DNA from: Clostridiales bacterium
GTDB lineage: Bacteria; Bacillota; Clostridia; Lachnospirales; Lachnospiraceae
NCBI GenBank assembly: GCA_012839295.1
Contig: DUNO01000064.1
Coordinates: 1-42,717, forward strand
DNA length: 42,717 nt
Reading direction: 5' to 3'
Shown here one piece after another: positions 1 through 42,717 of this stretch (positions within the stretch are counted from its first letter, which is position 1; each line of letters begins with the position of its first letter). Made by a program: the position numbers and the translations under genes. The notes beneath the pieces are model-generated. The model worked only from the letters and a program-made list of their open reading frames with translations. It did no database searches and was not told where the DNA came from.

Positions 1-52
1 CTATCTCTATCTCTATCTCTATCTCTATCTCTATCTCTATCTCTATCTCTAT
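1..52. repeat. CTATCT hexanucleotide microsatellite
   Basis: The hexamer CTATCT is repeated eight times without error and followed by a partial unit (CTAT). It begins at the window edge, so its true length is unknown. It lies about 315 bases upstream of the GH30 start codon and is not inside any gene I can see. Such repeats can change length by slippage; whether this one affects expression is not shown. Confidence 0.95.
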
Positions 53-98
53 AAAACTATCACAAAACTGGAATTTCATCAATATTATTTTATTTATT

Positions 99-127
99 TT
101 GATAGAATAATGGAATATCTATATTGA
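99..127 (+). promoter_or_regulatory. weak candidate promoter for the GH30 gene
   Basis: Positions 53-367 hold no supported gene. Within them, TTGATA (99-104) and TATTGA (122-127) are separated by 17 bases, which fits a sigma-A promoter with a poor -10 box. It would leave an untranslated leader of roughly 230 bases. Nothing else in the gap is convincing. Confidence 0.25.
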
Positions 128-367
128 ATACGGTAAGAACTTTTCTTACTTCTATGGTATTCTTAGATTATATGAAACCAAGCAATTATGAAACTTAGAA
201 ACTGTGGCTATTTCTCACACATTTGGTGCAGATATCTAAGCGTAATTAGCATATTCAAAGACACATTACCGCATGGAATAAAGGAGTTTGCACCAAGTGT
301 ATGAAAAGATTTCATTGACTAACGGTTTCACAATTACTTACTATGAAGCAAACGAAAGGAGTTTAAT

Positions 368-1837
368 ATGGATTGCAAACAGATTACCACATTTTCTGTT
401 AACGGGGTCGCTTACCCTAAGCAGTATGACATTCCGATTACAAGGGAAACTGACGAACCAACACATTTAGAATCGGATGTCTTAAATCTCTATCCGGATA
501 TTACATTCCAGATAATCGAAGGCTTTGGAGGTGCTATGACCGAATCCTCCGCTTATCTGCTTTCTAAAATGGACGCGGAGACCCGAAAAAAAGCCTTAGA
601 GGATTATTTTGGAGCCCAGGGGAATCACGTCAAGTTTCTTCGTGTCCATATGGATAGCTGTGATTATTCCCTTGAGGAATATGCTGCTGTAGAGGATCCC
701 ATCGCAGACCCGGAGCTAAACACATTTTCCCTAAAGCGTGACCATCAGTATATTATTCCCATGCTGAAGGAAGCAATGGAGCTTTCCACTGAACCTCTCA
801 GTGTCCTGCTCAGTCCCTGGTCACCTCCTGCTGCCTGGAAAACACCGCCGGAAAAGCCCCAGAATGACCTGTCTGTTTATGGCGCAATGTTCGGCTTTCA
901 GGTGGAGCCGGTGGATTATACCAAACCGTCCCGCTGCAATGGCGGAACCTTAAAGCCGGAATATTATGGCTCCTGGGCGAAATATCTTGTAAAATTTGTA
1001 CAGGCATATCTTGAGGAAGGCATCCCTGTTACTATGATGTCCATCCAAAATGAATCCATAGCTGCCACAAATTGGGACAGCTGTGTATGGACCTCTGCCC
1101 AGCAAAAGACATTTCTTCGCGACTACCTGTATCCTGCCTTTCAGGAATCCGGATTAACCGGTAAAGTCGGTATTTATATCTGGGATCATAACAAGGAACG
1201 CGTATTGGAGTATTCCAGGGACATCATTGATGAAGTGACTAATAAGATGGTAGAAGGTATCGCTTTCCATTGGTATTCCGGAGATCATTTTGAAGCGGTA
1301 GAGCTGACCAGAAATGCCTTCCCCAGTAAAATCCTGATGTCCAGCGAATGCTGCGCCCTTCATCCCCCTGGAAAATCCGGATTTATGGGGCTGTTCGGCA
1401 GCATTAAGCTTCCGGAAACCGTAGAGTTTGAAGACGCCGTTGCTTATGCCCATGATCTGATTGGCAATTTAAATGCCGGTATGAACCGCTGGATTGACTG
1501 GAACCTGATTGTTGATAAAGACGGTGGGCCGCGCCATGTTCCCTCCGGTTTTGCCGCACCGATGGTTGCCAATGATGATGGAACCTACCGCAAGAATTTA
1601 TCCTTTGACTTTATAAGGCATTTTTCCAAATACATTCTGCCGGGCGCGGTGCGTATTGGGTTTTCCAGGTGCAGCGATAAGGTTGAAATGACTGCGGCTA
1701 AAAATCCAGACAGCTCTATAGTAACAGTACTTTTGAATAAGAATAATGACGACGTAAAATATGCGATCCGTATGAACGGCCAGGTTATCCGTGTGAATCT
1801 GCCTGCAAGAACACTTAGTACGGTGGTTCTATCTTAA
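368..1837 (+). CDS. glycoside hydrolase family 30 protein
   Basis: A 489-residue GH30 (glucosylceramidase-like) enzyme of clan GH-A, expected to be a retaining beta-glycosidase. The family opening motif EGFGGAMTESSA lies at residues 51-62. The acid/base is probably E229 in QNES and the nucleophile E327 in MSSEC. A C-terminal beta-sandwich part ends in NLPARTLSTVVLS, typical of the family. There is no signal peptide or membrane segment, so it should act in the cytoplasm on an imported glycoside. The ATG at 368 has AAAGGAG six to seven bases upstream. It stands alone, convergent with the ROK kinase operon. Substrate is not predictable; beta-glucosidase, beta-xylosidase and beta-1,6-glucanase activities all occur in the family. 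Confidence 0.9.
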   Translation: MDCKQITTFSVNGVAYPKQYDIPITRETDEPTHLESDVLNLYPDITFQIIEGFGGAMTESSAYLLSKMDAETRKKALEDYFGAQGNHVKFLRVHMDSCDYSLEEYAAVEDPIADPELNTFSLKRDHQYIIPMLKEAMELSTEPLSVLLSPWSPPAAWKTPPEKPQNDLSVYGAMFGFQVEPVDYTKPSRCNGGTLKPEYYGSWAKYLVKFVQAYLEEGIPVTMMSIQNESIAATNWDSCVWTSAQQKTFLRDYLYPAFQESGLTGKVGIYIWDHNKERVLEYSRDIIDEVTNKMVEGIAFHWYSGDHFEAVELTRNAFPSKILMSSECCALHPPGKSGFMGLFGSIKLPETVEFEDAVAYAHDLIGNLNAGMNRWIDWNLIVDKDGGPRHVPSGFAAPMVANDDGTYRKNLSFDFIRHFSKYILPGAVRIGFSRCSDKVEMTAAKNPDSSIVTVLLNKNNDDVKYAIRMNGQVIRVNLPARTLSTVVLS

Positions 1838-1882
1838 TACTAAGCTTGAATATTATAAAAGCTTGAATATCATAAGGTATCA

Positions 1883-1914
1883 AAAAACTCAGGGGAATTG
1901 TACCCTGAGTTTTT
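1883..1914. terminator. bidirectional Rho-independent terminator
   Basis: A perfect 12-bp stem (1883-1894 with 1903-1914) has an 8-base loop, with A-rich and T-rich ends on both sides, so it can stop both the GH30 gene and the opposing ROK kinase operon. A near copy occurs at 24447-24480. Confidence 0.85.
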
Positions 1915-2012
1915 GCATACTTTTGCTGGCTATCCTAATGAAACAAAAAAGATGACCATTAAACCTGATACCCTTTGAAGAAGGGTACCTTTATGGAAAA
2001 TAATCTGTGAAG

Positions 2013-2966
2013 TTAACTATAATCTTGATTTCCTAACAAAGCCGCTCCAACAATACCCGCATCATTTTTTAGTTCTGCACAGGCAATCTGCGGACATGTC
2101 ATTTCTCCATATATATTTTGCCCAACCTTTTTACGGAGTGGACTGACTAAACGCTCTCCCTGATTACTAATTCCGCCACCCAGTATAATGATTTCCGGCA
2201 TGAATATATTAATTAAGTTAAGAATACCGTAGGAGAGATATTCAATATACTGTTCAAATACCTGGTTAGCAATCGCATCGTTTAAATCCATTGCCTGGAA
2301 TATCGTTTTTCCTTCCACTTCCTCAAGAGCTAACACCTTCTGCCACGCCAAGCTTTCCGGATGTAATTCCATGGCCTCCCTCATGCTTTGTATGAGACCG
2401 GTAGCTGAGGCATAAGCTTCAAGGCATCCCCTTCTCCCACAAGTACATGGGCGCCCATTCATTACGATACCCATATGGCCAAACTCACCGCCCATGTTAT
2501 TTCCGCCAGCAAATATTCTTCCATCTGTCACATATCCTCCACCTACGCCTGTACCCAGCGTAAGCATTAGCATGTGGTTTTTACCCCTACCGGCACCTGC
2601 CAACGCTTCTCCGTAAGCTGCCGCATTGGCATCATTCTCTAAATAGATCTTGCATCCTAACCTATCCTGCATCATCTTTTTAATAGGCAACCCGTCAAAC
2701 CCCAGATTATTCGTGAAGCTAATCTCCCCTGTTTTTGCATGAATGGTTCCGGGTATGCCAATACCTATGCGTACTATTTCCTCCATCGTACAACCAATCT
2801 TAAGGATTGCCTGCCTTACACAATAAGCCATATCATCACAAATTTCATTAGCAGGCCTTCCTGCCTTTGTTTGCATATTATATTTTGATATAATATGATA
2901 GCTTTCATCAACTACACCTACTGCAATATTTGTCCCACCTAAATCAATTCCAATATAATAATTCAT
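2013..2966 (-). CDS. ROK family sugar kinase (glucokinase-like)
   Basis: A 317-residue ROK protein, expected to phosphorylate a hexose or amino sugar with ATP in the cytoplasm. The N-terminal phosphate-binding motif DLGGTN is at residues 8-13, the catalytic aspartate is D112 in the END motif, LGTGVGGG follows at 137-144, and the ROK zinc site is formed by the EFGH segment (161-164) and C174, C176 and C181 in CTCGRRGC. Length is normal. The start codon is preceded by AAGGGG. It is the last gene of the minus-strand operon that begins with the PIG-L deacetylase at 9788, which suggests that it phosphorylates the sugar freed by that pathway. ROK repressors are unlikely because no N-terminal helix-turn-helix precedes the kinase domain. 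Confidence 0.9.
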   Translation of the reverse strand: MNYYIGIDLGGTNIAVGVVDESYHIISKYNMQTKAGRPANEICDDMAYCVRQAILKIGCTMEEIVRIGIGIPGTIHAKTGEISFTNNLGFDGLPIKKMMQDRLGCKIYLENDANAAAYGEALAGAGRGKNHMLMLTLGTGVGGGYVTDGRIFAGGNNMGGEFGHMGIVMNGRPCTCGRRGCLEAYASATGLIQSMREAMELHPESLAWQKVLALEEVEGKTIFQAMDLNDAIANQVFEQYIEYLSYGILNLINIFMPEIIILGGGISNQGERLVSPLRKKVGQNIYGEMTCPQIACAELKNDAGIVGAALLGNQDYS

Positions 2967-3159
2967 AATCTACCCCTTTCACGAAACTTCCTCTTCTTGG
3001 TCTCCGGAGCAAAAACCGGATGCAGCAAGATATTGCAGCCGGCACAAAAGGAGCCGCCGCAAAATGTAAAAATTCAACAAGATATAGTTTCTGGCTGTTG
3101 GCCAACACAAATATCTTATATGAAAAATTCATTTTGCGACAGCCCCTTCTTATAAATGA

Positions 3160-4335
3160 TTAATATACTCCCATCTCAAGAACCGTATCTATAAATATTT
3201 TAAAATTCTCTTCCGTTCTGGGAGAAAGCGGTACATTAAGCGGCGTTGCCGTTGGTAAAGCCACAAAATTCCCTCCGGGCTTTCCTTCCTCGACGCATTT
3301 ACGGACGACCTCTTTCATCTGGTCAGCAGGTAATAGCTCCAAATCCCTAAGCTGTATATTGCCAAACAGACAAATTTTATCCCGGCATATCTCTTTCGCT
3401 TCTTTCAATGTTATGTCACCAGATTCAGGAGCCTCAACAGGATCGATAGCATCGATCTCCATATCCAGGAAATCCCGGAGGACAGTTTTAACCTTTCCAT
3501 GGGAGTGAATACGGGCATACCTGCCATAATCATGAATTAAGCGAATTATTTTTTTATCATATGCCACAACAAATTTCTTAAAAAATTCATTTGGCAAATA
3601 GGGTGGTGTACAGTATTCCGCCCCAGCCATACGGAATAATGGTCCTGCGCCTTGTCTCAGCATATCCTTAAGAAAGTATTCCTGTTCTTCATATGCCTTG
3701 TCTAACATCTTGATTATGGTTTCCTCCTCGGTAAAAGCGGTCACCGTAAAATCTCCAAATTCAAACATTCCTGCCACTTCACAGATTGGGTCAGAGATAT
3801 CAACCATCAGGATGCCATTGTCCCCAATATAATCTTCCTGCTCCTTTAAATGGGACACATCCACGGGCATAGGCTCAAAGGGGACAGAAAGATACTTCTC
3901 TATATCACTCTCGTCCTTAATTCTGTGCTCGATTTCCCAGGCAGTATATATCCCCTTATCCATTCTGAAGGTTTGGGTTAAATCTCCTTTTGGTGTCGTC
4001 AAAATTATCTTTGTAAAAGTGCTGTCGCCTTCTTGCATTTGCTCATAGCGTGTATGCTTGGCCACATAGGCATTATTGCAATTAACACTGGTCATATAAA
4101 TGCAATCCGCTTTTTCCCTAATATATTTCATAAGAGGGATATAAGACTCTTCCCTATTCCACCAGCCTGACATATAGGTACCAAAGATATTGTCCTCAAC
4201 ATATCTGGTCATTTCGTCCTTCAAAACCGAATTCTTTGGTTCAACATGCCAACCGGTCATATCATATGTAGAAATCGGTACACGATCCGGTATTTTATGT
4301 TGTAAAACGGTTAATAACCTTTCTTTTGATGTCAT
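3160..4335 (-). CDS. URO-D family protein, divergent metal site
   Basis: A 391-residue member of the uroporphyrinogen decarboxylase / cobamide methyltransferase superfamily; the start SKERLLTVLQHKIPDRVP matches the conserved N-terminus. In MtaA/CmuA-type methyltransferases zinc is held by an HxC...C set. Here the equivalent place reads HSHG (H277, H279), and the C-terminal position reads PTATPLN with no cysteine, so the usual site is altered. The ATG at 4335 is chosen because GGAGG lies five bases upstream; an in-frame TTG at 4347 would include that ribosome binding site. It lies between the ABC binding-protein gene and the ROK kinase. Function is unknown: a decarboxylase-like or methyl-transfer role on the imported compound is inference, not shown. 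Confidence 0.8.
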   Translation of the reverse strand: MTSKERLLTVLQHKIPDRVPISTYDMTGWHVEPKNSVLKDEMTRYVEDNIFGTYMSGWWNREESYIPLMKYIREKADCIYMTSVNCNNAYVAKHTRYEQMQEGDSTFTKIILTTPKGDLTQTFRMDKGIYTAWEIEHRIKDESDIEKYLSVPFEPMPVDVSHLKEQEDYIGDNGILMVDISDPICEVAGMFEFGDFTVTAFTEEETIIKMLDKAYEEQEYFLKDMLRQGAGPLFRMAGAEYCTPPYLPNEFFKKFVVAYDKKIIRLIHDYGRYARIHSHGKVKTVLRDFLDMEIDAIDPVEAPESGDITLKEAKEICRDKICLFGNIQLRDLELLPADQMKEVVRKCVEEGKPGGNFVALPTATPLNVPLSPRTEENFKIFIDTVLEMGVY

Positions 4336-4471
4336 TATTTCCTCCAATTTTCCATAAAATCAACTTTCATTATTATCGTTCCAAAAAGGACGTCCCGTAT
4401 ATATTAATAAGATGTTATGGCAACCTTAACTGGTTTTATATTTACGTTTTGAAATCCAAATATAAATAATA

Positions 4472-5440
4472 CTAATCCATATAATCCTTTACATTAGAGC
4501 TGTCTGCAAGCCCAAAGCTTGTATTTGTTATGTCTTCTAATTCCTCTCCATTAACCGCTTTTACGGCTGCCGCTAATGAATCTCTTACAACATCTACCGG
4601 AGGTACAACAATTAAAGCTTTATAATATTTATGGTTCTCTGATAACGCTGTAAATGGCTCATCTCCATATCCGCCACAGGATAATACGGCACATTCCTCT
4701 GCCCCTGCTTCTTCTAATGCGGTTACCGCACCCCAGGCATGATTGTCAACTACGCCGTAAACCATATCAATACCTTTTGCAATATTATTATTAATAATAT
4801 TAGCAGATACCTCACGGCTTCCATTTGCATCCTGGGTCGCAATGATTTCAACCTTATCAATCGTATTAATAATACTTAAAAATCCTTCATCCCTCTTTAC
4901 TAAATGCGGATAACTTGGAGCATTAATCATGACCAGATTAACCTTCTCTTTATCTGCATAGTTCTCTTCAATATACTTTTTAGCATATTCTCCTAATTTT
5001 ACGCCAGTTTCATAGTTATCCCAGGCAACACAGGTTGAGACATAGGAATATTCAATCGGTGTATCGGTAGAAACAACAGGAATACCTGCTTCTTCCGCCT
5101 TTTGAATTGCTGGAATAATGCCCTGTGCATCAGCAGCGGAAGCTATAATAACATCATATTGCTGCGTGATAAAGTTCTCAATCTGCTGTGTCTGCTTTTC
5201 ATTATCCTGATTACCATCTTGGACATTAATTTCGTAACCAAGCTCTGCAGCCTGCCTCTCATATTCGTCCGAAATTGCTGCAAGCCATTCATCCCCCTTA
5301 TACAAAAGGGCTACACCTACTTTAAGTTTTTTGCCTTCCTTTTCAGTAACCTCTTCTTCCGTTTTTGCACCACACCCTATGAATGCCGTTGTAGTTATAA
5401 CACCTGCTAATAACACTGCTACAAATTTTTTTAATTTCAT
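4472..5440 (-). CDS. sugar ABC transporter substrate-binding lipoprotein
   Basis: A 322-residue type I periplasmic-binding-protein-fold lipoprotein (RbsB/Peripla_BP_4 type). The signal peptide ends in a lipobox with C23 in FIGCG; the mature part begins with an acidic linker and then KLKVGVALLYKGDEW. It would be anchored to the outer face of the membrane and deliver substrate to the permease and ATPase encoded just upstream. GAGGAG precedes the ATG. Ribose, galactose, xylose and autoinducer-2 binders share this fold, so the ligand cannot be named. The two flanking URO-D genes and the PIG-L gene suggest a modified sugar. Confidence 0.9.
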   Translation of the reverse strand: MKLKKFVAVLLAGVITTTAFIGCGAKTEEEVTEKEGKKLKVGVALLYKGDEWLAAISDEYERQAAELGYEINVQDGNQDNEKQTQQIENFITQQYDVIIASAADAQGIIPAIQKAEEAGIPVVSTDTPIEYSYVSTCVAWDNYETGVKLGEYAKKYIEENYADKEKVNLVMINAPSYPHLVKRDEGFLSIINTIDKVEIIATQDANGSREVSANIINNNIAKGIDMVYGVVDNHAWGAVTALEEAGAEECAVLSCGGYGDEPFTALSENHKYYKALIVVPPVDVVRDSLAAAVKAVNGEELEDITNTSFGLADSSNVKDYMD

Positions 5441-5470
5441 CTTCCTTCTCCTCTTTAATATATTTTTTTG

Positions 5471-6949
5471 CTAAGTGCATAGTTCCATGATTTTTTCCTG
5501 TGTTGCTTTCCTTGCTGCCATCTCCCCAACTAGCTTTCCTTCATGCATAACCATAATTCTATCACACATTCCCAGAAGCTCCGGCAGCTCCGAGGATATC
5601 ATGATAATTGATTTTCCCTGTTTAACAAGGGCACACATCAGCCGGTATATCTCTGACTTTGCACCTACATCAATTCCTCTCGTAGGTTCATCCATAATGA
5701 TAATTTCACTATCCTCTAATAACCATTTTGCAATTACCACTTTTTGTTGGTTACCACCGCTCAGATATTGTACCTCTGTCTCTATATTGGGCGTGGCAAT
5801 ATCTAGTTTGTCAACATAATGCTTACTCATATCCTTTTCCATGGAAGCTTGTATTAGTCCATGCCTGGTCACTTTATTTCTGCCAACCATACAGATATTT
5901 TCTTTCACAGGCGCGATTTGCACCAGCCCTTGCTGTCTTCTGTCTTCGGGTATTAATCCAAGACCATTTGCTATTGCATTCTGAAAGGATTTGATGAGAA
6001 TTTTCTTACCCTTTAGATAAACAGCTCCGCTATCCAGGTGATCTATACCAACTAAAGCACGCATTACTTCCGTCCTTCCGGCGCCTACAAGTCCGGAGAA
6101 GCCCAGAATTTCTCCCTTTCGAAGTTCAAAAGAGATATCCTTAAATACTTTTTTTCTTGTTAAATGCTCTGCTTTTAGTATTACATCACCAATATCAATT
6201 TCTTCTTTAGGATATTCATTACCTATGGATCTTCCTACCATTAATTTGATTAGTGTTTTACGGTCACATTCTTTTACCGGCAAAGTATCAATGTGTTTTC
6301 CATCTCTTAGTACTGTAATCGTATTTGCCAGATTAAAAATTTCCTCCATTCTGTGGGAAATATAAATAATTGTAATTCCGTCCTTGATCAATTTATCCAT
6401 GATGCCAAACAATATTTTTAGTTCTTTTTCCGTTAAGGTAGCAGACGGTTCATCCATAATCAGAACTTTACAATCATGATTGATTGCTTTGCAGATTTCT
6501 ACGATTTGCTTTTTAGCAACGGTCAACTGATTGACCGGCATATCTACCTCCAAATCCATCCCAAGACCCTCAACCATTGCCTGCGCCCTATGTTTCATTT
6601 CTTTCCAATCCACTAATCCTTTTTTATAAATAAGGTTACCCAAGAAAATATTTTCTGTTATGCTTAAGGTCTCTGCCAATTTGATTTCCTGATGTACAAC
6701 ACTTATTCCATGCTTTTGTGCATCATTGGGGGTACGTAACTTCAAAAGCTCACCATCCAGGTATATTTCGCCTTCATAGTTCGTATAAATACCTGCCAAT
6801 AGTTTAATTAATGTTGATTTGCCTGCCCCATTCTCTCCCATCAACGCATGGACATGCCCTTTTTTTATTTCAAATGACACATTATCTAAAGCCTTAACAC
6901 CAGGAAAACTTTTTCCAATTCCCTTGAATTGAAGTATTGTATTATTCAT
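5471..6949 (-). CDS. sugar ABC transporter ATPase, two-domain Mgl/Rbs type
   Basis: A 492-residue duplicated ABC ATPase of the MglA/RbsA/XylG type, energising import of a monosaccharide-sized substrate. The first domain has a full Walker A (GENGAGKST, residues 38-46), a variant signature (LTVAKKQ) and Walker B followed by DEPSATL. The second has the degenerate P-loop GLVGAGRTE usual for these proteins, a normal signature LSGGNQQ and Walker B with DEPTRGID. Length and order are normal. It lies 30 bases after the permease and 30 bases before the binding protein, clearly one operon. Confidence 0.93.
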   Translation of the reverse strand: MNNTILQFKGIGKSFPGVKALDNVSFEIKKGHVHALMGENGAGKSTLIKLLAGIYTNYEGEIYLDGELLKLRTPNDAQKHGISVVHQEIKLAETLSITENIFLGNLIYKKGLVDWKEMKHRAQAMVEGLGMDLEVDMPVNQLTVAKKQIVEICKAINHDCKVLIMDEPSATLTEKELKILFGIMDKLIKDGITIIYISHRMEEIFNLANTITVLRDGKHIDTLPVKECDRKTLIKLMVGRSIGNEYPKEEIDIGDVILKAEHLTRKKVFKDISFELRKGEILGFSGLVGAGRTEVMRALVGIDHLDSGAVYLKGKKILIKSFQNAIANGLGLIPEDRRQQGLVQIAPVKENICMVGRNKVTRHGLIQASMEKDMSKHYVDKLDIATPNIETEVQYLSGGNQQKVVIAKWLLEDSEIIIMDEPTRGIDVGAKSEIYRLMCALVKQGKSIIMISSELPELLGMCDRIMVMHEGKLVGEMAARKATQEKIMELCT

Positions 6950-6979
6950 GACATCCCCCTTTCCTTTAACTATATTTTC

Positions 6980-7990
6980 TTATTTACTTCTTTTATTTCT
7001 AAAAACATCCAACAGGACTGCAATAACTAATACAGCACCTTTTATAGCATCCTGGTAAAATGGATCAATATTCATCATCGTCATACCATTGAAGAAAATT
7101 ATTAAAAAGATTACGCCAAATAGGGCACCAATGACTTTACCCTTTCCTCCTGTCAGGCTTAATCCACCGATTACGCAAGCAATAACAGAATCAAATTCAT
7201 ACAGATTGCCATTTGTTAAGGATACCGAATCTAAACGTGACATTAGAATTATTCCGCCGAATGCAGCTAATAATCCCCCCAGGGCAAAGGTTAAGCAATA
7301 GGTCTTTTTTATATTAATACCAGCAAAATATGCAGCTTCTGCTCCTCCGCCTGTTGCATAAATATTTCTCCCAAATCTTGTTTTACGGGATACAAATTGT
7401 CCCACTATGTATAGGGCAATCATGATGATTACACAGATCGGAAATATTCCAATATAACCTCTGCCTAAAAATGCGATGTCATCCGGTAGTCTTGCGATTG
7501 GTGTGGCGTTGGTTATAATTTTAGCTGCACTTCTGCAGATCATCTGGAGACCTAAAGTGGCAATGAATGCCGGTATCTTGAAGTATGCAAAAAGTACACC
7601 ATTTGTTAATCCTACTAAGCATCCTAAAAGTAAAGCCACTAAAATAGATAACCAGGGGTTAATTCCCTCTATTTTCATCAAATATGCTGCTACAGCGCTG
7701 GTAAAGCAAACACATTGTCCCAGTGACATGTCAAATTGTCCATTTAGGATAATGAAAGCCTGACCCATAGCAACGATTGCTAATGCAGAACATTGTAAAA
7801 AAATATTTTTAATATTCTGTGCCGTAAAAAAGTATGGGGACATAAATGAAAAAACCAAACCCATAATTAAAATTGCAAATACAGCCGCATACTCTTTACT
7901 AAACCTGGATAACTGCTGTCCAACATATTTTATCGCAGTATTTCTATCATTTACCTTTATCGTATCCAAAATATTACCACCCCTTCTCAT
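6980..7990 (-). CDS. sugar ABC transporter permease, RbsC/MglC type
   Basis: A membrane permease of the BPD_transp_2 family with about eight to ten hydrophobic segments, the first at about residues 38-58 (YAAVFAILIMGLVFSF). The conserved loop ATGGGAEAAYFAGINIKK and the end motif KGAVLVIAVLLDVFR match RbsC-type permeases. It pairs with the double ATPase downstream. The ATG at 7990 lies only seven bases after the previous stop and has a weak ribosome binding site; a TTG at 7969 (codon 8) has AGGGGTGG seven bases upstream and may be the true start, giving 329 residues. Confidence 0.9.
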   Translation of the reverse strand: MRRGGNILDTIKVNDRNTAIKYVGQQLSRFSKEYAAVFAILIMGLVFSFMSPYFFTAQNIKNIFLQCSALAIVAMGQAFIILNGQFDMSLGQCVCFTSAVAAYLMKIEGINPWLSILVALLLGCLVGLTNGVLFAYFKIPAFIATLGLQMICRSAAKIITNATPIARLPDDIAFLGRGYIGIFPICVIIMIALYIVGQFVSRKTRFGRNIYATGGGAEAAYFAGINIKKTYCLTFALGGLLAAFGGIILMSRLDSVSLTNGNLYEFDSVIACVIGGLSLTGGKGKVIGALFGVIFLIIFFNGMTMMNIDPFYQDAIKGAVLVIAVLLDVFRNKRSK

Positions 7991-7997
7991 AAGCTAT

Positions 7998-8984
7998 TTA
8001 TTCCACAAATGCTTTCATGTTCTCTATCGGAGTGTCCCGTGCCACTTCACATCCTGCGCTTAGTATAAATTTCGCTTTATTTAGGGACTTCAGTTTAAGT
8101 ACTTCTTGTCTGATCAGCTCCGGAGTACCATCCTTTAAAATTCCTACAGGATCGATATTGCCTTTAATGCAAATGCTATCGCCTACTAAATCAAAGGCTT
8201 CCCTTGCATCAATCTTATAGTCAATATTAACTAAGTCGAATTGAAGTTCCTTCGCGTAGGGTAAAATATGCTTTGCATCCCCACAGATATGGTATTTTAA
8301 TTTAACATCTGATTTCTTACGGATTCCATCAACAACCTTTTTCGTGTATGGATATACAATCGTTTCATATAGATTAGGAGAAATCATCGATGCGGTAGCA
8401 TCTCCAATACCAATAATATCCGCTCCTGCCTTTGCTTGCTCTAAAGCAAAGGCAATACCAATTTCTGATGCAAACTCAAGAAGCTCTTCGACAAATTCAG
8501 GCTCTTCAAAAAGATCCACCATGAATTCGTTAATATCATATAGCATCGCTGCACTTTGTAAGGGTGACTCAATCCATCCAACAACTGCTTTCTCGTCTTT
8601 ATAATGATTTTTAAGGTATCTTATTCCTTCCACCTTATCGATCAGCCTAGGGGATTTGCTGATATCCGGCATCTTAAAAGCGAATTTCGTCTTATCTGTA
8701 ATCGCATGCTTAACTATAACCGGAAGGCCATCCTCCGGAAAATCTAATATTGCGCCACAGGCACTTGCCTCACGATATGCATCTGAATCTACAGTAACTG
8801 CATCCAATCCGAAAGCATCCGCTGTAATAATCTGAGCTTTTGCTAACGATTTATAGTCCGTAGCGAATTCCCTATATATAACCTTTGCATACTTAGCCGA
8901 AAATGCCATGACAAAAGGCCAAATAGGAGTTTTATCAACCTTCCTTCCTGCGATAGCATTATTAATTCTTTCTAATCCTTTCAT
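7998..8984 (-). CDS. URO-D family methyltransferase-like protein (MtaA type)
   Basis: A 328-residue URO-D superfamily protein with the HxC...C zinc set of MtaA/CmuA-type cobamide methyltransferases: H232 and C234 in YHICGD and C312 in LSAGCE. The segment GNIDPVGILKDGTPE is also typical. Such enzymes usually move a methyl group to or from a corrinoid protein, but no corrinoid-protein gene lies in this operon; the nearest is at 24574. GAGGAGG precedes the ATG. It follows the PIG-L deacetylase and leads directly into the transporter genes, so it probably acts on the imported compound or on a methyl group released from it. The substrate is unknown. Confidence 0.85.
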   Translation of the reverse strand: MKGLERINNAIAGRKVDKTPIWPFVMAFSAKYAKVIYREFATDYKSLAKAQIITADAFGLDAVTVDSDAYREASACGAILDFPEDGLPVIVKHAITDKTKFAFKMPDISKSPRLIDKVEGIRYLKNHYKDEKAVVGWIESPLQSAAMLYDINEFMVDLFEEPEFVEELLEFASEIGIAFALEQAKAGADIIGIGDATASMISPNLYETIVYPYTKKVVDGIRKKSDVKLKYHICGDAKHILPYAKELQFDLVNIDYKIDAREAFDLVGDSICIKGNIDPVGILKDGTPELIRQEVLKLKSLNKAKFILSAGCEVARDTPIENMKAFVE

Positions 8985-9020
8985 TTCCTTCCTCCTCTTA
9001 AATGCTGTGTATGGTGAAAG

Positions 9021-9090
9021 CTAGTGTACTGTCCCATTTATCAAAATAGGCAGTGCTGTTAGCCTAATTATGAGCGGGACAGTACACTAG
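9021..9090. repeat. 70-bp element with perfect 15-bp terminal inverted repeats
   Basis: The arm at 9021-9035 (CTAGTGTACTGTCCC) is exactly complementary to 9076-9090, with 40 bases between that hold a further short stem (TAGGC/GCCTA). The right arm includes the stop codon of the PIG-L gene (9087-9089). The size and exact ends resemble a small MITE remnant; it could equally act as an mRNA hairpin between PIG-L and URO-D. No clear target-site duplication was seen. Confidence 0.8.
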
Positions 9091-9788
9091 GGTAAGAACC
9101 GTCCCGGTATAGCCCTAAGTGCAGTGGTTAATCTCTGAAATCCTTCCGCATATTTTACTCCGCATTGAAATCCCCGATAAGCTGCACTAACTTTAACAAA
9201 ATCCAAGATGTCCATGCCATCATGCTCTTTTAACCACTCTATTTGACTTTTATGGCATGACAGCATTTCAAGCTTTAAATCAAAGGTATCCGTAATGTCT
9301 ACAAATTCCTGGGGAACAAAGGATATTCCTGTGTAAGGCTCCATAAAATAAATCTGTGGTGTATGCTCCATCGCTTTTTGGTCCGGATAACAATGAGGAA
9401 CCGATACCAGAAAACTAGCATCAACCACTAATTTGCTAACCGCCACATGATCCAAATGGTAATCGTCCGGCACGTGTGTGATAATAACATCCGGATTTAT
9501 TTCCCTGATTTTTTTTACAAACAGCTCTAAGTTGGTATGATTAATCTCTAATTCCGCATCACTAAAATTCAGCGAAGATACCTTAGCCCCTATTACCTTA
9601 CTAGCCATTTGGCTTTCCCTTAATCTCATCTTTCCTATTTCCTTAGGTTCGATATAATAATGCCCTTTATCTCCCAGACAGGCATTTACAATATAAGCTT
9701 CATCTCCTCTTTGGATACTTTTTGCAAGTGTTCCGGCACAATTAATTTCTACATCGTCTGGATGGGCACAAAATGCTAATATTCTCAT
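9087..9788 (-). CDS. PIG-L / LmbE family deacetylase
   Basis: A 233-residue zinc-dependent N-deacetylase of the PIG-L/LmbE family, which removes acetyl from N-acetylglucosamine-type groups. The metal motif AHPDD is at residues 8-12, and a second HxxDH-type site occurs in PDDYHLDH. There is no signal peptide, so it should act in the cytoplasm. It is the first gene of the minus-strand operon running down to the ROK kinase and is divergent from the AraC regulator at 10120. GAGGAG precedes the ATG. Its last codons run into a 70-bp palindromic element that supplies the stop, so the C-terminus may have been altered. A role in deacetylating the imported sugar is inferred from context. Confidence 0.88.
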   Translation of the reverse strand: MRILAFCAHPDDVEINCAGTLAKSIQRGDEAYIVNACLGDKGHYYIEPKEIGKMRLRESQMASKVIGAKVSSLNFSDAELEINHTNLELFVKKIREINPDVIITHVPDDYHLDHVAVSKLVVDASFLVSVPHCYPDQKAMEHTPQIYFMEPYTGISFVPQEFVDITDTFDLKLEMLSCHKSQIEWLKEHDGMDILDFVKVSAAYRGFQCGVKYAEGFQRLTTALRAIPGRFLP

Positions 9789-9972
9789 TATTATTTCTCC
9801 TCGTAATTACAACAAATTGATTATTTTAACTTGCACAATTAAACATCATACGCTTAATCATATTTAAGTAAAATTTACAAATCATTACCATTTTTCTTCA
9901 TGTGTTTCATGTATTATGTATGAATATTACCATGTAGCTTAATCTCTGTATATATAATATAATTCAGATTAT

Positions 9973-10001
9973 TTGTAATATTGTTCATGATCTGATATAA
10001 T
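9973..10001 (+). promoter_or_regulatory. sigma-A promoter for the AraC regulator
   Basis: TTGTAA (9973-9978) and TATAAT (9996-10001) are 17 bases apart. The gap 9789-10119 otherwise holds the PIG-L upstream region, this promoter, the TTGTTCATGATCT repeats and a mini-ORF. One repeat copy lies between the promoter boxes. Confidence 0.65.
9981..9993 (+). repeat. 13-bp direct repeat, copy 1
   Basis: TTGTTCATGATCT occurs here, inside the promoter spacer, and again exactly at 10077-10089 near the regulator start. Two copies so placed suggest a binding site for AraC autoregulation; that is inference. Confidence 0.6.
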
Positions 10002-10064
10002 ATAATGAAAGCGGAATGAGGGAATGCAAGCTTGCTTGCGATTTCCGATTGGAGTAACAGGATC

Positions 10065-10091
10065 ATGGACACGCTTTTGTTCATGATCTAA
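10065..10091 (+). CDS. possible 8-codon leader ORF upstream of the AraC gene
   Basis: ATG at 10065 opens an 8-residue ORF (MDTLLFMI) with GGAG ten bases upstream and a TAA at 10089-10091. Its start resembles that of the following regulator (MDTKLFY), and it contains the second copy of the 13-bp repeat (10077-10089). It may be a translated leader or simply a partial duplication of the regulator start region. Confidence 0.3.
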   Translation: MDTLLFMI

Positions 10092-10119
10092 CCAAATCGA
10101 ACAGGAGGCATTAAAACTG

Positions 10120-11070
10120 ATGGACACGAAATTGTTTTACAAGCAAGAACTTCATAAGATACTTGAAATTGATAATGTCATTAGTTTATTTTATAGTGAT
10201 TTGAACCAGAAATTCGATTCTAAGGGGGAAAGCCATGACTTCTGGGAATTAGTGTACATAGATCGCGGAAAAATAGAAATTGATACGGAAGAAAAAAACT
10301 TTACTCTTGAAAAAAACTGTATTTACTTTCATAAGCCAAATGAATACCATCGCCATAAAACAATTTCAGGTAATATACCTTCTATGTGTGTTGTTTCCTT
10401 TAAATGTGACAGTCCCCTTCTGGGCGCTCTTGCTGATAAAATAATTGTTTTACCGGAATATTGCCAGAACATTCTTTCCCAGGTATTAAAATATGGTTCC
10501 ATCATATTTACATCCATCGTGGACACCAAAGAACGCCTTTACCTGGTAAAGAATGAAAAATATCCATTCTTCCTGGAGCAAATGCTAATCAATTATTTAG
10601 AAATCTTTTTGTTAGAACTAGTAAATATTAATACCATGACCTATTCAGATATATCTGACGACAAAAAAAGCGTTGAACAAAGTCATGCTAATCCAAGTAA
10701 TGAATTAGTATTATCCGCAAAGGTATATCTCTTAAACAATCTTTTTACCAATATAAGAATCCCGGATATCTGTGAGGCTTTAAATTGCTCTAAAACTCTC
10801 CTGCATGTTACCTTTAAAAGACAAACCGGCCTTACCATCATTCAATATTTAACTAGTTTACGGATTGAAAAGGCAAAAGAATTAATTCGGACATCAAATT
10901 TGAATATCACACAAATCGCAGATCAGTTAAGATTTTGCAATATTAATTATTTTTCAAACTCATTTAAAAAATATACCGGAATGTATCCAAGTGAATATAC
11001 AAAAAGTATAAAATCAAAAGATTGCATACGGTATCTATATTCTGAAAGAGGTTCACAAATTGAGGAATAA
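10120..11070 (+). CDS. AraC family transcriptional regulator, cupin sensor
   Basis: A 316-residue one-component regulator. The N-terminal cupin-like sensor (about residues 15-110) contains FWELVYIDRGK and a histidine-rich PNEYHRHK segment typical of sugar-binding AraC proteins. The C-terminal double helix-turn-helix spans about 205-305, ending in YFSNSFKKYTGMYPSEY. AGGAGG lies about ten bases before the ATG. It is divergent from the PIG-L operon and is the obvious candidate to control it. The sensed sugar is unknown. Confidence 0.88.
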   Translation: MDTKLFYKQELHKILEIDNVISLFYSDLNQKFDSKGESHDFWELVYIDRGKIEIDTEEKNFTLEKNCIYFHKPNEYHRHKTISGNIPSMCVVSFKCDSPLLGALADKIIVLPEYCQNILSQVLKYGSIIFTSIVDTKERLYLVKNEKYPFFLEQMLINYLEIFLLELVNINTMTYSDISDDKKSVEQSHANPSNELVLSAKVYLLNNLFTNIRIPDICEALNCSKTLLHVTFKRQTGLTIIQYLTSLRIEKAKELIRTSNLNITQIADQLRFCNINYFSNSFKKYTGMYPSEYTKSIKSKDCIRYLYSERGSQIEE

Positions 11071-11136
11071 CAAACTTTTACTATAACTTAAGATACGTGG
11101 GCAACAATGTATCTGCGGGAAGCATCTGATAACATT

Positions 11137-11180
11137 TGCCATTGTGAGAAATATAAGGTCATAAATTTCTCACAATGGCA
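11137..11180. repeat. 16-bp perfect hairpin between convergent genes
   Basis: Arms 11137-11152 and 11165-11180 are exactly complementary around a 12-base loop, between the AraC and alpha-glucosidase genes. Neither side has a T-run, so it is not a textbook terminator. It may protect both mRNA ends. A short second palindrome (CGTTA/TAACG) lies at 11185-11198. Confidence 0.65.
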
Positions 11181-11201
11181 GTTACGTTAATGATAACGAA
11201 A

Positions 11202-12872
11202 TTAAGAATAAGAATATAATACCCTGGCTTCATATGGTAATAGCTGATTGCTCTTTCTTTCAACCCCGGAATAATTATCAATGAGTACAGTGGCACTCTC
11301 CCATTCCTTTTCCGGCCCATAATCTACAATATCTTCTGTGAAATTGCATAATATTAATAATTTCTCATTGCCTAAAGTTCTTGAGTAAATAAAAAGCTTT
11401 TCATGATCTTTTTCTAGCAATTGATAGTTTCCATAGACTATGATGTCATATTGTTTTCGCAAGGATATTAATTTTTTATAATAAGAATACACAGAATCCG
11501 GATCATTTACCTGTGCCTCAGCATTAATATCTATATAGTTTGGGTTAATCTTGATCCAGGGAATGCCTGCCGTGAATCCAGCATTTGAATTATCATTCCA
11601 TTGCATCGGAGTTCTGGCATTATCCCGGCTCTTACAGTGGATATATCTCATCATTTCTTCCTTTGTTACAAGCCCATTACTGACATATTCTTCGTAGGTA
11701 TTTAAGGTATCAATATCTTTATAATCTTCTAATTTTTCAAACCTTACATTTGTCATACCAAGCTCTTCCCCTTGATAAATGTAAGGGGTTCCCTTCATCA
11801 TATGCAAACAGGTAGCAAGCATTTTCGCCGAGAGGTTTCTATATTTTGTACTATCATTTCCAAATCTTGAAACCGCCCTGGGTTGGTCATGATTATCCCA
11901 GTATAAGCTATTCCAAGCCTTACCCTTCAGCTCAGTCTGCCATTTTGACATGACGTTCTTCAGTTCAATTAAGTCAACTTTTTTATCCGTCCATTTACCA
12001 AGCTTACCTTCACTTAGCCAAACATGCTCGAACTGAAATATCATATTTAGTTCATCGCCTTTACAGCTGGCATATTTCTTAGCCTCCCCCGTAGTAACGC
12101 CAATTGTTTCTCCTACGGTCATTAAGTCATAACGGGATAAAACCTTATGATTCATTTCCTTTAGGTAATCATGTACCTTCGGTCCATTCATTATGTAGGG
12201 AGAAAAGTCTCCATATAATCCTTTTACCTCACCATCCGGGAAGCTCTGGTCTTTCGATATCATGCTGATGACATCCATACGAAAACCGTCAATACCTTTC
12301 TGGCACCACCAGTCCATCATCTGATAGATGTCTTCCCGCACCTTTACATTTTCCCAGTTTAAATCAGGCTGCTTTTTTGAATAGGAATGCAAATAGTACA
12401 TATCCGTTTCTTCATCGTATTCCCAGGCTGAGCCCCGAAATCTTGATCCCCAATTGTTGGGTTCTTTCCCGTCCTTACCTTCTCTCCATATATAGTAATC
12501 CCGATACGGATTATCTTTTGATTTCCTGCTTTCAATAAACCATTTGTGCCGGTCAGAGGTATGGTTGACTACCAAATCCATGACAATTTTAATCCCTCTT
12601 TTATGTGCTCCATCTAATAGGGCATCGAAATCTTCCATTGTACCAAATTCACCCATAATGGAATAATAATCGCTGATATCGTAGCCATTATCGTCATTTG
12701 GCGATTGATAAACCGGGGAGAGCCAAATAACATCGACACCAAGGTCTTTTAAATAATCTAATTTGCTAATAATCCCTTTTAGGTCACCAATCCCGTCCCC
12801 ATTACTATCCATGAAGCTTCTTGGATAAATCTGATATACAACCGCTTCCTTCCACCAATTTCTTGCTTCCAT
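11202..12872 (-). CDS. malL: GH13_31 alpha-glucosidase / oligo-1,6-glucosidase
   Basis: A 556-residue cytoplasmic GH13 enzyme that hydrolyses alpha-1,6 or alpha-1,4 linkages at the non-reducing end of short oligosaccharides. The conserved regions are present: DLVVNH (99-104), nucleophile D200 in GFRMDV, acid/base E255 in VGETIG, and NHDQ (327-330). The region V motif QPDLNW (168-173) is typical of subfamily 31. The ATG at 12872 is chosen because GAGGAG lies seven bases upstream; ATGs at 12878 and 12887 are too close to or before it. It is the last gene of the long minus-strand sugar operon. Confidence 0.93.
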   Translation of the reverse strand: MEARNWWKEAVVYQIYPRSFMDSNGDGIGDLKGIISKLDYLKDLGVDVIWLSPVYQSPNDDNGYDISDYYSIMGEFGTMEDFDALLDGAHKRGIKIVMDLVVNHTSDRHKWFIESRKSKDNPYRDYYIWREGKDGKEPNNWGSRFRGSAWEYDEETDMYYLHSYSKKQPDLNWENVKVREDIYQMMDWWCQKGIDGFRMDVISMISKDQSFPDGEVKGLYGDFSPYIMNGPKVHDYLKEMNHKVLSRYDLMTVGETIGVTTGEAKKYASCKGDELNMIFQFEHVWLSEGKLGKWTDKKVDLIELKNVMSKWQTELKGKAWNSLYWDNHDQPRAVSRFGNDSTKYRNLSAKMLATCLHMMKGTPYIYQGEELGMTNVRFEKLEDYKDIDTLNTYEEYVSNGLVTKEEMMRYIHCKSRDNARTPMQWNDNSNAGFTAGIPWIKINPNYIDINAEAQVNDPDSVYSYYKKLISLRKQYDIIVYGNYQLLEKDHEKLFIYSRTLGNEKLLILCNFTEDIVDYGPEKEWESATVLIDNYSGVERKSNQLLPYEARVLYSYS

Positions 12873-12908
12873 TTTCATTCTCCTCATAACATGTTCATTT
12901 AGGTAATG

Positions 12909-13640
12909 CTATATATTGTAGTTTTTTAGTATTTGTGATACCTCAACCTTATCTAAACTCGATTTCGCTTCCTTAATATAGTCCTCACCAGACTCTGCAT
13001 CAAACAAATGCGTTAATAGTAATTTTTTTACCTTTGCCTTTTTTGCTAAAACGCCCGCCTCAAAGGCAGTCATATGTATACCTGGTAAATGCTTCATATT
13101 ACTTAATAATGTAGATTCACACAGGAATAAATCGGCACTGTCCGCTGCATGCATTAGAGAATCGCAGAAGCTGCTATCCGATGAATAGGTAAATATTTTA
13201 TTTTCGTAAGTGACTCTTACTGCATATGAATCGATGGAATGATTTACTTTAAAAAAGTGTAATCCTATGTTATTCATTATTTCAGTTAAGCCATCCTGTA
13301 TGTAGTAAATTGAGAAAACATCATTTGATGAAATTTCCGAATAAATCCATTGTGGTACCTTTGGTATATATAATTTTACTTTTCCGATATTGTCGCCAAA
13401 AGCTTTTTTAGTCTCAACAGCATATTTGAAAGGAAACAGGTCCGCAAAATGATCAAAATGAAGATGTGAAATTATAATTACATTGATTTCAGACAGATCA
13501 CAAATATTTTGCAGCTTAGCCAAGCTTCCATTTCCCATATCGATAAGAATCTTTATGGCATCTGCTTCCAGAAGAAAAGAAGAGCATGCGCCATTTTTTA
13601 TTGGATAGGTTCCGTTATTGCCTAAAACTGTTAATTTCAT
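12909..13640 (-). CDS. metallo-beta-lactamase fold hydrolase
   Basis: A 243-residue MBL-fold protein of the RNase Z / phosphodiesterase-like branch. The metal motif SHLHFDH is at residues 58-64, with later ligand candidates in VNHSID, YSSDSSF and LLTHLFD. There is no signal peptide. The ATG at 13640 has AAGGTGGAAAGG just upstream; the reading frame extends a further 30 codons upstream but that part has no family resemblance. It sits between the DUF6259 protein and the alpha-glucosidase, so it may hydrolyse a lactone or phosphoester intermediate of the same pathway. The exact reaction is unknown. Confidence 0.82.
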   Translation of the reverse strand: MKLTVLGNNGTYPIKNGACSSFLLEADAIKILIDMGNGSLAKLQNICDLSEINVIIISHLHFDHFADLFPFKYAVETKKAFGDNIGKVKLYIPKVPQWIYSEISSNDVFSIYYIQDGLTEIMNNIGLHFFKVNHSIDSYAVRVTYENKIFTYSSDSSFCDSLMHAADSADLFLCESTLLSNMKHLPGIHMTAFEAGVLAKKAKVKKLLLTHLFDAESGEDYIKEAKSSLDKVEVSQILKNYNI

Positions 13641-13757
13641 CCTTTCCACCTTCTTGCAGCAATATTTAAATAAATACCCCAAATCGAAGTATAGCGACGA
13701 AGTTATCCTGTTAATAACAATCGCCGCCAAGCCTTCATTTTATAACGATGCTTTATG

Positions 13758-15785
13758 CTATTTAGAAAAACCTATAATAAAACACCATAAACGTTCATTA
13801 CCGATAGGATACACCACATTACCAGTTTCATTTCTCTCTACTGTTTGTTCCCAATTTGTATTAAACACTTGAAGCTCTAATGATGTTTCATCCAAATTTA
13901 ATTTAACTACCGCAGTATCAACTTTTTCCTTATTACCGCATAATATCATAACCCGGCCGTCGGCAAGCCTCCATGACGTAGCATCACATCCGTCAGTAAT
14001 CTCCGAAATATATTTATTATCTAAGAATGTGGCGCCATTGATATATGGTTGGATTTTTTCCCTAAAATTTAATGCCTTTTTACTAAACTCTACAAACTCT
14101 GTCTCTTCCTTTAAATGCGTGGTAATTCCCATCCATAAGACACTTCCGAGTAATATTGCCCTTTGCATATCTTTATAGAACCAGTTCCTCTTTTCTTCCA
14201 TATCCTGGACCCAGCCTCTGGGGTTTACCATATTTACTTGGACAAACTCAGGAAATGTATACTTGAATACATTAAAGAATTCATCATAGTGTTCGCCATT
14301 CCAGGTAAGATTTCCCCAAACATAGCTTCCGTAAATATCTCCGCAATTTTCAGTCATAAGATAAGCATCCGGGTTATATTCCTTTAATCTATGAAATAGT
14401 TCCTTCAATACATAAACATAACCGTTATTAAAATCCCCAATGTTATCATGGCTATGCTCTGAATTATAGCAAGGAAATGGTTCTGCAGATGCAAGCTGAT
14501 CTAAGTAAATCCCATCCGCGCCATATGCCTTAACTGCAAATTCTGCTGTGTCAATCAAATAATCTCTCCACAATGAATCTGATGGACAGTTCACCGTAAA
14601 ATGCTCCGGCCCATAGGTTTCTCCAATCATGCTTCCATCATATTGCCTGATAGCCATTTTTTCGCCCAAAGTCTTATGAAAATCAGACTTTTTATCAAAA
14701 ATTCTGGCATTAATATATAATGTTGAGAAACCATCATGCTTCTTAACATATTCCAATCCCCGTCTGAATTCCATAGCAGAGCCTAATTCCATATCCGGAT
14801 AGTATTCCGGGTAAAAGGAATCGAATCCGGTTCTATTCCAGCTGGCAATAAACATATGACGGATGCCCCATGCTTTACCTGCTTCATACATATCAGGGAT
14901 ATCCCTAAAATAATTTTCAATTGTACCACGACGTTTAAAATTATAGCATTGATTTAAGGAGCATTCGTTCTTTAAAAATTCAGGTGTATGATCAAAATCC
15001 AGATATGGTTCAATATAGCTTCTATAGATCTGTGCCCCATAGTGCCAATCCTTTTCTGTTATGGCAATTACATAATCACCTGTTTTATAGGTTTGTCCAT
15101 AGCTTATCCGGTGATGCTTTCTAAAGTTTAATCCCATATACGGTTTATCATTTCCAGCCTCTGCAATAACCCCTGTTACTGGAAACCTCTCGTCATGGGA
15201 ACCAATATAGAGTCCATTTTTATCATCATAGTAATACATCCAGCTCATTGATGCCAGACCACAATAATTAATTTCCCTGGCGTACACATTCCCTGCTAAT
15301 TTCGTCCCACTCCTGCCATAATTCTGCATTTTTTCTCCGGCGAATTCTTGGACTGGATTTAAGATTTTTTCGCCTGCATGATGAGGGTAGATAAGATAGC
15401 TGTCCCTTGTTTCATCACCAAACAATACTCCGCTAATATGGGGACATAGAACTTCCACAATATCAACACCGGTTTCATTATTCTGTATATCTGCAGAAAT
15501 AACCATTTTTTCTTCTTGCCCGGTTATCGTCAATTCCGCAAAGATTGAAAAACCTGAGAAACGGTTATACTGGACCACAATCGTATTCTCTTCACTCTTA
15601 ATCATTGCCTCTTCAGGAATGAGTGTGATCTTCTCAGCTTCCTTGTTTAATCCAGTCAAACTCAACAATGGCACCTGAGGAGCCGACTTAATATAATCCA
15701 TACCCGTTACTGAATTTTTAATACTAGAGAAATTATTAATCTCTTTATCAAATTCTGCAATATAACTTTTCCCTTTGATTCTCAT
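13758..15785 (-). CDS. DUF6259-type glycoside-hydrolase-like protein
   Basis: A 675-residue cytoplasmic protein that I read as a DUF6259 member: an N-terminal beta-sandwich (about 1-250), a TIM-barrel (about 270-600) and a small beta-rich end. Barrel features include IASWNRTG (313-320), GIYLDQ with D429, and LMTENCGD with E479; D429 and E479 are reasonable catalytic candidates by analogy with GH36-like barrels, but this is inference. There is no signal peptide. A GAGGT site precedes the ATG. It lies in the operon with the sugar kinase, SIS proteins and GH13 enzyme, consistent with intracellular cleavage of the imported saccharide. No activity can be stated. Confidence 0.7.
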   Translation of the reverse strand: MRIKGKSYIAEFDKEINNFSSIKNSVTGMDYIKSAPQVPLLSLTGLNKEAEKITLIPEEAMIKSEENTIVVQYNRFSGFSIFAELTITGQEEKMVISADIQNNETGVDIVEVLCPHISGVLFGDETRDSYLIYPHHAGEKILNPVQEFAGEKMQNYGRSGTKLAGNVYAREINYCGLASMSWMYYYDDKNGLYIGSHDERFPVTGVIAEAGNDKPYMGLNFRKHHRISYGQTYKTGDYVIAITEKDWHYGAQIYRSYIEPYLDFDHTPEFLKNECSLNQCYNFKRRGTIENYFRDIPDMYEAGKAWGIRHMFIASWNRTGFDSFYPEYYPDMELGSAMEFRRGLEYVKKHDGFSTLYINARIFDKKSDFHKTLGEKMAIRQYDGSMIGETYGPEHFTVNCPSDSLWRDYLIDTAEFAVKAYGADGIYLDQLASAEPFPCYNSEHSHDNIGDFNNGYVYVLKELFHRLKEYNPDAYLMTENCGDIYGSYVWGNLTWNGEHYDEFFNVFKYTFPEFVQVNMVNPRGWVQDMEEKRNWFYKDMQRAILLGSVLWMGITTHLKEETEFVEFSKKALNFREKIQPYINGATFLDNKYISEITDGCDATSWRLADGRVMILCGNKEKVDTAVVKLNLDETSLELQVFNTNWEQTVERNETGNVVYPIGNERLWCFIIGFSK

Positions 15786-15802
15786 GGCCGATTACCTCAT
15801 TT

Positions 15803-16543
15803 CTAATATCCGGATTTTGTATAGTTTTCTATAGCTGCATTGTTGATTTGGGTTGCATTAGGCATATGATTAGAAATATATACACTGGGCTTTAACCCCT
15901 TATTGATTAGTTTCTCCACCACTGTGCTTTGTAAAGCCCACATAATATAGCTTGCGCTGATTCCACTGGCAGGGCACATATTCTGACCGATTTCTTCTAC
16001 TTCAACCAAGGTGTCACCGTAATTTGTACAATTATCTAAGTAGTATTGGCAAGCTTCATATAATCTTTTCCCGGAAGGGTGCTGGGAGGTTAATCTGCTG
16101 GAATATTCAACGGAAGATATAGCGATGGTAAGGCAATCCATTGTATTTGCTTTTAGCGCTAAATCAACCGGAAAATATTTATATCCGGATACAGAGCCAA
16201 TCATAATAATATCTCCCGATAACACATTGGATCTTCCAAGGACATAGTCAGCAAAGCCTTCTACACTGTCATATCCTATAGCACCCTTCTGTGGTGTAGG
16301 ACGGTGCCGGACAGGGTTATCGATTTCACAGGTTATTTTAATTGGTTTTAACGCCATCATTCCACCGGTTCTGCCTACGCCTTCAAACATCAGCATATGT
16401 CCGGTATCCAGAATATTCCAGGCAGCACCTTTTGACAATCTCTCTGCTATTTCCTCTGACACCTTAATTATGGTTTCTCTTTGCGTCACTTCAATTTTTT
16501 CCAGTACCTTTTTCATTTCTGTAAAATAGCTGTCCATTAACAT
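15803..16543 (-). CDS. SIS domain sugar-phosphate isomerase-like protein (copy 2)
   Basis: A 246-residue single SIS-domain protein. The N-terminus has a helical segment then NILDTGHMLMFEGVGRTGG; a phosphate-binding loop candidate is MIGSVSGYKY (about 118-127). The C-terminal segment YISNHMPNATQINNAAIENY resembles FISANVPNGMEHNLELIEQY in the SIS protein at 17507-18280, so the two are diverged paralogues. GGAG lies eight bases before the ATG, which is four bases after the kinase stop. SIS proteins act on phosphosugars (isomerase, deaminase, etherase); the placement directly after the kinase suggests use of its product. Which reaction is unknown. Confidence 0.8.
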   Translation of the reverse strand: MLMDSYFTEMKKVLEKIEVTQRETIIKVSEEIAERLSKGAAWNILDTGHMLMFEGVGRTGGMMALKPIKITCEIDNPVRHRPTPQKGAIGYDSVEGFADYVLGRSNVLSGDIIMIGSVSGYKYFPVDLALKANTMDCLTIAISSVEYSSRLTSQHPSGKRLYEACQYYLDNCTNYGDTLVEVEEIGQNMCPASGISASYIMWALQSTVVEKLINKGLKPSVYISNHMPNATQINNAAIENYTKSGY

Positions 16544-16547
16544 AATG

Positions 16548-17492
16548 TTATCTCCTTAACAAAGCTTTTATTATATCCGGATCTGAAATATCACAATTTT
16601 CTATATTATCAAGAGCATATAAAGCAGCACCGATAATTGGAGGGTATTTTCTTGGTACAAATTGGCACTCCGGTAATGCTTGTTTTAAATGTCCCCTAAA
16701 TTTCTCTAATATTATATCTCCCATATTGGCAATACCACCAGTGAAAGAAACCTTGGCTCCTTCAACCTTTAAACGGTCAGCTACGACAACTGCTAAATCC
16801 ACCAGTTCTTTTGCTGCTTTATCAAGGATTTTATTGGCTGTAGAATCACCCTGCTTTGCCGCATCGGCTACAATATAGGATAAACCGGCAACTTTATCCC
16901 GTGTAAAATGTGGCTGGTAAGCATATGTTCTAAGGTCTTCAACAGATAGGAGGTTGAATTTATGTAAAACATCCTTTTCTAATACTGAACCACTCTTCCC
17001 TTGATCGTATTGCTTCGCAATTTCATATAAACACATTGTTCCAATATGATATCCACTTCCATAATCGCCGAATAATGGACCCCATCCACCACATTGGAAG
17101 GTTGTGCCAATCGAATCTTTAGCAATAGCAAAGGATCCTGTACCGCTCAAAACTACAATTCCATTTCCTCCGCCAAGGGCTCCATAAAAAGCATTCTCTG
17201 TATCACCATGAAGGGATATATCCATGTAATCCAATTTCTGTTGTATGATAGGAAGGCAACGGGCAAATCCAGGTATAAACAGCTCAACCTTTGCTATTTG
17301 TTGTATATTCAACTCTGCCTTTGCAAGACAATAGGTTATACCGTCTATTATTGTCCTGACAGCCTCATCTGTACTAATAAAATTTGCATTTGCACTTGTT
17401 CTTCTTACTTCAGCCAGTACTTTTCCGGCTGCATTAAACAATAGAAAATCTGCTTTTGTACCGCCCGCATCACATACTAAATAATTATTCAT
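16548..17492 (-). CDS. BadF/N-acetylglucosamine kinase family sugar kinase
   Basis: A 314-residue ASKHA-fold kinase of the BadF/BadG/BcrA/BcrD family, the same family as eukaryotic GlcNAc kinase. PHOSPHATE1 is DAGGTK (8-13), PHOSPHATE2 is LSGTGSFA, and a glycine-rich GWGPLFGDYGSG follows; the adenosine motif is SFTGGIA. The family is used for GlcNAc, MurNAc and glucosamine. It is tightly packed between two SIS-domain genes, an order that recalls amino-sugar recycling clusters (kinase plus SIS etherase or isomerase). Substrate is inferred to be an amino sugar or a related hexose. Confidence 0.88.
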   Translation of the reverse strand: MNNYLVCDAGGTKADFLLFNAAGKVLAEVRRTSANANFISTDEAVRTIIDGITYCLAKAELNIQQIAKVELFIPGFARCLPIIQQKLDYMDISLHGDTENAFYGALGGGNGIVVLSGTGSFAIAKDSIGTTFQCGGWGPLFGDYGSGYHIGTMCLYEIAKQYDQGKSGSVLEKDVLHKFNLLSVEDLRTYAYQPHFTRDKVAGLSYIVADAAKQGDSTANKILDKAAKELVDLAVVVADRLKVEGAKVSFTGGIANMGDIILEKFRGHLKQALPECQFVPRKYPPIIGAALYALDNIENCDISDPDIIKALLRR

Positions 17493-17506
17493 GACACCCT
17501 GCTCTC

Positions 17507-18280
17507 TTATTTTTGTAACAATGTTATTCTATCCTTATACTGCTCTATCAGCTCCAAATTGTGCTCCATACCATTCGGTACATTCGCGCTGATAAATACC
17601 GGCGGTGTTTCCCCTTCTTCTAAATATAAATTTTCAATCATTAATACGATTCTTTGGGCAATAAACAAACTACTAAAAGTTGATCCTCCTGCAGTTGTCT
17701 GGTTATTGACAGGTACTGTTAACATTCCGTCGCCAAAAGGCACATGATTATCTATAACAACATCGCTGACCTGATATAGCTTTTTCTTGCTTTCGTGTCT
17801 GGACTCCAGCTCTTTCGACGACTCAACTGAGGTAATTGCTACCACCGTCAGGCCTTTCCTTTTTGCAAAAAGTGCCGCTTCAATTCCTACTACATTAATT
17901 CCACTATTGGAGGAAATAATAATCGTATCCCCCTCCTTGAGATTTTCTTTTTCGAGGATTTCTTCCGCCTTGCCACGAACCCTCTCATTCCTTGTACTCT
18001 GAAGGGCTCCTTTATGTACCATTAGTGATTCATCAAGAATAGGATTAATTGGTACCAGACCGCCTGCTCGGTAAAACATCTCCTCTGCAATCATATGGGA
18101 ATGCCCGCTTGAAAAAACATGTAACAGGCCTCCATTTTTAATCGATTGATAGGCGGAGCTTGCTGCCAGCTCCATCGCTTTCTGTTCTTTTTCCTCTACA
18201 CAGCTTAACAAATCACATATCTTCCCTAAATATTCATTATCATTAATTTTTTTCATATCAAAATCATTAATTTTTTTCAT
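17507..18280 (-). CDS. SIS domain phosphosugar-binding protein (copy 1)
   Basis: A 257-residue SIS-domain protein. Recognisable parts are HVFSSGHSHMIAEEMFYRAGG near the N-terminus, IISSNSGIN for the phosphate loop, and VAITSVESSKELESRH, which resembles GmhA/YckD-like and MurNAc-6-P etherase-type SIS proteins. The ATG at 18280 has GGAG six bases upstream; another ATG at 18292 precedes that site. The first codons are duplicated (see 18241-18288). It is the first enzyme gene after the ABC binding-protein gene, separated from it by a palindromic spacer. It probably works on the phosphosugar made by the kinase encoded next. Confidence 0.82.
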   Translation of the reverse strand: MKKINDFDMKKINDNEYLGKICDLLSCVEEKEQKAMELAASSAYQSIKNGGLLHVFSSGHSHMIAEEMFYRAGGLVPINPILDESLMVHKGALQSTRNERVRGKAEEILEKENLKEGDTIIISSNSGINVVGIEAALFAKRKGLTVVAITSVESSKELESRHESKKKLYQVSDVVIDNHVPFGDGMLTVPVNNQTTAGGSTFSSLFIAQRIVLMIENLYLEEGETPPVFISANVPNGMEHNLELIEQYKDRITLLQK

Positions 18281-18288
18281 ATCAAACT
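18241..18288 (-). repeat. 24-bp tandem duplication at the SIS start codon
   Basis: The segment 18241-18264 is repeated at 18265-18288 with the last two bases differing. In the minus-strand frame it encodes FDMKKIND twice, so the start region ATG is duplicated. Only the outer ATG (18280) keeps the GGAG site; the inner one lacks it. Confidence 0.9.
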
Positions 18289-18301
18289 CCATATCTTAAT
18301 T

Positions 18302-18340
18302 TATATAGTTGTTGCAGATTTCATTTGCAACAACTATATA
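18302..18340. repeat. 15-bp perfect hairpin just upstream of the SIS gene
   Basis: Arms 18302-18316 and 18326-18340 pair exactly around nine bases. On the minus strand it ends about 21 bases before the SIS start codon. On the plus strand it is followed by TTTT. It may be an operator, an attenuation structure or an mRNA processing signal. Confidence 0.75.
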
Positions 18341-18384
18341 TTTTATTTTGCTTCAAGCGTCAAAAGTCTTTCTATACCTATCGC

Positions 18385-18505
18385 GGTGAATGCGAGCGCA
18401 TATATCTGCATTTGGAGCAGACCGGGCCTCGTATGATTGCCTGTACTTGGTAATCATACGATGTTAAAGGCAAGCCAAATGCAGATATATGCGCTCGCAT
18501 TCACC
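18385..18505. repeat. 121-bp element with perfect 31-bp inverted repeats
   Basis: The arm 18385-18415 is exactly complementary to 18475-18505. The 59-base centre contains a second, nested hairpin (about 18430-18460, 11 of 12 pairs). Shorter complementary pieces (AGCGTCA/TGACGCT) lie further out. The whole 18293-18610 gap is made of this element, the 15-bp hairpin and no supported gene. It may be a MITE-like insertion or an intra-operon mRNA structure between the binding-protein and enzyme genes. Confidence 0.85.
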
Positions 18506-18610
18506 TCACAGCCTAAATCTTACCCATCTGACGCTCAAATCATTTTCTTGATCCAAGGACACAGTTCTATTGGTTACGCCTCATATTCCTTTGAACTTGA
18601 TGACTACGGA

Positions 18611-19954
18611 TTATTGTGTATTTAGTAATGATTTTGATTGTTCATCAATGGTATTAGCAAAAGCCTCAGGGGTATATTCTCCTGCCCACAGGTATTCACA
18701 CTCTTTTGCAAACATTGTCTGAAAAGGTGCAGCATTAACATGGGTAGGATATGGAACAGCGGTTTCCAACGCCTGAACAAAATACTTATTATAAGAAGCC
18801 GTATTTAAAAACTCTGATGTATCTACATCCTTAGAAGCAGGAAGTCCCATATTCGTATCTAATGCTATCTGCTGGCCATCTTTGCCGGATAAAAATTCTA
18901 CCACTCTCCAGGATAACTCTGGATTTTTTGCTTGAGTAGGGATAACCCATGTATTTACAAATGATGATGTCTGGCTTACTCCATCCACATAAGGAATAGG
19001 TAATGCTGTAAATTCTACACCGTTATTTTTCAGATTGCCAGCCTGGGATAATCCGCCGATTTGCATAGCAACCTTATTTGCCATAAATGCTGCCATTTCA
19101 TGATCTCCAAACTGTTTTGCCTCAACCCCTGTAGGACATACCTTATAGGTATTGTATAAATCATACATAAATTTTACAGCTTTCTGTGTCTTAGGATCCG
19201 TTGAGAATACACTGGTGCTTCCGTCTTCCGAATACATTTTTCCTCCGAAGGCAGCTATGAGAGCATAAGTCTGATCGGGATAGTTAGACCAATAATAACC
19301 CCATTGCTTATCTGCCCCGGTTCCCTTTGTTAATTGCTGGGAAACTTCCAGGAACTCTTCAATGGTCCATGTATCAGCAGGGATATTAATGCCTGCATCA
19401 GCAAACATCTTCGTATTTATGTACATAACCTTAGGGGTAACATCACGGGCTGCAGCATACATAGTACCATTTATGGTCGTAGCTTCTTTTACAACATCAT
19501 ACAGGGAATCAACGTATTCCTGGGGAGCTAAATCATTTAAAGGCATTATCATATTTGCTCCGGCATAACGGGGAACCTGATCCATGGCAAGCATCATTAC
19601 GTCAGGAACCTCTCCAGCTGCTAATTTAGTTATCATAGCATCCGCATAACCGCTAGGAATAGTTACCCATTCGATATTAATATCCGGATTATCTGCTTCG
19701 AATTTTTTCTCCATCTCCTGAAGTCCTATGCTTGTAGTAATATCCCACCACATGTAAACCTTCAACGTCTCTTTTTCTTTTGTATCAGCAGCCTCAACGT
19801 TAGAAGTGTCTGCGTCAGCAGTATCTTCTGTTCCTTTGTTTTCCTCTACAGTTTTAGTTTCAGTAGAGCCCTTTCCTGAAGAACAAGCAGTAAACCCAAA
19901 TGCAAGTAACAGTACAAGTAAAAGTGCCAGTAATTTTTGATGATTTTTTTTCAT
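18611..19954 (-). CDS. carbohydrate ABC transporter substrate-binding lipoprotein
   Basis: A 447-residue family 1 extracellular solute-binding protein (MalE/UgpB-like). The signal peptide ends with the lipobox FTAC, C24, followed by a Ser/Thr/Glu-rich linker to about residue 60, then LKVYMWWDITTS. It would capture an oligosaccharide or glycoside outside the cell. The ATG at 19954 has GGGAGG eight bases upstream; the frame stays open 14 codons further but without support. It follows the two permease genes with a 110-base gap carrying an imperfect hairpin. No ATPase is encoded here, so a shared MsmK-type ATPase elsewhere is expected. Confidence 0.92.
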   Translation of the reverse strand: MKKNHQKLLALLLVLLLAFGFTACSSGKGSTETKTVEENKGTEDTADADTSNVEAADTKEKETLKVYMWWDITTSIGLQEMEKKFEADNPDINIEWVTIPSGYADAMITKLAAGEVPDVMMLAMDQVPRYAGANMIMPLNDLAPQEYVDSLYDVVKEATTINGTMYAAARDVTPKVMYINTKMFADAGINIPADTWTIEEFLEVSQQLTKGTGADKQWGYYWSNYPDQTYALIAAFGGKMYSEDGSTSVFSTDPKTQKAVKFMYDLYNTYKVCPTGVEAKQFGDHEMAAFMANKVAMQIGGLSQAGNLKNNGVEFTALPIPYVDGVSQTSSFVNTWVIPTQAKNPELSWRVVEFLSGKDGQQIALDTNMGLPASKDVDTSEFLNTASYNKYFVQALETAVPYPTHVNAAPFQTMFAKECEYLWAGEYTPEAFANTIDEQSKSLLNTQ

Positions 19955-20010
19955 CACTATTTCCTCCCTTTTTGATTTTTGATTCCTTTCATGCATAAGG
20001 AATCTATATA

Positions 20011-20047
20011 TAAAGAAATCTTGTTTTTATAAAACAATATTCTTTAT
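20011..20047. repeat. imperfect hairpin between permease and binding-protein genes
   Basis: TAAAGAA...TTGTTTT pairs with AAAACAA...TTCTTTA around TAT, with one bulge. It lies in the only sizeable gap of the transporter genes and could adjust the binding protein's mRNA level. Confidence 0.45.
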
Positions 20048-20064
20048 GTCACTACTTTCATTGA

Positions 20065-20931
20065 TCAGGTTCCACCAAAGCCTGAACTTAAATTTGACTG
20101 CAAAAAATACTTTTGGAATATCAGGTATACAATTACAATCGGTATAATGCTTAGTGATGATCCCGCCAATAATACTGCCCAGTTTGGCTCCCATTCCTTA
20201 AGATATTTCAAACCAACCGTAATAGGTAATCTATCATAGTCTGAGATTACTAACATAGGGAATAAAAACTGGTTCCATACGGATCTGAAGCTTAAGATTG
20301 CTGTTGTTGCAATTGCGGGTTTTGAATTCGGCATAATTATTTGAATAAAAACCCGAAATCTTGAACAACCATCAATTACCGCTGCATTTTCCAAATCTTT
20401 TGGAATGGTCAGAAAATATTGTCTAAAAAAGAAAATATTAAATGAGTTTGCTGCAGTAAATACACTGGTTAAAAATAATGCCCAGTAAGAATTTATAAGT
20501 TTTAATTCAATAATAGTTTTATAGTTAGGTATCGTTGTTACATGGCTTGGTACCATCATAACCGCTATAAATAAAATGAAAATAATATTTCTTCCTTTAA
20601 AATCCAGTCTGGCCAATGCATAGGCAGTAAAGGATGAGACAATAATCATGCCGATCGGAATAACAACCGATAAAAATATGGAATTAAACAGCATTTTACC
20701 AAAAGGTAATATTTCAAATAATCTGTTAAAATTCTCCATCGTCGGATTTTGTGGTAAAAAATTAAGAGGACTACCTACATATAGCTCACTTACCGGCTTG
20801 AAGGATGATAAGGCGGACCATAGGAATGGATAAACCATAATAATACTCAGTAATATCATTAAAATGTGGTATAGCAAATTAGCACTTTTTTTTCTCCGGT
20901 TCATACCCATTCTATTTCCATTTCTTTTCAT
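20065..20931 (-). CDS. carbohydrate ABC transporter permease, MalG type
   Basis: A 288-residue inner-membrane permease of the binding-protein-dependent CUT1 class with six predicted membrane spans. The EAA loop reads DLENAAVIDGCSRFRVFIQ, and the protein ends with FLQSNLSSGFGGT, close to the usual MalG-type ending. The ATG at 20931 lies two bases after the stop of the partner permease and uses the AGGAGGT formed by that gene's last codons, which is why I prefer it to the ATG at 20952. Confidence 0.92.
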   Translation of the reverse strand: MKRNGNRMGMNRRKKSANLLYHILMILLSIIMVYPFLWSALSSFKPVSELYVGSPLNFLPQNPTMENFNRLFEILPFGKMLFNSIFLSVVIPIGMIIVSSFTAYALARLDFKGRNIIFILFIAVMMVPSHVTTIPNYKTIIELKLINSYWALFLTSVFTAANSFNIFFFRQYFLTIPKDLENAAVIDGCSRFRVFIQIIMPNSKPAIATTAILSFRSVWNQFLFPMLVISDYDRLPITVGLKYLKEWEPNWAVLLAGSSLSIIPIVIVYLIFQKYFLQSNLSSGFGGT

Positions 20932-20932
20932 G

Positions 20933-21838
20933 CTATTCACCTCCTCTTTCATTACGGAATTTATATTGTATCAGGGTAATAACAAATATTATGATAAAGA
21001 ATATCCATGCCAGTGCGGAGGCATAGCCCATCCTATATTCAATAAAGGATTTTTCATAAATATAATACATCATTGTACTGGTTGAACCCAATGGCCCACC
21101 CGAGGTCATAATAAATACGCTTTCAAACATATTAAAGGCCTCGATAACCAGCATAATTACTACAGCGAAGGTAGTATTTGCCAGCATGGGTATGGTAATA
21201 CTGAAAAAGCTTTGTACTTTGTTTGCTCCATCAATCTCTGCAGCTTCATACAGACTATCCGGTATCGTTTGCAGACCGGTAAGGAACATTATCATATAAT
21301 AACCGCACATTTGCCATACACGCATGATTACTAATGCCGGTTTTGCCCAGGATGGATCATTTAACCAGGCAGGTCCTTCCAAACCGAATATCGCAAACAA
21401 ATTGTTAACCAGACCCATATCCGGGTTTAATATCCACATCCAAACCATACTAACGGCTACCGTTGATGTGATTGATGGCAAAAACAATATTACCCTGTAA
21501 ATTTTGCTGCTGAAGCCTTTTGATTTTTTATTAACCAATACTGCCAATAATAGCGAAAGTGCTAATACGATTGGAACTAAGGTTATAACAAAAAACAATG
21601 TATTTCCCATATATCTGAAAAAATATTTATCACTCGTAAAAATATTAATAAAGTTTTTCAGACCCACAAACTTAGGATCCGTGAGCAGATCCCAATCGGT
21701 TAAAGAATAATATAAAGACCGGATGATTGCACCAAAAGTAAATATGGAAAATCCGATCAGCGCAGGTAACACAAAAAACCAACCCAGTAGCGCTTCATTT
21801 GCTTTTAGACTTAATTTCTTTCTTTTTGTTCTAATCAA
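20933..21838 (-). CDS. carbohydrate ABC transporter permease, MalF type
   Basis: A 301-residue CUT1-class permease with six spans and the EAA loop SLYEAAEIDGANKVQSFFSI. It begins with a TTG at 21838, seven bases after GGAGG. Its final codons (GGAGGT) form the ribosome binding site of the following permease, an arrangement of translational coupling. The gene is about 55 bases after glycerate kinase, so it may be transcribed with it. Confidence 0.92.
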   Translation of the reverse strand: MIRTKRKKLSLKANEALLGWFFVLPALIGFSIFTFGAIIRSLYYSLTDWDLLTDPKFVGLKNFINIFTSDKYFFRYMGNTLFFVITLVPIVLALSLLLAVLVNKKSKGFSSKIYRVILFLPSITSTVAVSMVWMWILNPDMGLVNNLFAIFGLEGPAWLNDPSWAKPALVIMRVWQMCGYYMIMFLTGLQTIPDSLYEAAEIDGANKVQSFFSITIPMLANTTFAVVIMLVIEAFNMFESVFIMTSGGPLGSTSTMMYYIYEKSFIEYRMGYASALAWIFFIIIFVITLIQYKFRNERGGE

Positions 21839-21892
21839 CGAAATACCTCCTCTATATACAACAATCTCCTTTTTGTTGATAACCCTGCTTAT

Positions 21893-23032
21893 TTATTTCA
21901 TCATCATTCCTATTTTTATTAAGCGGAAAGTACGTTCAGCAGCATCGTAAAGCAATTCTTCTGCACGCTCCATCGCTTCCTCCATATCCATCGCAGCATT
22001 GATTGTGGGAATAATAGAATCTATCCCATATTGGTAGATATCCAACGCACCTTTACCCATTCCTCCGACAATTGCTATCGCCGGTATTCCTTTTTCCTTA
22101 CATAAAAGTCCAATCCCTGCGACTACTTTCCCGGAAGCCGACTGCCAATCCAGCATTCCCTCTCCGGTCAGCACACAGCTTGCCCCTTCCAGAAATTCTT
22201 CAAAATGTAGCTTCTCTAATACGGTACCGATACCTGATTTTAACTTTGCATTAGCAAATACCATCAACGCAGCACCCAAACCTCCGGCAGCTCCTGCTCC
22301 TGGTACATTTGCTATATCAATATGGAATTTTTCTTTTATCACGTTAGCATAATTTTTTATACCTGCTTCCAAAAAATCCAATTCTTCTTTATTAGCACCC
22401 TTCTGGGGACCATACACATATGTAGCGCCATCTTGGCCGATCAGTGGATTCGTGACATCGCACATCACAGTAAAATTCGCATTATTAATTAGGGGGGTTA
22501 TTTCGGATATATCAATATCAACAATATCAATTAAGGATTTCCCTATCGGTTCGATTTCCTTCCCGTATTTATCCAGGAACTTGATACCGAGCGCCGACAT
22601 CGCCCCAATACCGCCATCGTTAGTTCCGCTTCCTCCAATCGCAATTGTAATATTCGTAAAACCGTTCTCTAATGCGTCCCTTATCATTTCTCCTGTTCCA
22701 TAAGTTGTTGTATAAAGCGGATTTCTCTTTTCCTTGGAAATTAATGTTATACCTGATGCAGATGCCATTTCAATGATTACAGATTCTTTATCTAAAACTC
22801 CATAAGTAGCTGATATCTCTTCACCCAATGTGTTTTTTACTCTTATTTGCTTATATTCTCCATTTAAGAAAGATACCAATGCATCTGTTGTTCCTTCTCC
22901 TCCATCTGCAATAGGAACACCAATTATCTCTATATCCGGAAAAACCCTGTAGGCTGCTTCTGTCAGTAACTCTATTACCCTTTTAGAAGATAGGCTGCCT
23001 TTAAAAGAATCCGGAGCAAAAATTAATTTCAT
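21893..23032 (-). CDS. glxK: glycerate kinase
   Basis: A 379-residue glycerate kinase of the GlxK/GarK family, making 2-phosphoglycerate (or 3-phosphoglycerate) from glycerate and ATP. Family landmarks are FAPDSFKGSLSS (residues 4-15), VPIADGGEGTTDAL and IGGSGTNDGGIGAMSALG. Length is normal. The ATG at 23032 has GGAGGAATT just upstream; the open frame continues 33 codons further but without support. It lies between the CdaR-type regulator, with which it is separated by a strong terminator, and the sugar permeases. That pairing fits control by a glycerate or sugar-diacid sensor. Confidence 0.92.
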   Translation of the reverse strand: MKLIFAPDSFKGSLSSKRVIELLTEAAYRVFPDIEIIGVPIADGGEGTTDALVSFLNGEYKQIRVKNTLGEEISATYGVLDKESVIIEMASASGITLISKEKRNPLYTTTYGTGEMIRDALENGFTNITIAIGGSGTNDGGIGAMSALGIKFLDKYGKEIEPIGKSLIDIVDIDISEITPLINNANFTVMCDVTNPLIGQDGATYVYGPQKGANKEELDFLEAGIKNYANVIKEKFHIDIANVPGAGAAGGLGAALMVFANAKLKSGIGTVLEKLHFEEFLEGASCVLTGEGMLDWQSASGKVVAGIGLLCKEKGIPAIAIVGGMGKGALDIYQYGIDSIIPTINAAMDMEEAMERAEELLYDAAERTFRLIKIGMMMK

Positions 23033-23096
23033 GGCAATTCCTCCTTGTGGATCTATTGTATCTTCTACCTGTTCCAAGATAAACATTCTAACAATC

Positions 23097-23143
23097 CAAA
23101 AAAGGGGTAGGCCATTGTATCCAGGATACAATGGCCTACCCCT
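23097..23143 (-). terminator. strong Rho-independent terminator after the CdaR gene
   Basis: On the minus strand a perfect 20-bp inverted repeat (23143-23124 with 23122-23103, one central base) is followed by TTTTTT. It starts 30 bases after the regulator stop and should insulate the glycerate kinase gene from it. An almost complete palindrome of this length may also form a cruciform or serve as an operator. Confidence 0.9.
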
Positions 23144-23172
23144 CTATATTATCTTTGCTGTTGTAATTTCTC

Positions 23173-24300
23173 TCATTTATTTTCCAGATAATAGTATAAA
23201 TTATTAAGAAATTCCCTGTCCTCCGATTTCTGCATGGGGTTGATATCCAGGTACTCTCTTATTTTATTAAACCGGAAAATCAAAGTGTTTTTATGTATAA
23301 ATAACTTTTTACTGCTTTCTACTAAATTATAATTGCTATTTTCCAATACTCCCACCGTTTCTTTTAATCCATCCTTAAAGTCCTGACTCATGGTTTCTTC
23401 AATTACATTAAATACATTATAAAGCTCCATTACAGGAATTAAAGATTTCATATAATCACCAATAGAATCATAAAAAAAGAATCCCAAATTATTAGAAACC
23501 AAATTTTTTCTAAGCCATTGGCAATGATGATATGCGATATGGTACCGTTCAAACTTTTTCTGGAAAGTTCCAATATATAATTTACATTTTATATTTTCCT
23601 CTCTTATAAAGTTTAAAAAGCCATTTAGGTATTCCCCAATCAAGTATTTATATTTACTGAATAGCTCTGTTTTTTCGATATTAAAATGTTTAAATATAAT
23701 AATCTGCTTTTCATCAGATACTGATGAAATATCTTGACTGCTATGGAACTCACTTTTCTTGATTACCGATAGTAATTGTTCCATATCCGCATTATATTCA
23801 GATTCTATTAAGATTGGAATGCGAATTAGATTTTCCCTATAACCAAGCTGCTTTGCTAATTCCGTTACTTTCTCCTTATCCATTTGTTCTCCATGGCGCA
23901 GATAATGCATTAATTGCTCCTTTGAATTTTTTCTTTGTAACATTTTTTCTTTATAGATTTCATATTCCAGCATTGTTTCAATAGACATCTTAATCATAAG
24001 GGCAATAGGCTTCACCTCAGCAGGTTCTCCTGTAATTCCTATAACGCCCACTTTTCTTTTATCATATCGGAAGGACATGTTAATACCGCTCTTAACTCCG
24101 ACAAAATTGTCATTATCCTCCACAACAATAATATCCTCTTCTCCATGAATGATACGATAAGCAATTTCATGAAAGGTTCCCACCCGTTCTTTATCTTTAC
24201 TAGCAATAATTTTTCCCTTCTCATTCATGATGTTGACATTATAGTTTGTATATTCTGTAACTTTCTCAATAAATCTTTCAGCAAAAATATTATCTAACAT
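23173..24300 (-). CDS. CdaR family sugar-diacid regulator
   Basis: A 376-residue regulator with an N-terminal sugar-diacid recognition domain (about 1-130; NIFAERFIEKVTEYTNYNVNIM) and a C-terminal PucR-type helix-turn-helix (about 315-370; SSKKLFIHKNTLIFRF). In E. coli, CdaR activates genes for glucarate, galactarate and glycerate use, including glycerate kinase, which agrees with the kinase gene directly downstream. The ATG at 24300 is used; it has a GGGGGG stretch some twelve bases upstream, a loose site. A TTG at 24324 in frame is less likely. Confidence 0.87.
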   Translation of the reverse strand: MLDNIFAERFIEKVTEYTNYNVNIMNEKGKIIASKDKERVGTFHEIAYRIIHGEEDIIVVEDNDNFVGVKSGINMSFRYDKRKVGVIGITGEPAEVKPIALMIKMSIETMLEYEIYKEKMLQRKNSKEQLMHYLRHGEQMDKEKVTELAKQLGYRENLIRIPILIESEYNADMEQLLSVIKKSEFHSSQDISSVSDEKQIIIFKHFNIEKTELFSKYKYLIGEYLNGFLNFIREENIKCKLYIGTFQKKFERYHIAYHHCQWLRKNLVSNNLGFFFYDSIGDYMKSLIPVMELYNVFNVIEETMSQDFKDGLKETVGVLENSNYNLVESSKKLFIHKNTLIFRFNKIREYLDINPMQKSEDREFLNNLYYYLENK

Positions 24301-24446
24301 ATTATTATCTATCCCCCCATTCAAATAAAATATTTTATCATAGTAATGGCTTTTTTATCAACGATTAGTATAACTTTACCATATTTTTATTTCCTTCAGT
24401 TTTGCTGCCCCAATGATTGCCAACGATGACGGAATTATTACGGGTA

Positions 24447-24480
24447 TCAAAAAACTCAGGGCACCTTTTCCCTGAGTTTT
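24447..24480. terminator. terminator after the corrinoid protein gene
   Basis: An 11-bp stem (24451-24461 with 24470-24480) is followed on the minus strand by TTTTTTGATACC. The left arm and flank (GGTATCAAAAAACTCAGGG) are identical to those of the terminator at 1883-1914. The gap 24301-24573 holds nothing else recognisable. Confidence 0.85.
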
Positions 24481-24573
24481 AAGCATTTTACTCCTATTAT
24501 GTATGATTTATTAAGAGCTAATGTATCGTTGTATTACTCCCCATCCGTATGCTTTTGCTGACCACTCAGTTTA

Positions 24574-25221
24574 TTAGCTTGCATTTTTCAACTGAATTGC
24601 CTTCTTTGCCGTCTCCGCTGCTGTTGCTGCATCCGGAGTGTAATAATCGGCTCCGATCTGATCGGAAAAGCTCTGGTTTACCGGCGCCCCGCCGACCATA
24701 ACAATATATTTGTCACGGACACCCTTTGCCTTCATGACCTCAATTACGTCCTGCATGCTTGGCATGGTGGTGGTTAAAAGTGCGGACATGCAGATGATGT
24801 CAGCTCCTATCTCCTCTGCCTTTTCAATAAATGTCTCTGCCGGGGCATCCACGCCGATATCATGTACCTCAAGCCCTGCGCCCTTTAGCATCATGGCAAC
24901 CAGGTTCTTGCCGATATCATGCAAATCGCCCTTTACAGTTCCAATGATGGCCTTTCCGACAGGCTTATTGCCAACCTCTACCAGCTTCGGTTCAAGGATC
25001 TCAAGTCCTGCATTCATTGCTCTTGCAGCCACTAACACCTCGGGTACAAATACCTCGTTATTTTTAAATTTCTCTCCAATGATCATCATACCGGAAAGCA
25101 GGCCCTCATTCAAAATTGCCTTCGGGTCATAGCCCTCATCAATTGCCTGCTGGACCAATACCTTGACATTTTTTGCCCTGCCCTTTTGTAAAAACTCTGA
25201 AATCTCTTCGATAACCGCCAT
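24574..25221 (-). CDS. corrinoid-binding methyltransferase protein (MtxC type)
   Basis: A 215-residue methyl-carrier protein with a B12-binding-2 helical cap (about 1-85) and a Rossmann B12-binding domain (about 88-212). The base-off motif DLHDIG is at 99-104, with H101 the axial cobalt ligand; SALLTTTM (146-153) and GGAPV (177-181) complete the cobalamin site. Such proteins accept a methyl group from a substrate-specific methyltransferase and pass it to a URO-D-type or pterin methyltransferase. CAGGAGGG precedes the ATG. It is divergent from the PocR-AraC regulator, with a URO-D methyltransferase (26895) beyond. No MtaB/MttB-type partner is seen. Confidence 0.93.
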   Translation of the reverse strand: MAVIEEISEFLQKGRAKNVKVLVQQAIDEGYDPKAILNEGLLSGMMIIGEKFKNNEVFVPEVLVAARAMNAGLEILEPKLVEVGNKPVGKAIIGTVKGDLHDIGKNLVAMMLKGAGLEVHDIGVDAPAETFIEKAEEIGADIICMSALLTTTMPSMQDVIEVMKAKGVRDKYIVMVGGAPVNQSFSDQIGADYYTPDAATAAETAKKAIQLKNAS

Positions 25222-25408
25222 AATAATACCCTCCTGAATCCTATTGATATTCTAAGACCTTGTCTTTTTATGATATTTGCTATGATACTTAAATTATAGT
25301 CCATTATATAAATCTTTTTTGTAATAATTTTAGAAACTATGTACTTTTTTTATATATTTGATGTTATAATAAGCTTAAACTGATTTTTTAGAAAGGAGAA
25401 TATGCCAT

Positions 25409-26665
25409 ATGCAGCAGCCCTATCTATATACACTCATTTCCCAAGACCAATTAAAAGAAATGCTGGAGGCCTTTGAAGCCTGCACCGGCATACCTATCCA
25501 GGTAATTGATGAGCATGGCACTATCCTGGAATCCTGCGGCAAATCAACGAACTTTTGCAGCATCTTCCAGAAGTACCTGCCTTCCAACGAAACCTGTGAC
25601 AAAATACATATCAACGCAAGCAAACGGGCCATCAGCATTGGCGAAACCTATATCTTTGCCTGCCATGCCAACTTAAACCATATTGTATTTCCCCTCTTAA
25701 ACAGCGGCTCCTTCTGGGGTTCCATCCTGGTCGGACCCTTTTTAATGGATGCACCCGATTCACTGCTGATCCATGACCTTGATAAAAAATACCATATCCC
25801 CACCTACTCGCTGATTGAAATGTATGAGGAATCCTCTAACCTTAAGGTCGTTCCTCCCAGTATCGTTACGCAGATCAGCCGTTTATTATATTACCTGTTT
25901 TCCAACCTGCTCAACGAGGGCAAGCAGCAGTTAATCATTAACCAGGGAAAGCTGCACCAGCAGTCCAAAATTAACGAATCCATCCAGATGTATAAAAATT
26001 CCGGTGTCAGCTCCTCCTCTTCCTACCCTTACGAGAAAGAAAAAGCCCTCCTGGCAAAGGTAAAGGCCGGCAATGTCCAGGAGGCAAAGGGTATTTTAAA
26101 CGATCTTTTGGGATATGTTTTATTTTCCGGCGGCAGCAATCTGGATAATACCAAAACCAGGGCAATCGAGCTCTGTTCCCTGCTGTCCAGAACAGCCATT
26201 GAGGGCGGTGCTGCCTCTGACAGCATCCTGAAAATAAACAACCAGTTTTTAAAATCCCTCCAGCAGATCACAAACCTGGATTCCCTCTGCTTTAAGCTGC
26301 AGGAAACCGTGGAGGTATTTACGGAATCCATGTTCAATTATATTCCTTCCAAAAACCATGAGATGATAAAAAAGGCTATGCTCTATATCTCTAATAATTT
26401 TTCAAAAAATATTACACTGGAGGATGTTGCCGCCCATGTCCATCTGAATCCGGCTTATTTTTCCACCATCTTTAAGCAGTCCTCCAGGTCCACCTTCAAG
26501 GAGTATCTTAATATGGTGCGTGTGGAGGAAAGCAAGCGCCTGCTTGCCAATACGGATTACTCCATTATCAACATAGCAATTGCTACCGGCTTTGAAGACC
26601 AAAGCTATTTTTCGAAGGTCTTTAAGAAATACACGGGTCTGACACCGAGGCAGTACCGGGGGTAA
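25409..26665 (+). CDS. PocR-domain AraC family regulator
   Basis: A 418-residue regulator: PocR sensory domain (about 8-175), an alpha-helical linker (about 200-310) and an AraC double helix-turn-helix (about 320-417; LNPAYFSTIFKQ and SYFSKVFKKYTGLTPRQYR). The PocR part keeps the cysteines C50, C63 and C85 that recur in the other two PocR proteins here. PocR domains are thought to sense small hydrocarbon-like compounds; Salmonella PocR responds to 1,2-propanediol. AAAGGAG lies about nine bases before the ATG. It is divergent from the corrinoid protein and precedes the URO-D methyltransferase, so it probably controls both. A TATAAT at 25365-25370 lacks a good -35 partner. Confidence 0.9.
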   Translation: MQQPYLYTLISQDQLKEMLEAFEACTGIPIQVIDEHGTILESCGKSTNFCSIFQKYLPSNETCDKIHINASKRAISIGETYIFACHANLNHIVFPLLNSGSFWGSILVGPFLMDAPDSLLIHDLDKKYHIPTYSLIEMYEESSNLKVVPPSIVTQISRLLYYLFSNLLNEGKQQLIINQGKLHQQSKINESIQMYKNSGVSSSSSYPYEKEKALLAKVKAGNVQEAKGILNDLLGYVLFSGGSNLDNTKTRAIELCSLLSRTAIEGGAASDSILKINNQFLKSLQQITNLDSLCFKLQETVEVFTESMFNYIPSKNHEMIKKAMLYISNNFSKNITLEDVAAHVHLNPAYFSTIFKQSSRSTFKEYLNMVRVEESKRLLANTDYSIINIAIATGFEDQSYFSKVFKKYTGLTPRQYRG

Positions 26666-26894
26666 GCCGGGAGCTTTTCAACTCATATTATAAAATTAGC
26701 ACATAATATCCAAATTTATTACCATTATATCCTCCTGAATCATGATATTATTTATAAAATCATGGTTCAGTATCATATAGTGCCGCATCTTTTCTGCCGG
26801 CACTAAAGCACACTCACATAGGCAGCTTATCCCTGCTTAAGGAGGCCGGCTTATGATATCAGACCACCATTATTTATTATAAGGAGTGTAGCTT

Positions 26895-27926
26895 ATGAAG
26901 AGAGATATGAGAAATTGGGTTGATACAATGTTAAAGGCACCGACCAAGAAGGCCATGCCCGTATTGTCCTTTCCCGCAATTCAGTTAATGGGGGTTACCG
27001 TAAAAGAATTAATATCCAACAGCGAGCTTCAGGCGAAGGGGATGAAACTAATTGCTGACCGTGTGGATTCAGCTGCTTCCGTCAGCCTGATGGATTTATC
27101 GATTGAAGCAGAATGCTTTGGCTCTACCATCCGCTATTCTGATGATGAAGTGCCAACCGTAATCGGAAGCATTGTATCTACGGAGGAGGAAGCTGATGCC
27201 CTTGTCATCCCTCCTGTCGGGGCAGGCCGGACACATATTTATATAGAAGCTATACAAAAGGCCGTTGATCTCATAACTGACCGTCCTGTCCTCGCCGGTG
27301 TCATCGGTCCCTTTTCCCTGTCAGGCCGTTTAATGGATGTCTCACAGGCTATGGTATATTGCTACGATGAGCCTGATATGGTACATACGGTGCTGGATAA
27401 AACAACCACCTTTATCATCGAATATTGTAAGGCTTATAAGAATGTGGGAGCCAACGGGGTAGTTATTGCAGAGCCCTTGGCAGGATTATTGTCCCCTTCC
27501 CTTGCTGAAGAGTTTTCTGCTGCCTACGTCCGCAGGATCATAGAGGCGGTCCAGGATGATTCCTTTATTGTGGTTTACCATAATTGCGGCAACAGCACCA
27601 TACCTCAGATTGAATCCATCATTACAAATGGGGCTCCCATCCTGCACTTTGGAAATGCGATCAATATGGAAGAAATGCTGACCCATATTCCTGAGAATAT
27701 ATTGGCTATGGGAAATGTTGATCCGGCAGGCGAATTCAGGAACGGCACGCCGGAGTCCATCCGCAAGGCCACCTTATCCCTGATGGAAAGCTGCTGCCAC
27801 CATTCTAATTACGTCATCTCTTCCGGATGCGACATTCCTCCTATGTCAAAATGGGAGAATATTGATGCCTTCTTCCAGGCCGTGAAGGATTTCAACAGCA
27901 GCAAAGAGGCAGCGGCGGGTAACTAA
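26895..27926 (+). CDS. URO-D family cobamide methyltransferase (MtaA type)
   Basis: A 343-residue URO-D-fold methyltransferase of the MtaA/MtbA/CmuA branch. The zinc ligands are predicted as H229 and C231 (YHNCGN) and C312 (SSGCDIPP). MGNVDPAGEFRNGTPE (271-286) is a typical segment. These enzymes transfer methyl between a corrinoid protein and an acceptor such as coenzyme M or tetrahydrofolate, or act as the substrate-demethylating partner in some systems. AAGGAG lies nine bases before the ATG. The PocR-AraC gene is upstream with a 229-base gap; the corrinoid gene is beyond that. This gene and the corrinoid protein are the plausible functional pair. Confidence 0.9.
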   Translation: MKRDMRNWVDTMLKAPTKKAMPVLSFPAIQLMGVTVKELISNSELQAKGMKLIADRVDSAASVSLMDLSIEAECFGSTIRYSDDEVPTVIGSIVSTEEEADALVIPPVGAGRTHIYIEAIQKAVDLITDRPVLAGVIGPFSLSGRLMDVSQAMVYCYDEPDMVHTVLDKTTTFIIEYCKAYKNVGANGVVIAEPLAGLLSPSLAEEFSAAYVRRIIEAVQDDSFIVVYHNCGNSTIPQIESIITNGAPILHFGNAINMEEMLTHIPENILAMGNVDPAGEFRNGTPESIRKATLSLMESCCHHSNYVISSGCDIPPMSKWENIDAFFQAVKDFNSSKEAAAGN

Positions 27927-27989
27927 TGTGCTATCCCGTTCCTCTCTAACGAAATAGTGCGCGGGAGGTTTCGGATTAAAAAATATTAC

Positions 27990-28040
27990 AAAGCAGGCTG
28001 GGGAAGAATCGCGGCAATACCTTCTTCCCCAGCCTGCTTT
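27990..28040. terminator. bidirectional terminator, 19-bp stem
   Basis: Arms 27990-28008 and 28022-28040 match exactly around a 13-base loop. A small GGCC/GGCC hairpin and a run of T (from about 28055) follow on the plus strand. It separates the URO-D gene from the convergent dihydroxyacetone kinase gene. Confidence 0.85.
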
Positions 28041-28109
28041 CGGCCTTAGGCCAATTTTTTTCTATTGTTCCTGGTGCCTTCTTCCAACACCTGTTCCTTA
28101 AAATATGTT

Positions 28110-29873
28110 TCAGCCAACCTTAATGCTCTGTGCAATTTCAGTAAAGATAACCCCCAGCCCATATGCCCCTGCATCAGGATACCCCAGGCTTCTCTCCCCA
28201 ACCGTACCTGCACGACCCATTCTTGCCACAATCTTCTCGGTTAATTTGGCTCCTGCAACTGCCGCTTCTGCACCCGCTTCAAATGCCGTCTTCGCATCGG
28301 CACCCTTTTTTGCACTTCCTATCCAGGAATCGGCACAGGGAACCAATGCATCAATAAGTGTCTTATCACCTACGATTGCCCCCCTGCCAAAGGAACATTC
28401 CCCGGTGCCCTGGATTCCTTTGACTGCCGCCTGCAGCATGTCTGCGAACTCCTCCAGTGATAGTGATGTTTTATTACCGGCGTTTTTTCCTGCGGCTCTA
28501 AATGCAGAACCCCAGATAGGGCCTGACGCCCCTCCGCAGTACTCCATGATAACCAGGGAGCAGGCATCCAAAAAGCTTCCGATGGATTGTATTTTACCTC
28601 CCACAATACCCTTCCACTCTCTTTTTAACTGTTTAAATCCCTTGGCAATACTCATGCCAAAATCACCGTCACCCGCATGTGAGTCGAGCTCACAGAAGGG
28701 AACCTCATTTCTAATGATACATTCACTCATTTTATCAATGATATAGATGATATTATCCAGTGATATTTGGCCATCGTGGATCACCGAAAAGATTTCCTCC
28801 GTCTCCACTTGGAAGGAAACGTCTTTTGCGGATTCACTTAATGCCTCTAAATCGACATACTGCACCCTATCCACCGGCCCATCCACTTTAAATGCCGGCG
28901 CATCGGACCGGAATGAGAGAAGCTCCTTTAGCTGGTCATCCAGCTTCATGATGGATACAGATGCACCCAGCATATCGATGCTGGTCATATAATTACCTAC
29001 AAAGGTTCTGTTAATAAGGATATTCCTATGGGATAATTCCCTGGTAACTGCATTATTCAGGACATACAATTCCTGTAAAGGGGTTCCGCCAAATCCGTTG
29101 ACCAGCAGAGCAATTTCCTCTGAAGATCCATTGATTTTTAGATCCTCCAGAAGTGCTGCAACCATTCTGTCTGCCAGCTCGTCCGCGGAAATAATCCTCT
29201 CCCTTTTTATGCCCGGCTCTCCATGGATGCCTACACCATATTCCATCTCACCCTCCCCAATATCAAAGGTTGGCGTTCCTTTTGCTGGAACTGTGCAGGA
29301 ACTGAAGGCAAAACCAATACTCCTAACATTATTTGCCGCCTTCTCCGCCACTTCTTTAACCTCCTGCAAGCTTTTACCCTGTTCTGCACTGGCTCCTGCA
29401 ATCTTATGTACAAGCACTGTTCCGGCAACACCACGGCGGCCTACGGTATATAGACTGTCCTGCACTGCGATATCATCGTCAACCTTGATATAGTCAACCT
29501 GGATTCCGTCTTCCCCCGCCAGATATGCCGCATTCTTAAAATTCATCATATCTCCGCTGTAATTTTTAATGATAAGCAGGGTTCCTTTATCACTTGCCGT
29601 TTCTTTAATCGCCTGGTATACCTGTATTTGGGAAGGGGAAGCGAATACATCACCGCAAACGGCTGCATCCAGCATTCCTTTTCCGATAAATCCGGCATGT
29701 GCAGGCTCATGTCCGCTGCCGCCGCCGCTAATAAGGCTGACCTTGTTCTTATTTATCTCTTTCTTTGTAATAATCTTATACTTCCCTATAAATTTAAGCT
29801 CAGGATGTGCTGCTGCAATACCATTGCATAATTCTTTTACAAAGGTTTCCGGTTTATTTATAATCTTCTTCAT
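28110..29873 (-). CDS. ATP-dependent dihydroxyacetone kinase (DhaK-DhaL fusion)
   Basis: A 587-residue single-chain dihydroxyacetone kinase making dihydroxyacetone phosphate in the cytoplasm. The DhaK part (about 1-330) has GGGSGHEP (50-57) and the substrate-binding H217 in GIHGEPG. The DhaL part (about 370-587) has the metal aspartates D397, D402 and D404 in DSHAGDGDFG and the glycine-rich GGASGPIWGSAFRAAG loop for ATP. The fusion order matches ATP-dependent enzymes, not the PTS-linked DhaK/DhaL/DhaM type. The ATG at 29873 has GGAGAGGG five bases upstream. It follows the glycerol dehydrogenase gene by 18 bases. Confidence 0.94.
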   Translation of the reverse strand: MKKIINKPETFVKELCNGIAAAHPELKFIGKYKIITKKEINKNKVSLISGGGSGHEPAHAGFIGKGMLDAAVCGDVFASPSQIQVYQAIKETASDKGTLLIIKNYSGDMMNFKNAAYLAGEDGIQVDYIKVDDDIAVQDSLYTVGRRGVAGTVLVHKIAGASAEQGKSLQEVKEVAEKAANNVRSIGFAFSSCTVPAKGTPTFDIGEGEMEYGVGIHGEPGIKRERIISADELADRMVAALLEDLKINGSSEEIALLVNGFGGTPLQELYVLNNAVTRELSHRNILINRTFVGNYMTSIDMLGASVSIMKLDDQLKELLSFRSDAPAFKVDGPVDRVQYVDLEALSESAKDVSFQVETEEIFSVIHDGQISLDNIIYIIDKMSECIIRNEVPFCELDSHAGDGDFGMSIAKGFKQLKREWKGIVGGKIQSIGSFLDACSLVIMEYCGGASGPIWGSAFRAAGKNAGNKTSLSLEEFADMLQAAVKGIQGTGECSFGRGAIVGDKTLIDALVPCADSWIGSAKKGADAKTAFEAGAEAAVAGAKLTEKIVARMGRAGTVGERSLGYPDAGAYGLGVIFTEIAQSIKVG

Positions 29874-29891
29874 ACGATCCCTCTCCATCCC

Positions 29892-31019
29892 TTATCTGTT
29901 TTTATAAGCCTTGCCCACGGCATCTGCAGTAACAATTGCTGCTGCCACAGCCTCAGCAGTAACAGGAAATGGCATGGAATGGATGGACTCCTCAGGAATA
30001 CATGCTTTTTCGGCTACCTGCATTACCTCTTCCCTAGTAATCGTATCTACTCCAATATCTGCCAAGCATACCGGCAGGCCTACCTGAAGGCAGAAATCCA
30101 ACACCTCATTCAGCTCTTCTTCCGGTGCATTTTCCAGGATGAGCTGGGCAATTGTTCCAAATGCAACCTTTTCACCATGGAAATACTTATGGGCACCCTC
30201 CAGCACCGTTAAACCGTTATGGATTGCATGTGCCGCTGAAAGCCCGCCGCTTTCGAATCCCAGGCCTGACAGCAGGATATTTGCTTCAATAATATTCTCC
30301 AGCGCTGTTGTCACCATATTGCAGTCACTGGCAATCTTCGCTTTTAAACCATCCTTGAGTAAGGTCTGGTAGCACAGGGCCGCAAGCGCCATCGCTGTAT
30401 TGGTCCCTTTCGCTTCACCGCACAGACCCTCACGGTAACCGCAGGGCAGACCGGCATTTACATTGGAATAGGATTTTGCAGTTGCCCTTGCTTCAAAGTA
30501 CGTAGAAAGAGCATCGCCCATCCCGGATACCAGAAAACGGGTTGGTGCATTTGAAATTATGGTGGTATCAATTAAGACTACACTTGGATTCTGCCTGAAA
30601 TATGCATAGTCATCAAAAGCACCCCCCGGTGTATAAAGAACGGCAGAATGGCTGGTCGGCGCATCTGTTGACGCGATTGTCGGGCAAATGATCAAATTAT
30701 CCCCCATGGCTACACATTTTGCGGTATCAATCGCCTTGCCCCCTCCCAGTCCAATGGTGCAGGCACAGCCCTTCTCCTTTGCCAGCTTTTGCAGGCGCTC
30801 CACTTCCTGTCTTGAACACTCACCACAAAATCCGCTTTCCACAAAGGTGATTTGGAATTTTTCAGCTGTAGTATCTAATTTTGACTTTACTCTGGCTACA
30901 TCCTCCGGATGGGCAATTAATAGTGCAGACTTTCCAAACTCTTTAACAAAGTAGCCCAGATTTAGCAGCTCATTTTCTCCCTGTACATATTTTGACGGAC
31001 AAATAAATGCTTTTCTCAT
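29892..31019 (-). CDS. gldA: glycerol dehydrogenase
   Basis: A 375-residue NAD-dependent, zinc-containing glycerol dehydrogenase of the iron-containing alcohol dehydrogenase superfamily, oxidising glycerol to dihydroxyacetone. GGGKAIDTAK (92-101) binds NAD; metal ligands are predicted as D169 (SGMGDA), H264 (AAHAIHNG) and H281 (HGEKVAFG). AAGGAG lies before the ATG. With the kinase downstream it forms the oxidative route glycerol to dihydroxyacetone to dihydroxyacetone phosphate. The enzyme can also reduce hydroxyacetone or act on 1,2-propanediol, a known PocR ligand. Confidence 0.94.
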   Translation of the reverse strand: MRKAFICPSKYVQGENELLNLGYFVKEFGKSALLIAHPEDVARVKSKLDTTAEKFQITFVESGFCGECSRQEVERLQKLAKEKGCACTIGLGGGKAIDTAKCVAMGDNLIICPTIASTDAPTSHSAVLYTPGGAFDDYAYFRQNPSVVLIDTTIISNAPTRFLVSGMGDALSTYFEARATAKSYSNVNAGLPCGYREGLCGEAKGTNTAMALAALCYQTLLKDGLKAKIASDCNMVTTALENIIEANILLSGLGFESGGLSAAHAIHNGLTVLEGAHKYFHGEKVAFGTIAQLILENAPEEELNEVLDFCLQVGLPVCLADIGVDTITREEVMQVAEKACIPEESIHSMPFPVTAEAVAAAIVTADAVGKAYKNR

Positions 31020-31236
31020 TAAAAATACTCCTTTCCATTTTTGAATGCTTCATTGTGAATTATTACTCATAATGCAGTTATTTTTATGTTGTTTTACATG
31101 ATTAATTATAAAAAACCCCTTTTGAAATAACATTAAATTATGCGGTACATTTATATAAATAACCAGTAGTAAATTCTTGTTTTTCCCGGTTTATTTGGTT
31201 ATATTTTTTTATATACTCAATCTCCGGAAATGACCA

Positions 31237-31253
31237 TTGTGTATATTGCACAA
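31237..31253. promoter_or_regulatory. operator candidate upstream of gldA
   Basis: TTGTG and CACAA are inverted around seven bases. The site is about 220 bases before gldA and near a minus-strand TATAAT. The regulator is not known; the PocR-AraC proteins are candidates. Confidence 0.35.
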
Positions 31254-31396
31254 TTAGTATTATATACGTTTTTTTATGCCCTATTTTATATTATTCCTAT
31301 TACGTATAGTAATATTAAGCTTTTTTGTATAATATTTTCCCATTTTCAATCATTCTTATGAATGCCCCTTCTGAAGGAGGATATTAAAACAGCACT

Positions 31397-31423
31397 TAAG
31401 GGCATCCAAACTGGATGCCCTTA
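31397..31423. terminator. hairpin after the PocR chemoreceptor gene
   Basis: A perfect 12-bp stem (31397-31408 with 31412-31423) and 3-base loop lie about 80 bases past the receptor stop. On the minus strand TTTT follows only after some bases, so it is a weak terminator or an mRNA-end structure. Confidence 0.55.
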
Positions 31424-31501
31424 TCTATATCGAAGGATTATCTTGCCTATCCAGGGTCTGACGCAAAGCCCCTGGAGCCTTATCCATATTTCTAATTCCA
31501 G

Positions 31502-32578
31502 CTACGGAAGATTGTCAAGCTTATTCACCGTTGCAAGGTTTTCCAGTTCTCCTGCCATTTGAACAATTTCTTCAATTGTATCAATAATATCCTTTAGCGC
31601 AATTTCCTGTTGTTCTGCCGTTGAAACGGTTAATTTGCCCATATTCATGGTGTTATTGACGGAGTCATTTATTTGTGATGTAAATTGCTTTATTCTACCA
31701 ACTGTATCCTTAGAATCCTTTGACAGGCTTCGGATCATTTCGGCAACTATATTAAATCCCCGTCCTGCATCACCTGCTCTTGCCGCTTCAATGGATGCAT
31801 TTAATCCCAATAAATTTGTTTCGTCTGCAATGTTTTTTATTGATACGGATACGTCATTAATTTGTCCTAACACTTTTTTTACATTGCTTATTTCCTCATT
31901 CAATATATTCTGGTTGTTAGTAACCTCTGAAGCCGACGCTGTTAATTCTTCAATTGTTGCCATCATCTGTAATACGCTCTTGTGAAGATGAGCCGACATC
32001 TTTTTCATGCAATAGCTCTGGAAACCGGACTTTGACAGCTCTCCTGCCACCAAATAAAGCAGTTCCGCCGCGGCTTGAATCTGTTCCTCCGGTACAATTT
32101 TCACCTTTTCCAATGCGGCAAGATATTCCTTAGGGTCGACCCCTATTTCCTGGGCTATTTTCGTAAATTTATCTTTATCCGGGGGATAGGGCAATATCTG
32201 CCCGCCAAGAATTGAGCCAATTTGTTTTCCATTTATCATAATCGGTGCCCCAAAATCCATTAATCCATTGCTGCAATAATATACGACAGGTTTTCCTGCT
32301 CTTGCACTCTCGGCACCGCCAAAAACGTCACTTTTAATGCACCTATGAAGTCCTTTTTCTGAACCACGGCTTAATTTCATACAAAAATCCGTATGGCCCG
32401 AACCCTTGGTAATAGGTGTTCCATTGATATCCGTAGTGAGGCTGGCAACACCTGTTGCTTTGGAAAAAGCATCCTGCAATTTTTGCAAAACCTCCACACT
32501 GATTACCTCAGTCAGCTTAATATCAGCTTCATTCACATTTGTTTCCTTCTTATCATCCACTCTTATTTCATTTTTCAT
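31502..32578 (-). CDS. soluble PocR-domain methyl-accepting chemotaxis protein
   Basis: A 358-residue cytoplasmic chemoreceptor: PocR sensor (about 20-185) followed by an MCP signalling hairpin (about 195-350) with the tip ADETNLLGLNASIEAARAGD (251-270), close to the consensus that contacts CheA and CheW. No membrane span is found, so it would sense an intracellular ligand. Cysteines C66, C80 and C102 match positions kept in the two PocR-AraC proteins. The short signalling domain is characteristic of reduced-length cytoplasmic receptors. It is divergent from the PocR-AraC gene at 32761, suggesting shared regulation. The ligand is plausibly a C2-C3 diol, glycerol or derivative, by family reasoning. 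Confidence 0.9.
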   Translation of the reverse strand: MKNEIRVDDKKETNVNEADIKLTEVISVEVLQKLQDAFSKATGVASLTTDINGTPITKGSGHTDFCMKLSRGSEKGLHRCIKSDVFGGAESARAGKPVVYYCSNGLMDFGAPIMINGKQIGSILGGQILPYPPDKDKFTKIAQEIGVDPKEYLAALEKVKIVPEEQIQAAAELLYLVAGELSKSGFQSYCMKKMSAHLHKSVLQMMATIEELTASASEVTNNQNILNEEISNVKKVLGQINDVSVSIKNIADETNLLGLNASIEAARAGDAGRGFNIVAEMIRSLSKDSKDTVGRIKQFTSQINDSVNNTMNMGKLTVSTAEQQEIALKDIIDTIEEIVQMAGELENLATVNKLDNLP

Positions 32579-32655
32579 GGCCTAATTCTTCCTTTCGTAA
32601 CAAAGATTTCGCTTTGCTTTGTACAATAATACTATAAATGTCTCATCTTCTGTTC

Positions 32656-32684
32656 TTGACTTATTAATTTTGTACATATATAAT
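32656..32684 (+). promoter_or_regulatory. sigma-A promoter for the second PocR-AraC gene
   Basis: TTGACT (32656-32661) and TATAAT (32679-32684) are 17 bases apart, an almost ideal promoter in the divergent interval; the transcript would start about 70 bases before the ATG at 32761. Confidence 0.75.
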
Positions 32685-32760
32685 AGTTATATGTAGCAAT
32701 ATCATGTTATATTTTCCCATAAAATATTATTCTTTACTATTAAATATCCGGAGGACTATT

Positions 32761-33747
32761 ATGCGAACACCCTTCACTGAAATAGACCAAATCGTAAATC
32801 CCAAGAAATTCCAGTTAATTCAGGACGATATTGCATTAGCTACTGATCTTGCGATTATCACTGTGGATTATATGGGAAAACCCCTCACAAAGCACAGTAA
32901 TTGCAGCGAATTCTGCCAGAATGTCCGATCCTCCAAATACGGAAATTACTGTGAAAAATGTGATTCCCATGGTGGACTCGAGGCAGCCAGAAACCGTAAG
33001 CCCTTTATTTATCTTTGCCATGCAGGTGTTGTCGATTTTGCCATTCCGATTATTGTCAACGATCTATATTTGGGTGCATTTATGGCCGGTCAGGTAATAT
33101 TATCCCAGCTTGATTCCCAATACGCTCCGGAGCGTATCCTTCATAATGTTAATCAGTCTTTTGACCCAATGACGGATGCGGCTTTTCAGGAAAGCTACGC
33201 CAAATTGCCTGTTATGCGTCTGGATAAGATCATAGCCCTTGCTAACATGCTTTTGCATATCGGTAACTATTGTGTTAATGAAGCAGAGCTTAAATCGCTG
33301 ATTACATCACCTCCCAGGAGACAGGAATCGAAACAATCTAATAAAATGCAATACATAAATGATGATGATGACCAAAATATGAGACGCCCCCTTCACAAAC
33401 ATTTAAGGAATGAAACTTATTTGATCATACAGCCCGCACTGACCTATATAAAAAAGCATCCAAAGGAGAAAATAACTCTTGAAAATATGGCTGCCTTATG
33501 TAACATTTCTCCCAGCTACTTCAGCAAATTATTCGCAAAGGAGAATTTGGGGTGCTTATCCGATTATGTAAATCAGGTCAAGACCGAACGCGCAAAGGAA
33601 CTTTTACTTGAAACAAACTGGCCGATCCGTACTGTTGCAGAAAATTTAGGTTTTGAGGATTGCGGTTACTTTATCAAGGTTTTTAAACGTAATACAAATA
33701 AAACTCCACTAGAGTACCGGACCGATTACGGGGGACGTTCTAAATAG
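32761..33747 (+). CDS. PocR-domain AraC family regulator (second copy)
   Basis: A 328-residue regulator with a PocR sensor (about 10-175) and an AraC double helix-turn-helix (about 225-322; SPSYFSKLFAKEN and CGYFIKVFKRNTNKTPLEYR). Cysteines C52, C64, C67 and C86 are in the PocR part; the cluster C-x11-C-x2-C is denser than in the other two proteins. GGAGG lies six bases before the ATG at 32761; the open frame 19 codons further up has no ribosome binding site. It is divergent from the PocR chemoreceptor. It probably controls that receptor and perhaps gldA and the dihydroxyacetone kinase. Confidence 0.9.
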   Translation: MRTPFTEIDQIVNPKKFQLIQDDIALATDLAIITVDYMGKPLTKHSNCSEFCQNVRSSKYGNYCEKCDSHGGLEAARNRKPFIYLCHAGVVDFAIPIIVNDLYLGAFMAGQVILSQLDSQYAPERILHNVNQSFDPMTDAAFQESYAKLPVMRLDKIIALANMLLHIGNYCVNEAELKSLITSPPRRQESKQSNKMQYINDDDDQNMRRPLHKHLRNETYLIIQPALTYIKKHPKEKITLENMAALCNISPSYFSKLFAKENLGCLSDYVNQVKTERAKELLLETNWPIRTVAENLGFEDCGYFIKVFKRNTNKTPLEYRTDYGGRSK

Positions 33748-33770
33748 GCAATTAAAAATTGATAAGCTAT

Positions 33771-33813
33771 AAAAATCCATCCCAAATAAGTTAATATCAT
33801 GAGATGGATTTTT
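33771..33813. terminator. bidirectional terminator
   Basis: An 11-bp stem (33771-33781 with 33803-33813) has A- and T-runs on both sides and lies between the convergent PocR-AraC and hydrolase genes. Confidence 0.8.
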
Positions 33814-33836
33814 TAGTTTACTAAAAGGCCTGTCTT

Positions 33837-35678
33837 TTAGCCTACCGTCGGCATCGGGCAGTATAAAACAGGATTCATCATAACCATATACCAGGTGATA
33901 AGCATTGCATTAATGAATGCCCCGGTATATACATTGGCTGTTTTCCGCTGGAAATAGGTTGAAATAAATGACACCACCGTAAATAAAGGTATTAGCTGGA
34001 AGCACATAATTCCTAACATCGGTCCTATCGGATAGCTAACCCAGCGGGTAATACCCGTGGAAGACAAATGGGTATATTGCAATATCACATATACGATCAA
34101 GCCGCTACAGAGGACAAACCAGTTTACGGCGTATGTCGCAATGGTATTGGCTTTGTCACTGGAGAATTTATTAACGCGCACCCTCAGTAGTACTGCACTG
34201 ATGGCTATATATCCAATCGCTAATGGAATGAGATATAATAAAAACATACCAAAATGCTTGAAATCCATCGGCATAAACGGAATAACCAGGAACCGGAAAT
34301 CAACGACGAAGATCTTGTTTAGTACGAGCAAAAGAATGTATGGCACCCCTACGATAGCGGCAGCCAAAAGAAATGCTTTTCCTATGCGGAACCATTTTAA
34401 CTCCGGTTTTTCAACATTGGTTGAAAGCCCATACGCAACCATATCACCTTTTTGCTCCGGATTCTTTAAGGTAGCAAAGTGGTAAATCACAAATATAATT
34501 ACCATAATTGCGGTAAAGCCTAGTGTCCAGCCGATGATTGCAGTGGTGTACTGCTGAGGCCATAGCTTCGTAAACCAAGTGGCTTTTGTTTCAACAAATA
34601 ACCCCTCCGTAACACCGTCATAGAAGGTTTCACCAAACCAACGGAAGAAATGCTGGTATGTGAGCGGTATGATGGCAGCAAATATGATGATTGCTGCAAC
34701 CCAGGGAATTCCTTTGATCCCCGCACCTCTTGTAGCCTCCTGACGCAGCTCCCCAAAAAACTCTTTTTTATGGATAAAGTAAGCTCCAAAGCCGAAGATG
34801 CTTAATACCATGCCCAGCAAGCCCATTAAGGTTCCTATCTCATGCCATTTCCATACCTGGTTGAACGGGTCAATGCTGTTGCTTTTCTCCGACGGCATGG
34901 CTTGATTTAAGAAATCGATGGTATTTGCAATCGGTTCAGCGGTAAATACCAGGGCAACATGGTTCATTTTTGGAGTGTACATTATCCTGGCTGTCTCATT
35001 TCCAAAGCTTCCATATAGTTTTTCAGGTACAATGTCATCCGTCGTCCCAAAATAGGATTTGATTGATTCGGATTTCGGTGCATCCATCGACTTTGCAACC
35101 TCACCATAGAGGGCAAATTCGTCGTATTGGTCTGCAATGAGGGCGATATTGTATGGCACCTCTGGAGATAATGGAACTGCGGTGTATGCTGCGACCATTA
35201 CTAAGGAATTTACCAGGTCCATCCGCTGTATCGCGGCAATGCTGCCAATAATTCCGCCGTAGGAATGTCCTTCAATGGCGATTTTTGTTTTATCAACCAT
35301 CGGAAGTCCTGCCAAATAATCGAAGCATGCTGTAGCACCGGCATCCACTGCCCCGGATATAAATTCTGTGTAAGCATGCGCTCCATAATTAACTGCTAGC
35401 ACGATGTATCCTCTTCTCGAAAGTTCTATAGCATAAGGGCTTTGATGACCAGCCGTATTATATGATCCATGTAAAGCTAAAACTGCCGGAGCCGGGGTTG
35501 CTGCAGATGCTCCCTCCGGCGTATACAGAACACCGGTTACTATTTCCCCGTTGTTTATTGCAATTTTTACTTCATTAACCTTAATCTTTCCCCCGCCGGT
35601 CTGTATTGCATGGGCTAACACTGAGCCAAAAACCATTAAAATAAGGGATATCGTTATTACTACCTGATACTTCTTCAT
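33837..35678 (-). CDS. alpha/beta hydrolase with C-terminal multispan membrane domain
   Basis: A 613-residue membrane protein. After an N-terminal signal anchor (about 5-23) there is an alpha/beta hydrolase domain (about 35-265) with LHGSYN (69-74, oxyanion region), nucleophile elbow GHSYGG (S139) and a probable catalytic histidine H240 in MNHVAL. From about residue 281 there are seven or eight hydrophobic spans, the longest run ending at 602. The hydrolase part should face outside if the anchor is a signal. The ATG at 35678 has GGAGG nine bases upstream; an ATG at 35687 is less well placed. Monocistronic. Function unknown; an esterase or peptidase coupled to a membrane domain is the plain reading. 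Confidence 0.78.
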   Translation of the reverse strand: MKKYQVVITISLILMVFGSVLAHAIQTGGGKIKVNEVKIAINNGEIVTGVLYTPEGASAATPAPAVLALHGSYNTAGHQSPYAIELSRRGYIVLAVNYGAHAYTEFISGAVDAGATACFDYLAGLPMVDKTKIAIEGHSYGGIIGSIAAIQRMDLVNSLVMVAAYTAVPLSPEVPYNIALIADQYDEFALYGEVAKSMDAPKSESIKSYFGTTDDIVPEKLYGSFGNETARIMYTPKMNHVALVFTAEPIANTIDFLNQAMPSEKSNSIDPFNQVWKWHEIGTLMGLLGMVLSIFGFGAYFIHKKEFFGELRQEATRGAGIKGIPWVAAIIIFAAIIPLTYQHFFRWFGETFYDGVTEGLFVETKATWFTKLWPQQYTTAIIGWTLGFTAIMVIIFVIYHFATLKNPEQKGDMVAYGLSTNVEKPELKWFRIGKAFLLAAAIVGVPYILLLVLNKIFVVDFRFLVIPFMPMDFKHFGMFLLYLIPLAIGYIAISAVLLRVRVNKFSSDKANTIATYAVNWFVLCSGLIVYVILQYTHLSSTGITRWVSYPIGPMLGIMCFQLIPLFTVVSFISTYFQRKTANVYTGAFINAMLITWYMVMMNPVLYCPMPTVG

Positions 35679-35766
35679 CTCCTTCATCCTCCATTAACGT
35701 TATTGATATTCCCAAACTCTACCTACTCCGTATCATGATATCAGCGTTTTTTGTAATTACACCCAC

Positions 35767-35796
35767 ATTATACACAATGAAATTTCTTGAAGTCAT
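35767..35796 (-). promoter_or_regulatory. candidate promoter for the membrane hydrolase
   Basis: On the minus strand ATGACT (35796-35791) and TATAAT (35772-35767) are 18 bases apart, about 90 bases before the start codon. The interval 35679-35982 otherwise holds only the hairpin at 35891-35915. Confidence 0.45.
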
Positions 35797-35890
35797 TGTA
35801 TTATACGTCATGATGACCAAAATTTCAGGTAGTAATATCCATCATTTTGATCATTATTACTTTGCAAATTATTTCATGCCGCATAAGGAA

Positions 35891-35915
35891 AGGAGCGCAC
35901 TGACTGTGCGCTCCT
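35891..35915. terminator. hairpin downstream of the GNAT gene
   Basis: A GC-rich 10-bp stem (35891-35900 with 35906-35915) with a 5-base loop is followed on the minus strand by a T-rich stretch (TTTCCTT). A moderate terminator for the GNAT gene. Confidence 0.6.
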
Positions 35916-35982
35916 CCTATGAGTGTCAAAAGCTATGCTTTGACTAAACTTTATATCAAGTTAATATGATAAAATTTATGTT

Positions 35983-36876
35983 TTAAGTGACAGAATATTC
36001 ATAAGCAGCTACCCCTTCCACCTGGATAAAGCCTTCCTTTAAATAAAGCTCCTTTGCTTTTTCATTATCTGCATTGACACAAAGTACTCCCTTTTTGTAA
36101 TTCATTTTTTGTGCAAAATCCAGTGCAGTCCTTAATAGCTGTCTGCCCAAACCTTTTCCTTGATATGCCGGCAGAATGGCTAAGGGGCCAATATTCATGG
36201 CGGGCTCACCTTCATAATCATCATTTGCTCCTCTGATAATCCCTACCGGATTATTATCATGCATCAGAAACAATAAGCCTCCCTCCAGATACTCTGGGCT
36301 GCCCACCTGCTTGCGTACCATTTCCGGGGTGATAGAAGTGGAATTCCCCTTTAGGTTTGAAAAGGCTGTATTCCTGATATAGCACCAAGCATCCTCATCT
36401 TTGTCCGGTTCAAATTTTTTGATAGAATAACCCTCCGGTAAATTTACAACCTGCGATCCCGTAATCTCCTTGACCAGGAGATAGACATATCTGTCAACCG
36501 CGAAATGGAGGCTTTTTATGTTATCTGAAAGCCCGTTGTTTACAAGCGGAACAAACAGAAACATCTTGTCAATTTCTTTTATGTGTTTTACCATTTCTGA
36601 TAACAAGCTAGAATATATATTCTGTTCCTTGTCCTCAGAATAAAAAATACGAAAACGTCCGCAGCTTCCTCTTCTATGATAATCATCCAGTATAAGGGAG
36701 GCGGCCGCTATTATGTTACCGTCTTTCTTCACAATATAGGTAGGATTCTCTTCATCAGGCACAAAGTTCTCCAGATCCTTATCATATAAAAATGAGTCAT
36801 CCACCTTATTTCTATGTTTTACACAAAATGCTATAAAATCCTCTTTATCCTCATATCGTAATTTTTCTGTCTGCAT
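35983..36876 (-). CDS. GNAT family N-acetyltransferase, two-domain
   Basis: A 297-residue protein. The C-terminal half is a clear GNAT domain: LAILPAYQGKGLGRQLL (acetyl-CoA loop) and VNADNEKAKELYLKEGF. The N-terminal half looks like a degenerate GNAT copy (IVKKDGNIIAAASLI), an arrangement like mycothiol-synthase-type two-domain proteins. The acceptor is unknown. The ATG at 36876 has GAGG six bases upstream; a GTG at 36888 is possible. It stands between the membrane hydrolase and the AraC regulator. Confidence 0.85.
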   Translation of the reverse strand: MQTEKLRYEDKEDFIAFCVKHRNKVDDSFLYDKDLENFVPDEENPTYIVKKDGNIIAAASLILDDYHRRGSCGRFRIFYSEDKEQNIYSSLLSEMVKHIKEIDKMFLFVPLVNNGLSDNIKSLHFAVDRYVYLLVKEITGSQVVNLPEGYSIKKFEPDKDEDAWCYIRNTAFSNLKGNSTSITPEMVRKQVGSPEYLEGGLLFLMHDNNPVGIIRGANDDYEGEPAMNIGPLAILPAYQGKGLGRQLLRTALDFAQKMNYKKGVLCVNADNEKAKELYLKEGFIQVEGVAAYEYSVT

Positions 36877-36932
36877 ATAAAGCCTCACTTTTTCTCTCTT
36901 CGTCTACAATATCATATATAATGACTAATTTA

Positions 36933-38291
36933 TCATCTTTGCTTTTTATTCCGCCGGATAGCAATAAATTGCTTAACATCTTCTAACACTACTTCATCCG
37001 TTACATTAATCATGAGCCACTTTTGACCCATGCCAGTTTTGGTACCGTGATACAGCTGCTGCAAATATTCTGTACAAAAAGGAAGTATCCATTCAGCCTC
37101 CGCCCTCTCACGGTCACTAATTACAATGAGGGCAATAAAATATCCCTCCATTGGATACAGGGTGCATAAAGTACGCCCTGCCTTTTTATATTTTATATTC
37201 CATCCAGACTGCATAGAGCATCTGCTATAATCAAATACAGGCTTGCTCTGATATTCTGTCTCCACATGTTTGCACAATCTCCCAAACAAAGGGCTGTTCA
37301 CATAGGTACTGATTGTTGCCATTGACGGTTTCTGTATTCCATTGGTTTTATCCCATGTCTGTTTCTGCTTCATACCCCGCGTTTTCTCCGATGAATCTAA
37401 CGGTAACCATAGCTCCATATAGCTTGCACCCGGTGCTGTATCATAATACATTTCAGCAGCGAAATTACCACAAGCCAGACTATGCTTCTTCATCCAGCTA
37501 TCCATAAATACGGATGCTTTAAAAATTGCGGAACCAATGAGTTGCGCAAAGTTTTCCGCTTCAAAGCAACAAACCACATATTCACCTCTTGAAAGCGTAA
37601 AAGAAGCATATCCCTCCGCCTGCCCGTTTTCGGCAGCTTCTGCTCCGGCCATGTAGGTACAGCATCCCTCCCTGGCATTTCCCATATATATGATGCCCAG
37701 CTCATTGCCGTCCGGCAGCAAATGTGCAATATTCGGCTTCAAACGATGGAACTCGTCCCATATTATCCCGGCAGTAGCGATACCGGTAGCTTCACCTCCC
37801 GCTAACTCAGTATCGGGCACTTCGCCTTCAATTCCGATAAATATACGCGGGATATCCAGTTTTCTACGGGTCACCTCGACCACAATACCATCAGAAATTA
37901 ACGGTACATCTTCCTCTACCATAGTATAGTTCAAAAGCAGGTCAGGCTTGATAAAATGATTGAGTATGGCAGGGCAAACACGGTATTCTTCTGGAGTGAT
38001 TCCATATGCATCCTTAAATGCACGGGTAAAATTGGCATGATCTGAAAACCCGTAGTCAAGTGCCACATCAATGATCCGCCTTTCTTTACTTTTCAAAGCT
38101 TCCGAAGCGTTTGCCAGCCTGCGCAGCTTTACATATTCATTTACAGATTTTTTTACCAAACGCCTAAACAGCCGTTGAAAATAATATGGAGATAATGCCG
38201 CCACATCTGCAAGGGCTTCTATCCTTATATCTTCTGACAAATGGCCTTCAATATAGTTTATGGAATTTTGTATTGCTTCCCATGCATGCAT
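36933..38291 (-). CDS. AraC regulator with GyrI-like and DUF3788 domains
   Basis: A 452-residue fusion. An N-terminal AraC helix-turn-helix (about 5-105; YYFQRLFRRLVKKSVNEY) is followed by a GyrI-like ligand domain (about 120-300; FIGIEGEVPDTELAGGEA) and a C-terminal DUF3788-like domain (about 315-445; FDYSRCSMQSGWNIKYKKAG). DUF3788 is common as a partner of this regulator class. GGGAGGT lies before the ATG at 38291; upstream codons in frame are unsupported. Likely a drug- or stress-responsive regulator; its target could be the adjacent GNAT gene. Confidence 0.85.
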   Translation of the reverse strand: MHAWEAIQNSINYIEGHLSEDIRIEALADVAALSPYYFQRLFRRLVKKSVNEYVKLRRLANASEALKSKERRIIDVALDYGFSDHANFTRAFKDAYGITPEEYRVCPAILNHFIKPDLLLNYTMVEEDVPLISDGIVVEVTRRKLDIPRIFIGIEGEVPDTELAGGEATGIATAGIIWDEFHRLKPNIAHLLPDGNELGIIYMGNAREGCCTYMAGAEAAENGQAEGYASFTLSRGEYVVCCFEAENFAQLIGSAIFKASVFMDSWMKKHSLACGNFAAEMYYDTAPGASYMELWLPLDSSEKTRGMKQKQTWDKTNGIQKPSMATISTYVNSPLFGRLCKHVETEYQSKPVFDYSRCSMQSGWNIKYKKAGRTLCTLYPMEGYFIALIVISDRERAEAEWILPFCTEYLQQLYHGTKTGMGQKWLMINVTDEVVLEDVKQFIAIRRNKKQR

Positions 38292-38408
38292 ATTCGCACC
38301 TCCCGCTACATAGAATAGCACAATTAAAATTCCACTGCTTGTCATACAATGCTTTTTTGCATGATACCTTTCTGCAGCAACCTTTATGCAAGTTAGTGCA
38401 AGTTAAAT

Positions 38409-38756
38409 TTACGCCCAATGCGGAATGTATTTCATATACCTCGGGGCGGATATCAGAATTTCCAATAGTCCCAAAATTGACATATCCGGATTTATCATCC
38501 TTGCAAGCCAAGCTTGTAATTCTTTATTTCCCTTTTTCGTCCTTCGATATTCAAAGCTCGTCCCAATAATCTCGTGCGTATCATCTTCCACTCCCCAGAC
38601 AAGGTACGCTTTTGGCTTTTCAAATAACGCCGCCGCATTACTAAGACCTGATATATATTCTGCAATTCGTTCAGGATTTTTATTATCACATTTAAACTCA
38701 ACCCATTCGGCTACATTCGGAAGCTTTGCTAATTCCCTTACAAGGCTTTTTACCAT
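38409..38756 (-). pseudogene. AlbA_2 (Schlafen-like) domain protein, 5' fragment
   Basis: A 115-residue frame whose first 85 residues match the start of AlbA_2-type putative DNA-binding/ATPase proteins: EWVEFKCDNKNPERIAEYISGLSN, then LVWGVEDDTHEIIGTSF. These proteins are usually 400 residues or more, but here the similarity ends near residue 90 and is followed by unrelated sequence and a stop. No ribosome binding site precedes the ATG. Neighbouring frames do not continue the family. I read it as a truncated remnant. Confidence 0.65.
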
Positions 38757-38871
38757 TGATAAAAAGAAGCCAAGTCTTATCGAGTTTATATTACTATAAT
38801 TTAACCCCTTAGTAAATTAATTATTTCTATACTCTGGCAGTATATTCTATTCTTAGCCTCTAAACAAAAGC

Positions 38872-38904
38872 AAAGGCATCAAGATCTGCTCTCCTGATGC
38901 CTTT
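38872..38904. terminator. hairpin after the fourth URO-D gene
   Basis: A 10-bp stem (38872-38881 with 38895-38904) with a 13-base loop lies about 80 bases past the URO-D stop; on the minus strand TTTGCTTTTGTTT follows. Confidence 0.6.
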
Positions 38905-38980
38905 AAATGTTCCACATCTTATGGTTAAATCATTTTATACATTGCTTTCCGCTTCTGCAAGTTAGCTCAGCCATCTCATC

Positions 38981-39973
38981 TTAATATATCCTGCCATACT
39001 TTTCACAGGCCCGGCTTACTGCAAATATCCTGCCTCCGGGCGCGTACTGGGCGGGGTTAAACATATTTACGGAGGCTCCGTATATCATATAGCCACCTCC
39101 CGGCCCATAGGTAGTAATACAGCGTTTTACTTCTGCCTCGATCTCCTGCTCCATGGCATCCACACGGTCTACCACATTCTGGACATCCAGGCCTCCCATG
39201 ATTCCTGCCTTGCCTTTTGCTTTTTCTTTCAATTTCACTATGTCGTTGACCGGCTGCACCGGGTCAAAGGCCGTAATCCCGATATCCAGGAAATCATCAA
39301 AAAGATCCTGAAGCTTTCCGCAGCAATGCTGCTTGTATACCATGCCTGTCTGCTTGCAGGCTGCAACGATTCTGGCAAGATGGGGCTTAAAGAATTTCCT
39401 GAAAATATCCGGTGATATAAACAGACCGGTCAAATGGGAATAATCATCCAGCAGCGTAAAATAATCTGGTTTATAATACACCTGTGCCAGCTTCAGGTAT
39501 TCTATCTTTTTATCAGCAATGGCTCCTACCAGATCATATACCGCTTCCGGCTCATCATAGATTGCACACATGGCATCCTCAAAACCCATAAGGAAATGCA
39601 GGCGCTCAAAAATCCCGTTAGGACAGAATAAATCCTGTACAAACAGCTCCGGATTTAAATGCAGCAGCTCCCTTTCCTTTGCCACAATCAATTCAAAAGG
39701 GATCTGGGAATAATCCGGGAACTGAACCACACTCTTCCACTGCGTAATATCCTTTAGCACCGGCTTTACCGTCGGCGTAGGCGTGAACATTCCTCCTGCA
39801 CTTTCTGTGGGAGTCTGATGAACCCCATAGCCATCATAGCCGGAAGCCCCCATGGCCGGGGTTTCCAGGGACGTGGCCGCCGGAATGATCTGGCAGGCGT
39901 CATAAAAACATGGGACGTATTCCGGCACTTCTCCTTTTAAAGCTAATAAGGCATTCTCTCTCTTTGATAACAT
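38981..39973 (-). CDS. URO-D family protein, partial zinc motif
   Basis: A 330-residue URO-D superfamily protein. The N-terminus KRENALLALKGEVPEYVP is typical. It has H216, C217 and C218 (KQHCCGK) for the HxC part of a zinc site, but the C-terminal cysteine seen in MtaA-like enzymes is absent; that stretch reads GGGYMIYGASVNMF. GGGAGG lies before the ATG. Divergent from a LysR regulator with a palindromic operator between them. The reaction is unknown; methyl transfer involving a corrinoid protein is possible but with a changed active site. Confidence 0.85.
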   Translation of the reverse strand: MLSKRENALLALKGEVPEYVPCFYDACQIIPAATSLETPAMGASGYDGYGVHQTPTESAGGMFTPTPTVKPVLKDITQWKSVVQFPDYSQIPFELIVAKERELLHLNPELFVQDLFCPNGIFERLHFLMGFEDAMCAIYDEPEAVYDLVGAIADKKIEYLKLAQVYYKPDYFTLLDDYSHLTGLFISPDIFRKFFKPHLARIVAACKQTGMVYKQHCCGKLQDLFDDFLDIGITAFDPVQPVNDIVKLKEKAKGKAGIMGGLDVQNVVDRVDAMEQEIEAEVKRCITTYGPGGGYMIYGASVNMFNPAQYAPGGRIFAVSRACEKYGRIY

Positions 39974-40106
39974 AGTTTAACCTCCCTCATATTGGATATG
40001 TACATGATTCCATGACCAAAATCACAGGCATTCTCTCTTTGTACATAAAAGTAGGATTATGATCCCCATACTTTAATTATAACGGGCAGCCTGAGGATAA
40101 ACATGC

Positions 40107-40124
40107 TGTATCTTGCATGATACA
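40107..40124. promoter_or_regulatory. palindromic LysR-type operator candidate
   Basis: TGTATC-N6-GATACA is a perfect dyad in the divergent interval. On the minus strand a TATAAT lies at 40081-40076, placing the dyad centre about 46 bases before the expected transcript start, the usual activator position for LysR proteins. The minus-strand -35 box is poor, as expected for an activated promoter. Confidence 0.6.
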
Positions 40125-40195
40125 ATGCACATATTGCAATATTACTGGTTATCGGTTTATAATAAATTCATAGCCCAATGGAGGAGGAGTTTTTT

Positions 40196-41095
40196 ATGGA
40201 GATGCGCCAACTGCAATATTTTATTACTGTGGCAAAACATAGAAATTTTACAACGGCGGCAACGGAACTAAATATTTCCCAATCCACACTAAGCCGCCAG
40301 ATTACTGCAATGGAACGGGAGCTAAACCTCCTGTTGCTGCTGCGGGATAACCGCAATGTCAACCTTACGAAAAGCGGGGAGTACCTGTATAAGGAGCTTT
40401 CAAAGCTATATACGGACTATACCCACCTGGTCCAGAATGCACAAAATATCTTTAAGGGCTTCAATGGAAACCTGAAATTTGGAATCTTAGAGGAATTTAC
40501 CTTGGAAGGTATGATGCAAAATGTCCTGCACCAATACCACAAAAGCTTTCCGAACCAGAGCATAGACATGAAGAGGGGCTCTTTCCAGAATTTAACTGAC
40601 GGGATCTTAGATTTTACCTATGATTTTATTATTACTTTCTTCTTTGATATCTCAAACCTTTCCCTGCTCCGGTACAAAGTAATTGAAAAGGTGCAGGATG
40701 GAATCATCATTTCCCGGAGGAATCCGCTGTCAGGCTTAGACGTTTTCCTGCCAGGTAAATTCAAGGAGGAGACCTTTATCCTATTGTCCAGGGAGGACAG
40801 CAAATATGCGGCTGACGGCGCAATTGAATTCTGTAAGGCGCATGGCTTCTATCCCAAGCTAAAAATCGCCCCTGATTTAAATACCGCCATGCTTTGGGTT
40901 GAGGCCGGGATGGGACTGGCTTTTACCTATTCCAACAGCGTCGCCATCCATAATCCCTCCATGAAATTCATCCCCTTCCAGGAAAGTGATTCTATCCGGG
41001 AGTCCTCCCTGGTCCTGGCCTGGAATACGGACAACAGGAATCCGGTTATCCATAATTTTATTAAAAGCTATGAGGAATGCAAGGCGAAACTATGA
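40196..41095 (+). CDS. LysR family transcriptional regulator
   Basis: A 299-residue LysR-type regulator. The winged helix-turn-helix is at about 1-60 (MRQLQYFITVAKHRNFTTAA, then SQSTLSRQITAMEREL), followed by a periplasmic-binding-fold effector domain. The ATG at 40196 has GGAGGAGGAG six bases upstream; the ATG at 40178 lies before that site. Divergent from the URO-D gene at 38981 and likely its activator. The effector is unknown, perhaps the methylated substrate of the URO-D protein. Confidence 0.9.
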   Translation: MEMRQLQYFITVAKHRNFTTAATELNISQSTLSRQITAMERELNLLLLLRDNRNVNLTKSGEYLYKELSKLYTDYTHLVQNAQNIFKGFNGNLKFGILEEFTLEGMMQNVLHQYHKSFPNQSIDMKRGSFQNLTDGILDFTYDFIITFFFDISNLSLLRYKVIEKVQDGIIISRRNPLSGLDVFLPGKFKEETFILLSREDSKYAADGAIEFCKAHGFYPKLKIAPDLNTAMLWVEAGMGLAFTYSNSVAIHNPSMKFIPFQESDSIRESSLVLAWNTDNRNPVIHNFIKSYEECKAKL

Positions 41096-41153
41096 CCTGC
41101 CTGAAGCAGCCCTTCTAATCATTATTTAATAGTCGTTGGTGAAATTCACAAAT

Positions 41154-41960
41154 TCACCTCCGTACAATTGCATCCGTCATCAGGCAGGCTCTCTTGTTCT
41201 GCAGCACATCATGCACCCGGACAAAGTCGCAGCCTTTCATAATTCCAATCACGGTGGTAGCAAGTGTTCCCTCTACCCTCTCCTCCGTCGGGAGATTTAA
41301 GGTATTTCCAATCATGGATTTCCTGGAGGTTCCCAGAAGTACGGGATAGCCCAGCTCCTTCAGAAGCTCCAGGCGATTCATCAGCTCCAGGTTTTGTTCG
41401 TAGTTTTTCGCAAACCCGATGCCTGGGTCTAAGATGATATTTTCTGGTTTTACTCCTGCATTTATGGCTATTGCAATGGATTCCTTAAGGTCAGCCACGA
41501 CATCCCCAAGGTAATCCCGGTACTCTGCTTTTTCTCTATTATGCATCAGGCAGCAGGGTACTTCAAGTATTGCTGCCACCTTAGCCATATCTGGATCCTT
41601 CTTAAAGCCCCAAACATCATTAATCAGATGGGCTCCTGCCTTAACCGCCTCCTCTGCCACTACTGCCTTATAGGTATCTATAGAAATAGGGATGTCAAAT
41701 TCCCGGTATAATGCCTGGATGACGGGTATGACCCTTTCCAGCTCCTCTTCTGCCTCTACCATGACATGGTTCGGCCTTGTAGATTCCCCACCCACATCAA
41801 TGATATCAGCTCCCTGGTCAATCAATTCCTTTGCGTGGAACAGGGCATTGTCCAAATGGTTGAACCTTCCCCCATCAGAAAAGGAATCCGGAGTTACATT
41901 CAAGATTCCCATTACATAAGTTCTTTTCCCTATTTCAAAATTCTTATTTCCAATAATCAA
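41154..41960 (-). CDS. folP: dihydropteroate synthase
   Basis: A 268-residue dihydropteroate synthase joining 4-aminobenzoate to dihydropterin pyrophosphate in folate synthesis. Signature motifs are GILNVTPDSFSDGG (18-31), IDVGGESTRP, LDPGIGFAK and GTSRKSMIG. Start is a TTG at 41960 with GGAGGG nine to ten bases upstream. It follows an HD-domain gene by about 68 bases; folE, an HD protein and folP are often clustered in clostridia. Converges with the LysR gene with only 58 bases between. Confidence 0.95.
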   Translation of the reverse strand: MIIGNKNFEIGKRTYVMGILNVTPDSFSDGGRFNHLDNALFHAKELIDQGADIIDVGGESTRPNHVMVEAEEELERVIPVIQALYREFDIPISIDTYKAVVAEEAVKAGAHLINDVWGFKKDPDMAKVAAILEVPCCLMHNREKAEYRDYLGDVVADLKESIAIAINAGVKPENIILDPGIGFAKNYEQNLELMNRLELLKELGYPVLLGTSRKSMIGNTLNLPTEERVEGTLATTVIGIMKGCDFVRVHDVLQNKRACLMTDAIVRR

Positions 41961-42028
41961 CCTTTGATCCCTCCGTTATCCAGCGCCAATGTTATTCCGA
42001 ACAGTATCATTGATACTTTTAGATATCA

Positions 42029-42709
42029 TCAATACTTTATTTCATGGTTCTTCTTTTTCTCGGACCAGTCACACTCCGAAGCTGCGCTGCACCAAAAACA
42101 GGCTCTTGATGCTTTATCCGCCTTATAAATAATCCCGTCCAGGCTACTCTTTCCCTCTCTGCTGGAAAAGCCCTCCTTCCCCTCTCTGCCGGAAAAGCTC
42201 CACTTCTCTCCTCTGCCAGAAAAGCTACGATTCCCTTCTTTACTGGAGCTATGGTTAAGAACCGCATCAAGGATCAGCTTTCTTTCCCTCTCATGGTACC
42301 CGCATTCTGTTAAAACCGGCTCAGCCAATTCCCTGCTGGCCATAGCATGGGGGATGCCCTCCATATATTGCTTCCAGCGTCCGATATCATGCAGCAGGCC
42401 TACCGCATAGATAATATCCTTTGGGTAGCCCAGATCCTGTTCCAGATTCATAATATAGGCTATTCTCGCCACATCCAGGAAGTGGGATAACCCATGGAGG
42501 CAAAAGCTCCGGTTAACCTCCGCCGCTTCATTCCGTTTCAGGTACTCCCTATAATCCTGATTCTGTAAAATCAGATTAATCCGGTCTACCGTTTCATTTT
42601 TACACCCGTGCCTTTCACTTTTTGATGATCTATTCAAAAAATGAATAGGCCTTAATAAATAGTTTGAAAGTGACTTTCTTTCAAACTTTCCAGCCTTATT
42701 ACAAACCAT
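42029..42709 (-). CDS. HD-domain phosphohydrolase with in-frame repeat insert
   Basis: A 226-residue HD-superfamily protein (as drawn from the ATG at 42709). Metal ligands are H72 or H76, H107-D108 (LLHDIGRW) and D198 (KADK). The end has C204, C207 and C213 (CFWCSAASEC). Between H153 and the KADK helix there is a 36-residue insert of four 9-residue units (see 42144-42251). The start is uncertain: the first 40 residues are unlike the family, and a perfect 10-bp hairpin (42661-42670 with 42678-42687) falls inside them, so the true start may be further in. In clostridia such HD genes sit with folE and folP and may act on a pterin phosphate. Confidence 0.8.
   Translation of the reverse strand: MVCNKAGKFERKSLSNYLLRPIHFLNRSSKSERHGCKNETVDRINLILQNQDYREYLKRNEAAEVNRSFCLHGLSHFLDVARIAYIMNLEQDLGYPKDIIYAVGLLHDIGRWKQYMEGIPHAMASRELAEPVLTECGYHERERKLILDAVLNHSSSKEGNRSFSGRGEKWSFSGREGKEGFSSREGKSSLDGIIYKADKASRACFWCSAASECDWSEKKKNHEIKY
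42144..42251 (-). repeat. four tandem 27-bp in-frame repeats inside the HD gene
   Basis: Four consecutive 27-bp units (42144-42170, 42171-42197, 42198-42224, 42225-42251) encode SSSKEGNRS, FSGRGEKWS, FSGREGKEG and FSSREGKSS in reading order. The units differ at several bases, so the array is not brand new. It keeps the reading frame. Confidence 0.9.
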
Positions 42710-42717
42710 CTATATCC

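Follow-up and report, generated by a model that had tools for sequence, protein, structure and literature searches.

Two URO-D-fold proteins in a sugar-import operon of a Lachnospiraceae bacterium and their probable link to modified amino sugars

Introduction

What might two proteins of the URO-D fold be doing in an operon for sugar import? Anaerobes encode proteins of this fold in very large numbers, and for many of these no function has been assigned. To our knowledge, the members studied thus far have aromatic methoxy groups, halomethanes or methanogenic methyl donors as their substrates. No link between URO-D proteins and sugars or methylated sugars was found among the papers listed in the literature searches, as far as titles and the beginnings of abstracts reveal. 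Here, we analyse such an operon in a stretch of 42,717 nucleotides of a Clostridiales bacterium, hereafter called the window.

Results

Organisation of the operon

The gene set, order, strand and location given in a preliminary description of this DNA are confirmed by the coordinates of the open reading frames and by a Pfam profile scan, in which every named domain of the operon scored above its curated cut-off. On the minus strand, the first gene codes for a PIG-L-type N-deacetylase (9087..9788, 233 aa; PF02585, 92.9 bits). It is followed by genes for UROD1, an MtaA-like URO-D protein (7998..8984, 328 aa; PF01208, 235.6 bits), an Rbs/Mgl-type sugar ABC permease (6980..7990, 336 aa; PF02653, BPD_transp_2, 126.4 bits), a double-domain sugar ABC ATPase (5471..6949, 492 aa; PF00005, ABC_tran, 174 bits in two stretches), a sugar-type substrate-binding protein (4472..5440, 322 aa; PF13407, Peripla_BP_4, 140.3 bits), UROD2, a divergent URO-D protein (3160..4347; PF01208, 43.4 bits), and lastly a ROK-family sugar kinase (2013..2966, 317 aa; PF00480, 236.8 bits). 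The likely start codon of UROD2 is an internal ATG at 4335, since its homologues begin there. A gene for an AraC-type regulator (10120..11070; PF12833, PF00165, PF02311) diverges from the operon on the plus strand. By their coordinates, the core genes are separated by 7, 30 and 30 bp and the remaining ones by 102, 124 and 193 bp, and the shared strand and this spacing suggest a co-transcribed unit. A GH30 gene is convergent with the ROK gene, and a terminator-like hairpin of 12 pairs with a T tail (1883..1914) separates the two, between their stop codons. Relative to shuffled sequence, terminator-like sites are in modest excess in the region (11 versus 5.2 expected, sd 2.5), and promoter-like sites show no excess (36 versus 32.3 expected).

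The ATPase is AraG/XylG/RbsA-like, and like the binding protein it reaches no NCBIfam equivalog cut-off; the permease is below all those listed for it. The ROK kinase scores 248.6 against TIGR00744, slightly under the cut-off of 260.35, and its closest solved chain is a glucokinase (3vgk, 185.6 bits). As for the deacetylase, its top NCBIfam match is TIGR04001, BshB1, the bacillithiol deacetylase (126.2 bits, under the cut-off of 182.5), and its closest solved chain is a diacetylchitobiose deacetylase (8bgn, 77 bits versus 63.5 for BshB1).

Related operons in other families

In L180 and L181, which belong to the same phylum but to two other families, one strand carries the genes for a ROK-family regulator, a CUT1 importer, a UROD2-clade protein, a PIG-L protein, a PfkB kinase, UROD1 and NagB. 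Identity to the window proteins is 49% (L180) and 52% (L181) for PIG-L, 46 and 50% for UROD1, and 38 and 42% for the UROD2-clade protein. The NagB proteins score 309.3 and 298.4 against TIGR00502, glucosamine-6-phosphate deaminase, over the curated cut-off of 236.9. In L180, the best match of the regulator is NagC and the binding protein weakly matches NgcE, both under the curated cut-offs. The transporters differ, being of the CUT1 type in L180 and L181 versus the Rbs type in the window, and nagB is absent from the window and from the 11 other stretches of its own genome that were compared. All homologous loci were reached by searches led by the URO-D proteins. On this comparison of sequences, the operon is not an accident of its own genome. 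The recurrence of PIG-L and two URO-D proteins with NagB and PfkB points to the catabolism of a modified N-acetylglucosamine, and the operon probably imports and degrades a sugar or glycoside of this type. The pathway for a modified N-acetylated sugar proposed in the preliminary description is thus strengthened by the NagB, PfkB, ROK-family regulator and sugar-binding protein of L180 and L181, and by the proximity of PIG-L to diacetylchitobiose deacetylase.

UROD1, an MtaA-like protein near sugar importers

The closest solved chain of UROD1 is MtaA of M. mazei (4ay7), with 80 of 316 aligned residues identical (25.3%). According to PMC10418091, MtaA-like proteins (Mlps) share more than 25% identity with a characterised soluble CoM methyltransferase; UROD1 is therefore an Mlp, only just, and UROD2 is not a member. 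Neither protein reaches the TIGR01463 cut-off for the MtaA/CmuA subfamily (235.4 bits; 175.0 for UROD1 and 39.7 for UROD2). A HemE (uroporphyrinogen decarboxylase) function was rejected for both, as UROD1 scores 108.7 against a TIGR01464 cut-off of 302.95 and UROD2 is unlisted at E <= 0.001. UROD1 has the MtaA-type site, a His-x-Cys and a downstream Cys, in the form of H232-x-C234 and C312, which are invariant in 9/9 aligned sequences and align with the zinc ligands of MtaA.

This thiol-activating motif would also suit a sulfur-containing substrate, i.e. a thiosugar, a thiol conjugate related to bacillithiol or mycothiol, or an S-methyl sugar, with PIG-L cutting an amide and UROD1 moving an alkyl group to or from a thiol. 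BshB1 is the top NCBIfam match of PIG-L in L181 (107.1 bits) as in the window, and PMC10418091 connects the MtaA-like proteins of type 1 mlp clusters with methyl-sulfur metabolism. However, among solved structures the window PIG-L scores higher with diacetylchitobiose deacetylase than with BshB1, and the scanned genes of L180 and L181 included none recognisable as belonging to sulfur metabolism. We consider such a substrate quite unlikely.

Sugar importers lie within 4 kb of UROD1 homologues at 11 of 23 loci, versus 0 of 18 control loci centred on the corrinoid activase RACE (Fisher p 0.0004; the loci are not fully independent, as several have their genome in common with others). The controls stem from 20 fetched RACE or corrinoid regions, leaving out L210, whose RACE was missed in the open reading frame calls and found by tblastn, and L211, which was fetched for its corrinoid gene and has no RACE. 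Neither a corrinoid gene nor a RACE gene was found at any of the 23 UROD1 loci. In the tree, UROD1 groups with L155, L180 and L181 (support 0.752), and with L185-L187 at 0.942. A plasmid search returned a single match to UROD1 (30.5% identity) and none to UROD2.

Could the URO-D proteins be passengers, mobile paralogues from a large family whose members frequently settle next to accessory sugar operons while working in some unrelated methyl or one-carbon pathway? Their own genome has 15 URO-D matches (two of them in frames of about 210 aa), and their distribution is patchy: with the own genome counted, UROD1 occurs in 2/200 genomes of the family, and UROD2 in 2/200 genomes of the family and 1/34 of the genus. 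In addition, the neighbourhoods of the UROD2 clade are very diverse, and in the tree the window copy of UROD2 clusters with L075, L076 and L077, apart from L180 and L181. As UROD1 does group with the latter, strict co-inheritance of all three enzymes was set aside. Nevertheless, PIG-L, UROD1 and a UROD2-clade protein co-occur with two unrelated types of transporters, and the importers near UROD1 homologues also argue against passengers. We consider this explanation very unlikely.

UROD2, a divergent clade with a polar site

UROD2 has no MtaA-type zinc-thiolate site. Its motif is H281-x-H283-G with E305 and no cysteine ligand, and these residues are spaced like His-x-Cys...Glu in the MetE site. 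H281, H283, E305, R239, R279 and E244 are invariant in 41/41 aligned sequences, namely the window copy and 40 hand-picked loci out of 80. In a wider set of 15 sequences, the positions of H281, H283, E305 and E244 are still invariant, and R239 and R279 vary. The AlphaFold model (mean pLDDT 91.9) has MtaA and HemE as its nearest solved folds, with weaker predicted similarity to MetE, D-tagatose/D-psicose 3-epimerases and class II aldolases.

Among 124 confirmed loci of the clade, 80 were kept, from taxa that include Clostridia, Planctomycetes, Armatimonadota, Lentisphaerae, Hydrogenedentes and Bathyarchaeota. A corrinoid gene is near in 1/80, about 9 kb off, and RACE in 0/80. Across these 80 loci there is no single conserved partner; the commonest families of the 102 co-directional neighbours include GFO/IDH/MocA oxidoreductases (5), aldo-keto reductases (5), ABC-2 transporters (5) and xylose-isomerase-like barrels (3).

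These features bear on the main rival explanation, that the URO-D proteins act directly on the amino sugar, independently of corrinoids. A metal held by His281, His283 and Glu305 might enable UROD2 to isomerise a sugar or sugar acid, cleave an ether bond in it or decarboxylate it, and the zinc of UROD1 might directly activate either a thiol or the substrate, in a MetE-like manner. The conserved, cysteine-free His-x-His...Glu and the other invariant polar residues, the folds weakly matched by the model, the near absence of corrinoid genes and the oxidoreductase, aldo-keto reductase and xylose-isomerase-like families among the commonest neighbours are consistent with it. However, that neighbour signal is equalled by the ABC-2 transporters, the likeness of E305 to MetE is one of spacing alone, and the epimerase matches, with TM-scores of about 0.34, are possibly generic for TIM barrels. 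In raw motif counts that allow no indels, Glu at the fixed spacing is found at 68/80 loci versus 79/80 for HxHG. UROD1 for its part has the zinc site of MtaA, which requires methyl-corrinoid, and corrinoid machinery is common in carrier genomes (see below). Overall, we regard this explanation as possible but doubtful. The more specific proposal that UROD2 represents a widespread clade with a His-x-His...Glu metal site and a new corrinoid-independent reaction, which here would strip a substituent from imported N-acetylglucosamine together with an MtaA-like partner, appears unlikely.

Corrinoid machinery outside the operon

The preliminary description had noted the lack of a corrinoid protein, which holds for the operon but not for the genome. 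The nearest corrinoid gene found (24574..25221; PF02607 and PF02310), on the minus strand of the window at a distance of some 15 kb from that for PIG-L, codes for a free-standing protein and is a candidate for a partner acting in trans. The genome has 2 free-standing corrinoid proteins, a MetH-like frame and 1 activase, the corrinoid and RACE matches lying in the window (24574), C12 and C77 and none in the operon; the corrinoid protein and the activase of a corrinoid O-demethylase system are thus present. No free-standing pterin-binding MT-II was detected in it, PF00809 being confined to a DHPS-like gene of the window and the MetH-like frame. That clostridial URO-D proteins are mainly partners of corrinoid proteins, as had been assumed, needs qualifying, given the 15 URO-D matches for so few corrinoid proteins and a single activase, and given that 6/15 adjoin a sugar importer: the two of the operon and 4/11 in the neighbourhood survey, the remaining two window URO-Ds having been judged separately.

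The window corrinoid protein is 61% identical to that of the methanol cluster on C12, and relatives (47-64% identical) occur in 13/20 regions fetched from carrier genomes. RACE is encoded in 65/69 carrier genomes tested, two of the 69 being one genome, and a free-standing corrinoid protein of 180-300 aa in 41/43, both counts covering carriers only. Within 4 kb of RACE, a corrinoid-domain gene is present at 12/18 loci and a URO-D gene at 2/18. Two genomes with the full module (G914 and G661) have pterin-binding methyltransferase genes in corrinoid-type clusters. One of the closest UROD2 homologues is from a genome without a RACE match (G463), yet with a corrinoid protein 61% identical to that of the window. 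Since the RACE counts are limited to carriers and DUF4445/RACE proteins reactivate methionine synthase too (PMC5764234), RACE presence was set aside as proof of corrinoid use. In 29/43 genomes there is no B12-binding_2 open frame of at least 700 aa, which favours RACE presence reflecting corrinoid use, a pattern that a split methionine synthase would mimic.

Discussion

Our best explanation is that the operon serves sugar import and breakdown, with the URO-D proteins removing an O-methyl-type group by way of a corrinoid protein supplied in trans. We put it forward tentatively, as its likelihood falls somewhat short of even. The sugar would enter through the Rbs-type transporter, and PIG-L would cut off its N-acetyl group. 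A second substituent, most likely O-methyl, would be taken off by the two URO-D proteins. Of these, UROD2 would be the methyltransferase specific for the substrate, and UROD1, which has an MtaA-like zinc-thiolate site, would be a zinc-dependent one that hands on the methyl group, possibly to a thiol. The corrinoid protein and the activase, encoded elsewhere, may be common to the many URO-D operons of the genome, like a hub and its spokes. The freed amino sugar would then be phosphorylated by the ROK kinase and reach glycolysis via NagB.

The gene sets of L180 and L181, the zinc positions and importers of UROD1, the frequency of RACE and corrinoid proteins in carriers, the corrinoid genes beside RACE, the pterin-binding methyltransferases of G914 and G661, and the O-demethylases of the URO-D fold already known (PMC13222342) all argue for this corrinoid-in-trans explanation. 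Against it stand the scarcity of corrinoid genes at the UROD1 and UROD2 loci, the lack of RACE in G463 and of a free-standing MT-II in the own genome, the UROD2 tree, the carriers-only scope of the RACE counts and the role of RACE in methionine synthase reactivation (PMC5764234). The invariant polar residues of UROD2 are also unlike the CdmB cavity, reported to be mainly aromatic and metal-free (PMC13222342).

The recurrence of PIG-L, two URO-D proteins and NagB as a set points to a definite class of substrates, that of modified amino sugars, and opens the function of two URO-D clades to testing. Should the corrinoid protein be shared in trans, sugar demethylation would follow a hub-and-spoke design overlooked by annotation based on neighbourhoods. 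Otherwise, the UROD2 clade would amount to a new class of enzymes.

With respect to known systems, MtvB, OdmB, VdmB and the CdmBCA system belong to the same superfamily as the URO-D proteins of the operon and likewise have many paralogues per genome, and CdmB, like UROD2, is devoid of the zinc site (PMC13222342). In contrast, the UROD2 clade matches CdmB weakly (profile E 1.8e-8), has a polar invariant site and has neither a corrinoid nor an MT-II gene alongside. The type 1 mlp clusters of PMC10418091 share with the operon an Mlp with the HxC...C zinc motif and several URO-D proteins as a set. Nevertheless, the operon is tied to sugar import and deacetylation rather than to sulfur genes, UROD2 falls outside the family, and identity with such clusters was ruled out because the operon holds neither a corrinoid nor a Ram/RACE gene. 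BshB1 is the top NCBIfam match of the window PIG-L, which nonetheless scores under its cut-off, and a scan of the surrounding genes revealed no other recognisable one for bacillithiol. Lastly, there exists a route for N-acetylglucosamine in which deacetylation precedes phosphorylation, that of the chitobiose deacetylase. The two URO-D proteins and the lack of nagB set the window operon apart from it, but the PIG-L deacetylase and the sugar kinase are common to both, as is NagB in L180 and L181.

A recurring operon, probably for an amino sugar

The amino-sugar operon with two URO-D enzymes is a real and recurring arrangement. In the window, it forms a run of seven genes on the minus strand, from 9788 to 2013, coding for a PIG-L protein, a URO-D protein (UROD1, 7998-8984), a permease, an ATPase, a binding protein, a second URO-D protein (UROD2, 3160-4347) and a ROK kinase. 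The divergent AraC regulator gene delimits it at one end, and a terminator-like hairpin followed by a convergent GH30 gene at the other. All domains named in the preliminary description exceed their respective Pfam cut-offs, and its statement that the operon has no corrinoid gene is borne out: genes for a corrinoid protein and for a corrinoid activase (DUF4445; RACE) are both absent from the run, and the closest corrinoid protein found is encoded at 24574-25221.

Related operons were found in L180 and L181, two loci of genomes from other families of the same phylum. Each is a single co-directional run encoding a ROK-family regulator, a sugar-binding protein (verified in both loci), two CUT1 permeases (the type being verified for reference permeases and one L180 permease), a UROD2-clade protein (HAHG), PIG-L, a PfkB kinase, UROD1, a MalK-type ATPase and a NagB that exceeds the TIGR00502 cut-off in both. 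Identities to the window proteins in L180 and L181, respectively, are 49% and 52% for PIG-L, 46% and 50% for UROD1, and 38% and 42% for UROD2. As the same enzymes lie here beside a CUT1 importer, they stay joined though the transporter type differs, in two genomes beside the window. The trees count against one inherited unit, to judge by the differing placements: the window UROD1 groups with L155, L180 and L181 (0.752), whereas its UROD2 groups with L075, L076 and L077 (0.875 and 0.913), L180 and L181 being placed elsewhere.

The pathway that we consider most likely would start with import of the sugar, followed by its N-deacetylation by PIG-L; the URO-Ds would then strip off a second substituent, and phosphorylation by ROK (PfkB in L180 and L181) and deamination by NagB would follow. 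Methyl transfer is the best-known chemistry of the URO-D family, and we therefore infer that the substituent might be an O-methyl group. How the steps are ordered, and how UROD1 and UROD2 share the work, is likewise a proposal.

Adjoining the seven-gene operon, a second sugar operon (11202-21838) encodes two SIS sugar isomerases that exceed their cut-off, a weakly NagK-like kinase of the BadF type, a CUT1 importer and an enzyme whose sequence resembles GH13; it is likely another amino-sugar pathway.

Distribution and sugar-importer linkage

The occurrence of UROD1 and UROD2 is patchy. With the window's own genome included and mostly the first few candidates per genome scored, so that counts are lower bounds, UROD2 was found in at least 1 of 34 genomes of the genus (E 1e-20), 2 of 200 of the family (E 1e-30) and 18 of 391 of the class (E 1e-25), and UROD1 in at least 2 of 200 of the family (E 1e-40), 9 of 391 of the class (E 1e-50) and 11 of 398 of the phylum (profile, E 1e-80). 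An alignment-led scan (124 confirmed, 80 kept) placed the UROD2 clade in a wide range of phyla, planctomycetes, armatimonads, lentisphaeres and archaea among them.

Beyond the window, 23 UROD1 loci were examined, and 11 of them have a gene for a sugar permease or binding protein no more than 4 kb away, compared with none of 18 RACE-centred control loci hand-picked from carrier genomes, i.e. those with genes of the UROD1 or UROD2 clades (Fisher p 0.0004, which overstates independence since several of the 23 loci come from one genome, such as L185, L186, L188 and L189 from G908). Some of these UROD1 loci are on short contigs (e.g. L159), which lowers the importer count. In L155, UROD1 (45%) accompanies an Rbs-type importer and two ROK-like proteins, PIG-L and UROD2 being absent within the 20 kb fetched; L046 combines an Rbs-type importer, another URO-D and UROD1. 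In the own genome, an importer lies within 4 kb of 4 of the 11 URO-D loci outside the window, and thus 6 of 15 URO-Ds adjoin one, counting this operon's two. The window's fourth URO-D (38981-39973) adjoins a LysR regulator, and no sugar importer was recognised beside it. GH127 genes adjoin UROD1 homologues in two genomes (L156, 8483-10435; L157, 7440-9314), and another URO-D of the own genome has a GH127-like gene at most 4 kb away (L059, near 5971-7026).

Two distinct URO-D proteins

The closest solved chain to UROD1 is MtaA (25.3% identity), and the MtaA zinc-ligand positions, which we take to be His-x-Cys and a later Cys, are invariant in 9/9 UROD1 homologues. By sequence, UROD1 is thus MtaA-like. 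For UROD2, a single-sequence search returned no relevant solved relative, the clade profile matches MtaA, CdmB and one HemE, and the confidently predicted model (mean pLDDT 91.9) has its best fold matches in MtaA and HemE, with a TM-score of about 0.6; profile and model point to a remote URO-D relative. His-x-His replaces the His-x-Cys of UROD1, and the later cysteine is missing. H281, H283, E305, R239, R279 and E244 are kept in all 41 aligned sequences (the window and 40 hand-picked loci of the 80), and in a more divergent set (n=15) H281, H283, E305 and E244 are invariant while R239 and R279 vary. In raw sequences, the HxHG motif is present in 79 of the 80 UROD2-clade loci and a Glu at fixed spacing in 68.

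The corrinoid question

The operon's chemistry may be either demethylation with a shared corrinoid or a corrinoid-independent reaction. Gene neighbourhoods count against corrinoid use: neither a corrinoid nor a RACE gene was found in the 23 UROD1 loci, and the 80 UROD2-clade loci hold one corrinoid gene (L132, about 9 kb off) and no RACE. In contrast, genome content counts for it. RACE is present in 65 of 69 carrier genomes (25 by genome and 44 of the 80 named loci, hand-picked, with G302 and G1004 the same genome), G463, G398, G999 and G1038 missing it; a free-standing B12 protein of 180-300 aa occurs in 41 of 43 carrier genomes tested. As DUF4445 proteins are reported to reactivate B12 for methionine synthase too (PMC5764234), and as the 14 control genomes, of which 1 has RACE, are not taxon-matched, RACE presence is a tentative sign of corrinoid use.

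The RACE/corrinoid set looks like a separately encoded hub. Of 20 regions taken from a total of 18 carrier genomes, RACE is encoded in 19, a corrinoid protein with 47-64% identity to that of the window in 13, and a relative of pterin-binding methyltransferases in 7 (family Pfam-checked in L198 and L201). The window PocR-AraC regulator, whose gene likewise adjoins the window corrinoid gene, is matched over its full length in 7. Within 4 kb of RACE (n=18 loci), a corrinoid-domain gene occurs in 12 and a URO-D in 2. PocR-AraC regulator, corrinoid protein and RACE recur as a group in L192, L194, L195, L196, L197 and L203, regions in which no URO-D or MtaB was recognised. In RACE-less G463, a PocR-AraC gene lies with genes for a cobW-like protein, a URO-D and a corrinoid protein that shares 61% identity with that of the window (L211, 3951-8400). 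Within a RACE/corrinoid/second methyltransferase (MT-II)/URO-D cluster, one L201 protein (11208-13028) fuses corrinoid-binding domains, a PocR sensory domain and a histidine kinase, and is possibly a methyl-corrinoid sensor; a corrinoid-like ORF occupies a similar position in L205, which belongs to the same genus.

In the own assembly (98% complete), URO-D matches number 15, two of which fall in short frames of about 210 aa. It also encodes three B12-binding_2 proteins (two free-standing, one MetH-like) and one RACE. The pterin-binding proteins found are a DHPS-like window gene product and the MetH-like frame only, and the search thus gave no free-standing methyltetrahydrofolate MT-II. In the window, 21893-27926 encodes on one strand a free-standing corrinoid protein, a sugar-diacid-type regulator and a glycerate kinase, and divergently the PocR-AraC regulator and a third URO-D, possibly a separate methyl system tied to glycerate.

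Comparison with known systems

Among the matches listed from the openly licensed literature (title and abstract start), no paper on URO-Ds in sugar operons was found; 'sugar' and 'carbohydrate' do not occur in the searched text of PMC10418091, nor 'sugar' in the searched passages of PMC13222342. The latter labels some UroD-superfamily clades as acting on unknown substrates, and the former links Mlps to methyl-sulfur or methyl-selenium metabolism. The terms looked up in PMC13418474 are likewise absent from it. Within the own genome, RACE lies on another contig (L065, 4408-10065, RACE divergent) next to cobW, MtaB and a corrinoid protein with 61% identity to that of the window; no pterin-binding MT-II was recognised there, and from these neighbours the cluster looks like a methanol system.
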